Part shown: in pieces, positions 1 through 64,000 of the stretch
How the letters are laid out: each line of letters opens with the position of its first letter
Numbering within the stretch: position 1 is the stretch's first letter
Assembly (NCBI GenBank): GCA_021234155.1
Contig: JAJEKV010000020.1
Location: forward strand, 20,699,018 to 20,763,017
Source of the DNA: Isoetes taiwanensis
Lineage: Eukaryota > Streptophyta > Lycopodiopsida > Isoetales > Isoetaceae
Reading direction: 5' to 3'
DNA length: 64,000 bases
Made by a program: the position numbers and the translations under genes
Notes under the pieces: model-generated
The model's database searches: none
Seen by the model: the letters and a program-made list of their open reading frames with translations, nothing else
What the model was told of the DNA's origin: nothing

Positions 1-1390
1 TTCTAAACAAGCAAAGAGGCAATGTTTAAAGAGATTTGAAAACAAAAGACAACAAAAGAGGGTAGAATAACCAATCATGGGGAAGCCACTAGGAATATCC
101 CAACCAGGGTTTTGCAGGCCACTGATCAAGAACAATTGTTGAGCCTCCCCGATATACTGCCCATTTCTTCTGGACCCTGGTCTCCCTATCTAACCTTATA
201 TAGCTCATCTCGTTGCCATGTCAGTTGTGTTGGCGTGAGGTTTTTTTGTACCGAGAAAAGAGTGTCCTGGAGGTGACTACCACGTTGCAAAAAATATGGC
301 TATTCCAGAATGCCGAAAAATATACCAGAAGATGGCATGGTCGGTTGGGCTAGTGAGCTCCTACCCTTTGTGATGTGAAAGATCCTGGGCTTTGATTATG
401 CATGATATCCGTAGAAACATGAGCAGCTGCGTCGGTATCGGAAGCAGAAGGTATTTCTTGGACCCCCACAAGATGCAGGTTCATGTGGCGATTCCTGCTC
501 GAGAGCTAATATGAATCTATACTCTATGTGCTATCTGAAGTTTGTATGTTATATGAACTTGATATGCTGGCCCCGGTGTTTGCTCCTAAACTACCTCGTG
601 CATTGGTACATCTAAATCCACATGCGACTGTGTCTCCTGGACTATAGCATCTCTTTGCTGTGTGCGTCTGTCTGCTAGGAGGGGAACTAGCAGGTCGTAC
701 ATATTCCTTTATCAAGAACTGCAAGAGCAACTTATCCCAAAACCAACACCATGCATGGACCCAATTGGATTGTGGAAGGTGCAATTGCACCTATTTTGGA
801 GTGGGAGAGGTTGTGAAGCTAAGAGGAGACAATATATGGAGTTGACAAATGTGGTGGTCCATTGGAGAATATTTGGTGGCCTATTGGGTCAAAATAACCA
901 CACGACTTAAAATCCTCATACCAAAGTTAATTTGTCAAAATGGCTGGTTTTTGGTATCAGTTGAAAGCTAAACTATCGATTTCCAATATGCTATATGAAA
1001 ATACCAAGGCACTGCTATGGTATTTATACCGGTTGGAGAGAGTGGCTCGAATATCTATAAGAACCTTGAGAATTTTTGACATGCATATGATCTTATTTAT
1101 TTAATTTAACCTTTGAAAATTGTTTGTAAGACATTAAAATATGGCGCGACAGATAATGGGATCTTCACGTGAACGTAAATAATTGCCATATTTTTTTTTG
1201 GGCTTTTGGTCGAACATTTGATCAAATTGGATTGATCATCCAAATTCTGCATTCAAAAGGCCGCACAACTTGACTACCTTGAATTAGGTTGGTTTTGATC
1301 CAAAAATTAGTTGCGGGCATATATTTATGAAGTTATGCCTTTTTTCCAAAAGAGTCTTTATTTTCTTATTTAACCAAAACTTGATTTTAT
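1..1390. other. Intergenic sequence without recognised genes
   Basis: I see no coding region with a recognisable domain, no splice structure and no RNA gene here. The reading frames around 524-910 are short and overlap on both strands. The stretch is moderately AT-rich and is probably decayed repeat or spacer. Confidence 0.5.
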
Positions 1391-1491
1391 AGAATAGAAT
1401 AGAATAGAATAGAATAGAATAGAATAGAATAGAATAGAATAGAACAGAACAGAACATAATAAAATAGAATGGAATAGAATAAAATAAAATA
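1391..1491. repeat. (AGAAT)n microsatellite, degenerate at its right end
   Basis: About ten perfect copies of AGAAT run from 1391 to about 1442. Variants (AGAAC, AAAAT, GGAAT) follow up to about 1491. On the minus strand the array directly follows the end of the retroposon at 1492-1618, so it reads as that retroposon's simple-repeat tail rather than an independent microsatellite. Confidence 0.85.
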
Positions 1492-1618
1492 GAGTTTTTA
1501 TCGCCACAGAGACCAATCGGTCTATGGGACCCAAAAGAGAGCGCAACATACTTATTACACCATGAGTTAAAAAATGACCACACCCCGAAAGGTTTTCGAG
1601 GGAAAACCTGTGGTAATA
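1492..1618 (-). mobile_element. Short retroposon (SINE/LINE 3' end), copy 1, with (TATTC)n tail
   Basis: Read on the minus strand, this segment has a phrase about CAGGTTTTCCCTCGAAAACC, then a small hairpin GACCGATTGGTC, then CTGTGGCGATAAAA, then the (TATTC)n tail. The same order occurs at about 35535-35670 and, more diverged, at 1621-1800 and 31900-31990. The repeated 3' end with a different simple repeat each time is typical of RTE-like LINEs and their dependent SINEs. No coding capacity is seen. Confidence 0.6.
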
Positions 1619-1620
1619 AT

Positions 1621-1800
1621 AAGGAAGGAAGGAAGGAAGTATATTTTAACGTCCACGGAGGCCAACTGGCCTATGAGACGGTGATAATTTCCAAACACAA
1701 AAGAAAACAATAGAAACCCTGTACAATGTGTCTCTACCACTGGGATGAAAAAACCCCCATATGGGAGGAAAAACCCTTGTAGTAGGCGTTGAGAGGCCCT
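1621..1800 (-). mobile_element. Short retroposon 3' end, copy 2, with (TTCC)n tail
   Basis: On the minus strand the sequence has a pyrimidine-rich GGGTTTTTCCTCC block, the palindrome GGCCAGTTGGCC, then CTCCGTGGACGTTAAAA and a (TTCC)n tail (GGAAGGAAGG on plus, about 1621-1640). It lies head to tail with copy 1. The body may extend upstream to about 1990, but that limit is not clear. Confidence 0.55.
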
Positions 1801-2542
1801 ATCTGGGCGCTCAAATTCCCTGTGCTGTGAGGGATTCCCTGACGGTGGAGACTTACTTGCGGGGAATGTAGGACGAGGCGTGCCACCATTGGCGGCGGCC
1901 AGTTGATGAATTGCTATCTCGAGCATCCGAGATCGGCATGAGCTGCTTTCCGATGTGTGCATATGCGGGGCATTCCTATAGAGCATGGTGTTCATCTTCT
2001 ACTATCGCATGTGACAAAGACCGGCATAATCTCTCATGCTTGGGGGATTCCACGCCCCTCCATCCGCACCCAGGCCCCTGTCTCAATTCGAGATGGTGGG
2101 ACCACTGTCCTTATTGCAGCTATAGCTCTCCATTTCTTGGTAGAGATGTGTGCCTTCGTGATATTGGTGGGGGCGTGTTCAAGCGGCGGATTGACTGCGT
2201 GTGGTAGTGCTCGCTTTTTGGGCTTTGCAAGAGTGGGCGATCCCACGGAGAGGCAGCAAAGTGCTCATTCAAATGCAGCTCCTGCTCCGCGATATCCGAC
2301 ATATCCATAATGTGTTGATAGTCTATGGACCATCTTGCGAACCATCCCCTACAATGCTCCTGCCACACTCTACTGTCAAACTGTACAAATATACATATCA
2401 AGTAACACACAGATAAGTCAGCCGAGTGTCAGGGGACATAGTTGGTCCCGCAAATCCATGACCTTCTTAAGGTATAATATCAACATCCGAATCGAAGCCA
2501 TATTATCACATGTAGAGGCTGGCCAGACCTCACCAACTCAGC
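1801..2542. other. Intergenic flank left of element A
   Basis: Overlapping open frames occur on both strands, but none shows a recognisable domain or consistent splice sites. The segment ends at the ATAT target duplication of element A (2543-2546). Confidence 0.4.
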
Positions 2543-2546
2543 ATAT

Positions 2547-2574
2547 GGGCAAAAGTATGCTGGTGGGTATCAAA
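2547..2574 (+). repeat. Left terminal inverted repeat of element A
   Basis: It begins GGGCAAAAGTATGCTGGTGG and matches the reverse complement of 23870-23897 at 27 of 28 positions. Just inside, 2583-2612 holds three CAGCAC words in about 20 bp, a likely subterminal binding region. Confidence 0.85.
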
Positions 2575-2872
2575 TAAATGCGGTTCAGCACCCAGCACCA
2601 GCACCCTTCATACTTTTTTTTCCACCCTTCACCAATTATAGTCTAACATATTTTATGCCCGTTACTTCACATAGACCGTACCCATTCTAATCATAACCTG
2701 CTTACCGCCCACCGTAAGTAATGAATGTGACCCGAAGGGTATCGAATTTTAAATTTGTAAATTGCAACCGTCTGTCTGTTCCCCAACTTTTGCTACTCCA
2801 GCCAAATAGCCCGCGGAGAAGAAGCTTGAGAATCTTCACATTCACTCTAGTATTCCAAAACTCAAACGCACT

Positions 2873-4857
2873 ATGGTGAAGAAGGTTGTTACTCCGCCGG
2901 CTCAACCAGTAATTCTAACGTATGCCATGCGCAGGGTAAGCAAAATGCATTAGCAATTTTGATATGGGCTTAGGGTGCCATGTTAATTTGTTTTTCTTAC
3001 TTTCTTCTAACCCAGAAGGAACGTGCCCCTGAGATCGGACCTGGCTGATTGCCGAACAGAGGAGGACTTTCATGCTTATGCGGGTCTACCAAACGATGGT
3101 GTACATCCCTCTCAATTTCGAACGGATGTCATTTCTGCTGCAGAGTATAATGAGGTTTGGGGTACCAATGGTGTCATTCCCAACAAAACATCAATTGACA
3201 AGGTAAGGCCAGAGCATGAAGAAGCTTTAATTGAACTGCTGAGCAAGATATACCCAGAAGGGTTGAAGAATAGAGAAGTAAGGAAAACGGTTTCCTATCT
3301 ATTTGCAGTCAACAACTGCCAGAGGGCCAAGCAGGATCCAGAAAATTTCAAGGTTAATTGGGCAGCAGTGGCAGCAAAAAGTAGGGCCTATTCGAGCAAG
3401 GTTAAGAGTGAACCCAGCACCAGTGGCCTTGTGAGCATAGCAGAGCCCAGCAAATCACAGCAGACAATAGCACCTGAAAGCATAGCAGAAAGGCCAGCCT
3501 CAGCAGGCACTGGTGTAAAATTAGAAGGGAGGTTGTCATTCAGGAGTACTGCAATGTGCCCAGCAGTGTTCTCAGCTTATGGGAAGAATATTGCCTGCCT
3601 GGAAAGCATGATCCAAGGTATATAAGATGCCTTAAAAATGCAACAAAGTAATCTAGTGTCCAAGAAGGAACTAGTTGCACAATCTCAGGCAAAGGGCACC
3701 TTCTTCCGGCTGCAGAGGGGAAGTTGCAGACTATAAAGGACAATATTGCACGTCTTCAAGCACTGTCAGATCCTAATGCAGGTGCCTCTACTGAGATTCA
3801 TTCTTTGGAGAGGGAGAAAGATATGGCAGAGTATATGCTGAAGTCCCTCCTTGAAGTGGGGGGTGGGCCAATAGATGAAACCATGGTACAAAAGGTGGCT
3901 GCACTAACTGCTGAGATTGCCAACAACGAGTCCCTCCTTGCAAAAGCCCAGCAGCACTTACAGAATGTCACCAGGCTGAGGGAGATGACCAAGAGAAATG
4001 ATCAACTGGTCAGCATCACTCCAATACGATTCCGCTTGCCAATGGGAGATGAGGAGAGATGCTCCACTTGTGGTCTTGCATTCCAGGATGATTACACCCT
4101 CAGCCTGCGGATGAAATGTGGACATCATTATCATGTGAGCTGCCTCAGTTTGCTAATGGAAAAAACATGCTGCCTCGAGTGCTCAGAGACTATTCCTACA
4201 GGGTTCATGCAGGAATTGGGGAAGCTTAATATAGTAAAGCAGGAAGTGTTATATGCTGGAGCATCTCACAAAACTGAGAATAAGATAATTGATGTTGATG
4301 AGCATGTAGCCACAACTCCTGATAGTAACAGGAAAAGGAAACAAGTTAATACACCAAGAAGTAAAAGGACCCCAGGATCAGCTAAGCACAAGTCTACAAG
4401 GGTTCAAACTCCACAGCAAAGACATGGAAAAAAAGGTACATGCCTATTTTCAGGGTCTCAATTTGAATTGGCAACATTAGAAGATGCTGTAAACATTGGA
4501 CAGCAAGCTACCAGCAGTCTGCAGCACACTGCAGCACTTGATAGCACAGTGCTGAAGACACCAACCCATGCAGAATCTAAGGGAGATTCAAGTAGTACTG
4601 ATGATGCTGCCAATTATCTTGTAGTTCCAAATTCTGCAGCTGCCTCTACAAAGGCCTCCTCTAAGTTGCTGCAGGGAAGGAAAACAATGGCGAAGATATC
4701 GACAAGCAGGTTCAGGCAGTCGTTTCCAAGGTCAACAGGTTGACATGGTCAAGGACCAGGAAGGTTGTGGAAGAAGCGAGTGAGGGTGAGTCAGAAGTTG
4801 ATCTTGATGAAGACGTCCCTATAGAAGTAGCATTTGGAAAAAAAAAACAAGGCTAAT
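2873..4857 (+). pseudogene. RING-H2 protein gene of element A (broken)
   Basis: A short first exon (ATG at 2873, GTAAG donor near 2936) is followed by a main exon from about 3015. The product has a conserved N-terminal block (LLSKIYPEGLKNREVR, then FKVNWAAVAAKSRAY), a long coiled coil, and a RING-H2 finger at about 4060-4190: C-S-T-C, then K-C-G-H-H-Y-H-V-S-C, then C-L-E-C, spaced as in E3 ubiquitin ligases. A basic, Thr/Ser/Pro-rich tail follows. Compared with copy B there is a premature stop at about 3623, a frameshift at about 3710-3720 and another near 4735, so this copy looks non-functional. Role by family: possible ubiquitin ligase; target unknown. Confidence 0.75.
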
Positions 4858-5044
4858 GTAATTTTGCCATATGTATTTCAGGCAGGCAAACCTTGATTGC
4901 TCAAGACAACCCTAAACCATCAGCCAAAAGGTTTTTGTTCAAACAATTAATATATTTGATCCCTGTTTTCTTCCACCATGAATGTGCAAATTTTGTTTGG
5001 ATAATTCATTCAACTTAGACTTGAGTAAAAACTTGTCTGCAGAA

Positions 5045-6276
5045 AAAGAAGGCAGCCAATGGTTATACTTAGTGAATCTGATGAAGAAGACAATGCCACT
5101 AAAGGAGTGCCATCACAACCTCTAACATACAAAAGGTGTCTGTTATCCTGTTATATTTCACCTTGTATATTCTCTACAAATTTCAGTTGGTAATTGGAGC
5201 ATATCTTTGCATGCAGGAGAACAAGGTAGGTTGTGAGTGATGAAATGGAGGATAAAGCATGGAAGGCCACTGCAAGGTTTACTGATAGCTAGGAAACACC
5301 AATACATTGGGGGCAGGGAGACACTAATACATATGTATCTGACTATGGCTATCAGCACTCTCCATCATCGGGTAGCAAACCTAAAGCAGAGTCTAGTAGA
5401 TCACAACAACGTCCAGCACATCTCGACAGCACTGCCCAGCACAGTCCAGCACAGCATGGCAGCAGAGTCCAGCACATCTCGCAGCACAGTCCAGCACAAT
5501 GCAGCACACATCGACAGTGGGTGCAAACGTTGAGGGATGGGAACCCAGACGGAACTTGATGGTGCTTGACATAAATGGTGTACTGGCACAGACACAACAG
5601 AGGAGAATGGGCCAAAAAATATTGCCTCCACCTCAAACGAACCATGTTGTAAAAGAAACTGCAAGTAAGTACCTCATTTGCAGACCAGGGTATCATGAGT
5701 TTGTGGAATGGGCACTGCAGAGGTTTGATATTGTGATCTGGAGTGCTTCTCTACTTCGGAACACAAGGGATATGGTGGATGCATTGTTCCCAGATTTGCG
5801 GACCAAATTCTTAAAGGTATATAGTTAAGAGCAGTGCTATGCATGTGAGCATCCAACTAGCATAGTAAAGCAACTTTTTTCCAGGGAGTTGAAGGTTGTA
5901 CTTGAGGATTTTCCTGAATATCATGGTATAATTTTCTTGGTAGATGACAGCCTACACAAAGGGTTTCTAAACCCTGCACACACAACCGTTCCTGTTATGC
6001 CTTTCAAGGGGCAGGAAGAGGAAGACTTTTTGCAGAAGGTTTGTGTGTCCAGCATTGGATTAGTTGTCTTCCTATACAGTTGAAGAAACAATCTCACAGC
6101 TAGACATCATTGATGCATGGTTGCAGAAGGAGACAGTTGATGTGCTGGATTACTATCTCAACAACTATCTTGTCTCGGCCTATTATCTCCTCAATGCTCC
6201 AAAAGAGGTACAAAGGCAGTTGTTGGGCACCATTCCCGAAGACTCTAACCACTCTGAAAACTTCAATGACTCCTGA
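5045..6276 (+). CDS. FCP1/NLI-like HAD phosphatase domain, 3' part of the RING gene in element A
   Basis: Several exons after the RING region encode an FCP1-homology (NLI-interacting factor-like) HAD domain. Visible blocks are LMVLDINGVLAQT (5558-5596), YHEFVEWALQRFDIVIWSAS (about 5692-5750), DMVDALFPDL, and after an intron IIFLVDDSLHKGFLNP (about 5930-5975). In active FCP1 enzymes the first motif is D-x-D-x-T/V. Here the second Asp is Asn, so catalysis is doubtful, while the late acidic pair LVDD is kept. The linker exons at about 5045-5130 and 5217-5400 carry acidic SESDEEDN-type sequence. It probably forms one spliced product with the RING part, but exon limits are uncertain. Confidence 0.65.
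5395..5515. repeat. CAGCAC-rich short repeats inside the RING/FCP1 gene of A
   Basis: Imperfect copies of CCAGCACAG and CAGCACATCTC follow one another here. Copy B has the same type of array at about 61010-61085, with different copy number. The word also crowds the ends of the elements. Confidence 0.75.
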
Positions 6277-6492
6277 AAATACCATTGTACACTAGCCTTT
6301 TGTAATATATATGACTTACTTTATGTAATCTTGAGTATTGATTCCAAGTAATGTCTCTAATACATCATAAAAATTTAAGATAAAGGTCTTCAAAATTTAA
6401 GACAAAGGTCTTCAAAATTTAAGATAAATGCTGAAATGATGAAACAACTAGGTCAAACCATTTTCAACCTTCATATGGCAGGCTGTCAAGGA

Positions 6493-7770
6493 TCATCTGA
6501 TGGGTAGCCCCCTCAAGGGAAAACCTGTTGGTGTGGGAATTTGATTCATCTCAAACTTGATTGCTGTGACATGATGACTGTATTGATAAGTAAGACCTTT
6601 GTTTTGAAGTAGTTCCCAACTACCATTGGGTTGGATAGCATAGTATACACCAGCCAACACATGTTCATCGACATTAAAAGTCTGACCCCAACTATCATGT
6701 ACAATCTTGTCAAGAATATGCCTCGGCTTAACACACTTCACCACATAGAAGTCTGCATTCTCTTGATTGCCCTCCTCGGCTACAACTACAAAGTTGTCAC
6801 CTTCCTCTATGTTTCCACTAAGCCATTCCCCATCACCTTCAAAAAATGCCTCGTCAATTTCGTCATCAAGCTTCATAGGCTTTAGTGTCACATACTTCCA
6901 ATTCTTCAACTTGTGCCTATTCACACAACATGACCAGTTTCCCTTCAAACAGTTACCACAGAAACAACTTAAACCTCTATGAGCCACCCTTGTGGTCGAT
7001 TTGGACATGTATGTCCGGATGCTGTGTATTTCCTTAGTCCCTTCCACCCTGGCACAGTCCAGCCGGTTTGTCCTATCAACATCATCCTTTCCAATTAACC
7101 AGAAGTACCTGCAAAGAGACAGCAACAAGTATTGCAGCTCACAGACAGCATAATACAGCACTACTCATCATATTACAGCAGTTCACAGACAGCACTACTC
7201 AGCACATTACAGCACTACTCAGCACATTACAGCAGTTCATAGACAACATTACTCAACAGAATACAGCAGATGAAAGGATAATACCTTTTGATGTCCCCGT
7301 TGTTGGTACCTTCATTCCAACGAGTTGCGAATTCACAGGCATCAGCAGCACCCCTAAATCTCACCCCATCATACTTGAGCTGCTCTCTAGTGAATGCCCC
7401 TATAAGGACCGCCCCTTGTCCATCGTGCTCTCCCTTATCATGGACTGTCCAAAAGAAATTCCACACTATTTCCTTCCCTAGCTCATGGTGATATCTTGGT
7501 AGGAAATAGAATGGCCGGGCAGATTTGAATTGGCTAGAACAACCATCTGACCAAACTATATGCCTGGAGAATTCTACACCATTTGATACAAGCCATGAAT
7601 TGTGCTTCCTAAGACAGTGCTTCACAAAAAGAGTGTCATGAATCTTGTCATCACTTAAGTAAAAATGGGTTTCCTTCAATAGCTTTCTGATCCCAGAGCT
7701 TTTGTCTATCCTATACGTGATGTGGACGAGAATTGTTATCTAGTCATTGTACCAGTGCTGGTTCTGAACC
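6493..7770 (-). pseudogene. Transposase of element A, C-terminal two thirds (5' part is at 22085-23698)
   Basis: The exon at about 7300-7770 encodes the catalytic block: HFYLSDDKIHDTLFVKHCL, IVWSDGCSSQFKSARPFYF, then KGEHDGQGAVLIGAF. After an intron (about 7115-7285), the exon at 6493-7112 carries a Cys-rich block (SCFCGNC, C-C-V-N, NWKYVTLKP), an acidic stretch and a conserved tail. The D-x-A-E-N-Y, S-D-G and G-E-H-D-G motifs are likely parts of a DDE/D catalytic core; this is inference from their position and conservation in A, B and C. The glycines of the HGKG motif are altered here (VHDKG). The gene is split by the insertion at 7771-22084. The stop lies near the stop of the converging FCP1 gene. 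Confidence 0.7.
7120..7270. repeat. CAGCA/CTCAGCACATTA repeats in the transposase intron of A
   Basis: The intron contains repeated words such as TTACAGCA, CTCAGCACA and GTTCACAGACAGCA. The matching intron of copy B (about 62645-62755) has the same composition with a different arrangement. Confidence 0.7.
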
Positions 7771-7859
7771 TCCCTTTGTATTATTATTATTTTTTTTTTT
7801 TTGAAGGAATGAAAGGTTTATATTCATAATATAGGAAGTATTACATCAGGATCCCATCT

Positions 7860-9501
7860 TGTGACGCTCCCTGCTAAACGTACGGCGCCCGGCCGTACAC
7901 TCGGCAGGAAATCCCCCATCCGGCTCAACAACCGCATGGGCCCTTCGTCTACCCCGCACTCTGAGGTGACTCTTAGTGCGGGAAGGGAACACGAAGGTGT
8001 CTTGCGCGCCCTTCCCCTATGGGCTCCTATAACAGCGGAAGCGATAACACGTCAGAACTAGCATCAACATATACAAATACTACCTCGAAGGGTAGTGCAT
8101 CACACATAAACCAAGGCAAAGATGATAATCACGAACCATAAAACATGAGAGCTCCTACCCCGCTCGGACTGTGGGAGGATGACCGACCGGCTAGGCCTCA
8201 AGATAGAGCGCGACCGAGTCATGGCAATGGCGGGGGCGGCATAGAACAATGGCTAGGGTTGACCACTCCATCCGCCCCTCACATTGCATACTTTGCAAAT
8301 GGGCTAGATCGGGCTCGACAGGACTCTAGCCTTCCTGATCACGCAATCCCATGGCATCACCCATCCGGGACTACTCCGGGTTGCATCTCCCCGTCCGATG
8401 AGGCGGGAAGGGTTGCATCTCCCCTTCCCGGATCTAGAGGTGCGTGGGCGGCTAGAGAATCGTGGGCGACACCGCATTCGCACTGCAGGCCAACCCCCAA
8501 AGCGAGAGCCAAGCCAACACTTGCGCTCTCGAGAGGCGGCAACACCATTGCCCCTGGAGAGGTGTCGGACCCATGCTCGGCCCATGCAGTGACCCGACCA
8601 TAAGCCTAGCCCACTATGGGATCCCCCGGCCCCCCACTCGGCGGGGATCCTCCCTCCACTTTCCCTCTAGCCCCAAGTATGCGGTGCTGAGTCATATCAT
8701 AGCCTCAATAGCTGGGTGGGCTCCTATGCACAGCCGCAACTAATAGGAACTAAGGGATCTACTCTAGGAGCATACTACATATGGCTCTAGGGTCTCTACC
8801 CCCTTCCCAATACAAGAGGAGCAAACATGATCAACCATCATCACATAATCATCACATCATGAGAATAATCATAAGAAGAACATCTTAACCTAATCATACA
8901 ACTAACTAATGGTTAGGGTTCCTTGATTAGGGTTCAAGATGTTGAATATGGGTTCTAGGATGGCTCTACTCTAGATACAAGATACTAGCACATCTGGAAT
9001 GCTAATTCCAGATGAGCTATCACAACTACTATCCTACATACCTGCTCCTGAAGCTCTCCCTCCAGATCCGTGTGCCTCCATGGTCTCCGACTCACGAGAT
9101 GCCGCTCCTACTCCAAGAACGAGTTCTACCCCGGCGGGCTGCTTTGCACCGGTCCTATGCCACGACAAAACGCGATGTTCAAAAACGGGGTTCGAGCAGT
9201 AGGTGAGTCTCCTCGGGTGCTAGGGCTGGAAAGAGGTCTAGGGTTAGGGTTTATGCCTATATAAGTTAGGTCCACCTAGGATGCCACGTGGCACCAATCG
9301 GGTGAGTCCTGTGTGGCGGTGCCCCAATAGGTCAAGGCCACGTGGATAATGGCTTAACCTATGGTTGGCTAAGTTATGAGAATAACTTAGCCATGCCCCC
9401 TAGTGCCACAACCTATGGTATACAAGGCTATGAAGATAGACTTGTATAGTGACGGATCCAGAATATAATTATTTATGGCGTATATTCCCCGGACCGTCAC
9501 A
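7860..9501 (-). repeat. 3' LTR of the gypsy element
   Basis: It runs from TGTGACGC to CCGTCACA and matches 19397-21035 along its length. Differences are mostly small indels in GC-rich spots. A polypurine tract (TGGGGGAGAA on the minus strand, about 9502-9512) sits at its inner side, which fixes it as the 3' LTR. Confidence 0.92.
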
Positions 9502-10357
9502 TTCTCCCCCAGGACAATGCTTTGTCCCTCGGCATTAAGCTAAGGTGACGATCCTACCTTATGCCCGCAAAACATCATCATGTCATAACCTTTAATTTAG
9601 TTTAGCAATCAAGTTTTATTAGTTAAAGGTCAAAATTTAGGCTATATTTGTACTTATACAAAATTATATAGCCTTAACACCGTATTTCTTATAATAATTC
9701 AAAATACTATTATAAGAGTTATTAGGGTTCATAATCTAAATTATGGCTCCCCCTATCTTCTCGTAACGCGCTCCTCGTTGAAGTCCTCCTTCTACTTGCC
9801 TGCAAAAGGAGCACATTACGTTAGTTTAGTTAATAATTTGTGGTTTTAGGGGACCACCCCTTACCTCCTTGAGCCGAACCAACTTGGCTCAAGGTTGTCC
9901 TAATACCTTGCCCAAGATCATGGCCCTTTCGGATTTGAGCTTAGGGATCATTTAAGATGCTTCCATCATTGCCCATGATCGAGTGCTACCTTGTACACGA
10001 TCCCCCGGATCGAGTACACCCCAGTGCATCATGCCCCGAGGGTTTCAGCTAGGGAACGTCTCACGATCCCATCATCGCGCATGATCACTTTAACCTTCAC
10101 CATGACCCTCCTACGGCCCCAGTGTGCGTATCCCGCATCGTGGCATAGAGATCATCCGATCGATGTCCCATCATCGCCCACCATGCCTCATTCCTCACTC
10201 ACATGACCCTAATGGTCATGCGCACCTCTTGGTGCGTGTGGCCTAGAGAATGCCCTAAAGGCGTATCCCATCATCGCCCACACGATCCAAGGTTCTGGCA
10301 CATGCACCCTAGTAACTAGAATGCATGCGCCAAAGCTTAAAACTAACTAACAAAATA
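9502..10357 (-). other. Non-coding 3' internal region of the gypsy element
   Basis: This lies between the end of pol (10358) and the 3' LTR. No protein is recognisable. It contains repeated words of the type CCCATCATCGCCCA. The polypurine tract is at its left edge. Confidence 0.6.
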
Positions 10358-11116
10358 CTAGCTAACCACCGGAAAGTCGGGTTCCACCAAGCCTGGGAGA
10401 CGACTTCGCCCATCAAACTCCTTCATAAACTCTGGGTATTGCTTCTCCAAGTCTTGCTTCAATACCCATGTCGCATCTTCCACGGGTAAGTGCTTCCACT
10501 TAACCAAATACTGGAGGAACTGAGACCTCCTAGTCTTCTTGAATGACTTATCAAGAAGCAATTCAGGCACTATTTCTACTTGCTCCTCCGTCATTTCCAA
10601 CAAGGTTGGAGTATCCAAAACCTCCTCAGGGTTAGGATTGTGCCTTTTTAATAAACTTACGTGGAAGACCTTGTGAACCTTGAGATGGGCTGGAAGATCC
10701 AACTTGTAGGCTTGAGAGCCCACTCTCTCCAAAATCTTGAACGGACCAGCCCACCTAGGGGCAAGCTTCTTGCAGCTCCCAATCCGCAGCTTGGCTTGCT
10801 TCACCTTGATCTTCAACCAAACGGTATCGCCTACCTTGAACTCTCTTACGGTCCTGTGCTTGTCGGCTACACTCTTCTGCCGACTTCTTGCTGCCAATAA
10901 GTAACCCCTTACTTCTTCTACTAGCTGCTGCATATCCCCTAACATCTGCTGGGACACTTCTACCTTGGACCGCGAGATTGTGCCGGTATCCGGGGTTAAG
11001 CTTGGTACGTAATTTACCATGAAAGGAGACATCCGAGATGACTCACCTTGGCAATTGTTGTGGCCGAATTCCACCAAGTGGATGTACTCATCCCACTTGG
11101 ACCGCTTGTTCCACAC
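10358..11116 (-). CDS. Gypsy integrase C-terminal domain and chromodomain
   Basis: This 252-residue frame starts inside the integrase core (residues WDEYIHLVEFGHNN). It continues with the connector typical of gypsy integrases (FKVGDTVWLKIK, LAPRWAGPFKILERVG, FHVSLLKRHNP). The last about 60 residues look like a chromodomain (QYLVKWKHLPVEDATWV). In chromoviruses this domain binds modified histone H3 and steers integration to chromatin. That the chromodomain sits in the same element as an H3-like protein is notable. Confidence 0.85.
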   Translation of the reverse strand: MWNKRSKWDEYIHLVEFGHNNCQGESSRMSPFMVNYVPSLTPDTGTISRSKVEVSQQMLGDMQQLVEEVRGYLLAARSRQKSVADKHRTVREFKVGDTVWLKIKVKQAKLRIGSCKKLAPRWAGPFKILERVGSQAYKLDLPAHLKVHKVFHVSLLKRHNPNPEEVLDTPTLLEMTEEQVEIVPELLLDKSFKKTRRSQFLQYLVKWKHLPVEDATWVLKQDLEKQYPEFMKEFDGRSRLPGLVEPDFPVVS

Positions 11117-11539
11117 ATAACTTCAAGCATATCTTCAATGATCCGATTCGGCCTCTCCGTCCGCCATCTGTTTGGGGATGATATGCCGTGCTCATGGAGA
11201 GCTTCGTGCGAATGGTGCTAAAGAGATCCCGCCAAAAGGCACTCATAAACTTAGAATCTCTATCGATATTATCTCCCGGCATGCCATGGAGTCTGAAAAT
11301 CTCCTTACAAATAACTTGGCAGTATCTAATGCGGTGTCAGTAGTCTTGCAAGGCACAAAATGTGCCATCTTAGATAACTTATCTACGACAACCATCAATG
11401 CGTCCTTGCCTCGAAGAGTTCTAGGGAGACCTGTGATGAAATCCATGCTTATGACCTCCCACTTTGCATTTGGCACCCCCAATGGCTCAAGAGCACTGAA
11501 TCGGGTTGCTCTGCCTTGGTCTCTGCGACATAACCGCAA
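11088..11539 (-). pseudogene. Gypsy integrase catalytic core, frameshifted
   Basis: Two overlapping frames hold the core: the first catalytic Asp in [11 protein letters not shown], the second in DRDSKFMSAFW, then STAYHPQTDG. The region expected to hold the catalytic Glu is out of register after a frameshift near 11150. This copy of integrase is therefore probably inactive unless the indels are sequencing errors. Confidence 0.8.
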
Positions 11540-12777
11540 TCCCGAATATATGCAGCTATCTGCCTCTTCATTCCTGGCCAGAAGTAGCTACTTCGAATCT
11601 TGAAATAGGTCTTCATGAAGCCAGCATGCCCTGCTATTGGGCTGTTATGTGTGTCATGAAGAATTAGCTTCCTTACCCCTGATGATTCGGGCACACACAA
11701 CTTATGCTTGTGATACAACAAAGTTGCCTTCCTTCTTATAATGCTTGAAGGCTTCCCCTCCTTATCTGTTGCGGCTTCCTTGGAAAGACTTTTCCATACC
11801 TCCTTGAAGTCCACATCCGCTGGCAAGGACTCTTCAATCTTCTTGCCAAACTCACTCGAAAGAGTGGAAATCGCATTACAATCGCCCTTGTCCAAAATGG
11901 TCTCCCCGGAGAGGGCATCTGCTACAACATTAAGCTTACCAGGCTTATATACAATATCAAAATCATACTCCTCAAGGAATTCCATCCACCTCCTTTGCCT
12001 TAAGTTGAGGGAGTGGTCGGGTGAAGAGATCTTGAAGGCTCGTTGATCGGTATCCAACCAAACTTCCTTCCCGGCCAGATAATGCCTCCATATCCTCAAT
12101 GCCCTGACAATGGCTAGCAGCTCCTGATCATGGGTTGGGTAGCGTTGCTCGGCGTCGTTCATCTTCTTCGAGTCGTAGGCGACTACCCTTCCTTCTTGCA
12201 TCAAGACTGCCCCTGTTGCTATCTTGCTTGCATCTGTTGCTACCAACTTATCTTTACTCGGATCCGGAAGAACAAGCACTGGTGCTGTTGTTAAGGCCTC
12301 TTTAAGCTTCTCAAAAGAAGCTTGGACTTTCTCTAACCAATGGCTAGTCCAATCCTTAATCTTCTTGGCCTTAGTGAGGTCCGACAGAGGGGACGCCCAC
12401 TTAGCAAAGTCCTTCACGAACTTTCTGTAATATCCCGCCAACCCGAGAAAGCTTCTTACTTCTGCCACATTCCTTGGAGCTGGCCAATCAACTATTGCCT
12501 CAATCTTAGATGGATCTGTGGAGATTCCCTCGGATGTTACTACGTGCCCCAAATACTCCACTCGGCCTGTTGCAAAGTGGCACTTAGAGAGCTTCCCATA
12601 CAACCGATGACGTCTCAACTTCTCCAACACTTTCCTGAGATGCTGACAATGCTCCTCAAGGGACTTGCTGTCGATTAGGATGTCGTCGAAGAAGACAATA
12701 ACAAACTCATCCAAGAAGTCTCTGAAGATGTCGTTCATGAGGCGCATAAACGTTCTTTGGAGCATTCGATAGTCCAA
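11449..12777 (-). CDS. Gypsy reverse transcriptase (palm to thumb), RNase H and integrase zinc region
   Basis: The 442-residue frame opens in the RT palm. The catalytic motif reads VFFDDIL, the usual Y-x-D-D position with Phe instead of Tyr-Val. Next come [11 protein letters not shown] and [11 protein letters not shown]. RNase H follows ([25 protein letters not shown], then DTDQRAF). The segment [12 protein letters not shown] marks the integrase HHCC region, in which one Cys-x2-Cys pair is damaged. The true start is upstream, in the frameshifted part at 12778-13150. Confidence 0.9.
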
Positions 12778-13406
12778 AGGGCATTATCAGAAACTCAAAA
12801 TGACCATACCGCTAAAGCGGTCTTATGGATATCCTCTTCTTTTTATTCTTATCCGATGGTATCCTCGACCTCAAATCAATTTTAGAGAATACCTTTGCTC
12901 CTTGTAATCGGTCCATTAGATCATCGCCCCCTTGGCAATGCATACTTGTTCTTTATCGTCGCTTATTAAGTCGGGCGATAGTCTATGCACATTCTTAAGC
13001 TCCCATCTTTCTTCTTTACAAAGAGTATAGGTGCTCCGAAGGAGACACACTTTGTGCTCTTATAAATCCAAGCTCGAGCAATTCCTCGAAGCCGTTTCTT
13101 GAGCTCAATCAATTACAGGGTGCTCATTCTATATGGCCTTCTTGGTAGGCTTCAGATCCCGAGCCAATGTGATCTCACATTCCACACCCCTATAAGGTGG
13201 CGTGCCGGTTTCATCCGAAATACATCCTTGAACTCAAAATAAGCCTTGCTATCTCGCCTTTGGCCCCTTTGGGTCATTTCCCTCCGCTTGCACGGCTCAA
13301 CCGATTCCATCCTCAAGATGTAGTCCACCTTATTCTTTTCTATACTCTTCCTTAGCCGCTTCAAAGAAATACACCGCATGGGAGAATCTAGCTTCTTACC
13401 TTTCAC
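12778..13406 (-). pseudogene. Frameshifted N-terminal part of gypsy reverse transcriptase
   Basis: Fragments in changing frames are readable: YFEFKDVF (linker before RT), then GAPILFVKK and [11 protein letters not shown] (RT fingers), followed by VFSKIDLR. They appear in the correct order but in different frames with stops between them. This stretch is the most damaged part of pol. Confidence 0.7.
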
Positions 13407-13619
13407 TATCGGTTTGTTGCCATCCGTGCCGCCATGGTGACTTCATTCCGGTCGCAATCAATCATGGCTTTGGTGGCTTCAAAAATTCCATCCCCACTAT
13501 CGGATCATATCTTCCATGTCCATGACTTCGCTCCCCATCGGCCACTTAGCCCCACTAAGGTCTATGTCAAAGGTGATCCTCCTCCCCTTAGTGTGCCGAA
13601 TGGCCGCCGCTTGCCATAG

Positions 13620-13765
13620 CTACGGCCTTGGCTTAGACTTCAATACCTTGTTCTTCATTAGAGCGACCAATCTAGGAGATGCAAAATTATGAGAGCTACC
13701 AGTATCTATGAGGACTACATAAGGATTACTATCTATGATCCCATCCGCCCGCGATGATGACAAAT
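13620..13765 (-). pseudogene. Gypsy aspartic protease region
   Basis: The active-site segment VLIDTGSSHNFASPRLV is readable on the minus strand at about 13660-13720. Its position between the zinc knuckle and RT is as expected for a Ty3/gypsy polyprotein. The surrounding protease sequence is split by indels. Confidence 0.75.
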
Positions 13766-13774
13766 CGTGATTCT

Positions 13775-15031
13775 CTATATCACCGTCTCAATGTTTGCAC
13801 ATATGTGGCACTCACCATCTATGAAGTCCCGCCCTCCCCGCTGGTCGTCGTCCTCGTCATTCGTTGGGGAGTCCCAATCCAAGAGTTCTGCCAAGGCTGA
13901 CTGCATGACGAATGGACAATCATGTGTTCGGTGCCCTGGCTGGAAGCACCTGAAGCATAACTTTTTCTCAATGCATTCCTGTCTCTTTTCCTTCGGCAAA
14001 CTGTCTAGGAGACGCTTAAGAGCACTGCCCCCTGATGCATTCTGTGGCTTACGGTCCCCAAAAGCTTTGTTCTGACCCTTACCTTGCTGCTGACTCCCAC
14101 GATGGTGTAGGCTGGCTGATTGCTTACCCCGATATTGCCCCCGATCTTTGCACAACTCTTACCCCTGAAGGTTGACTGTTTCTCTGCTGGAGTTGCTGGT
14201 GCCTCTTCCAAACTTATAGCTTTATCTTCGGCCTGTGCAACTGACTTCGGGTTGATTGCTCTAACAAGCCTCTTGATATTGCTGTTCAACCCCTCAATGT
14301 AAGTATCCACGGCTTGCCTCTCTGAGACTCCAGGAACATGCAGCCTGAGCCTCATAAATTCTTCGGTATACTTAGCCACTGATAAGCTACCCTGATTCAA
14401 CCTGTAAAACTGTTGAATCTGTCTACTAGTATGAGATCTTGGCACATAGTGCTTCGGAAGGAAAGCCTTCTTTGAAGGTCTTAAACCTGCAATTGTTCCT
14501 CTTCAGCTTGTTGGACTTAGCATATCCCTTCCACCAGATCCTTGCCGGTCCAATAAGGTTAGCTGTAGCAACTTTCCCTATGTCCTTGTCTTTCATACCG
14601 TATGAGTTGCCAAATTCTTCCATTTCATCAAGCCATGCTTCAGCCTCCATGCCTGATCTGTCTTTCCCTGAGAACTGGTCGAGCTTCCTTGTCTTCCATA
14701 CATTGCTCATAGCACTATCCACCTTTTTCTGATAGTCATCTGTCTTTCTTGCTCTTTTCCTTGCTTTAGGTGTGCCCGACTGACTGTCGGAGCCAGAGCT
14801 GTCCTCACTGGAAGAGCTATCTGATGAGCTGGAGCTAGATGATGATGGACTCCTGGTTCTCCTCTTCCTTCTCCTATCCCTGACGTTCCCCTGGTTGCCC
14901 TCCCCTTCCTGCTGAGGGACTTCGTCACCACCCGGAAAACAAGGTGGAGGTGGAGGACCATCTTCCTGTGCATTCATGAGAGGTGTCGCCCAGTTGATGA
15001 GATGTTGCATTTGGTTCCTCATCTGCACCAA
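13775..15031 (-). pseudogene. Gypsy gag (capsid and CCHC zinc knuckle), in three overlapping frames
   Basis: The frame 14426-15031 holds a Ser/Arg-rich N-terminus and the start of the capsid domain (FSGKDRSGMEAEAWLDEMEE, ARIWWKGY). The frame 14005-14445 continues it (YTEEFMRLRLHVPGVSE). The frame 13775-14155 carries one CCHC knuckle, C-F-R-C-F-Q-P-G-H-R-T-H-D-C. The three pieces imply two frameshifts. No gag-pol stop is evident between knuckle and protease. Confidence 0.85.
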
Positions 15032-15379
15032 CCTTGGCGTTGGGACTCACCTGGTGACATATCCTGCTCAAAATCTTCTTGTTCTCTGCCAAACAAGTTC
15101 CTTGGTACCCAATTGCGTGGTCGGTGCTGGTCTTGAGATCCTGCACTTGAGTTCCTTGCTGCAAGGATTGATCATCAATACATTTTATTTGGGTTAGATG
15201 TTGATCAATTTTACTTGCAATTGAATTATCTTTAGTTATAAGAAATCATACAAAGCCTTACATTGACAAAACAGTTAATAGTCATTAATACATAAGGATT
15301 ACATGATAAGGTAGATATATCTTAGCATAATGGGTACACGAAACATTTAGCACAAAACTTAAGAAAATTTCACAATTAT
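15032..15379 (-). other. Spacer between gag and the unknown reading frame of the gypsy element
   Basis: AT-rich sequence with no recognised motif. On the minus strand it lies just upstream of gag and may serve as its leader. Confidence 0.4.
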
Positions 15380-16920
15380 TCAGTGGCCTCCCGAAAGCCT
15401 GAAGAAGTTCTTGACATCCCTGAATCGGAGGCCTTTGCCGAGGTTGCGCAAGATGTTCCTCGTCGATCTTCCTTCAAGTGCTCGGGCCATCTCCGGTTCC
15501 GGAAGTTCCGGTGCTGTTGCTGCTACCACTGAAAGTGTTGCGTCCCTAAGGTGCCCTCTCGCAAAGTCGAGGCAATGGAGCCTTGACGCCTCGTTGAAAA
15601 GAATGATGTGATCGGCATGGGCGTATATCTTCGAGTGCTGCCCGAAGCCCGAGAGTGCTATGAGAAGTGCCACGGATTCTTCCCCCCTTGGGTTGAACTC
15701 CTTGTGGAAGACTATCATTTGCCCTTGACTGAGGGCTGGAAGATAGTAGCGGCGTCGCCCTTCCCTTCCCTACGCCTCGCGATCCAAAGGTGCCCTTCCT
15801 CGGAAGCCGCTTCACCGTAGGCATCCACGCCATCGGGTCTTCATGATCCCTCCACATCTTTGGTTGCATTGTCCAAGTTGATGCTTCTTTGGACCCTTCC
15901 CTCATGCTCCCCGCTCGAACCGGTCTGCTTGAGCTTGGGCCCTTCCCCGGTTTGTAGAGTGTGCTCAGTATCTGCTTTGGAACTCCTCCTCCGAGATGAT
16001 AGGTTCCTGGCTGCCGATAGATCTCCCTTATCTGGCGATAGGTCTGCTATGTCCCGACATTGTCTCCCCAAAGATAAGAGTGTCTCTCCGCCACTCCCTT
16101 GGAATCTCCCGGTATGAGTAGTCGATGAGGTGCATGCTCTTCCCGTGTGCTATCATGCCCAAGAGCTCGTCGATTCAAGACCTTGTTCCCGACAAGGGAC
16201 AAGTTGAGGATGTCATTCGCAAAAATGTACTCCCCGGTCGATGACTATCGGTGACAAAAGCCGTGATGCCGACCGGTGGGTCTTAGAGTCGTTCTCATGT
16301 CGTCGTCATGCCTCAACGCATACCTCTGCATTCTTGTTGCCTCCCTGCTCTCCCATTCGGGTTCGGCTCCCCTAGCTGCTCGTAGTCTTCATGGATCTCA
16401 GAGAGATGGTGCCCCGGCGTCGTGCCATAGTATTCGTGAGGGGAGGACTCTATATTCAGGATTTGATCCTGGGCCCTACGGGTATCAAGTGGCGCTAAGT
16501 CTAAGGGCTGAACAGAGGGTTCTCCTACTCTGTTGATTGACTTATAGTGCATGAAGAGGGCAAGGGCTGTCTGAGCTGAAAGGTACCTATGCCTATTATG
16601 TCTCCCGCAGTCATGTAATCGGGCATGGTCCTAGTCCTATCCCATAGCTGCTTCTTGCCTTTGGATCCTGCCAACTCTCGACCTAAGGCTTGGGTAAGTG
16701 TCTCAAGAGAAACCCAATTCCCTCCCCTAGGAGGCAGTCTAACTTCCCAAGGCAGGACCTGCTGGTCATATTGGCACATAATGTCCGTGTAGTAGGGTGT
16801 TCTAGTCAAGGTTGCATGAAGATCAAACAAGTGATCAAACACAGAGAAGGCTTGATCTACAGGAAGCTGATGGATATGGCTTGCAGCATTGTACCATCTC
16901 TCGAAGTTGCTGGGCGCCAT
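15380..16920 (-). pseudogene. Unknown second extra reading frame of the gypsy element
   Basis: An open frame starts at 16920 (MAPSNFERWYNAASHIHQLP) and runs 131 residues. It is continued by fragments in other frames at 16313-16552, 15841-16071, 15546-15905 and 15380-15718, all on the element's coding strand. The last piece has a globular-looking stretch (IALSGFGQHSKIYAHADHII). I recognise no domain. The order of pieces suggests one protein of about 450-500 residues broken by indels, lying between the H3-like gene and gag. It could be an accessory protein or another captured host gene. Confidence 0.45.
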
Positions 16921-17208
16921 TGAGTAGGCAAGGGTGTAGAAAATGGCTTACAAAGATCAGTTGAGGTTCAGAAAATCGCCTAAGGGGCTGGGAGCAGTTC
17001 TGTAGAAGGAAAAATGGCAAATGGGACCTATTTTTATAGACTATGGGTGACCTCGAGGTTCGTGCAAAAAGGTGCCTACCTAAGACGGCCTTGGTTCTAT
17101 GGCTCTGGGTGTCCAAATGAACTACCATGAAGTGCAAACTTAAGCAAAACAAAGCAAGAAACACTACATGGCAATTTGTTGGATCAAATTTGGCTAATTT
17201 GGGCCAAA

Positions 17209-17500
17209 GATGGGCTGACCCGGGTGAATCCGCGCGGATGGCCTCCGCGTCGCGGACGCAGACGCGTTTGGCGCGGTCTCACCCGGTTGGCCTGTTTTGG
17301 GCCAATTTTTGGTCATTTCTGGGAATTTAAAGATGCTAATATGGCTAATTGGGCCAATTCTAACCTAACTAGCAACTTATTTTGAGCAAAACTGACATCT
17401 AAAAGCATGATTTTGGGCCCGGTCCGGGTGAATCCAGCTGTAGCTTAGCCAGCGTCGGGACGCTTGAGGGCCTTAGGGCGGTCTCACCCGGTTGGCCCGA
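17209..17500. repeat. Two related hairpins between the H3-like frame and the second frame
   Basis: At about 17218-17295, CCGGGTGAATCCGCGC is followed by GCGCGGTCTCACCCGG, which pair as a long stem with two mismatches around a GC-rich loop. A second, less perfect copy lies at about 17421-17493 with the same outer arms. Both are flanked by TTGGGCC words. This is a direct reading of the sequence; a role in RNA structure or translation control of the element is inference. Confidence 0.65.
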
Positions 17501-17710
17501 TTTTCAGCATTTTGATGATTTTTTTGCCAAAAATTTTGTTGTAGTCATGATTTCTAGGGTGTTTCTAGACATGCTATGAAGAATTCTACCACAATTGGGT
17601 TCTATTTCCTATATTTCAAGCATACAACATTTTTCTAATTTGCAGAGGAAAAGTAACTTTTATATTAATAAAAACACAATTACATGGGAGTTTCTCTTTT
17701 CTAACAAAAT

Positions 17711-18823
17711 TTACAAAATTTGAGGCCTAAGGCCTCTCTGCGAATCCTCAGCTAAGTGAATATCCTTAGGCATAAGGGTAACTCTCTTAGCATGGATAGC
17801 GCAGAGGTTCCCTTCCTCGAAAGCTGGACCAGCTGCGCCGGAAGCCTCTTGCGGGGCCGGGTCATTAGAGGGGTAACCCTATAATCGGGTCCGAAACCTT
17901 CGCAACACCTCTCTAAGGAGGCGCTCGAGGGCGCCTTCCTTATCGAGATTCGTGCACATCCGGAAGTGCGAATCTCCCTAAACACCCGGCGTATGTGTTT
18001 GTTCGGCCCGTGGTGAACCCTCTTGGGTTTTTCCGGCCTAGGTGGGGGTGGCTTGGGCTGGTTCTTCTTGCCCGGCCGCCCTCCCCGACGGCCAGCTACC
18101 TCCCCGGCGGCAATACCACTCATTGTACCTCGTCCAGCGGCGAAGGTACTCCTTATATCTACCATCTTCCGGCTTAAACTTCGCGGTCCTGGCTGGAGCC
18201 GAATGCCCGCCCCCCCCTTTTTGCTTCTTCACCACCTTAGGTGGTTCCGGCCACTTGGGGTAGGGTGGCCTAGCGTCGGGGTCCTGCTGCCCCTCCTCCT
18301 CCTCTTCCTCCACTTGTGGCTCCTCCTCCGGCCGGGGCTCTTCAATAACGACGGTCCGGCGAGGCCCGTCGTTCCTTCTCTTCGTACGCCTTTCTTGCTC
18401 CCTCAGCTCCCTTTCCCGCTCCCGCTTCTTTCTGGCGGCCCTCTCCTCTGGCCACTCCGCGACTTTTTCCTTCCCCTTCTTTTTGGGCACTGAAGGGCCC
18501 GCTTCTTCGGTCGGTGGTGGTGCTTGCTCCTCCACACGTTCTTCAACTTGTTCCTCCACCTCGGTCTGCGAGGCCCCGGCGGGTGCGACTTCGTCCGTTC
18601 TTTGTGTTCCCCGCCGGCGAGGGGCTGCTCTTGGGGGCTGCTCGGCATCGTGGCTTCGCTCGGTCGCTGCCGCTGCCGCCGCTTGAGGGCGATTCCCTCG
18701 CCCTCCGGGCTTCGGTAGAAGGTGCTCAGGAACTTTCTTCACGTGCCGACCCGCTGCTACCTGCGCCATAGAGAGGGTGGGGCGCTCGCCAAACTTCCTA
18801 GCTGTTTGTTTGGTGCGTGCCAT
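17711..18823 (-). CDS. Retrotransposon-borne histone H3-like protein (H3 tail, long linker, H3 fold; frame-disrupted)
   Basis: Starting at the ATG at 18823, the first residues are [10 protein letters not shown], identical to H3 positions 1-9. A linker of roughly 200 residues follows, rich in Glu, Arg, Lys and Pro. The last part is a diverged histone fold. REIR of the alpha-N helix is at 17968-17979. [10 protein letters not shown] of alpha-1 is at about 17894-17923. [20 protein letters not shown], the alpha-2/alpha-3 region that is almost canonical, is at about 17753-17809. The stop is at 17711-17713. The fold lies in the same register as the tail, except for a short stretch (about 18100-17968) read one frame off, and one in-frame TAG at 17879-17881. 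It sits between primer site and gag on the coding strand. H3 is 136 residues; this would be about 370. A captured H3 variant is the best reading. Confidence 0.8.
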
Positions 18824-19380
18824 ATCTTGTGGTTCAGGAATGGGTGACGTAAGGCTGAGCAAGAGAGAGGTGAAGGTGAAGGGTTGGAGAGAGAGAATGA
18901 GGTGTCAGATATTTAAAAAGGAGGGTCCCTGGGAATATTCTCCTACCATAATTACCCCTATTTATTAGCCCCCCTTATTAATTACACCATATTTAGCAAT
19001 TATTTAACTATTAATGTATAAATTAAACCTATATTAATTAATATTATACCTTAAATTTTCGAATTTTTCTAATGGTTTGAAGTGCTAATTATGAATTTGC
19101 GCCATTTTTCACCTGGGTCTCCGATTGGCATGATTCTTCGACCCATTTTAGGTGAAATTTGATGCAGATGCATAATTTTCACTCCAAATTTACTAGAAGA
19201 TGAGTTTGACTCACTCAACTTTCGTCTAACACTTAACCTAAGTCCTGACCCACTACCTAGGAGAAAATTTTTTCCCCCATTTTCGCGGTTCGATGGTGGA
19301 AATGTTTATTTCACACCCCTATAGGCCTGTTAGACTACTTTATGGTTATGGTCAGTGCTAGTTCTTGGTCAACCAAGAAC
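18824..19380 (-). other. Leader of the gypsy element between primer site and H3-like gene
   Basis: About 550 bp, AT-rich near 18960-19080, with no open frame of note. It would form the 5' untranslated leader of the element RNA. Confidence 0.55.
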
Positions 19381-19383
19381 ATC

Positions 19384-19396
19384 GCTCTGATACCAT
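19384..19396 (-). promoter_or_regulatory. Primer-binding site (initiator Met-tRNA type)
   Basis: On the minus strand the bases next to the 5' LTR read ATGGTATCAGAGC, containing TGGTATCAGAGC, the usual plant initiator Met-tRNA complement. It identifies 19397-21035 as the 5' LTR. Confidence 0.9.
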
Positions 19397-21035
19397 TGTG
19401 ACGCTCCCGCTAAACGTCTGGGCCCGCCGCACACACTCGGAAATCCCCATCCGGCTCAACAACCGCATGGGCCCTTTCGTCTACCCCGCGACTCGAGGTG
19501 ACTCTTAGTGCGGAAGGGAAACATGAAGGTGTCTTGCGCGCCCTTCCCCTATGGGCTCCTATAACGTGAGGCGATAACCGCGTCGAAACTAGCATCAACA
19601 TATACAAATACTACCTCGAAGGGTAGTGCATCACACATAAACCAAGGCAAAGATGATAATCACGAACCATAAAACATGAGAGCTCCTACCCCTGCTCGGA
19701 CTCGTGGAGGATGGATGGTGACCGCTAGGCCTCAAGATAGAGCGCAGCACCGGAGTCATGGCAATGGCGGGGCTGGCATAGAACAATGGCTAGGGTTGAC
19801 CACTCCATCCGCCCCTCCTGCATGCATACTTTGCAAATGGGCTAGATCAGGCTCGACAGACTCTAGCCTTCCTGGATCGCAATCCCATGGCATCACCCAT
19901 CTGGGACTACTCCAGGTTGCATCTCCCCGGGTCCGATGAGGCGGGAAGGGTTGCATCTCCCTTCCCGGGATCTAGAGGTGCCGTGGGGCGGCTAGAGAAT
20001 CGTGGCGACACACGCGATGCATGCTCAACCAACCCCAAAAACGAGAGCCAAGCCAACACTTGCGGCTCTCGGGAGGCGAGGCAACACCATTGCCCCAGAG
20101 GTGTCGGACCCATGCTCGCCCCACGGTGACCGACCATAAGCCTAGCCCACTATGGGATCCCCCGAAGCCCCCACTCGGCGGGGATCCTCCCTCCACTTTC
20201 CCTCTAGCCCCAAGTATCCGGTGCTGAGTCATATCATAGCCTCAATAGCCTGGTGGGCTCCTATGCACAGGCCGCAACTAATAGGAACTAAGGGATCTAC
20301 TCTAGGAGCATACTACATATGGCTCTAGGTCTCTACCCCCCTTCCCAATACAAGAGGAGCAAACATGATCAACCATCATCACATAATCATCACATCATGA
20401 GAATAATCATAAGAAGAACATCTTAACCTAATCATACAACTAACTAATGGTTAGGGTTCCTTGATTAGGGTTCAAGATGTTGAATATGGGTTCTAGGATG
20501 GCTCTACTCTAGATACAAGATACTAGCACATCTGGAATGCTAATTCCAGATGAGCTATCACAACTACTATCCTACATACCTGCTCCCCCGGCTCTCCCTC
20601 CAGATCCGTGTGCCTCCATGGTCTCCGACTCACGAGATGCCGCTCCTACTCCAAGAACGAGTTCTACCCTGCTGGGGCTGCTGCACCAGTCTATGCCACA
20701 ACAAACGATGTTCGAAACGGGGTTTCGAACGAGTAGGTGAGTCTCTGGGTGCTAGGGCTGGAAAGAGGTCTAGGGTTAGGGTTTATGCCTATATAAGTTA
20801 GGTCCACCTAGGATGCCACGTGGCACCAATCGGGTGAGTCCTGTGTGGCGGTGCCCCAATAGGTCAAGGCCACGTGGATAATGGCTTAACCTATGGTTGG
20901 CTAAGTTATGAGAATAACTTAGCCATGCCCCCTAGTGCCACAACCTATAGTATACAAGGCTATGAAGATAGACTTGTATAGTGACGGATCCAGGAATATA
21001 CGTATTTATGACGTATATTCCCCTGGACCGTCACA
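19397..21035 (-). repeat. 5' LTR of the gypsy element
   Basis: It begins TGTGACG and ends CGTCACA on the plus strand and matches 7860-9501. The AT-rich half (about 20280-20600 against 8740-9060) is almost identical, while the GC-rich parts show many 1-4 base indels. Promoter and polyadenylation signals of the element should lie here, but I could not place them. Confidence 0.92.
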
Positions 21036-22084
21036 CATCTGGATCAGATTTGTATTCAGCACAAAAATACAAATATTTCAATACACAAAAAAAGATTACT
21101 ATAGGAGTAAACTCAACATCTTCGTCTTTCTTGTGCAAAGAAATATTTAAAGCTCTAGAAGCCAGATATAACTAATTGCACAAAGAAACTCTTCAGAATA
21201 AAGATGATTAGAAAAGAAACCAAAGTAACCTAAGAAGCTGCCACTCTTCTCAGGGAAGCAACCATTGCTTCCAAGAAGACCAAAACTGCAAGTAAATCAA
21301 CAATCTGTGAGATTGCTTTAGATGCTGCATTGTCGGGATGTGAAACAGTCAGCCTGAGTTGGTTAGACACATAGCCCAACTGCCAAGACTCCTCCCTTAA
21401 GTCTGGTTTATGATGTAAAGGCTTCTTCCTGTACACAAATAAATCCCTAGCTCGGCTCTCTAAATTAATCTCATTTCTTGTAGAAAGCCTGTAGAAATTG
21501 GATCATATACTCTGTTCTTTCCAAGAACCAGCTCTATACCTCTCCACCAGCAAGAGAGAAGAAAAGAAAGGAAAGGGTTCTTCCATCCGACCTTAAAATT
21601 TGGTTTAAGATATGAACTGCCAGCAAACATTACAACCTAAAGCTGCTTTTCTTAATAGCCTTGCGAAAATTTTGCTCCACCTTATAAGCTACTGTGCAAT
21701 TTCGGTGTGATCTAAAATAATAATAGAGGAAACTGCTGTTGCCAGATCCTTCCAAAATTATAAAGAATCATAATGCTTCCGCATTAGAGCAAAAATACCA
21801 CGTTAATGGTACTTGCAGGACCAAAAAGACCGCCAAGAAGCAGCTCTAAGCACAAAGAAACCAGCAATTCTTATTTACCAGAAATCTTGAAGACAAAATG
21901 TCAGATCCCCAACTGGCACCCAAATTTTGACCTTGAATATCTCCTTTGCCGTAGCAGTGCCGGATCAGAGAGACGAGGGCGGCCTCCTCTCTCCTGTATC
22001 TGCCCTAGGCGCAGACGATAGCGCCAAGAAACGACATCCGTTCCAATCACCCCCGAAACTTTTATATGCAAATCCCTTTGTATT

Positions 22085-23698
22085 TTTATGCTGTAATTCT
22101 CTCAAAATCAATTACAGAAACAACGGTGCTATCTCGGATGTTGTCAAGGCAACTCCTGAATTGCAGGGCCTGCCATCTAGCCCTGTAATTATGTGGCACA
22201 AATATCTTCAATGTGGAACATAGATAGGAAATGAAATCCTTCACTGCCGTTCTCTTGTAAGACAATCTAAGAACTGGCTTTGGTTCCTTTTTTTTTTCCC
22301 CTTGCCAGTTGAGGTCTCGTCTTGTCCTGCAGTTTCAGACTGTGTCCCACCAGCTACCTTGGATTTCTTACTTTTGTTTCCCTTCTTGGTCGCATTGGAT
22401 CTTTTCTTTCTGCTGCCACCTGGTACTTCCTTGGTAACACAGTCTGCAACTCCACCAGCTTCTTCTGTCTCCACTGGAATTTGTAGCAAGGTCTGTAGCA
22501 TAAAACAGAAGATTAGTGCAAGTTGAAAGCACAAAAGCAGGATTCAACGGATGACAGCACATCTCAGCATATTGCAGCACGGAGCTTTTGTATGGAAACT
22601 TATACCTGTGTGACCTCCATAAGGTGCAAGGGATAAGAAATTTGGAAGCCTGAGTCTCCAACAGTGTTCACAACATCCTTCTTGCAAGGAGAGACTCTGC
22701 TATTTTGTTTCCAGAATTTTGTAATGCTTTGCTTGCAAGCAGGGGTGAGAGAATCGCACCTCAACCTCCTTTGGAAGCAAGACTACGGACCATATCCAAG
22801 AACGGCTTCCGATTTTCTTAATGCAGTAGTTGCAATTGTTGCCCTTTTGGAACCTATCATAAGAAATATTGCACATTATTCAATGAACCTCTCCTAGCCA
22901 GCAGCACTCAGTAGATATAAGCACCTTAAAGCATAAAGAAGCACAGACTTGATTTTGTGCACTCAGCAGATACAAGCATTTAAAAGCATAAAGAAGCACA
23001 GGCATGGAATCAAGAATTAGATTTAGATGTATCTAACAGCCCTGCCATAGTGGAATTGCATCTCGATTTTGTGGAAGAAGCCATCACCAGTGTCGAGGTT
23101 CTGGCTCTCCAAATATCATGGTTCCTTTGCCTCTTTGTGTCTACCATTGTCTATTTCAAGTTGTTGAGCAGCACCCCCGTTGCCTTGCACTCCTTTGGAT
23201 TTGGCAAAATTCCAGGTTCTGAGATTTCCATTTCGTGGTGATGAACCACCCTCTTCATCACATCGGCCTTGAGTTCGGGTGAATGTTTTTTGGTGAGCTT
23301 GTTGAAGTAATCAACTACAAGCTTGGCTATTTCTTGCCTGCGTCTCATGCTCAGATCTTCCCGTTCACCGCTGCTTTTCTCATCTTATTCCGTAATCTGT
23401 AATCTCTCTTTCTCTCTGCATCCAATTTCTTGTAAATTGTAGATGAAACTGGATCTTCACGCGATATTTCCTGTGTTGCATTGAGATCCAACAAATCTGG
23501 AACAATATATTGGAATTCATCAGGTCGAAAATCCAATGCTAAACGTGTGATTGCCTCCAGGCCGGTATCAGGGAGCGCCATGAATTTCTTGACAGAGGGA
23601 GAATAAGTGAATTGGAGGGAGAATTTGTGCGGGCCATGAGATTGAAGTAGTTCTGGACTCGAATTTGCAACGTACAATTTGCGCGAAAATCCAGCCAA
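22085..23698 (-). pseudogene. Transposase of element A, N-terminal exons
   Basis: The first exon (23698 downwards, MAGFSRKLYVANSSPEL) contains KKLDAERKRDYRLRNKMRK, a basic helix also hinted at in copy C. Further exons between 23300 and 22530 are unclear. The exon at about 22085-22500 encodes a Lys/Ser-rich stretch (GGSRKKRSNATKKGNKSKKS) and the start of the catalytic domain, which resumes at 7770. It aligns with copy B at 63250-63690. A premature stop near 22240 compared with B suggests decay. Confidence 0.6.
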
Positions 23699-23869
23699 AA
23701 TCCCACAATCATTTTCCTAACGGTTCATTGCTGAGGTGGACGTGTGAGTACATGAAGGGCGTGGAAAAAATGACGGGCAGTTACACCCACCAGCACTTAA
23801 ATTAAGCAAAAGCAGGGGTGCTTTAAGCGGGCTAATACCCTGCTATAAGCATACGTCAGGACGCATGCT

Positions 23870-23897
23870 TTTGATACCCACCAACATACTTTTGCCC
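23870..23897 (-). repeat. Right terminal inverted repeat of element A
   Basis: Its reverse complement begins GGGCAAAAGTATGTTGGTGG. ATAT follows at 23898-23901. The inner flank (23760-23840) contains CAGCAC and GGGTGCT words. Confidence 0.85.
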
Positions 23898-24024
23898 ATA
23901 TCGCGCCTAGATTTGGTCATATGCTGGATAGCCATGTAGGGTATGGCAGTCATCTTCAACGACTCCCATTTGGCAGCATCGACAGAGCCTGTCCTGCCGA
24001 AGCTCCCCAATCCATCTCCATGTC

Positions 24025-25160
24025 TCAATTCAGAGACAATGTGACACTCGTATGGATCGAGGCAATGTAATGAATCTGTGCCTTTTCATAGGCAGATAAT
24101 TTAAAACCCTCAATCATAACAACCTTAAAGGCATGAGAAGAAGCAGCATCAACATGAAGAGTAGAAGGAACAATAGATGCAGCTAATGGTGCTAACGACA
24201 ACACCATCGCAAGTGGAGGTAGAGCATCTTCCATAGCTGGGGAATGCAAAACAATTGGCAAAGGTTGATCATGAATAGATGAAGAAATAACAATGGAAGC
24301 TTGAAGCTGAAGAGATCGGGAAGGTTGAACAGATGCCTAAGATGCATGAGGGCCACAATGGAAGCTAGCAAAGGCCTCCTTATCATGAAACAAACGAGCT
24401 AATTCTGGACCATTCAAAGGCTTAAGATCCAACTTCTTATACCAAGGCCCACTTTTTATGACTATACACACTGGTAAGGACGAGTCTACTTGCATAGAAA
24501 CACAAATTCTCAGACCATTCATGATAGAGTGTGAAATACGAAACCCAAGTCCAGTTGCAATTGCTACGAAAAACTGATGAGCCATTAGACTTGGAGGAAA
24601 ATTAAGTATTGAGAACCAACAAGGTATATTTAATGCACGAACCATATCTGGTGTAAATCCAAAAGAGTAATACTGGTGCATTATACATTCCCCGCCAAGT
24701 GGATCAATCCTTTTAGATACCAGAGTGTCCACTGCATCAATATTATCAAACATAATTAGAACAAAGTTTTTTTGTGAACAGCTTGATGGAATGAGCTGAA
24801 GGCATCGCAAAAGACGAGAAAACCAAACACAAAATCGTGAGAAATCTAAGTAGACACCATTAAAATAGCCATGCACTGCACAAAAGAATAAGTTCTCAGG
24901 ACACGTAATATAAGCTTGATGATCTACCTCAACCACTAAGATACCAAAGGCTTGAACTATGTTCTGACAATCAAACTGATAAAATATGTCATCTGGAGGT
25001 AATTGTTATTGAAGCTGAGCCTGGTGAGCTATCATTGTGTCCAAACTTGGTGTCGACTCATCCTTACTCCTTTCAAGCAACACCTATAAAGCAGTTGATC
25101 CCCTAGCCTTCCTAGATGCAATATGTAGCAAAATAACAGGGGGTTCCAGGGGGATTTGAT
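24025..25160 (-). pseudogene. LINE ORF1-like (DUF4283-type) fragment
   Basis: The 199-residue frame at 24337-24936 has the layout of the plant LINE/retrotransposon DUF4283 domain: a central PLGGECIMHQYYSFGFTPD, then a Trp-containing strand (RALNIPCWFSILNFP), a helix (AIATGLGF) and a final strand (SSLPVCIVIKSG). The assignment rests on pattern only. No zinc knuckle or reverse transcriptase follows, so at best it is an ORF1 fragment. Confidence 0.4.
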
Positions 25161-25249
25161 ATAGATATAATTCTTGAAATCATAGACCATATCCCTAAAA
25201 CAATTCAATGGGTTATTATAAAAAAAAACATAGATTTAAGATAAAAAAT

Positions 25250-25345
25250 CGTCACATTAGCTCACTGGTTAGATTGGTTAAAGTAGTCTTATTAGGACAT
25301 TGAGTTATTTTGGTAGAGGTTCGAATCCCCGTATTTCATATTCTA
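25250..25345 (+). mobile_element. tRNA-derived SINE head or tRNA relic
   Basis: TAGCTCACTGGTTAGATTGG resembles a Pol III A box, and GAGGTTCGAATCCCCG about 50 bp later is a near-perfect B box. The segment does not fold into a full cloverleaf with a proper acceptor stem and CCA, so a SINE head is more likely than a working tRNA. Its 3' extent is not clear (perhaps to about 25560). Confidence 0.55.
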
Positions 25346-28300
25346 AAAGCTTAAGCGAAACCGTATAGAGGCTCGATATACCGTCAAAACCTTAGGCAAA
25401 CTCGTATTCGACATCTTAAAATCATAGGCGTCCCCAATCATAATTGAGCATAATCGAAACGAGAGGTGTCCAGAGGCTGCAACATACAGTCTGGGCCGTC
25501 GGATTGACAGATCCGACGACTGTGGTAGTCCAAGGTGCACCTCGTTTAGAATATGTAGGTGCATTAGATATATCCTTACAGAGCCAATCACTCTTTGATA
25601 TGAAACTTATGTACAACTTACATTTGATCAGAAGAAACTGGAAATTCCAATTAGCACTAGCTATCACACATGTTTTCAATGATGTTAAAATGCATACAGA
25701 CAACTTTTCTACGTAGAGTAGCAATAAGCTCATGGAAGACCACATTTTCCAAGAAATGATGAATGTATAAACTTCTACAATTTGGATCATGTACCTTATC
25801 ATGCAATAATGTGCAATGTAGTAGCAATAATCAAATCAATTACATGAATCAGTACAACCAATCTTATTTTATAAAGACTGAGCTTTATAAACCTGAGATT
25901 CATGTTCTCCTCAATGCGAGTTACATATACATGGTCAATCCATATGCAGATAGCAATCCTGCATTTAAATATTATGAACAGAAAGCAATTTCAACAACAT
26001 TCTAGTGGGCATTAAAGATGCCAAATGCCAGCATGATGTTGGCATAAGGTTTACAATTCTTAGGAGCCCCTTCCTGTAAAGCATCAGAGTTGCTCTTTGT
26101 GGGGCTGGAGTTCTTAGGTTTTTATATATGTTATTAACCCTTTTGCTTCTAGATCAATCTATTTCTATACCAAAATTTGGCCACATCAGGTTTTTTGTTA
26201 CCTTCAGTTTAGTAGGATTCTCTCCTATCTCCTTTCTTTACTTTAAATCTTTACAATTATATATAGAAAATAGACTTTTCTTAACAGTTAAAAAACCAGG
26301 ACTGCAAATCCTCGGCAAGGTGATTGCACACTAGATGCATATATTTATGCACGCAGCAGGTAAACTTCTTGAAAATGTCATGTCTCATATTTTCATCACA
26401 AGCTTTCATCTTCCTAGTCTGCATCATCATAAATGTTTGAACCCAGCATGTATGCTGAGGAATTTTGGTCCTCCAACCTCAAAACATGTTCTAGGGCATT
26501 CTTCGCCATTTCCAATTTCATATGTATTTTACATGAACTCATTGTTGTCACAACTACACAAGGTTGAAATGGCATTGAAGTGACAAAGTCTTTTGCCACC
26601 GTTCGAACTTCCATTATATCCCCAAAGGGCAGAAGCAAAATGATCTCATGTTGGAAAGACCACATGTTCCATATTTATTGAAACATACTAATGGTGACCC
26701 TCGCTTATGAATCATGAATGGCTGCAAGCAAAAAGTAAATAAATGAATGTGAGAAAATCAAGTTTGATGCTGGCAAGTTGCATCGGCCTGAAGAATAAAC
26801 ATCCTCTCACACATGTCCCTGAGGATGAAACTAATACATGAATATGCATCCTATCTGGCAAGCATGTTGTATTTTTCCTCAATACACCTAGATGGGTGTC
26901 CTGCCCCACCACTGCGCATAGAAGTGAGGTTCCCCCTACCACTTTACAATAATACATGCCCACTTTCACAACGAGGCTTTGAACCCATTATCTTGGGTAT
27001 GACAGTTTAAGGTTTGTGCATTTCCAACAAATGCACATCTAGTATCAATACTCTGTGCATGAAACCATTTACCTTTTCCTATTTGGGATCGTAGACTGGC
27101 TAATGCATTTAGAACATAAAAAAGGTCCGTGTATCAGGTTTTACCCGTACTTTTCATTTGTTTGAAGATTATAATAGCTTATTTTGCTTCCCTTTTTTTC
27201 TTCCATAAAGGGAAGCTACAACCATCATCCATGATATATGTTTTGTGTAAGTATACTCTATAATACATGTTTTGCCATCATGTACTCTCCCACATTTAGC
27301 ATTATATCATCAAATACAATGACTACATATACATTTTGTCTTAAGTCCATTCAATAAGAGAATGGATTTATTTTACATGCCAATTTGCTTGATGCAGTGC
27401 ACACATTTGAAATGTTTGGAAAGATCATTAGATTTGGACTCATACGTTCCTATTACATCTATTGGAAAGTCACATCTTCGTTCTGGTAGATGGCGTGTTC
27501 TGTAATTAAAGCATTCCAAGAAACGACATTATGTAAACATAATTGTCAAAAGAATATTCAGCATCTTCTAAGCTTCTACAGTTGGTATACATGTCAATTA
27601 ATGTGTTGTCGATAAATTGATTTGGAATTCATCCACATGAGAATGAACCCAATTTGCTTGTTCCAGGATACCCAGACTGCCATGTGCACTAAAAACGCTT
27701 AAAAATGTGGTATCATTGGAATAGATATTTTCCTCTTGCATTGGACAAAATAAATTTAAAGCTCCTTATGATTACCTACTTTAGGCCAACCGCAGTTAAC
27801 TCTGCAAGATACTTTAAAATCATATTAATATTGCTTGTATATCCTACATTGGACATCACTTGTCTACTGAAATGTTATACCGGCCACCAGATATAGTGTG
27901 GAAAAATAATGGATGAAGGATGGATGGATGAAGGTATAATCTCTTCCCGCAACAAGTAACGACATGATAAAAAATTTCAATGTCATGTGATATTAAAGGA
28001 AGCCATCTAAGTACTTGCATAGTAAGGTAGAAAGTTCACCTTCAAATTATTGTACTGCCCCATCATATAAATGCGAAAAATCCCCTTCCCAATGACTACT
28101 ATCACTGGATAAAGCCCTCCATCTTGATCACTTGTAATGTCCAAGTGAGTAAGCGAAGGACATAGAGCTGTCATTGGCCCATTCCTCCTTTGGGGCATCC
28201 GATACCACAAAAGCGTACATACATGTTAGCACACGCCAACAATACATATAATTCATATGCCCCTTCAAGATCGTCTCATCCATTATCATTGGAATATAAC
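25346..28300. other. AT-rich intergenic sequence, nothing recognised
   Basis: Many short open frames occur on both strands, but none has a domain, codon-like composition or credible splice sites. A small inverted repeat GTCGGAT...ATCCGAC sits at about 25498-25519. The rest looks like decayed repeats. Confidence 0.5.
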
Positions 28301-28329
28301 CATAGATATACATAATGCTCAGAAATAAG

Positions 28330-29120
28330 GGTTTCCGCCGCGGGATCAGATTCAAGGGGGATGACCGACGGTAAAGACCTCTGGATAAGAACTGACAGAG
28401 TCATGCCATGGTGTTGGCTAGCAGAGAACATTGGCTATTGCATCTCTAGGTGGCTAGAGGATCGTGGCGACACACGTCTATACCCTACTTTAACCCTCCA
28501 GACAGTGAGTTGGGTTGACACTTGCAGTTCAATGAGCCACGACGACACCTGCAATCCAGGGGGCGTCACATCCATATCTGCCCCATACATGCTGAATGAC
28601 TATAAGTCTGACACACTATAAGGGCGCCAGTAGCCATACTTAGCAAGGCCCTACCTCCACATCTCCATTGCCTCCAATTTCTAGTGCTCTCAATCATAGC
28701 ATAACATCTACAACCAAGTGGAATCTATGCACTAGTGGGTTTATAGCTAGGATCGTCCATATAACTACTAGCTTTCAGGTCTCCCCCTTCTCACGAGCAC
28801 AAGAGGTGTATAACTGATATAACTGATATACCATACATCCATTCACAACTTCATAATGTAACATCTAACATCCATCTAATCATCCAAGAGTCATCTCCTT
28901 GTTAAAAATTATCTAGGTCCAGTTTGTTGGCTGGAACTATTGTCCGAGTTGTGTCCATCTTTCTGGTGTTGAAGATATGCTTCTTCTCTCTCAAGCTTTA
29001 CCAATCAATTTGAGAAAGATTGTGGTAGTTTGCCTTAAGGGATTATACCCCAGATAGCAGTCTCCCCCTTGGCCATGTGGCATCATCCTAGAGTTTCAAT
29101 TAGTAACTTAACTGCTATAA
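28330..29120. mobile_element. Diverged relic of a gypsy LTR related to the 7860-21035 element
   Basis: The order of phrases follows the intact LTRs: GATGACCG, GAGTCATG, CTAGAGGATCGTGGCGACAC, a TTGACACTTGC phrase, and CACAAGAGG with ATCATC-rich sequence after it. Identity is patchy and no TG...CA ends or flanking duplication are visible, so it is an old, degraded copy, perhaps a solo LTR. Confidence 0.45.
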
Positions 29121-29383
29121 CTGAGTTTTCCTTGCTAAACATTAACATGAATAATTAGTATAACTATTAATTATTCATGGGGAGGTATCATGTATTTGCA
29201 CGGGCATGTACAAAGTACTAGAACGTCATATCACCCAAGTTTTTTAGCTGGCATTGTTGTTTCTTCATACTTTTTCCCATCCTCTTTCAACCAGGGAACT
29301 CCATCTGACAAAAGTTGCCACAATCATGGTTACTTCCAAACCTATAAATACCATAAAGGACAAGGTCAAAGGGTTTAAGGTGG

Positions 29384-31066
29384 CCATGGAATGGGGGAGC
29401 GCTTACATAAGATTTGAAATGGTGTGGAGCATGTATTCGTATATGCCACCGTATTTTGCTGACAGTGGCGTCCAAGATTTGGATCTGGAGGGGAATTTTT
29501 TTTTTTGTTTTGGCAGGGGCGGAACGGTAGCAAGGATGGCAACCATGGAGTTGGAGTCGGGAGCGGAGATCCAGGTGTCGGATTGGAGTGACCATGTTGG
29601 AGGCGAGGAGGAAGAATCGGCATGGGCGTCCTTCTTTGGGCTTCTGTTGGAGGTAAGTCAGAGCATAGTGTTAGCAGTTGTTTAAGCCTTAGATTCTGTC
29701 TGTGAATTTCGTTGCTTGTTGAAGCCTTAGATTTTGTCTGTGAATTTCGTTGTTGCCATCTCTGTTGGAGTTGCCAAAGGTTTCTACAATTCATAGGTAA
29801 GATGTTAAAGAGGCAGGCTAGGAAAGGGAAGGGGAAGAGTGGAGTGAATTTGTATGCTGGAAGCATAGATGAGGCCATAGATCTGTGTAGGAAGGGTAGG
29901 GGGAGTGCGAAGGGCAGGGAGGATGGGAAAATTGCAGAGGAGGGAACCGGGTTACTTGATGTTAGTGTGACTCTGGGATATGCAGGAATGGATATCCCAG
30001 AGGACATGTATGAGAAATAGGAAAGGATTTGTACCTGCGTTATGGTGCAGGGGATCTGAAGAATCTTGTTGTCTTGGACAACAAGAACATCCTGCATAGG
30101 GCTGCCTATTATGTGAATTATCATGGGAGGAAACAGATGTCTGCAAGTCTTGTGTACACAGTATGTCGAATGTTATGCACAAGGAAGTTTGTGCTATCTA
30201 GCCAATGGATCTTGCCGTCCAACACCACATTCATTTCTGAGCGCAGGGTGAAAGCAGCCTGGAGGATGACGTTGAATCCTGAACATGCTATGCCAAGGGA
30301 TGTTAGATGCATGCTCTTTGGTGTGCCTGCTGGGATGCAGCCAATGGAGAGGATTGGGAAGAGGTATTGGGACGATGCAGGCAGCGAGGGTGATGACGAT
30401 GCGCACTTTGTTGATGTGGAGGAGGAAGAGTTCAGGCCAGTTGTAGATGGAGATTTCAGCGGGCTTGATTACATACCCCTAGACTTGCTTGATCACACTA
30501 TGGTAGTGGGATAGTGCCCTTTTGTTGACTTGTTTTGTTCTTATGGCAGTGCGATAGTATCTTGTTCTTGTACTGTTTTGTTCTCATGTTTGTGTTTGTT
30601 GTATTTGGACTGTACATGGAATATAGATGTGTACTTTTATGTTAAATTCAAGGTTGTTTGAAGCTGATTTATAACAGTAGTTCGATGCTAAGTTCTATGT
30701 TGTTGAAGCTGATTTAGAAGAGCAGTGTCATACTGGTTATAACACATGCTCGCATTTAATTATGCAGGTATGTCGGGAATGGAGGCCAATGGGCACGTTG
30801 TGGCACCAGAAGTTATGGAAATAAGTGACAGCAATAGTGATGTAGCTGTGTCTGGCCCTCCTTCTCGTCCAAGTGCTCCGCCTCCTGTGCCGGTCACAAA
30901 TGCTCCTCATGTTGTTAATCCTGAAATGCCACGCATTGTTCCCATGGCAGTTGTAAACGGGCTGCCACATCCCAGCCCATTGCCCCCTGTTGCAAATCTT
31001 GTGGCAAATGGGCTGCCACATCCTGTGGTCGCGTCTCAATTGAGCATGTTGATGGAGAATGGTTAG
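29384..31066 (+). CDS. Uncharacterised spliced gene (acidic/proline-rich product)
   Basis: The first coding stretch (about 29384-29652, MEWGSAYIRFEMVWSMYSYM onward) ends at a good donor, GAG|GTAAGT. After an acceptor near 29790 comes a basic stretch (KMLKRQARKGKGKSG), then LYAGSIDEAIDLC. A one-base frame break at about 30018 leads to LYLRYGAGDLKNLVVLDNKN and an acidic C-terminal region (30360-30510). A last exon (30768-31066, acceptor TTATGCAG) is Pro/Ala/Val-rich with NGLPHP repeats. I recognise no domain. It may be a decayed transposon-borne gene or a host gene fragment; exon joins are tentative. Confidence 0.4.
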
Positions 31067-32110
31067 GGGACGAATTTGTCAAAAAACTAGTAAAATCAAG
31101 CTTGCATTTCAGCAGTTTGAAAGTTTAAACCCAATTGGGCATGAGGCAAAAATAAAATTTTTGGCATCAACCCTTGTAAACCACACATCTCCCATCAATT
31201 TTTCCGATTGTACAGGGTTTATTAAGTTCTTAACTCGAGCAAAATATTGGTACTAACATGAGCTACATTTTTTTCTTTTTTCTTTTTTGAAGGATGACAA
31301 TCCATTTTCAAGAAAATTTAAGATACATATACAATAGACCAATAGGTCTAGATGCTATTACAATAGAAGGCATCTAGTAGCATAAGCATGCATGCCAATT
31401 AAAGTAACAAATAAAAAAGAAACTTTCTCACTTGCTTCTCACAAATATTTCTAGAATTGACAAATGTGCACCCTACTTTCTCGTGGTGGGAAGAACATTA
31501 TTCAACACTAATGAGATGTTTTGGCCAAGAATGTAGGGTAAAGCACATTGCTAGATCGTGGAAGATGGTTTAAGAGGTATTGAACATTTGTCCCTACAAG
31601 AATTTGTCAAAAACGTTAGTAAATTCAATGTTGCTAAAGGCGGCTTGATTACTTAAGGTGGCTTGAATTCAAAACTGCAATTGGGTCTGGTGGTTTAAGT
31701 ATTGTGTTTATGGAGTTTAATTAGTTGATTTTGAAACAACTAGAGTTCTATATATCATAAATGTATATAATAGAATATCCAAGAGATAGATAATCGACAA
31801 AATTTGGTGCAAACTCACACATTTGTGACATCTAGTTGTACAAAGGGGCCGATAGAAAACTATTACCAGCCCACGAAGAGGATTGATAAAGAGGAATATG
31901 CTAGTGATGGCAGATAGATAAATAGATGTATAGATAGATAGACTTTTAACGTTTACGGAGACCAACAAAGGGCCAAGGGACAGAAAGAAACTACTGAGAG
32001 CGAACCGAGTTGATAAGGGGGAACATGTTGATGGCATTGGTGGGTTGGCATACAGAGGGAGAATTGATGTGCAAGAAGCTAGAGAATAACCATGGGAATA
32101 CGGAATCTTA
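31067..32110. mobile_element. Cluster of retroposon 3' ends
   Basis: At 31268-31400, a T-run followed by GAAGGATGAC and the hairpin AGACCAATAGGTCT has the form of an inverted retroposon tail. At 31900-31990, (AGAT)n is followed by CTTTTAACGTTTACGGAGACC, the same 3' end as at 1621-1680 with a different simple repeat. The remaining sequence is AT-rich and shows no gene. Confidence 0.5.
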
Positions 32111-32134
32111 TGGCGGCCATCCGAAGGGCCGCCA
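32109..32134. repeat. Short perfect hairpin
   Basis: ATGGCGGCC and GGCCGCCAT flank an 8-base loop. It lies about 700 bp upstream of the PI4K start. No function is assigned. Confidence 0.6.
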
Positions 32135-32849
32135 TTGGGAGGAAGCCACAAAGGCCCATAAAAAGGTACGTTTTATGGGCCCATGAAGCACTAGGGGAAA
32201 TCATGGCAAGGGTCGGCTAGTCCAAAGTGATGGGGCATTGGGGGGGGCCCAAATACAATGGCCCTAATATGGGGGCCATAATACGGGGGAGATTTGAAAG
32301 GCAAGAAAAGAGGAATGGACCCATGCAAAACATGAAGTCGTGTCGCAAACGTGGAAGCCGAGACGTTTTGGGGCCGTTGCTGGGCTTTGAAAAATGAGCT
32401 GCAACGTGGCCCCCCGCCATTGGATGTGCCACGTTAACCCGGGAGACGCGATGCCCGTCAAAATTTACCGCAGGAAGTTAACACGAAGAAGTTGCGATTT
32501 TTTTTTTAACGTGTTACCTTGTTACATACGACACCTCCCTTCCTACAAAAGATTCTTCACGCTTTTTCATTCTTGACCAAGCTCGTTCTACTCCGATGGC
32601 CGGACTTCGCTTCCATGGCGACCGTCTCCGTCCTTTTTAGGTATGGCTATGTCGCCCATTGCTTGTTTCTCTTTAATCTTTCTCGCTTCCCCTTTTTCTC
32701 TTGTTTTTTTTTTTTTTTTCATGGCATTTGCACTCAAATGCATCAAAATGTGTAGATGAAGGAGGCGCAAGAATTATGGAAGGGGCATAGAGGTTCGATG
32801 TAATATTCAAGACCATTAGCTTAGCGTAGTTGCAAAAAATTTAGGTGTA

Positions 32850-34744
32850 ATGGCGACTTCCGGACTTATTCTGCGTCCATTAGCACCAGAAGATAGATTT
32901 TCTGGCATACCTAGAGGATTGCCTCCTGTAGACGACGCCATTCAGATCTATTTGGTTACTTCTGGTTCTGTGATGCCAATGAGGGTACTGGCATCTGATA
33001 CCATATCCTCTGTGAAGATGAGGATTCAGGCACGGAATGGGTTTTATACTAAGCAGCAAAAGCTTGTCTATGGAGGCCGTGCTTTGTCTAGAGAGGATAG
33101 TCTCATCAGAGATTATGGCGTGTGCAATGGGGAAGTTCTACATCTTGTCCTTCGCTTGTCTGATATTGTTGAAGTTGCTGTAAAAAGCACAAATGAGGAT
33201 GAATACGTACTTAAGGTCCAACGTGCACGCAGTGTTAAAGATCTTAAACAGTTGATCTCTGAGAAGGACGGTTCGGCAGTGGATGATCAGCAGTTGATTT
33301 TGGATGGAAAATGCTTAGAAGATCAATACCCTATTGAGGATCTAGCATTAGAGGGGCGTGGTGCAGTGCATCTCATTGTTCAAAAAAGCGCAAAAATTAG
33401 ATCAAGACACGTTGGTGGTGATATTGAGATTTCTGTAACTGCTCCGATTTCTTCTGAGCAAACTGTTGTACCCTCTTATGCCTGTCAATTTGATGGGGAA
33501 TTGAAATTGCCAGAACCTTGTACAAATCATGTTAATCAGTATGAATTTGCAGCTATGCGAGAAGAGCTTTCTAAGATCAGTTTTCTGCTGGAACCTGCAC
33601 AGAAAAGTGTGTACTCTGACATTCCGACTGTTCTTTTTGATGCATTGAGCCAAGCCAAAGCTGGGCTTGATCATGGACATACTCCCATTTTGTCAACTGA
33701 TGGAACAGGCGGGGTATATTTTATGCAGGACAGCTATGGTTATAAGACTGTTGGTGTATTTAAGCCAGTAGATGAGGAGCCCATGGCTGTTAACAATCCA
33801 CGTGGTCTTCCATTGTCTATGAATGGTGAGGGCCTGAAAAGAGGAACCAGGGTTGGGGAAGGTGCAATGAAGGAGGTTGCAGCTTATATTTTGGACCATC
33901 CCCTCAATGGTCCCAGGTCTTTCTGTGGAAAAGACGAGGAAGGTTTTGCAGGAGTACCTCCTACCATGATGATTCGCTGTTATGATGAATCTTTCAGCTT
34001 CATTTCAAGTGGAAAGATTGAGCCAAAGCTAGGATCTTTTCAACAATATGTTAACTCTTTTAGTAACTGTGAAGACATGGGGCCTGCTAGTTTTCCTGTG
34101 AAAGAAGTGCACAAGATTTCAATTTTGGATATGAGGCTGGCTAACACTGACCGGAATGGTGGCAATATTCTTGTCTGCCGAAGTGATGTGAATAATGTGA
34201 AGCTTATACCTATTGACCATGGTTACTGCCTTCCAGATAAGGTAATCCAAACTTACTTTGTCTGCCGCTGTGGTTTTGTAATAATTCTATGAGTTCTGTA
34301 TTGATATTGCCCTTTACTGTGCAGTTCGAGGATTGTACATTTGAATGGTTGTATTGGCCACAAGCACGCATCCCATATGAAGCTGCAGAACTGGAGTATA
34401 TAGCAAGTCTTAATGCAGAGCAAGATATTGCACTTCTTGAGAAACATGGTTTCCAGTTAAGACCAGAATGTGCTCGTGTTCTTAAAATAGCCACAATGCT
34501 CCTCAAAAAAGGTGCTGCAGCAGGTCTCTCTCCATTCTTGATTGGTTCTATGATGTGTCGGGATTATGTAAATAGGAAATCTGATATTGAGATCATGATG
34601 GAAGAAACAGAAGATAATATTCTTCCTGCTTCTAGTGAGGAGGCATACATGGAAACCTTATCAGAATTCATGGACTACTATGTGGAAATGTCTGCAAAAA
34701 CAAATGCCCCTTCCAATGTACATCACATAGTTCAAGATTGGTAA
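32850..34744 (+). CDS. Phosphatidylinositol 4-kinase gamma with two ubiquitin-like domains
   Basis: There are two exons, 32850-34241 and 34325-34744, joined over an 83-bp GT-AG intron with the reading frame kept, giving about 603 residues, a normal length for plant PI4K-gamma. The N-terminal half has two ubiquitin-like repeats (residues about 30-105, IQIYLVTSGSVMPMRVLASD; and about 110-180, VKSTNEDEYVLKVQR). The kinase domain follows: GGVYFMQDSYGYKTVGVFKP with the ATP-site Lys, RLANTDRNGGNILV with the catalytic Asp and Asn, and IPIDHGYCLP with the D-H-G motif. The family (UbDK-gamma) was proposed to make PI4P, but several plant members act as protein kinases towards ubiquitin-pathway proteins. 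It appears intact and is the only clear host gene here. No TATA box could be fixed with confidence. Confidence 0.95.
34242..34324 (+). other. Intron of the PI4K-gamma gene
   Basis: The donor is AAG|GTAATC and the acceptor CTGTGCAG|TTC. Retention would add a stop after VIQTYFVC-type residues and remove the last about 140 residues. Confidence 0.9.
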
Positions 34745-35534
34745 GTTTGATGAGTTAGGGAAATTTTGCATGGTATTACAAGCTGGAATGCCATGCTTTA
34801 AAAGATGAAACTGACTTCATCATTGTTTATATCATCATTGAGAGTTGGTTCAAAAACTTTGTAATCATTTGTTAATACATGCCATTCTCTTGGTATATTC
34901 TTTATTCCTAATGGCTTTTCATTTCTTAGTTCAATCAGATTTTTGTAAATACCTTGAGCAATTTTTTGCATTATTGTTTGTTTTACAATATCATCATGGA
35001 TAAGAAAACAAAAGTTTTATGGTATAGTGGTACAGTGTTTGATTTTTGTCTCTCTTGTCTTTGAGTTGAAGTACTTCATTGTCGTTTTTATTGCTGATAA
35101 CTGTTTGTGCTTGCATATGACTCTTGGTGCTGACATTGTCATTTCGGAATGCTGCATAATTGAGTTTGTTCAGGGGAGTCAGACTTATGTACAATGCATA
35201 TCAAACATTATCTTTGATATTGTATTTTATCTTATTGCTACGAAGATACAGCCGATTTGATCCTAGTGGTCTAGTAATGAGCACAATGGCGGGTGGTCCA
35301 AAAATATAAGCACAATGGCAGATCGCATGGTTTGTTAGGGCTACGGTTGACCTTTGTCCGTAGATATTTCAAGTTTGAGCAAGAACACTTCTTAGTGCAG
35401 ACTACGGTTTATTTCAAACTGAAGCGAAGCTCTCTCTTGGATGAAGCTCATTGGAACCTTGGCATTATTTTTCATTCTGTTTTCTTGGCTGACTCCTATT
35501 GTCAAAGGGAGGCATAAAAACAATTTGGTGAAAT
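34745..35534. other. 3' flank of PI4K-gamma
   Basis: AT-rich sequence that includes the likely 3' untranslated region. No conserved open frame and no RNA gene are seen. Confidence 0.5.
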
Positions 35535-35675
35535 AGAATTAACTTGACTATTATCGTCTACAGAGACCAAAAGGATTATGAGACCCAATACAAGAAAGCG
35601 CACAAGGCCAATCGCTGCCTAGGATTAAAAAACCCCTCGAAAGATTTTTGAGGGAAAAACCTGAACAATAATTTT
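35535..35675 (-). mobile_element. Short retroposon, copy related to 1492-1618
   Basis: On the minus strand: CAGGTTTTTCCCTC, a CTTTCGAGGGGTTTTTTAA block, GCGCTTTCTTGTATTGGGTC, a GGTCTCTGTAGACGATAATA end. The block order equals that of copy 1 at 1492-1618, which shows a dispersed family. Confidence 0.6.
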
Positions 35676-36329
35676 TGCTGGGGAACTGCATATCTGTATA
35701 TATAAATGTGATGAAGTAGGATTTATTTCATCCTTGTTGTCGAGAACCTCCAGGATAAAGGATGATAATGTCAATCACTGCAGGCGCCTGCAAGACCAAT
35801 TGTAGTGGCTAATTAAGTGTAATAAGGTTAAGATATCGTGCTCGTATAGCAAACGCCAAGCAAATCTGAAAGGTGTGGCGAATGATCTAGAGCCGTCCGT
35901 CAATCTGTGGCTTATGCTAGCAATGAGAATGAAGGAAACACTACAAGAAGCTCCTTCAAACAGAACCCCAAGAGGTGCTGTACATTCCGTGACTGCACCC
36001 AAGGAGGTATCACGTCCATCAATTACACCAATAGAACTAAGATGCTCGAGCCCGATTCTAGGGATGGCGTGCTTAGAAGCAAACCTACTATCTATAGAAC
36101 AAGCATTCAGACCACTATCGAGATGTGGCAAAGCATCTTTTCCAATTTCCAACTCCAATGATATAGAAATAAAAAATTCTTTACTGACCTTAGGGTAAAA
36201 TCACACCTCCGTCCAACCACGACCCTCCGCCATCCCCCCTCCCCAACCCCCCTCCCTTTTTTTGCTTGGGTTGTGTGTTACAATGGCCAGCAAGGTGATA
36301 TCACATTTGTGATGCCCACAAAAATCTAA

Positions 36330-36730
36330 CATGTCATTAATTTTGGCTTTGTCACGGTGGACTCTGCCTTTTGCAAAGACCGCGAAACAGCTGCATTCTT
36401 CTTCAAAACGGCTATGTTCTACTTTGGCAAAAAGCTTCTTCAGACTGCAAAGGTATATCACAAACTTGATCTTTTGTGATTTGAAGATATCCTGTAAAGG
36501 GCAAACATTGTTCTTGCAATTTTGACTTGCCCTTAATTTTGTTTGAGATTCTGCCTTTTTAGCTAATCAGCCACAATGCTCCGTAATTTTTCAAAGTATC
36601 TTTGTTGGATTTTGTAGATGGAATCCCCGCCAATAGAAGAGCAATGCTGCCAATCAATACAATTGGAAGAGGAGATTTTAAGTAACTTACAATATTTGGA
36701 AGAAGAGATCGATATCCTCGATCGTCATTA
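36330..36730 (+). pseudogene. 3' end of an unknown spliced gene in the duplicated unit
   Basis: A readable frame (TVDSAFCKDRETAAFFFKTA, then GKKLLQTAK) is followed by an intron-like stretch, an acceptor TTTTGTAG at about 36618, and a last exon starting MESPPIEEQCCQSIQ, which is acidic, ends LDRH and stops at about 36731. The same frame occurs at about 50765-51166. I recognise no family. Position suggests the converging partner of the FCP1-like relic on the other strand. Confidence 0.35.
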
Positions 36731-37759
36731 ACCTAGAAAGAAAACCAACAAACCTCCCTTTTATGATATATTTAGCAAATTTTAGGCTTATTCAAGTCTC
36801 ATCATGAGTGTTCATGTAGTTTTTATGCAAGAAATGTAATTGTAAGAAATGTAATTGACAACATTGTAAAACATTGGCTAGATAGTGGATTGACTTCCAT
36901 GTGATATTTAGAATATGATGTGACGATGAATAAAATAGTGTTCTTCAATACAAAAATATGTATTATAATCAATGACGAATTATAACCTCGGACACAAAAA
37001 AAATGTCATAGCATAAACTTATAATGGCTAGGCAAGTTCTTAATCTTTTTTGAAGACAAAATGTAAAAGAGTGTGTAACGTTCCTAACCGACATGCCCTT
37101 AACCAACTGGGCAAAACCGTCTAGATATTTATGAGTCGTTGCTTCTACCCATTTATGTCAGTGTCTCGAGAATGCAACACCAAGATCTACTCGAGCGGTC
37201 TCCCATTGGTTCGTTACAATCTCTCCCACTAGACTATACTTGTCCTTGAGCATTACAAACCAAGGCATGAACTACCGTCCAACGGTCCGGGTCATACTTG
37301 CCCCCATGAAGACTCGAACTCGAGCCCTGCTCTGATACCGAATGTAACGTTCCTAACCGACATGCCTTTAACCAATTGGACAAAACCGTGTAGACTTTTA
37401 TGAGTAGTCACTTTTATCCATTTATGCCAGTGTCTCGAAAATGCTCCACAGGCACATTCAAGGTTCGAATACTCGAGCGGTCTACCATGGGCTCGTTACA
37501 ATCTCTCCCACTAGAACTATGCTCGTTCTCGAGCATCACAAACCAAGTCATGACCTACCGGGTATTTTTTTAATCGAGGTGTACAATTGAGCACGTCACA
37601 TGATGTCGCGACATGGGGTGCTGATCGGGTGCTGATTACCCTTCTACTGCCCTTCACGTGCCCTTCACCCAATTTCCCTCACCCGCCAAATTTTCACCCG
37701 CCATGGATCCGAGCTTCCGGAACGGTTGATCATCAATTTCTTGCTGAGGTGCGGTCGAT

Positions 37760-40700
37760 TTGCTAGCCATGTCATCAATCCCGATTATGCTGGTGCTTGA
37801 TTCCTTTTTCGAATTTGGAATTGGCGGCCTTATTTTCCTTTTTCTTGTTTCGAATTGCTTTCTGATTCTTTTCAGATGTTTTCAAACTCGAATGGATTGG
37901 GAAGGCGCTTTTGTTTCTTCCATTTCAAAGCTTGGTTCTAGCTTTGATCCTAAAGATCTGCTATCCAGTTTGCACTATTTTCAAGAACAATCCCAGCAGT
38001 TTCTGCAGTTATGTTCTCGCATAGCAGGAACAATTCATTTTGACAGGCCTACTACTGATGCACATTCGGAAGAAATTGTTGGAGAATATGAAGGAAGCAT
38101 TCATCTCCATGGCATGCAAGGTTTGCATGCCCAATTCATTAATGTCTTATACTATTTTTCTAATGTGCTTGCTTTATTCTCACTTTTTAGATGCTTTTGA
38201 GGTTCATAGGACAGTGGATCCCACAGAAATACAGTTCAAAGGAAATGAACCTTATGACTTTAATTGGGCAGAAGATGATCTTCATTATTTTGGTGCTGAT
38301 TATGCATATAATGTAGGTGCTTCAAAAGAAAATACAAACACTCAATCCGTTACTGGTATGGAGTTCTTTTCTATTGTTTGCTTGAATCCATATTGAAGAA
38401 GAATAGACTTCATAATTTTCTTTTTATTTTTTGCTTTGCCATTGTGCGTAATGTGAGCTTCAAGTCCAACATGAGCAGTGCAAAGCACTCTTGAAACAGT
38501 TACTTGGCTTTTTTTGATCTGTCATGCTATCTGGTGTAATATTCTAAATCAGTGTTACTTGTACATATCATGCAGATCAGCATACTTCTTGCAAAGAAGA
38601 TTTACTAATAGTCTATAGGAATATCAGTGCACTTAAAAGAAAACAACAAAGAGCACGAAAGAGGGCAAGGGAAGCTGATGCAGAATCTGAGAGTATCAAG
38701 TATCAAAAACCATTGTCAGAAATGACGAACCATAATGGATTGACTAAAAGAAGAAAACAACAATTGTCTAAGAAGATTGCTAACTATGCTAATGAGGTAT
38801 GTCATAGGAACTCAGAAAAAGATAGGAAAGAGGTGCTTCGTGGTGTCTTTGCTAAAATTTACTGTTACAGTGGGAAGTTTTAAAATTAAAGGAAGTAGCA
38901 ACAATGACTCAGATAGTAGATAATTTGAGGAATTCCTTGTCCAAACATAAGCTTGACAGATCCACAGATGTGCTTAGAGCAAGGAACTCTGCCATAGTGT
39001 TTGCTGTTGACAGTGGGACAAACTGCTTGGGAACTTCCAAATGTTTGAACTTAAATAGAAGGTATGTGGCAACAGCGGACGTAGGGAGAGTAGTAGCGGC
39101 TGAAATTGAGATGGACCCCGGTCAATGTTCAAGAGGAAAAGCAGGTTTGATAAGCTTAGTAGGAAGGAACAAGCAAGAGTTCTGATTTCTGGACAATTCA
39201 CTCTCGAAGTTTCACCATGCAAGAAGCATGTGATAAAGATTTGGGAAGCCCTGTGTAAAAGTACCGCATCCTCTACATTTTTTGGAAGAAACTGAGGTGT
39301 GATTTGATTTTCTAGTTGCTTTGTTATTGCTTAAAAAGGTATTGATTGCATTTTTTTTTTTTTTTTTTTTCGGTGTGCATTCTATGAAAGGTTTAGAAGG
39401 GAAAAATCAAAATTCGAGATCTCATTCTCGACTTTCCATGCATTGAAGCCTCCATTTGTGAGGAAAGTGAAGGACGTGGAAACATGTTGTTGTGTGTACC
39501 ACATGAGACTAGACTTGGTTAGACAAGCACCGAATGGATAAGGTTAGATGCAAAAATCCATGGTGCTTGAATGCACTTGTACATGTGTTGTATGTGGTCC
39601 TGGACCAACATGTCAAGCACGTGATATGACATATAAATCTACAAGCGACATGTGGAGGTCATTGGTTTGTACTAAAGATATTGCAGATGAGTGGCATGAC
39701 CATAAATGCCCCGCTATTGTCATGTCGAATTGTGGCCCATCAAATTTACCCGTGTGTCCAAAAGAACTAAGCGGGGGGTTTAAGGCACATGATTGACCGG
39801 AAGACTTTTGATACAAATGAGTGTCTTTTATGCCTTTTTATGTTTGAAATGTTAATTGCTTACCTATTTTTCTTTTGCAGGTTTATGAATCATTAAATGA
39901 ACCTGATGGCAAAGGTGGTTTCATAGTGACACCAAAACCTGTTGTGAAGCTTGTGTACAAGTCAACTTCAACAGCAGATGTTTTAACAAATGCCAAGCAA
40001 GTCCTGAAAGAGTTCATCCCCCATAACTATGAGGCTAGGTGGCAGGCTACACAGTTTAGGCAGTGCTTAGCCACTTTTCCCAGAGACACCATAGTGTCAG
40101 TTATTGACTTTGCTGAGAACTACACATTCAAGATACAGCAGGAGATTCAAAGTTTACATTGGAGAAATGACCAATGCACCATATTGGTGCATATATCATA
40201 CAGGCATGCTACTCCAGAAGAGGTTGTGGCTGAGGACGAGAAATTTGATTGTAGCACTGAAAGACATATTATCAAAGAGACACATTTTTATATTTCAGAT
40301 GATAGAGAGCATGACACTTTGTTTGTGCAACATTGCCTTAAGAAGCATGCTGATCTACTAGCCAGCAAAGGTTTTAAATATAACAATCATGTTATGTGGT
40401 CTGATGGATGTGCACGTCAATTCAAAGGTGCAAGAACTTTTTTCTTTCTTGGCAGATTTTATAAAAATATGGGGATTCCTATCCATTGGAACTATTTTGG
40501 TTCTTACCATGGAAAAGGTACATACCAGCTTTCTTTAATATTAGATATTCTTGTTTGAACAGCACCAACTTATTGGGCATGTTTATTATGTAGGTGAGCA
40601 TGATGGTGCTGGTGCTGTTCTAAAGAGAGCACTCACTCATGAGATGTTAAAAAGAAATTCTAAACCATTAAGAGACACTCATGATGTTGTTATGTTCTGT

Positions 40701-41780
40701 AGAGAACACTTCAAAGATTCTGGGAAATGCAGGTACTGAAATTGTGTAATGGTGCTGACTTGGTGCTGATTTAGTGCTGTTCTTTCTAAAATAGCTTCTT
40801 GTTTTCTATTTTGACAGATATTTTTGGGAAATTGGAAAATATGAAGTTTGCAGAGATGAGATGTTTGATTGTGCAACACTTACAGGGTCAAGTAAGTTCC
40901 ATAGCATCAGACCAGTGAATTGCAAGGATCCCACCCAGGTTGCACATATGAATTATTCATGCTTTTGCCACTACTGCTGGCTGGGTAAGTACAGTAAATG
41001 CATGAACAAAGACAGGATAGGCACTTGGATTTTTTCAGAATTAAGGCCAGGTGTTGATGAAGAGGAACCTGTAGATGGGCCAGTGTATGAAGGGGATGCA
41101 GAATGGAAATCAGATATCATAGATGTTGGAGAGAACTTTGCAAAGGGTTGCTCCAAAGAGATAACAAGGAGAAAGTGGATTTCTATATCTTGAGATGTCT
41201 GACGTAAGTTAAACATGTAATTGAGAAGGCTTACAAAGATCCTTGGGGCCAAAAGTTTGGAAGGAGGGAGGTGGTTGTGACTGGTAAGTTTTATAAATAT
41301 ATAGAACAGAGCAGGTATGAACTTCTTAGGTTTGAACCAGATTGTAGTGTGTACAGCCATTTAGTAGTGGCATGTAATTTTGACATGAAAGACTTAGGTG
41401 GCAACATTTTTGAGTTGGAAACTGATGTGCATGAACATATTCTTGAAAGTCTACAAACACAATCTACTGTCCTTGCTCAATGTGATGTTGCAAGCAACAG
41501 TAAGCCAGAACCAAAGAGCAAGCAACAGTTAGTTAGCAAGTCAGGAGGCAAAAAAGAGGAGGCAAGCAGCAGTAAGCCAGCACCAAAGAAGCAAGGTTCA
41601 CTGAAGTCAGTGAAGTTAGTGAACAAGAAAAGACCAAAAACGCAAGGACCAAAAAAGTCAGGGTGTGAAAAAAAGCAGGAGGCAAGCAGCTCATTGACCA
41701 AGCAGAAAACAGGAAGAAAACAAGGTGACATTGGAGAAAAAAAACCTGCAAATAGCAAAAAACAAAACACCAAGAAATAA
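37760..41780 (+). CDS. Transposase of element C (multi-exon, near complete)
   Basis: The N-terminal exons (about 37893-38117, 38191-38353, 38578-38796 and from about 38870) encode a basic helical part (ALKRKQQRARKRAREADAES). A Cys-rich block follows at about 39550-39740 (CTCTCVVCGPGPTCQ). The catalytic exon 39885-40517 has IVSVIDFAENYTFKIQQEIQ, HVMWSDGCARQFKGARTFFF and FGSYHGKG. The exon at 40594-40732 starts with GEHDGAGAV, and the exon from 40818 has FHSIR, SCFCHYCW and TWIFSELRP. The tail (41480-41780) is Lys-rich. Introns obey GT-AG. A frameshift near 41145 and a TAA at about 41202 interrupt the C-terminal part. The proposed DDE/D residues are intact. Confidence 0.75.
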
Positions 41781-41999
41781 CAAAGAAGAAATACTATTCA
41801 TTCATTCACATTGACTCACAATTCAATCACTCATAGAACTTAAACTTCAAGTGAATGAAACTTGAAAGCATGTAAATTTAAAAGCATGAAAACAGCAATG
41901 CAATTTTGATTATAAACTTGACAAAGGAATGCGAAATATGAATGATTGTGAACTTATTATCTTATTGCAACAATTCAAAGTAGAAACATCTAAATTACA

Positions 42000-42240
42000 A
42001 CAATTGAAATTCAATACTCTAATTGCAATTCAATACTCTAATTGCAATTGCAATTCAATACTCAAATTGCAAGTTTGCTCAAAATTTACTCAAATTGCAA
42101 AAGTTTACTCAAATTGCAAGTTTGCAAGTTTACTCAAAATTTACTCAAATTGCAAGTTTACTCAAAATTTGCTCAAAATTGCAATTCAATACTCAAATTG
42201 CAAGTTTGCAAGTTTACTCAAAATTGCAAAAGTTTAATAT
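42000..42240. repeat. AT-rich tandem repeat (CTCAAATTGCAAGTTTA type) between the two genes of C
   Basis: Overlapping words ACTCAAATTGCAA, GTTTGCAAGTTT and CAATTCAATACT alternate for about 240 bp. It lies between the converging transposase and RING genes, where transcripts of both would end. Confidence 0.8.
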
Positions 42241-42337
42241 ATTATCGAATACAGCATTCATAAACATTTCAAGAGTTCTAAGTTCATAAACATTCATAAA
42301 CAGTTCAAAATTTCTAAGTTCATAAACAGCAGATCAT

Positions 42338-44388
42338 TTCTTTTCTTGCTTGACTCTCCTGGCCAAGTACCTCTCCACTGCATTTCCTTCTTCTTCTTCA
42401 CCTATGTCATCTGACTCATTGGACACCTCACTAGCATGAACTGTAGCAAAGAATGGTCGGACCATCAAGCACAACCTTGGGCAATTGAACACTATCCGCT
42501 GCTTCCCCGCAACACCGAAATTAAGGACGATATTAATGCAATTGAAATGAATTCCTTAATTGAAATTGCAAAACTTACATGCTTTGCTGATTTATCTACT
42601 AGGTTGACATCAAGTTTTTTCCGAAGGGGGTAGCACACGCCAAGAAAGGAATTAATGTTCGATAAATTCAAAGATGCAAATACCATAGATCTAATAAGAC
42701 ATCCTTACCTTTTGAAGTACTATGCAATGGACTGCCATCTTCTGCCATAAAAGAACAAATAATCAGCAAAAAGTGGAAGAGTTCAAATACAATTTAATCT
42801 TTCCAATTAGATAACATACCTTCAGTATTCAAGCCCAAGAGTTCATCACGTAAGAACTTTGCATTCTCCTCGACTGTGCTAAAACTTGGGCAATTTTGTA
42901 ATGTTGGGACTTTTGACAAACTTTATAATTCTCTCGAATCTGCAATGCAAAATAGCGGACAAGACATCAATAAAAGCAAAAACATAGAAACAGCACCTTT
43001 AAAGCACTTACAGTCAATGTCCTTAGCCTTCTTCAGAGCACTCCTTGTCATCCTCTTTCTCATTTTTCTTGCAGGTAATTCTGCTTCAGATTCAGATTCT
43101 GCAGAAGATTGCTCAACATTCTTCTTCCTTTTCATTATGTTGAATTCCTCAGATTCTTCAAAGCTCTTCTTCGTGAGATTCTTCAAATTTTCTTCAAAGA
43201 CCTCTTCTTCAACATCAATAATATTCTTCTGTTCACTCACATGGCCGAGCTCGACCAGAAGTGAATGTGGCACAGATTCACCACAACCAGAAACAATACA
43301 ATGCATGGACTCAAGCACAGCAGAAAAACAAAAAACATGGAATTTATGTGTGCACTTCAGTTCAATATGCATAGCATATTCATCACTGAAGGAAAAACCA
43401 CATATCTCACAAGTGTCTTTGCAGAGCTAAAAGAAAATTGTAAATACCCATTGTGATGTTAATGGGGTTTACCTTCTTGTTCTGCGCAGAAAGAAATCAC
43501 GGCTGCTCTTGCATGCCACAATTCCATGGCTTGCTCATATGATTTTACATCATTCTTTGTCATCTTGATCTGTTCTTTTATGTTCTTGAATCTGTCCTTT
43601 CCCATAGAAGAGAGTGTCTTGTCCAGTAAGCCTACCAGCACATCTTCCTCACACTTCATAACAAACCGCAGTCCTTTGCATTTTACGGATCATCGGCAAA
43701 AATGTTAATGTCATGTCCATTCTAGTCTTCCTTTTTTTTCTATGGCATCAGCCAAACCGTCATAAAGATGCCTTGGCTGTAGCCATGCTGCCCTCTAACC
43801 TAAGAGCATCATTTTCCAAATTGCAAAGCTTCCCTTCTGCTTCAAACTTCATTTCCTCCAATTTCTTAACCTGTGCAAGAACACTCTGTATGTTCATGTC
43901 GAAAGTATTCAGAGGTGTCCTTTTGGCCTTCTTCTTCAAGGAGTCCTGGTAGGCATCGGCAGCAAAGGAGGCCCAATTGACTCTAAACTCCTTCTTCCGA
44001 GCCAATGCAAATGGGCCAGATGTTGCCAAGCAAATGCCCGAGCAAATTGAGTTCGCACCTCATTATTCGGCAACTTCTTTTGATAAACTTTCGCCACAAG
44101 ATCCAATAATTCCTGCTTAAAGCTGTGTTTAATCTCCTTCACATTGATCTTTCCGTTATGAAGCGGAACTTTCCATACGGATAAGAAGTCGGATTCAGGG
44201 ACTTCTTCGCCTTTGATCTGCCTTGACTTTACGCGGAAGAGGGTAAACCACGAATTTTTCGAATTCAAATTATGTTCTGGCAAATACCTACAACAGAGAT
44301 CACATGAATTAGAAAAGGATAACGAAATAGAAAGAAAAAAAAACCAAACTTGCAGGCCGCAGCTCACCTTACGACCTCCGGAATCCAT
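42338..44388 (-). CDS. RING-finger protein gene of element C
   Basis: The first exon starts at 44388 (ATG GATTCCGGAGGTCGTAAG, donor GTGAGC). The next has the block LLDLVAKVYQKKLPNNEVR (about 44040-44100) and, in another frame, FRVNWASFAADAYQDS, which matches the same two blocks of copies A and B. A coiled coil lies at about 43760-43900. The RING at about 43290-43410 reads C-E-I-C, then K-C-T-H-K-F-H-V-F-C, then a final Cys pair with wider spacing. An acidic Ser-rich region and a basic tail (ERYLARRVKQEKK, stop near 42338) follow. Introns and at least one frame break remain uncertain. There is no HAD domain. Confidence 0.65.
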
Positions 44389-45456
44389 CGGCTTCGAGCA
44401 AGCAAGCAAGCAAGGAATCGATCAAGCAAAGAATCGGCCGAAAGCAAGCAAGGAGGCGGTTTGGAATTCGAAATGTAAGGGAATTAAAAGTTTACGACCG
44501 GTTCGAATGATTATCTGATGTTCGATCATTTCGCCAGAAAATCGAAGCTCACCTACAGACCGCACTGCACCGTGCGACACTTCGACCGGCCGCAAAGAAA
44601 ACTTCAATACGCCCGTCCTGGCACACTTCAAAACTTCAACACGCCCGTCTCGTAAGCGAACCAGCACCAAAATATAGGTGCTGATGACGTGCTGAAATTT
44701 CGCGTTTTTGTACACCTCAATTAAAAAACCACCCTACCATCCAATGGTATTCCGGGTTATACTTGCCCCCATGGAGACTCAAACTCGAGCCCTGCTCAGA
44801 TACCAAATGTAAGGTTCCTAACTCACACGCCCTTAACTAACTGGGCAAAATCGTCTAGACATTTATGAGTAGTCGCTTCTACCCATTTATGCCGGTGTCC
44901 CGGGAATGCTCCACAGGCACATTCAAGGATCGAATACTCGAGCGGTCTACCATGGGCCCGTTACAGAGTGAGGGAGGGACTGTGGGAGTGGAGTCAAACA
45001 CGGATTGAAAAATCAAATAAAATGTTAGATTAATACTAAAGAAAAGAATTGAATCGTGTTTTAACTATATTGAGCCAACATGGGAACCTGATAATCATGT
45101 GGTAAAAGAGAATTATTTCTATACGAACATATTATTTTCAAATAGAGGAGAGAATAATATGAAGGGAGAAGGGCAGTTTGAATATTCATTACAGACCAAC
45201 TGGTCCATAAAACAACACAGACCATTGCTCTATAGGTCTTGCATTCATTTATTAAGCTTACACAAAACATAAAATGCTAGAGTACACCAAATAATTTTTC
45301 TTTCACTATTGAAGCAAAGTGGACATCTCCATTATAACGAATAAAGTGTACAACAAAGATAATTTGATAGATCTCCATTACAATGAGCAAAGTGTACATT
45401 AAAGACAGTTTGATAGTAATACAAACTATTGATGTGTCTAGCTTGATATCCTGAAT

Positions 45457-45994
45457 TTAAGGCCAATAACATTGTTGCTGCATTTGACGTTCTAATATGG
45501 CCATCTCTAGTTCTATGCCTTTAAATAGTGGGTCCAATATGTGGCCTAGTACAATGAGAGTTGCTTCCTTTACTATCACTATGGTCATGATACGTGAAAT
45601 TAGTCTTCGTTTCGGATCCAGAAGTTGATCCAACATTTTTTCTAGGTGCCCAATACTCTTGAGCATTATATAAAGATCTTCGAACATCATCAGAAGCTCC
45701 TTCCCATTTTTCATGGAAAAACTCTTTCTTAAAGCCACGTTGTAAAAAATCTGGGGTGCTTCCACTATTGCATGCTTCTCATAAATAAGACAATAAAACT
45801 CTTAGTGAAAAGTTATTTTTCTTACTCCCTACATATTGAAAAGGATGCAAAACAACATATTTTGGATTCAGAAATGATTTTCTGTGATCATCATCAATCG
45901 TGATAGTGTTATGCACACTATACTCTAGATATTGTCTCCATACCTTATTAAGATCTTTGATAAAAGAACGTCCTTTTATGGAAGAGATAAGCAT
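45457..45994 (-). pseudogene. FCP1-like relic, 3' part, first duplication copy
   Basis: The frame at 45779-45994 reads FIKDLNKVWRQY then TITIDDDHRKSFLNPKYVVL, matching the second half of the FCP1/NLI phosphatase domain (KDL..VW, then L-I-D-D followed by NP). The downstream frame 45457-45765 (MEAPQIFYNVAL onward) continues it after a short break. Its upstream part, with the first motif, lies at 50135-50335, separated by element E. Confidence 0.7.
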
Positions 45995-46078
45995 ACTCTA
46001 AATTTCTGCATTTCCTTTGACACCATAAGAATTTGAAAAATGTTCTCCAAACAGGTCAATAACCTTGTCTTTAACATT

Positions 46079-49000
46079 CATTAGGGCGGATTTGGGGTCT
46101 CAAAATGGCCCTTATCTTGGATGCCAGAATTCCACGTCATGTTTCTCGCGACCAATGATGTTTGCGCATTTTTTTCCAAAGTCAGTATTAGTTGGCAAGT
46201 AGAAAGAGGAGCAGGCTTACTTGGCATCCACATGGCGAAATTTCATAGGACATGTTTGTGCATTCATTGCAACCACATTAATGGCCCGCATTTTTCGAAA
46301 ATCGTATCGCGGACCAAAATAATGGCTACTTTTCCCGCCTACTGTGCACATGCCCACATGCACCAACCACTTTTTCAAATTTTGGCACCAAGATTTCCAT
46401 TGTTCACATTAGCGCCAAGCATGCATCCTCTCCGCCGCTTTTCTTCTTCATTTGGAATCCAAGTCTCCAATAGTGTCGTGTTTTTTTGGGGGCGAGCATA
46501 GAGTTAAGCAACAACGGGCGAGGCGATGTGCGGACAAGCAAACGTCGTTACATGCCATGTTTTTACTACCCAAATTTTCATTCCGAAGTTTTCCTACTTT
46601 TCAGCTCTTCCCATTCATCGTATTGCTTCCCCCATTCATTCTTACAATTCAACGAATCGACCAGTATCTCTAATTGCATCCATCATTGCTCCTAGTACTC
46701 CTACATTGCTTCTGCAGTTCATCACTTACAAAACAATAAAGGCATGATCTGGAAGGATATCTATCCATAGGCTTGTGGGTGAGAATGCTATCCTTAACGA
46801 AGGATGACTATGGAGTTACATCACGGAGTGACATTCATACGCAATGAATAGGTAGAACTATAGGGTTCAAAATAAATGCTATGGATAGTATATTGCAAAA
46901 AAAAAAAGGGAAGGGAGGGGGGGAAGGGGTTTGAAGAGGAGGATATTTGCAAATTTGCACCCTCAATAATACATGGATCACACCATGCGAAAATGCATAT
47001 GCACTTTGTAAATGTGTAGTGAGATTTCGCGTCATGTGATCCTTGCTTCTTTTTTCTTCCCTCTTCTTGATTTATATTCACTCACTGAATCAAATATTTT
47101 TCTTTGGGCTATATTTATCAGATGTCGGGGATTTGGGACTAGGGAAAAGCATTACTGGCATCGTTGTTGTCTAACATATGGACATAAGAGACATGCTTTT
47201 CCAAGATATACATTCAGGGCAATGGGCATCTAGTTTTACGTTGTAAAATTGTGGGAGCCGAGCTTGAAAGTCATCCCATGACCTCGTTTAAGCGAATTGT
47301 GCAAGCCTTATGAGAATGGTGTCCTTGCAATGAAGAAATGTTTAATAAGACGTGCATCCAGGGTTGTTGAAAAAAATGAGTTACAAAATATTTGCTCCAT
47401 TAGAGGTGTTTACTAATGCCACGACACAAAAGCTCCAAAGACATATTGTATAAAATGTCGCTTTCATGAGCCTTTGGATCAGTTAACTCAAAGTGTCACA
47501 TATGGAAACATTGTTAGGTTTGATAAAATAACATAAAAATCTTATTTAATAAAGCTTTGGTTGTTGGTAAAGTGTTGGCTTATTGATTATGTGTTTGTAT
47601 TTTGCTTTGGGACCCTCTTCGAAAAACATAATTTTATATGCAAATGAGAGACTATTGATGAAGGACTTGGTGTTATTATCTATTGACAACAAACAAGAAA
47701 GTGGATCACACCATGCGAATTTAGTATATTCCAACCTTTTAGCTTATACAAAATTAAGCTTGGTGTGATCTTTTGGAAAAACATGACTTCCTATAGTAAA
47801 ATTACTTTGATTATCTTTTAATAAAAGAAATACATATGTGTCTTATTTGAAGTTAAGTGTGGATATGTGACGTGCTCATTTATTGATAAAGTGTTTGCTT
47901 TTTGAAAAGGGCTAATAACTTTATGTACTACTAGAGTTGGTAAAGTATTTTAGATGCAAATAGGATGCTTGATGTGATCCTTCTTAAAAAAAAGATATGC
48001 TCTTTGAAAAGGACTAATAACTTTATGCACTTGGGGTGGTAAAGCATTAAATGAGAAGGGGTACTTGTGTTTAATTTTAATTTGACAACAAATAAGAAAG
48101 TGGATCACGATCTTGAATTTAGTGTGTTCCATTTTTGTTGCATATGTACTATTAAGCTTGGTGTGATCCTTCTTGAAAAATAATATGCTCTTTGAAAAGG
48201 ATAATGACTTATGTACTTAAGAGTGGTAAAGCATTTTAGATACAAATAGGAATGAGTACTTGTGTTTAATTTTAATTTGACAACAAATAAGAAAGTGGAT
48301 CACACCATGCGAATTTAGTGTGTCCCTTTTTTTTTTGCATATGTATTATTCGCTTGGTGTGATCCATCTTGAAAAAAAAAATAGCTTTCAAGTAAAAGGA
48401 AAGAAAGAAATATCTTATTTAAAGTGTAAAGTGTTAGTATATAAAGTGTTGGTTTATTAAAATACTATTTGTTTACGCTAAGTTGTAAGTTGAATATTTG
48501 TGTTTCTATTTACTTTTTTACGCAAGGATCACACCAGGCGAATTTCTTATATGCAATTACTTCTGCGCATGAAGATTTCGCATCATATGATCCTCTTTAA
48601 ACAAGGATGGCTTTGACCTTCAATGTTCATAAATTTTATGAATGTTTGCATATAAGAATGTCACATATCATATTTTCTTAAAAAATGGTCATCAAATGGA
48701 TAACTAGTCAAAGAGTTCTTCTACTACTTAAAGAGTTTCAAGACTCATTTTTGCTATAATTCAAATAGCAATAGAGTTTTAAAGGAATCTATTGTTAAAG
48801 GTAGTCAAAGCCTTCTTGTATTAGCGATATCTAAACACAAACACCATAACCTTTGTACTTCAAGAATGTATAAACCCTTCACATTGCAAAGTATAATGTC
48901 ATTTATTAGCATCTTCACGGACATTTCCCCTTCCTTATCGGAAGCAGCTCATCTCAAGGAACTGTATTCGATTCCGAATGCCTTCATCCTCTCTCAATCT

Positions 49001-50134
49001 CACAATATCCTAGGAGGCCGAGTTACCGTCACCACAAAATCGGACTAAACTTGAAACGTCCCGAAATGGCGGTTTCTTGCCACCCAACGGATCCAATGGA
49101 TATAAACCGCCATCCGCCCGGATGTCAACACTTTTTGAGCCCAGAAGACACAACACGCCGAGGTCTAAGTTCTTATTTCTTAGACCTCTTTTTTTGATTG
49201 AAGAAGACCGGAGCATATTCGTGAGTCGGGTTGGATCCTTATCCACACATCATTTGGAGCTTCCATATCTTGCGGGATCGCGACGGCGCGAAAATGAAGG
49301 TGTACAATTTGTATGCCCCAAACAATTAAACCGTGTGAGCCGAACGTCCGTACTAACCTCGTTTTTGAAATTTGCAACGTGCATATGGAAATCGAAAAGT
49401 CCATTCTCCTACAATCCATGCTTTTATACATTAAGCAAATTCAAATTTTGAATTGTAGGGGCGGAAAGCCCGTATTGGGATGAAGTAAAGATCCCGTTAA
49501 TCTTTGGTTAGCACATGGACAAATCCGCTAAGCCGGGGGCTAAAACCCTGGCTGGGCCGAGGCAAAAAAATTCAGCCCCGTTTTGGAAAATCAGCCCTTG
49601 CAAGATCCAACTTATGCGTGAGCTGATGCAAATTGAATTTTTAATCGATCTTGACTCCGCCGTAACTTCAGCGGAGGGCCTAAACTTCTCCATGTGAACC
49701 ACCCATAAGGCGCAGCCGCAATGCCTCGAAATGAAAGTCTGATACAAAGCTTCAACCTACACATTCAAATTTTGAAATGTGGAAGGCGGGAAGCTTGTAT
49801 GGCCATGGCCTCTAAATGAAAATAGTGCAAGAATCGGTAACACGCACGCTTGGTATCTGACAAACCAAGAGGCACCGCCATGAGTTGCAGGTATGCTATA
49901 ATGCAAGTGGCTTTTTAGAAGCGCCACATGTTGCATCAGCCTGTCTGACAACCAACAGAATTAAATACATAAGGCGCCATGAATGCGCAATCCCCCTTAT
50001 TCCGGGAGAATATTCCAAGTAAATCTGTAATGATGAGATTTTGGTATCCTAGGTGGCATGGGAAAAAAGGAGCGGAAATATGACGTGGAATGGCTGATAG
50101 GAGGCCATTTTCAGACCCCAAATCCGCCCTAATG
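46079..50134. mobile_element. Element E: 4.06-kb TIR element without visible target duplication
   Basis: Both ends read CATTAGGGCGGATTTGGGG inward, and the similarity continues through TCTSAAAATGGCC (over 30 bp). The empty site in the second duplication copy (53320/53321) shows that the insert is exactly this block. Flanks join as AACATT|GTTG with nothing duplicated. I see no transposase; the open frames (for example 46121-46501 and 49077-49451) have no recognised domain. It is probably a non-autonomous element. Confidence 0.85.
46970..48600. repeat. Internal repeats of element E (GGATCACACCATGCGAAT words and a 190-bp tandem)
   Basis: GGATCACACCATGCGAA or close variants occur near 46976, 47703, 48103, 48297 and 48529. 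Inverse partners of the type TTGGTGTGATCC or TCGCATCATATGATCC lie 40-70 bp away in each case. From about 47990 to 48380, two units of about 190 bp are in tandem (ATATGCTCTTTGAAAAGGA start). The pairing arms suggest a series of hairpins. Confidence 0.75.
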
Positions 50135-50335
50135 GTTGTCCAAATTGCAATCTCTGTAAACTTTAAAAAGTGCTCGATAGAAGCAAGACAGTTCGGCTCT
50201 GACTATGATTTCATATCTATTATCTTCCATACGAGCACATTTTAAGAGAACCCCATTCATACCAAGAATAATAAAGTTCCTCGAGGTCTCGTGAAATGGT
50301 GGTGTTGCTTGTACAACTTCAATATCTATTAACAA
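50135..50335 (-). pseudogene. FCP1-like relic, 5' part, first duplication copy
   Basis: It contains FIILGMNGVLLKCARMED, the site of the first HAD motif. Here the nucleophile Asp has become Gly and the +2 Asp is Asn, so phosphatase activity is not expected. The intact-length counterpart is at 53240-53521. Confidence 0.7.
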
Positions 50336-51493
50336 ATTAAAAGTTAATTAGTTCATTATGCAAAAATTAATTCTAAGGGGGCACAAAAAGAGCAATTTAT
50401 GATTAGATTGCATTGGATACAAGAACTATATCACAGAAATACTGTCACTGTTCTTGCCTTTCCAATGGTAAGAAATCTACAAAACTTACTTAGGCATAAT
50501 AAAGTTTATGAATATTTGGATATAATAGCATTTGGATATTTGTAATGTCTCTTTAATCCTTCAGCCATGATCATGTTCCTACAAATGCAAAAAACAATTA
50601 GTGGAAACATCGAACATATGTTCGATGTGGTACATCATGTTTCACCTAAATCAAGGCTCAAGTATGAACCATATTCATCAAGCCCCTCCCTTTTTTTTGC
50701 TTGGGTTGTGTGTTACAATGGCCAGCAAGGTGATATCACATTTGTGATGCCCACAAAAATCTAACATGTCATTAATTTTGGCTTTGTCACGGTGGACTCT
50801 GCCTTTTGCAAAGACCGCGAAACAGCTGCATTCTTCTTCAAAACGGCTATGTTCTACTTTGGCAAAAAGCTTCTTCAGACTGCAAAGGTATATCACAAAC
50901 TTGATCTTTTGTGATTTGAAGATATCCTGTAAAGGGCAAACATTGTTCTTGCAATTTTGACTTGCCCTTAATTTTGTTTGAGATTCTGCCTTTTTAGCTA
51001 ATCAGCCACAATGCTCCGTAATTTTTCAAAGTATCTTTGTTGGATTTTGTAGATGGAATCCCCGCCAATAGAAGAGCAATGCTGCCAATCAATACAATTG
51101 GAAGAGGAGATTTTAAGTAACTTACAATATTTGGAAGAAGAGATCGATATCCTCGATCGTCATTAACCTAGAAAGAAAACCAACAAACCTCCCTTTTATG
51201 ATATATTTAGCAAATTTTAGGCTTATTCAAGTCTAACCATGAGTGTTCCCGTAGTTTTTATGCAAGAAATGTAATTGACAACATTGTAAAACATTGGCTA
51301 GATAGTGGATTGACTTCCATGTGATATTTAGAATATGATGTGACGATGAATAAAATAGTGTTCTTCAATACAAAAATATGTATTATAATCAATGACGAAT
51401 TATAACCTCGGACACAAAAAAAATGTCATAGCATAAACTTATAATGGCTAGGCAAGTTCTTAATCTTTTTTGAAGACAAAATGTAAAAGAGTG

Positions 51494-52205
51494 TGTAACG
51501 TTCCTAACCGACATGCCCTTAACCAACTGGGCAAAACCGTCTAGATATTTATGAGTCGTTGCTTCTACCCATTTATGTCAGTGTCTCGAGAATGCAACAC
51601 CAAGATCTACTCGAGCGGTCTCCCATTGGTTCGTTACAATCTCTCCCACTAGACTATGCTTGTCCTTGAGCATTACAAACCAAGGCATGAACTACCGTCC
51701 AACGGTCCGGGTCATACTTGCCCCCATGAAGACTCGAACTCGAGCCCTGCTCTGATACCGAATGTAACGTTCCTAACCGACATGCCTTTAACCAATTGGG
51801 CAAACCGTGTAGACTTTTATGAGTAGTTACTTTTATCCATTTATGCCGGTGTCTCGAAAACGCTCCACAGGCACATTCAAGGTTCGAATACTCGAGCGGT
51901 CTACCATGGGCTCGTTACAATCTCTCCCACTAGAACTATGCTCGTTCTCGAGCATCACAAACCAAGTCATGACCTACCATCCAATGGTATTCCGGGTTAT
52001 ACTTGCCCCCATGGAGACTCAAACTCGAGCCCTGCTCAGATACCAAATGTAAGGTTCCTAACTCACACGCCCTTAACTAACTGGGCAAAATCGTCTAGAC
52101 ATTTATGAGTAGTCGCTTCTACCCATTTATGCCGGTGTCCCGGGAATGCTCCACAGGCACATTCAAGGATCGAATACTCGAGCGGTCTACCATAGGCCCG
52201 TTATA
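51494..52205 (-). mobile_element. Tandem TRIM retroelement, copy 2 (complete)
   Basis: LTRs are at 51494-51638, 51763-51919 and 52048-52205, with internal parts 51639-51762 and 51920-52047. GAGTG at 51489-51493 and 52206-52210 is the target duplication of the whole. The last LTR end is mutated (GTTATA). Primer site and purine tract are as in copy 1. Three LTRs with two internal parts show a tandem form, which arises by recombination or template switching. Confidence 0.9.
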
Positions 52206-52696
52206 GAGTGAGGGAGGGACTGTGGGAGTGGAGTCAAACACGGATTGAAAAATCAAATAAAATGTTAGATTAATACTAAAGAAAAGAATTGAATCGTGTT
52301 TTAACTATATTGAGCCAACATGGGAACCTGATAATCATGTGGTAAAAGAGAATTATTTCTATACGAACATATCATTTTCAAATAGAGGAGAGAATAATAT
52401 GAAGGGAGAAGGGCAGTTTGAATATTCATTACAGACCAACTGGTCCATAAAACAACACAGACCATTGCTCTATAGGTCTTGCATTCATTTATTAAGCTTA
52501 CACAAAACATAAAATGCTAGAGTACACCAAATATTTTTTCCTTCACTATTGAAGCAAAGTGGACATCTCCATTATAATGAATAAAGTGCACAACAAAGAT
52601 AATTTGATAGATCTCCATTACAATGAGCAAAGTGTACATTAAAGACAGTTTGATAGTAATACAAACTATTGATGTGTCTAGCTTGATATCCTGAAT

Positions 52697-53521
52697 TTAA
52701 GGCCAATAACATTGTTGCTGCATTTGACGTTCTAATATGGCCATCTCTAGTTCTATGCCTTTAAATAGTGGGTCCAATATGTGGCCTAGTACAATGAGAG
52801 TTGCTTCCTTTACTATCACTATGGTCATGATACGTGAAATTAGTCTTCGTTTCGGATCCAGGAGTTGATCCAACATTTTTTCTAGGTGCCCAATACTCTT
52901 GAGCATTATATAAAGATCTTCGAACATCATCAGAAGCTTCTTCCCATTTTTCATGGAAAAACTCTTTCTTAAAGCCACGTTGTAAAAAATCTGGGGTGCT
53001 TCCACACCATTGCATGCTTCTCATAAATAAGACAATAAAGCTCTTAGTGAAAAGTTATTTTTCTTACTCCCTACATATTGAAAAGGATGCAAAACAACAT
53101 ATTTTGGATTCAGAAATGATTTTCTGTGATCATCATCAATCGTGATAGTGTTATGCACACTATACTCTGGATATTGTCTCCATACCTTATTAAGATCTTT
53201 GATAAAAGAACGTTCTTTTATGGAAGAGATAAGCATACTCTAAATTTCTGCATTTCCTTTGACACCATAAGAATTTGAAAAATGTTCTCCAAACAGGTCA
53301 ATAACCTTGTCTTTAACATTGTTGTCCAAATTGCAATCTCTGTAAACTTTAAAAAGTGCTCGATAGAAGCAAGACAGTTCGGCTCTGACTATGATTTCAT
53401 ATCTATTATCTTCCATACGAGCACATTTTAAGAGAACCCCATTCATACCAAGAATAATAAAGTTCCTCGAGGTCTCGTGAAATGGTGGTGTTGCTTGTAC
53501 AACTTCAATATCTATTAACAA
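52697..53521 (-). pseudogene. FCP1-like phosphatase relic, second duplication copy
   Basis: Continuous order on the minus strand: NFIILGMNGVLLKCARMED, a helix-rich middle (ELSCFYRALFKVYRDC, VIDLFGEHF), a stop, then SFIKDLNKVWRQYPEYSVHN, TIDDDHRKSFLNPKYV, and a tail (MFEDLYIMLKSIGHLEKML) in the next frame. The fold blocks follow the FCP1/NLI order. The catalytic first Asp is lost, so it is a dead or regulatory-type domain. Confidence 0.7.
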
Positions 53522-53820
53522 ATTAAAAGTTAATTAGTTCATTATGCAAAAATTAATTCTAAGGGGGCACAAAAAGAGCAATTTATGATTAGATTGCATT
53601 GGATACAAGAACTATATCACAGAAATACTGTCACTGTTCTTGCCTTTCCAATGGTAAGAAATCTACAAAACTTACTTAGGCATAATAAAGTTTATGAATA
53701 TTTGGATATAATAGCATTTGGATATTTGTAATGTCTCTTTAATCCTTCAGCCATGATCATGTTCCTACAAATGCAAAAAACAATTAGTGGAAACATCGAA
53801 CATATGTTCGATGTGGTACA

Positions 53821-56800
53821 TCATGTTTCACCTAAATCAAGGCTCAAGTATGAACCATATTCATCAAGCTGTAGTTCATCTAGCATTTTTTTAACCTCAC
53901 AATAAGTTTTTGAGGCATGAGGTTGAAAAGGAATTGCGTTTCTTTTATGAGTATGGAAAAGATTTTCACCTGTATTTTTGTGTTCTTCCTCTTGTGCTTG
54001 TTTTGGGGGCACAAAAGCTTCCTCTTACAACTGTACCTCACGCTCTTCCTCTTGTGCTTGCTTTGAGGAGCACAAACTTTCCTGTTGCAACTGTACCTTG
54101 CCCTCTTCTTTGTCATTATGTTCCACGTGTTGGTCTCCAGATTCTAGCATAACTTCCCCTTTCTCTTCATGAAACTATATGTAATGTGCTTCTTGTTCTA
54201 AGTTTTGGTCTTCAGACCCTCATTTTCCTATATCATGTACTTCTACATTCTTGTCTATATCTTCAGTACTCTGTGCTTGTTCTTCTTCCTCTTCTTCTTC
54301 CTTTCCTCTTTATCTACATCTACTACATCTTTATCTTCCTGACCAAGAGAGTCATTATCAAAATGATCTTTCAGAGACAGTGTATCTTTCAGAGATGGTG
54401 TAGATAGAACTTGTTGTGCAGTCTGAAAATCTGTAGATCTAGATTCTGGTTCTTCAACTACATTCGGTACACTAAAATCTACCCGTTCTTTTTCGTCAAA
54501 ATATGAAATAAAGGCAGTTTTAAAATCCAAATATAATAGCTTCAATTGCAGTCTTCTAAATAGAATTATCTGTCGAGGCAATCACTTGTTGACCATAAAG
54601 CAATGCTTCCCGAGCAATATTGCTTCTACAATTAACCTCCATAATTGTTTGGTTTGCCCTAGAGAGAGAGAGAGTCAATAAACCTAAGTATACCATTTCG
54701 CAATATCAAACCTTTGATAATTGTTCCACCTTGCAATCCACTGGCCATTGAATAACTCATTGGCTTCATATTTAAATCCAACTATTTGGAATCTTCAATT
54801 TGCAAGACCGGATCATAATCCAAAGCTGGGTCATCTGTCCTAAAGTAAAGTGAACAGTTCTTGTATAATAAAGGTTCCAACAATCCTTTTACATCCTTTG
54901 AAATAGTGTAAGGATGACAAAGGTCTTTAGAGCAAGAACACCTTTATCTATTGTGATAGCTTCATGGTAACCAAAAAGAATGTGCACTTTTCCCTCAATA
55001 AATTTCAAGGTTTCTAGGCAATCATGTATCTCGTATGGTGTCAAGGAGAAGAGATAAGAATATGAGATCTGCAAATTCAATAAGCAATGCACCAGCTATA
55101 AGCAAACAATAATATTAGGATTTAAAGCAAATCACAAAGTATATCTTTATTGATATCAGCAAACAATCCAATGATGTCTTCAAAATCTTTTTTGTTCAAC
55201 CTTCTTGCGTGTGAACTACAATTATTTATAGCTCCATCTTTCTCAAAAATCGGTTGTCATCTCTCGTCTTACTGGCCTTTCACCCTATGCTATATACAAA
55301 TAGCTTTGTGGTGCGTTATAACATGATCATGATATGTATCCTACATAACTTCAAGCTGATCAGTGGCAAGGCTGGGCATATTCCCAGTCTTACTTTTATC
55401 CAAGACCTCTTTACACCAACTTGAGCAATAATCTCTAAGCTGCTCTCATGACGAGGAGATTGTAGGACTGTGAATAATTTTGATAAAGTCAAAGCCTGAT
55501 CATGTGTATAGTTTCTCATGTGACTTAGTATGCTTTTTTCAATATTCGACATTCTTTAATCCGGTCAGCATAATCTGTCACAAATTCTATCCTTTGTCTA
55601 GTCTTCCCTTTGCTCCAAGCAATTGAGCTTGTCAACAATGCATTAGCTACATCTTCTAACTCCTTAATCGTCAATTGTTGAGTTCAACGAAATAATAACA
55701 AATTTATGTCGTTTCCACTTCTAGCACTTTCCATATTTCCCTGTGAACCTGGCAACTCACCTTTGTTATAGAGATCAATTGGTCTACTCCACTTATCAAA
55801 TATACTTCTCTCTGTCGTTAAAAGATTGTAGATCATAGAAACTGATGCCTTCTCCCAAAAATGTGACTTTTGCAATTTGGCCGAACTCCTGCATTGTGAA
55901 AATTAAAAGCCACTAAAAATTCTTAAAACATATTGGAAAATTGAAAATGAAATCAAGTTACAATAAACGACGAAATAAGAAATACACCTTAAATGTTGTA
56001 TTTGTTGCCTTTCCTTGAACAAGTTTTGGAGGGCATTTCATTATTTCAAATTGTGCTCTCACATGCTCAAATTGATCTAGAAAAGGTGTGATAGACTTTT
56101 TATTTTTATTTTTCTTGTTTGCCTCAGACGAGATTTTCATTATCTTTAGCATTGGAGTGTCGTGCACACATGCTCCCTCTTTGCTTGTATTATGAGCTTT
56201 CATTTGAAAGAAATTGCATTGTCCTCATCCAATGTTGACCAGCAATTATTACAAACTTTGTATCTTTACTACAAACGTCACCCAAATTCTTTATGGAACG
56301 AGGTCGCAAAGTATTAGGATCTATAGGCAATCGGTCAGCCGTCTTTGGTAGGATGTCGCAACATTTTATTCCTCAGCCATTGCAAATGACTTGGGTTATA
56401 CTTCCTATAGTTCCATTGAGAAACAACCCTTATATCATCATCTAATTCTCAATAATAACATCATTTGCAGATCCTTTATGGGATTCGCATCTATGCGTCT
56501 TCTTTTTGTTACAAGCTTCCCTATGCCCTCTTCATGAGATTTTTTTCCCGTCCTCTTTATACTTTAAATTTTTTTCTTCTCCCCTTCTTGAGACTTTCTT
56601 TTCCTTTTTTGTACATCATCAATACCCTTCCCCTTCTCCCCTTCATGAGACTTTCTTTCTTTTGTGCATCATCTGTACCTTTTTCTTCTCTCCTTCTTGA
56701 GACTTTCTAATTTTTTTTTTGTGTATCATCTTCCTTCTCCCCTTTTGAAGCATTTTTTTCTTCTTCAATAATTAGAATAATTTTGAATACCTTTAGGCTT

Positions 56801-57260
56801 CTTATTTGCAAATTTTGCATAAACTTGAGAACCTGTATCCTCTCTCGATAATTTGACACAAACCATACGAAGTCAATCCTTAAGATCATCATGGGAAGGC
56901 ATACCAGCTGCTTCTAAATCATCATAGTTAGGCAACTTCCAACCATAACGTCTACAACTGACCTTAATTTCTTCGGTCTGCGCCACCTTAGTGACATCAA
57001 AATTTTCGAAGCACAAAGTATATCCATAAACTTTATTATCCATCGTACCTGCCACCAAAGCCTCAAGGACACAATTGCCATCTTCTCCAGGCACACCATC
57101 AAGTTTTAACAATATTCCATAAATCTATTAATTTTTATCCAACAAGCAGACCTCACCCCTCTATGACCTCAAAAACGATTTCTTCTGTAATAGATCTTGC
57201 TTCATATCGTACCCTTCAAAACTAACATCTTCCAACAAGATTGCTCTGAATTTTGCATTC
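53821..57260 (-). pseudogene. Upstream parts of the minus-strand gene that ends in the FCP1-like relic
   Basis: Open pieces in order on the minus strand: MNAKFRAILLEDVSFEGYDM (about 57260), VYGYTLCFENFDVTKVAQTE (about 57020), KCPPKLVQGKATNTTFKVYF (about 56000), MIYNLLTTERSIFDKWSRP (about 55830), a Lys-rich acidic stretch (54255-54581) and 53821-54012. Splice signals separate some of them. The first two pieces faintly recall a HORMA domain and the WSRP piece a TFIIS-N-type helix, but these are guesses. It may be the RING-gene equivalent of a third RF element whose right end is at 57955. Confidence 0.3.
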
Positions 57261-58300
57261 ATATCTGTAAAGAAAAAATATGGAGACAAATATTAATAAA
57301 AATAGATATGTCCTGTATAAGGTTTAATGCAAAAAACTACTTCAAAATCTTCAACTCCCAACATACGTTGGAACTGATTCACATTAAGAAGAATAAGTAT
57401 TATCCTAAATATTCATAAAGACCGCAATAGGTCTCCACAATAAACATAAATGTTCTTCGCAATTCAACAATAGTCAATTTCCAAAGCCAATTTGTGTTGG
57501 AAGTTCTAGAAAACTCCATTTCCAAGCTAAATGCCAATTTTGTATACCTAGCAACTTCATTTATAATTCATTCTTACTATCAACTTCTGTTGGAAGTTAT
57601 ATGAAACTCCATTTCAACCATAAAGCCATAAAACCAAACTTCGATACATGTTGGAAGCAAAGCTAAATCAATCTAAAGTTTTCAAAATTTCAACCATCAA
57701 AACATATAACTTTCAAAAGTTAGCCACAACTAGAAAGACCTATTTCAAAGCAGGTGGTGCTTCACAACATGGATCTCCCTTGATATTAGAAGCTTGCCTC
57801 CAACTTGTATTGGAAGTTCTTTGGAACTCCAACCTAAACTTCCAAACTTCCAACATCAGTTAGCTAAATCTCAACTAATTATTAACCTAGCAAAACTTAT
57901 TGGTGCTGAGTGCTGGCCCGCGTTTATTTGATATCCACCAGCATACTTTTGCTCCAAACCTAAAGTTGTGCCTTCAACTTCCATGTGTTGGATGGAGCAA
58001 AAAAAATTAGTAAACTAGCAACCACCTTCCACCGTTCGTTGTATGTTGGATTGGGGGGAACTAAGCTTGTAATATCAAGAGAGATGCATTTCATGAAGTA
58101 ACACCTATTTTGAAATGGGTTCTTTAATTCTTTACTTATGGGTAACTTCCAACTTAAGTTGGAAGCTATATATAGAAATGCCTAAGGTTAATTAATTAAT
58201 TTAGCTAGCTTGCAATGTGTGTTGAAAGTTTGGTGAGCACCTTTCTCAAGCCTAAATTTATGGCTTCAGCTTCTAGTATATGACTATGTTGGATGGAGCT
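57113..58300. other. Intergenic repeat-like sequence with TTGGAAGTT words
   Basis: The phrase GTTGGAAGTT recurs at about 57497, 57590, 57808 and 58158. Two direct copies of a phrase ending TGTTGGATGGAGC lie at about 57960-58000 and 58250-58300. No gene is recognised. Confidence 0.5.
57927..57955 (-). repeat. Orphan RF-type terminal inverted repeat (right end)
   Basis: Its reverse complement, GGAGCAAAAGTATGCTGGTG and onward, matches the element A TIR, followed inside by CAGCAC words (57901-57920). It faces right, so it closes an element lying to its left, consistent with the minus-strand FCP1-like relic being part of a third family member. Confidence 0.7.
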
Positions 58301-58535
58301 TCACCAATTATAGTGTAACCTATTTGACGCCCATCACTTTATATAGACCGTACCCGTTCTAATCATAACCTGTTTACCACCCACCGTAATGAATGTGACC
58401 CCAAGGGAAATGAAGTTTTGAATTTGTAAATTGCAACCGCCTGTTCCCCAACTTTCAGTACTCGAGCCAAAAAGCCTGCGGAGAAAGCTCGAGAATTTCC
58501 ACATTCTACTCTGGCATTCCAAAAATCAAATGCAC

Positions 58536-60447
58536 TATGGTGAAGAAGGGTGTTAATCCGCCGGCTCAGCCAGTAATTCTAATGGATGCCATGTGCAGGG
58601 TAAGCAAAATGCACTGCCAATTTTGATATGGGCTTAGGGTGCCCTGTTAATTTATTTTTCTTGCTTTCTTCCAGTCCAGAAGGAACGTGCCCCTGAGATC
58701 GGACCTGGCTGATTGCCGAACGGAGGAGTATAATGAGATTTGGGATACCAATAGTGTCATTCCCAACAAAACTTCAATTGACAAGGTAAGGCTAGAGCAT
58801 GAAGAAGCTTTAATTAAACTGCTGAGCAAGATATACCTAGAAGGGTTGAAGAATAGAGAAGTAAGGAATACGGCTTCCTATTTATTTGCATTCAACAACT
58901 GCCAGAGGGCCAAGCAGGATCCAAAAAATTTCAAGGTTAACTGGGCAGCAGTGGCAGCAAAAAGTAGGGCCTATTCGAGCAAGGTTAAGAGTGAACTCAG
59001 CACCAACGGCCCTGTGAGCATAGCAGAGCTCAGCAAGTCTCAGCAGATAATAGCACCTGAAAGCATAGCAGAAAGGCCAGCCTCAGCAGGCACTGGTGTA
59101 AAATTAGAAGGGAGATTGTCCTTCAGGAGTACTGCAATGTGCTCAGCAGCATTCTCAGCTTATGGGAAAAACATTGCCCGCCTGGAAATCATGATCCAAG
59201 GTGTGCATGATGCCTTAACAATGCAACAGAGTGATCTAGTATCCAAGAAGGAACTAGTTGCACAATATCAGGCAAAGGGCACCTTCTTTTCGGCTGCACA
59301 ACAGAAGTTGCAGACCATAAAGGATAATATTGCACGTCTTCAAGCCCTCTCAGATCCTAATGCAGGTGCCTCTGGTGAGATTCAGAATTTGGAGAGGGAG
59401 AAAGATATGGCAGAGTATATGTTGAAGTCCCTCCTTGAAATGGGGGGTGGGCCAATAGATGAAACCATGGTACAACAGGTGGCTGTTCTAACTGCTGAGG
59501 TTGCCAATAATGAGCCCCTCCTTGCAAAAGCCCAACATCACTTACAAAATGTCATTAGGCTGAGGGAAATGACCAATGATCAGCTGGTCAGCATCACTCC
59601 CATGCCATTCAGATTGCCAATTAGAGATGAGGAGAGATGCTCCACATGTGGTCTTGCATTCCAGGATGATTACATCCTCAGCCTGCGGATGAAATGTGGA
59701 CATCATTATCATGTGAGCTGCCTCAGTTTGCTCATGGAAAAAACATGTTATCTCGAGTGTTCAGATACTATTCCTACAGGATTAGTGCAGGAATTGGGGA
59801 AGCATGGAACAGTAAAGCAGGAAGTGTTATATGCTGGAGCATCTCACAAAACTGGGAATGAAATAATTGATATTGATGAGTATGTAGCCATAACTCCCGA
59901 TAGCAACAGGAAAAGGAAACAAGTTAATACACCAAGAAGTAAAAGGACCCCAGGATTAGCAAAGCACAAGTCTACAAGGGTTCAAACTCCACAGCCAAGA
60001 CATGGAAAAAAAGGTACATGCCTGTTTCCAGGGTCTCAATTTGAATTGATAACAGTAAAAGATCCTGTAGACATTGGAGAACAAGCTATCAGCAGTCTGC
60101 AGCACATTGCAGCACCTGACATCACGGTGTTGAAGACACCAATCTATGCAGAATTTAAGGGAGATTCAAGTAGTACTGGTGATGCTGCCAATTATGTTGT
60201 AGTTCCAAATTCTGCAGCTGCCTCTACAAAGGCCTCCTCTAAAACGGTTGCTGCAGGGAAGGAAAACGATGGCAAAGATGTCGACAAGCAGATTCTTAAA
60301 GTCGTTTCCAAGATCAACACGTTGACACGGTCAAGGACCAGGAAGGTTGTGGAAGAAGAGAGTGAGGATGAGTCAGAAGTTGATCTTGATGAAGACATCC
60401 CTATAGAAGTAGCATTTAGGGAAAAAAAAAAAAAAAAAAAAGGCTAA
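58536..60447 (+). CDS. RING-H2 protein of element B (intact main exon)
   Basis: The short first exon (ATG at 58536) is followed by a main exon from about 58678, open for 586 codons to 60447. Residues 35-65 hold LLSKIYLEGLKNREVRN, residues 80-100 FKVNWAAVAAKSRAY, residues 190-310 a coiled coil. The RING-H2 finger (about 59640-59770; C-S-T-C, K-C-G-H-H-Y-H-V-S-C, Cys-x2-Cys as YLECSDT with the preceding Cys) is followed by a basic Thr/Pro-rich tail and an acidic end (EEESEDESEVDLDEDIP). The frame ends in a poly(A) run (60421-60440), where splicing to the FCP1 exons probably occurs. Likely E3 ubiquitin ligase; the target is unknown. Confidence 0.8.
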
Positions 60448-60639
60448 TGTAATTTTGCCATATGTATTTCAGGCATGCAAACTTTGATTGCTCAAGAGAA
60501 CCCTAAACCATCAGCCAAAAGGTTTTTGTTTAAACAATTAATATATTTGATCCATGTTTCTTCCACCATGAATGTGTAAATTTTGTTTGGTTAATTCATT
60601 CAACCTAGTAAAAACTTGTTTGCAGAAAAAGAAGGCAGC

Positions 60640-61869
60640 CAATGGTTATACTTAGTGAATCTGATGAAGAAGACAATGCCACTAATGGAGTGCCAACACA
60701 ATCTCTAACATACAAAAGGCGCCATCCAGGATTTAGGTTTTAGGGTTGTTTTCCTGTTGTATTTCACCTTGTATATTCTCTACAAATTTCAGTTGGTGAT
60801 TGGAGCACCACCCTTGCTATTGCAGGAGAACACGGCAGGTTGTTAATGATGAAAGGAAGGATGAAGCACAGAAGGCCACTGCAAGGGTTACTGATAGCCA
60901 GGAAACGCCAATACATTGGGGGCAGGAAGATACTAATACAGATGTATCTGACTATGGCTATCAGCACTCTCCATCATTGGGTAGCAAAGCTAAAGCAGAA
61001 TCCAACAGATCGTAGCACAGTTCAGCACATCTGGGCAGCACAGTCCAGCACAGCATGGCAGCACAGTCCAGCACAGTCCAGCACACCTCGACAGTGGGTG
61101 CAAACGTTGAGGGATGGGAACCCAGACGAAAGTTGATGGTGCTGGACATAAATGGTGTACTGGCACAGACACAACAGAGGAGAAGCAACCAAAAAATCTT
61201 GCCTCCACTTCATACGAACCATGTTGTAAAAGAAACTGCAAATAAGTACCTCATTTGCAGACCAGGGTACCATGAATTTGTGGAGTGGGCACTGCAGAGG
61301 TTTGATATTGTGATCTAGAGTGCTTCTCTACTTCGGAATACAAGGTGGATGCATTATTCCCAGAATTGCAGACCAAATTTTTAAAGGTATATGGTTAAGA
61401 GCAGTGCTATGCATGCGAGCATCCAACCAATACAACAAAGCAACTTTTTTTCAAGGAGTTGAAGGTTGTACTTGATGATTTTCCTGAATATCATGGTATG
61501 ATTTTCTTGGTAGATGACAACCTACACAAAGGGTTTCTAAATCCTCCACACACAACCGTTCCTGTTATGCCTTTCAAGGGGCAGGAAGAGGACAATTTTT
61601 TACAGAAGTTTGTGTGCCTAGCATTGGATTACTTGTCTTCCCATACAGTTGAAGAGACAATCTCACATCTAGACATCACTGATGCATGGTTGAAGAGGAG
61701 ACAGTTGATGTGCTGGATTACTGTCTCAACAACTATCTTGTCTCGGTCTATTATGTCCTCAATGCTCCAAAAGAGGTACAAAGGTAGTTGCTGGGCATCA
61801 CTCCTGAAGACTCTAACCACTCTGAAGACTCCAATGACTCCTGAAAATACCATTGTACACCTTTTGTAA
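60640..61869 (+). pseudogene. FCP1-like domain of element B (broken)
   Basis: The exons mirror A: an acidic linker (VILSESDEEDNAT), a basic exon (RTRQVVNDERKDEAQKATAR), then LMVLDINGVLAQTQQRR (61132 onward), YHEFVEWALQRFDIVI and a TAG where A has Trp (about 61315). The last exon (from 61459) has MIFLVDDNLHKGFLNPPHTT. A deletion after LRNT removes the DMVD block. The D-x-N first motif is the same as in A. Confidence 0.75.
61010..61085. repeat. CAGCACAGTC repeats in element B
   Basis: Five to six imperfect copies of CAGCACAGTC or CCAGCACAG. It corresponds to the longer array of A at 5395-5515. Confidence 0.75.
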
Positions 61870-61980
61870 ATATATGACTTGCTTTTTGTAAAATGTCTCT
61901 AATACATCAAAATTTAAGATAAAGGTCTTCAAAATATAAAATAAATGCTGAAATGATAAAACAACTAGGTCAAACCATTT

Positions 61981-63431
61981 TCAACCTTCATATGGTAGGC
62001 TGTCAAGGATCATCTGATAGGTAGCCTCCTCAAGGAAAAACCTGTTGGTGTCGGGAATTTGATTCATCTCAAACTTGTTTGCTGTGACATGATGACTATA
62101 TTGATAAGTAAGACCTTTGTTTTGAAGTAGCTCCCAACTACCATCGGGTTGGATAGCATAGTATAAACCAGCCAACATATATTCATCGACATTAAAAGTC
62201 TGACCCCAACTGTCATATACAATTTTGTCAAGAATATGCCTCGGCTTAACACACACCACCACATAGAAGTCTGCATTTTCTTGATTGCCCTCCTCGGCTA
62301 CAACTACAATTCCTTTATGTTTCCACTAAGCCATTCCCCATCACCTTCAAAAAATGCCTCGTCAATTTCGTCATCAAGTGTTTCACCGGTAGACTTCATA
62401 GGCTTCAGTGTCACATACTTCCAATTCTTCAACCTGTGCCTATTCACACAACATGACCAGTTTCCCTTCAAACAGTTACCACAGAAATAACTTAAACCTC
62501 TATGAGCCACCCTTGTGGTTGATTTGGCCATGTATGTCCTGATACTATGTATTTCCTTGGTCCCTTCCACCCTGGCACAGTCCAGCCAATCTGTCCTATC
62601 AACATCATCCTTTCTAATTAACCAGAAGTACCTGCAAAGAGACAACAACAAGTATTGCAGTTCACAGACAGCTTTACTCAGTATAATACATCATTACTCA
62701 GCACATTACAGCAGTTCACAGACAGCATTACTCAGCAGAATACAGCAAGTGAAAGCATAATACCTTTTAATGTCCCCGTTGTTGGTACCTTCATTACAAC
62801 GAGTTGCGAATTCACAGCAGCACCTCTAAATCTCACCTTATCGTACTTGAGCTGCTCTCTAATGAATGCCAAGAACTGCCCCTTGTCCATCGTGCTCTCC
62901 CTTACCATGGGCTGTCCCAAAGAAATTCCACACTATTTCCTTCCCTAGATCATTGTGATATCTTGGCAGGAAATAGAATGGCCGGGCATATTTGAATTGG
63001 CTAGAACAACCATCTGACCAAACTATATGCCTGGAGAATTCTACTCCATTTGATACCAGCCATGAATTGTGCTTTCTAAGACAGTGCTGCACAAAAAGAG
63101 TGTCATGAATCTTGTCATCACTTAAGTAAAAATGGGAATCCTTCAATAGCTTTCTAATCCCAGAGCTTTTGTCTATCCTATATGTGATGTGGACGAGAAT
63201 TGTTATCTGGGCATTGTGCCAGTGCTGGCTCTGAACCTCCCTTTGTATTTTTATATTGTAATTCTCTGCAAAATCAATTACAGAAACAATGTTGCCATCT
63301 TGGATATTGTCCAGGGAACTCCTGAATTGTAGGGCCTGCCATCTAGCCCTGTAATTATGTGGCACAAATATCTTCAATGTGGAACACATATAGGAGATAA
63401 AATCCTTCATTGTCATTCTCTTGTAAAACAA
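61981..63431 (-). CDS. Transposase of element B, catalytic and C-terminal exons
   Basis: The exon at about 62860-63431 carries IVSVIDFAENYNIKIQREVQ, FYLSDDKIHDTLFVQHCL, IVWSDGCSSQFKYARPFYF, NFFGTAHGKGEHDGQGAV and then a frame break. After the intron (about 62640-62760), the exon 61981-62635 has IHSIR, YFCGNC with C-C-V-N, NWKYVTLKP, an acidic block and SWGQTFNVDEYML. The proposed catalytic residues are intact and match C. A small deletion at about 62310-62320 shifts the frame. Stop at 61981. Confidence 0.75.
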
Positions 63432-64000
63432 TCTAAGATCTGGCTTTGGTTCTTTCTTTTTTTTCCCCTTACCAGTTGAGGTCTCGTCTTGTACTGCAGT
63501 TTCAGACTGTGTCCCCAGCTACCTTAACTTTCTTACTTTTGTTTCCCTTCTTGGTCGCATTGGATCTTTTCTTTCTGCTGCCACCTGATACTTCCTTGGT
63601 AACACAGTCTGCAACTCCACCACCATCTTTTGTCTCCACTGAAATCTATGGCAAGATTTGCAGCATAAAACATAAGATTAGTGCAAGTTGAAAGCAGAAA
63701 AGCAGGATTCAGTGGATGCCAACACATTTCAGCATGTTGCGACATGCAATATAGAGAGTATTACCTTTTTAAACATTTTCCATTCAAGCAAGAACTCATG
63801 ATCCTCTCTTTCTCTTGGACATATAGGAAGAGCTATGACATTTTTGCAAACCACAACCCTCCAGAGCTTGCTGCGTGAGTCATATGTATGTTGGCTGGCC
63901 AAACACTTCTCACTAGGTCCACAAACCTCACAACAGCACTTGCACTCTTTACCATAAAATCCAGTTTTTGCTGACCTTAAAGCATTCAGGCCTACTCTGG
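63432..64000 (-). CDS. Transposase of element B, upstream exons (incomplete at window edge)
   Basis: Minus-strand exon pieces encode a Lys/Ser-rich stretch (GSRKKRSNATKKGNKSKK, about 63540-63600). Further upstream (63770-63960) is a Cys-rich block containing C-K-C-C-C-E-V-C-G-P-S-E-K-C, then a conserved WRVVVCKN segment. The same Cys block is at 39560-39600 in C. It is a likely zinc-binding DNA-recognition part, by position; the start is beyond the window. Confidence 0.6.

What the first reader, a model, noticed from the sequence alone, without database searches (positions are those of the whole stretch)
17711..18823. Histone H3-like gene carried inside a chromovirus retrotransposon
Seen: ATG followed by exactly ARTKQTARK, then a charged linker, then the C-terminal H3 fold with near-canonical CAIHAKRVT and MPKDI, on the coding strand between primer site and gag, inside an element with a 5-bp target duplication and two LTRs. 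Known: chromovirus integrases end in chromodomains that read modified H3; H3 K4 and K9 lie within the copied tail. Inference: the element may have captured an H3 variant to package its DNA, to mark its own chromatin, or to mimic the H3 tail towards host readers and writers. I know of no described LTR element with an H3 gene, but could not search.
Basis: partly seen in the sequence, partly recalled or inferred. Interest (0 to 1): 0.95.

Follow-up and report, generated by a model that had tools for sequence, protein, structure and literature searches.

The report
Histone H3-like gene inside plant retrotransposon
An old copy of a plant jumping gene carries, between its primer site and its coat-protein gene, a decayed gene that begins with the exact first residues of histone H3 and ends with an H3 fold; this would be very unusual cargo, but other copies could not be examined, so whether the whole family carries it is unknown.

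Summary
A 13.2-kb chromovirus (7860-21035, minus strand; LTRs 92.4% identical, CATCT duplication, primer site, chromodomain) carries an H3-like gene at 18823-17711. It starts [10 protein letters not shown], runs 261 codons unbroken through a charged linker, and ends in H3 homology (Pfam Histone 2e-8; PDB H3 3.5e-9). The alphaN-to-loop-1 part, not seen by phmmer, scores above 600 of 600 shuffles in a frameshift-tolerant alignment. The gene is broken (at least two frame changes and a stop), about as much as pol. The fold is nearer to H3 than to CENH3.

At about 52% identity the fold is far more diverged than roughly 4% change per site since insertion allows, so it was not a fresh canonical H3 capture. 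No poly-A tail or significant flanking repeat was found.

Family-wide presence, selection and expression remain untested: the genome search did not complete. Ten searches of open papers showed no histone-bearing LTR element. Best reading: an element-borne, H3-derived accessory gene acting on chromatin; mechanism inferred.

The parts
7860..21035 (-). whole chromovirus element (13,176 bp), flanked by CATCT target duplication (7855-7859 and 21036-21040)
19397..21035 (-). 5' LTR
   Evidence: 92.4% identical to the other LTR in the BLASTN alignment; K2P 0.081, 26 gap events in a global alignment
19380..19395 (-). primer-binding site TGGTATCAGAGCGATG, one base after the 5' LTR (tRNA-Met type, name recalled)
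   Evidence: sequence
18038..18823 (-). H3-like gene, tail tip [10 protein letters not shown] and charged linker, 261 codons plus stop, no break
   Evidence: open in 2 of 2000 dinucleotide shuffles
17929..18033 (-). H3-like alphaN to start of alpha1, in another frame
   Evidence: score 53; 0 of 300 and 0 of 300 shuffles reach it; not seen by phmmer; dropped from the alignment at frameshift penalties of 26 or more
17714..17944 (-). H3-like alpha1-loop1-alpha2-loop2-alpha3 and remnant of the C-terminus, back in the frame of the tail, with one TAG
15380..16947 (-). second coding-like stretch between the H3-like gene and gag; no Pfam match in four frames; no convincing PDB match in the two frames tried; function unknown
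13775..15046 (-). gag (Ty3 capsid / Retrotrans_gag domain; zinc knuckle below the Pfam cut-off), broken
10358..13442 (-). pol: RT, RNase H, integrase with C-terminal chromodomain, broken (4-12 frame changes and 0-4 stops per 1.9-2.3 kb against six homologues)
   Evidence: the upper limit 13442 is the end of a reading frame, not a tested domain boundary
9502..9510 (-). purine tract GGGGGAGAA beside the 3' LTR
   Evidence: sequence
7860..9501 (-). 3' LTR

Best explanation
The element carries an accessory gene derived from histone H3, placed between primer site and gag and probably translated from the LTR transcript. Its ancestral product would have been a nuclear protein of about 370 residues: the H3 tail tip (A1 to K9, so K4 and K9 present, S10 replaced by F), a highly charged linker of about 250 residues in place of H3 residues 10 to about 36, and an H3 fold that keeps the end of alpha2, loop2 and alpha3, by which H3 meets H4 and a second H3. 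Shown: the sequence, its place, that the fold is nearer H3 than CENH3, and that its divergence predates this insertion. Inferred: that the gene was intact when the element last moved; that the product enters chromatin, or (H3-H4) complexes, on or near the element, displaying a K4/K9 tip without K14, K27 or K36, so that host readers and writers of H3 are engaged or diverted and silencing is weakened. I put about 0.55 on 'element-borne accessory H3-like gene of the lineage' and about 0.3 on this chromatin-variant or decoy action.
For: Exact ARTKQTARK after ATG and a 261-codon open frame. H3 fold. Tail and alpha1-alpha3 lie in one overall frame of 371 codons. The gene is one GC-rich block (61% over 17750-18830) between poorer immediate flanks (40% and 35%; wider profile). 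Fold identity with canonical H3 is 48 of 92 aligned positions at a lenient frameshift penalty, 46 of 89 at a strict one, and 14 of 16 in the loop2-alpha3 segment, while the LTRs imply about 4% change per copy since insertion (K2P 0.081 between them); so the divergence is older than the insertion. Sites kept are those more conserved among divergent H3s: 12 of 20000 permutations reach the difference (the set was found with this query, so partly circular), 529 of 20000 with three recalled CENH3/CENP-A sequences. Decay of the gene is of the same order as that of pol. No A run over 7 in the 0.77 kb downstream and no flanking repeat beyond chance, so no sign of a later retrogene insertion. A captured accessory gene kept and active in vitro is known in another plant Gypsy lineage (PMC9289625, passages and one section).
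Against: One copy only, and the gene is broken in it. No relative of tail plus linker among predicted proteins: 0 of 3065 candidates at E up to 0.1. With the fold, 18 hits: the four best are named as mammalian proteins; of the other 14, which I read, some (P0011, P0013, P0016) also have a long charged region before an H3 fold, so such long-tailed H3s exist elsewhere and the host may have had one to lend. Lenient alignments put up to 11 frame changes into 17700-18100, while tail plus linker is one open frame, which would fit a fold already dying before the last move. The alphaN part adds only 3 points at the strict penalty of 22 and is dropped at 26. The independent conservation test is weak. 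There is no expression evidence. The chromodomain looks like type II, so a link between integrase and H3K9 methylation is not supported.
Confidence: 0.55

Rival explanations
1. Passive cargo: one element, or a small subfamily, picked up the transcript of an already divergent, long-tailed host H3 variant gene by template switching; the gene has no role for the element.
For: Host-derived extra domains in plant LTR elements are known (PMC9289625, section). Only one copy is seen. Long H3-like proteins with charged N-terminal regions exist in environmental data (P0011, P0013, P0016). The composition differs from the immediate flanks.
Against: The open frame from the tail over 261 codons survived in a copy with K2P 0.081 between its LTRs. 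No protein with this linker was found in the protein database.
Confidence: 0.27
2. Tail-only mimic: the working product is the unbroken tail plus linker (261 aa); the H3 fold had already lost its use before this copy inserted, and the protein acts as a soluble decoy for readers and writers of the H3 tip.
For: No break in 786 bases of tail plus linker, against at least one frame change within the fold, one at its border and a stop in about 300 bases. The first nine tail residues are kept exactly.
Against: The loop2-alpha3 segment is still 14 of 16 identical to H3, and at the same strict penalty the breaks are within what pol shows, so no separate decay of the fold is needed.
Confidence: 0.13
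3. A host H3 pseudogene inserted by chance into this one copy after its integration.
For: Only one copy could be examined.
Against: Sense orientation, no poly-A tail, no significant flanking duplication, the fold much more diverged than the element's age allows, and an open non-H3 linker of about 250 codons after the tail tip.
Confidence: 0.04
4. Chance resemblance or misreading.
For: The linker is low-complexity, where weak matches arise easily; the alphaN part is weak on its own.
Against: Pfam 2e-8, PDB 3.5e-9, exact nine-residue tail in the same overall frame, 0 of 600 shuffles for the alphaN part.
Confidence: 0.01

Closest known systems
Phalaenopsis Gypsy elements with an AlkB-type (2-ODD) accessory ORF (PMC9289625)
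   Same: Large plant Ty3/Gypsy LTR element with an extra ORF that holds a host-type regulatory domain.
   Different: The cargo there is an RNA demethylase, kept in many consensus sequences and active in vitro, in Tat/Ogre-like elements; here the cargo is an H3-like protein in a chromovirus, seen in one broken copy.
Additional ORFs (aORFs) of plant LTR retrotransposons (PMC7264820)
   Same: Extra ORF inside the element; sense orientation and a place upstream of gag-pol are among those known (passage).
   Different: The most frequent place is between pol and the 3' LTR, and most aORFs lack known domains (passage of PMC9289625); the word histone does not occur in the main text of that review.
Plant CENH3 and other H3 variants with long N-terminal tails
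   Same: H3 fold with a replaced, longer tail.
   Different: The fold scores higher with H3.1 (136) and H3.3 (129) than with rice or Arabidopsis CENH3 (93, 81), needs no loop-1 gap against H3, and the tail tip is that of canonical H3 (reference sequences recalled).
Environmental long H3-like proteins P0011, P0013, P0016
   Same: Long charged region, then an H3 fold.
   Different: No exact ARTKQTARK tip; organisms and any link to mobile elements unknown.
H3-tail mimics that engage H3 readers or writers (such as the SNAG tail of SNAIL; recalled)
   Same: Free N-terminus resembling the H3 tip.
   Different: Here nine residues are identical and an H3 fold follows; no binding was tested.

Membership tests
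LTR retrotransposon | two LTRs with TG...CA ends, target duplication, primer site, purine tract | tested here: met
Chromovirus (Ty3/Gypsy) | order RT-RNaseH-integrase, chromodomain at the integrase C-terminus | tested here: met
   Pfam RVT_1, RT_RNaseH, Integrase_H2C2, SH3_Tf2-1, Chromo 1.9e-11
Chromovirus with type I (H3K9me-binding) chromodomain | three aromatic cage residues | tested here: not met
   Aligned with a recalled HP1 chromodomain, the first and third cage positions are I and L and only W is kept (cage positions recalled); PMC6317226 describes type II so (passages)
Histone H3 | H3 fold with alphaN, alpha1-3 | tested here: met
   alphaN weakly; broken in this copy
Histone H3 | canonical N-terminal tail, residues 1-36 | tested here: not met
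   residues 1-9 identical, the rest replaced by a long charged linker
CENH3 | longer loop 1, CENH3-like fold | tested here: not met
   H3-like spacing, higher score with H3 (recalled references; a score comparison, no tree was built)
Conserved accessory ORF of a retroelement lineage | present and under purifying selection in several copies | not testable with these tools
   The genome search did not complete (16 calls)

The most novel reading that the evidence does not exclude
A lineage of plant chromoviruses encodes its own core-histone variant: an H3 with the authentic K4/K9 tip set on a long charged arm, kept by selection, which the element uses to build or disguise its own chromatin or to divert the host machinery that reads and writes H3.
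Probability: 0.33. Interest if true: 0.95.

Novelty: new variant of a known kind. Interest (0 to 1): 0.76.

Why it matters
Plant hosts silence retrotransposons largely through methylation of H3K9. A retrotransposon that carries its own H3 would attack or exploit that system at its substrate, and would be, as far as my ten searches of open papers show, the first LTR element reported with a core histone gene. It would also give a natural H3 with a K4/K9 tip but without K27 and K36, useful for asking which tail marks silencing needs.

Tried and rejected
Chance match: rejected. Later retrogene insertion: looked for a poly-A tail and flanking repeats; the longest shared word was 11 bases, reached or exceeded in 22 of 200 shuffles, so no support. 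CENH3 origin: lower scores. Relatives: protein search with tail plus linker, no hit among 3065 candidates; with the fold, 18 hits among 125 candidates, none recognisably from a plant element; I read 14 of the 18. Viral contigs: 337 pattern matches, none a relative. Host identity: the pol search gave at best 51% identity (6517 proteins at E up to 1e-40 among 7977 scored, best 120 listed); the organisms named in those 120 rows are flowering plants except one bacterial label, so the host is probably a plant of a lineage not closely represented; species not determined. Second copy in the window: none. tRNA and Rfam at gathering threshold: nothing. Solved structures for two of the four frames of the second coding-like stretch: weak matches to designed TPR proteins (best E 0.0045, no stretch passing on its own), and none. 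The alphaN piece alone gives no H3 match by phmmer. Ten paper searches (four of them returned no paper; of the others I saw listings and starts of abstracts, 15 of 32 papers) showed no LTR element with a histone gene. PMC9289625 (passages and one section): the section names 9 of its 15 extra domains, no histone among them, and both main-text uses of the word histone were seen and concern other matters; its figure and supplementary chart were not seen. PMC7264820, PMC6431247 and PMC11963269 (word search of the main text) do not hold the word histone; in PMC6317226 and PMC9033089 (passages) histones appear only as targets of modification.

Full report
What is there. The window holds a chromovirus on the minus strand at 7860-21035: LTRs of 1642 and 1639 bp, 92.4% identical (K2P 0.081 with 26 gap events), the same five bases CATCT on both sides, a TGGTATCAGAGC primer site one base after the 5' LTR and a purine tract before the 3' LTR. 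Pfam finds Ty3 capsid and gag, RT, RNase H, integrase and a chromodomain in the right order. Gag and pol are broken; against six pol homologues out of the 120 listed, spans of 1.9 to 2.3 kb hold 4 to 12 frame changes and 0 to 4 stops.

The H3-like gene. Between primer site and gag a gene begins at 18823 with [10 protein letters not shown], identical to H3 through K9, followed by F in place of S10. The frame stays open for 261 codons through a charged linker; 2 of 2000 dinucleotide shuffles of the same stretch stay open. The stretch between linker and alpha1 is read in another frame. phmmer alone sees no H3 there; a frameshift-tolerant alignment with a lenient penalty scores 53 where the best of 300 DNA and 300 protein shuffles reach 50 and 49. 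At a strict penalty of 22 this part adds only 3 points (134 against 131) and at 26 it is dropped, so the alphaN part is the least certain. The gene is broken by at least two frame changes and one stop; one frame change lies within the fold at strict penalties, up to 11 in 17700-18100 at the most lenient.

Was it a working gene when this copy inserted? The LTRs imply about 4% change per copy since insertion, about 9% at protein level (my estimate). The fold is identical to canonical H3 at 48 of 92 aligned positions at the lenient penalty and 46 of 89 at the strict one, so most of the divergence is older than the insertion. The unchanged sites are those that divergent H3s also keep: 12 of 20000 permutations reach the observed difference with 13 database H3s, but those were found with this query and the test is partly circular; with three recalled CENH3/CENP-A sequences it is 529 of 20000, which is suggestive only. 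The loop2-alpha3 segment is 14 of 16 identical, and the residues I know as H113, R116 and D123, which hold two H3 molecules together, are kept in the aligned segment (their role is recalled). Breaks in the gene are about as dense as in pol. These facts fit a gene that was intact, or nearly so, at the last move, but do not prove it.

Captured by the element, or inserted later? It is in sense, in one GC-rich block (61%) between immediate flanks of 40% and 35%, with no A run over 7 bases downstream and no flanking repeat beyond chance. A long open linker between tail tip and fold is not what a canonical H3 pseudogene would have. A later insertion is unlikely. Whether one copy or a lineage carries the gene could not be tested: the genome search did not answer in 16 tries. 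The protein database gave no hit for tail plus linker; the fold gave 18 hits, of which I read 14: none is recognisably from an element, but P0011, P0013 and P0016 have a long charged region before an H3 fold, which shows that such proteins exist elsewhere and leaves room for capture of an already long-tailed host H3.

How it may work. I commit to a nuclear H3-like product that either enters nucleosomes or (H3-H4) complexes, or diverts H3 readers and writers, with the K4/K9 tip on a long arm and without K14, K27 and K36. This is inference from anatomy. A tail-only decoy is a live rival, because tail and linker are unbroken while the fold is not.

Known or new. Extra ORFs in plant LTR elements are known in several places of the element (PMC7264820, passages), and one, an AlkB-type RNA demethylase in Phalaenopsis, is active in vitro (PMC9289625, passages and one section). 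That paper's section on its screen of 121 angiosperm genomes names 9 of 15 extra domains, no histone among them; the figure and supplementary chart were not seen. Ten searches of open-access papers showed no LTR element with a histone gene (listings only). Subscription literature, preprints outside the library and repeat databases were not searched. I class it as a new variant of a known kind: accessory host-derived ORF, new cargo. The interest score is high because of the cargo, held down by the single broken copy.

Noticed in passing
15380-16947 (minus): Second coding-like stretch between the H3-like gene and gag, in several broken frames, without Pfam match; could be another accessory ORF of the element.
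   Followed up: partly
32850-34744 (+): Two adjoining frames: ubiquitin domains and most of a PI3/PI4 kinase domain in the first, the rest of the kinase domain in the second. Resembles a plant PI4K-gamma gene (name recalled); the split may be a break or an intron.
   Followed up: partly
2627-7787 and 58299-63254 (+): Two copies, about 87-88% identical, of a 5-kb repeat with a 586-aa frame in one (58687-60447) that shows weak RING-finger similarity (E 0.0018, below the Pfam cut-off).
   Followed up: partly
36249-37559, 44733-46078, 50132-53869: A cluster of 98-99.8% identical repeats about 0.6-1.3 kb long, probably young nested elements or their LTRs.
   Followed up: no
17268-17298 and 17473-17503: Short direct repeat (87% over 31 nt) just downstream of the end of the H3-like gene.
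   Followed up: no
24337-24936 (minus): 199-aa frame with a weak DUF4283 match (E 0.00036, below cut-off), a domain I recall from plants.
   Followed up: no
P0008, P0014 and P0016 (database proteins): Environmental H3-like proteins: P0008 and P0014 have an exact ARTKQTARK tip, a diverged tail and a long lysine-rich C-terminal extension; P0016 has a long charged region before its H3 fold. Possibly unusual H3 classes.
   Followed up: no
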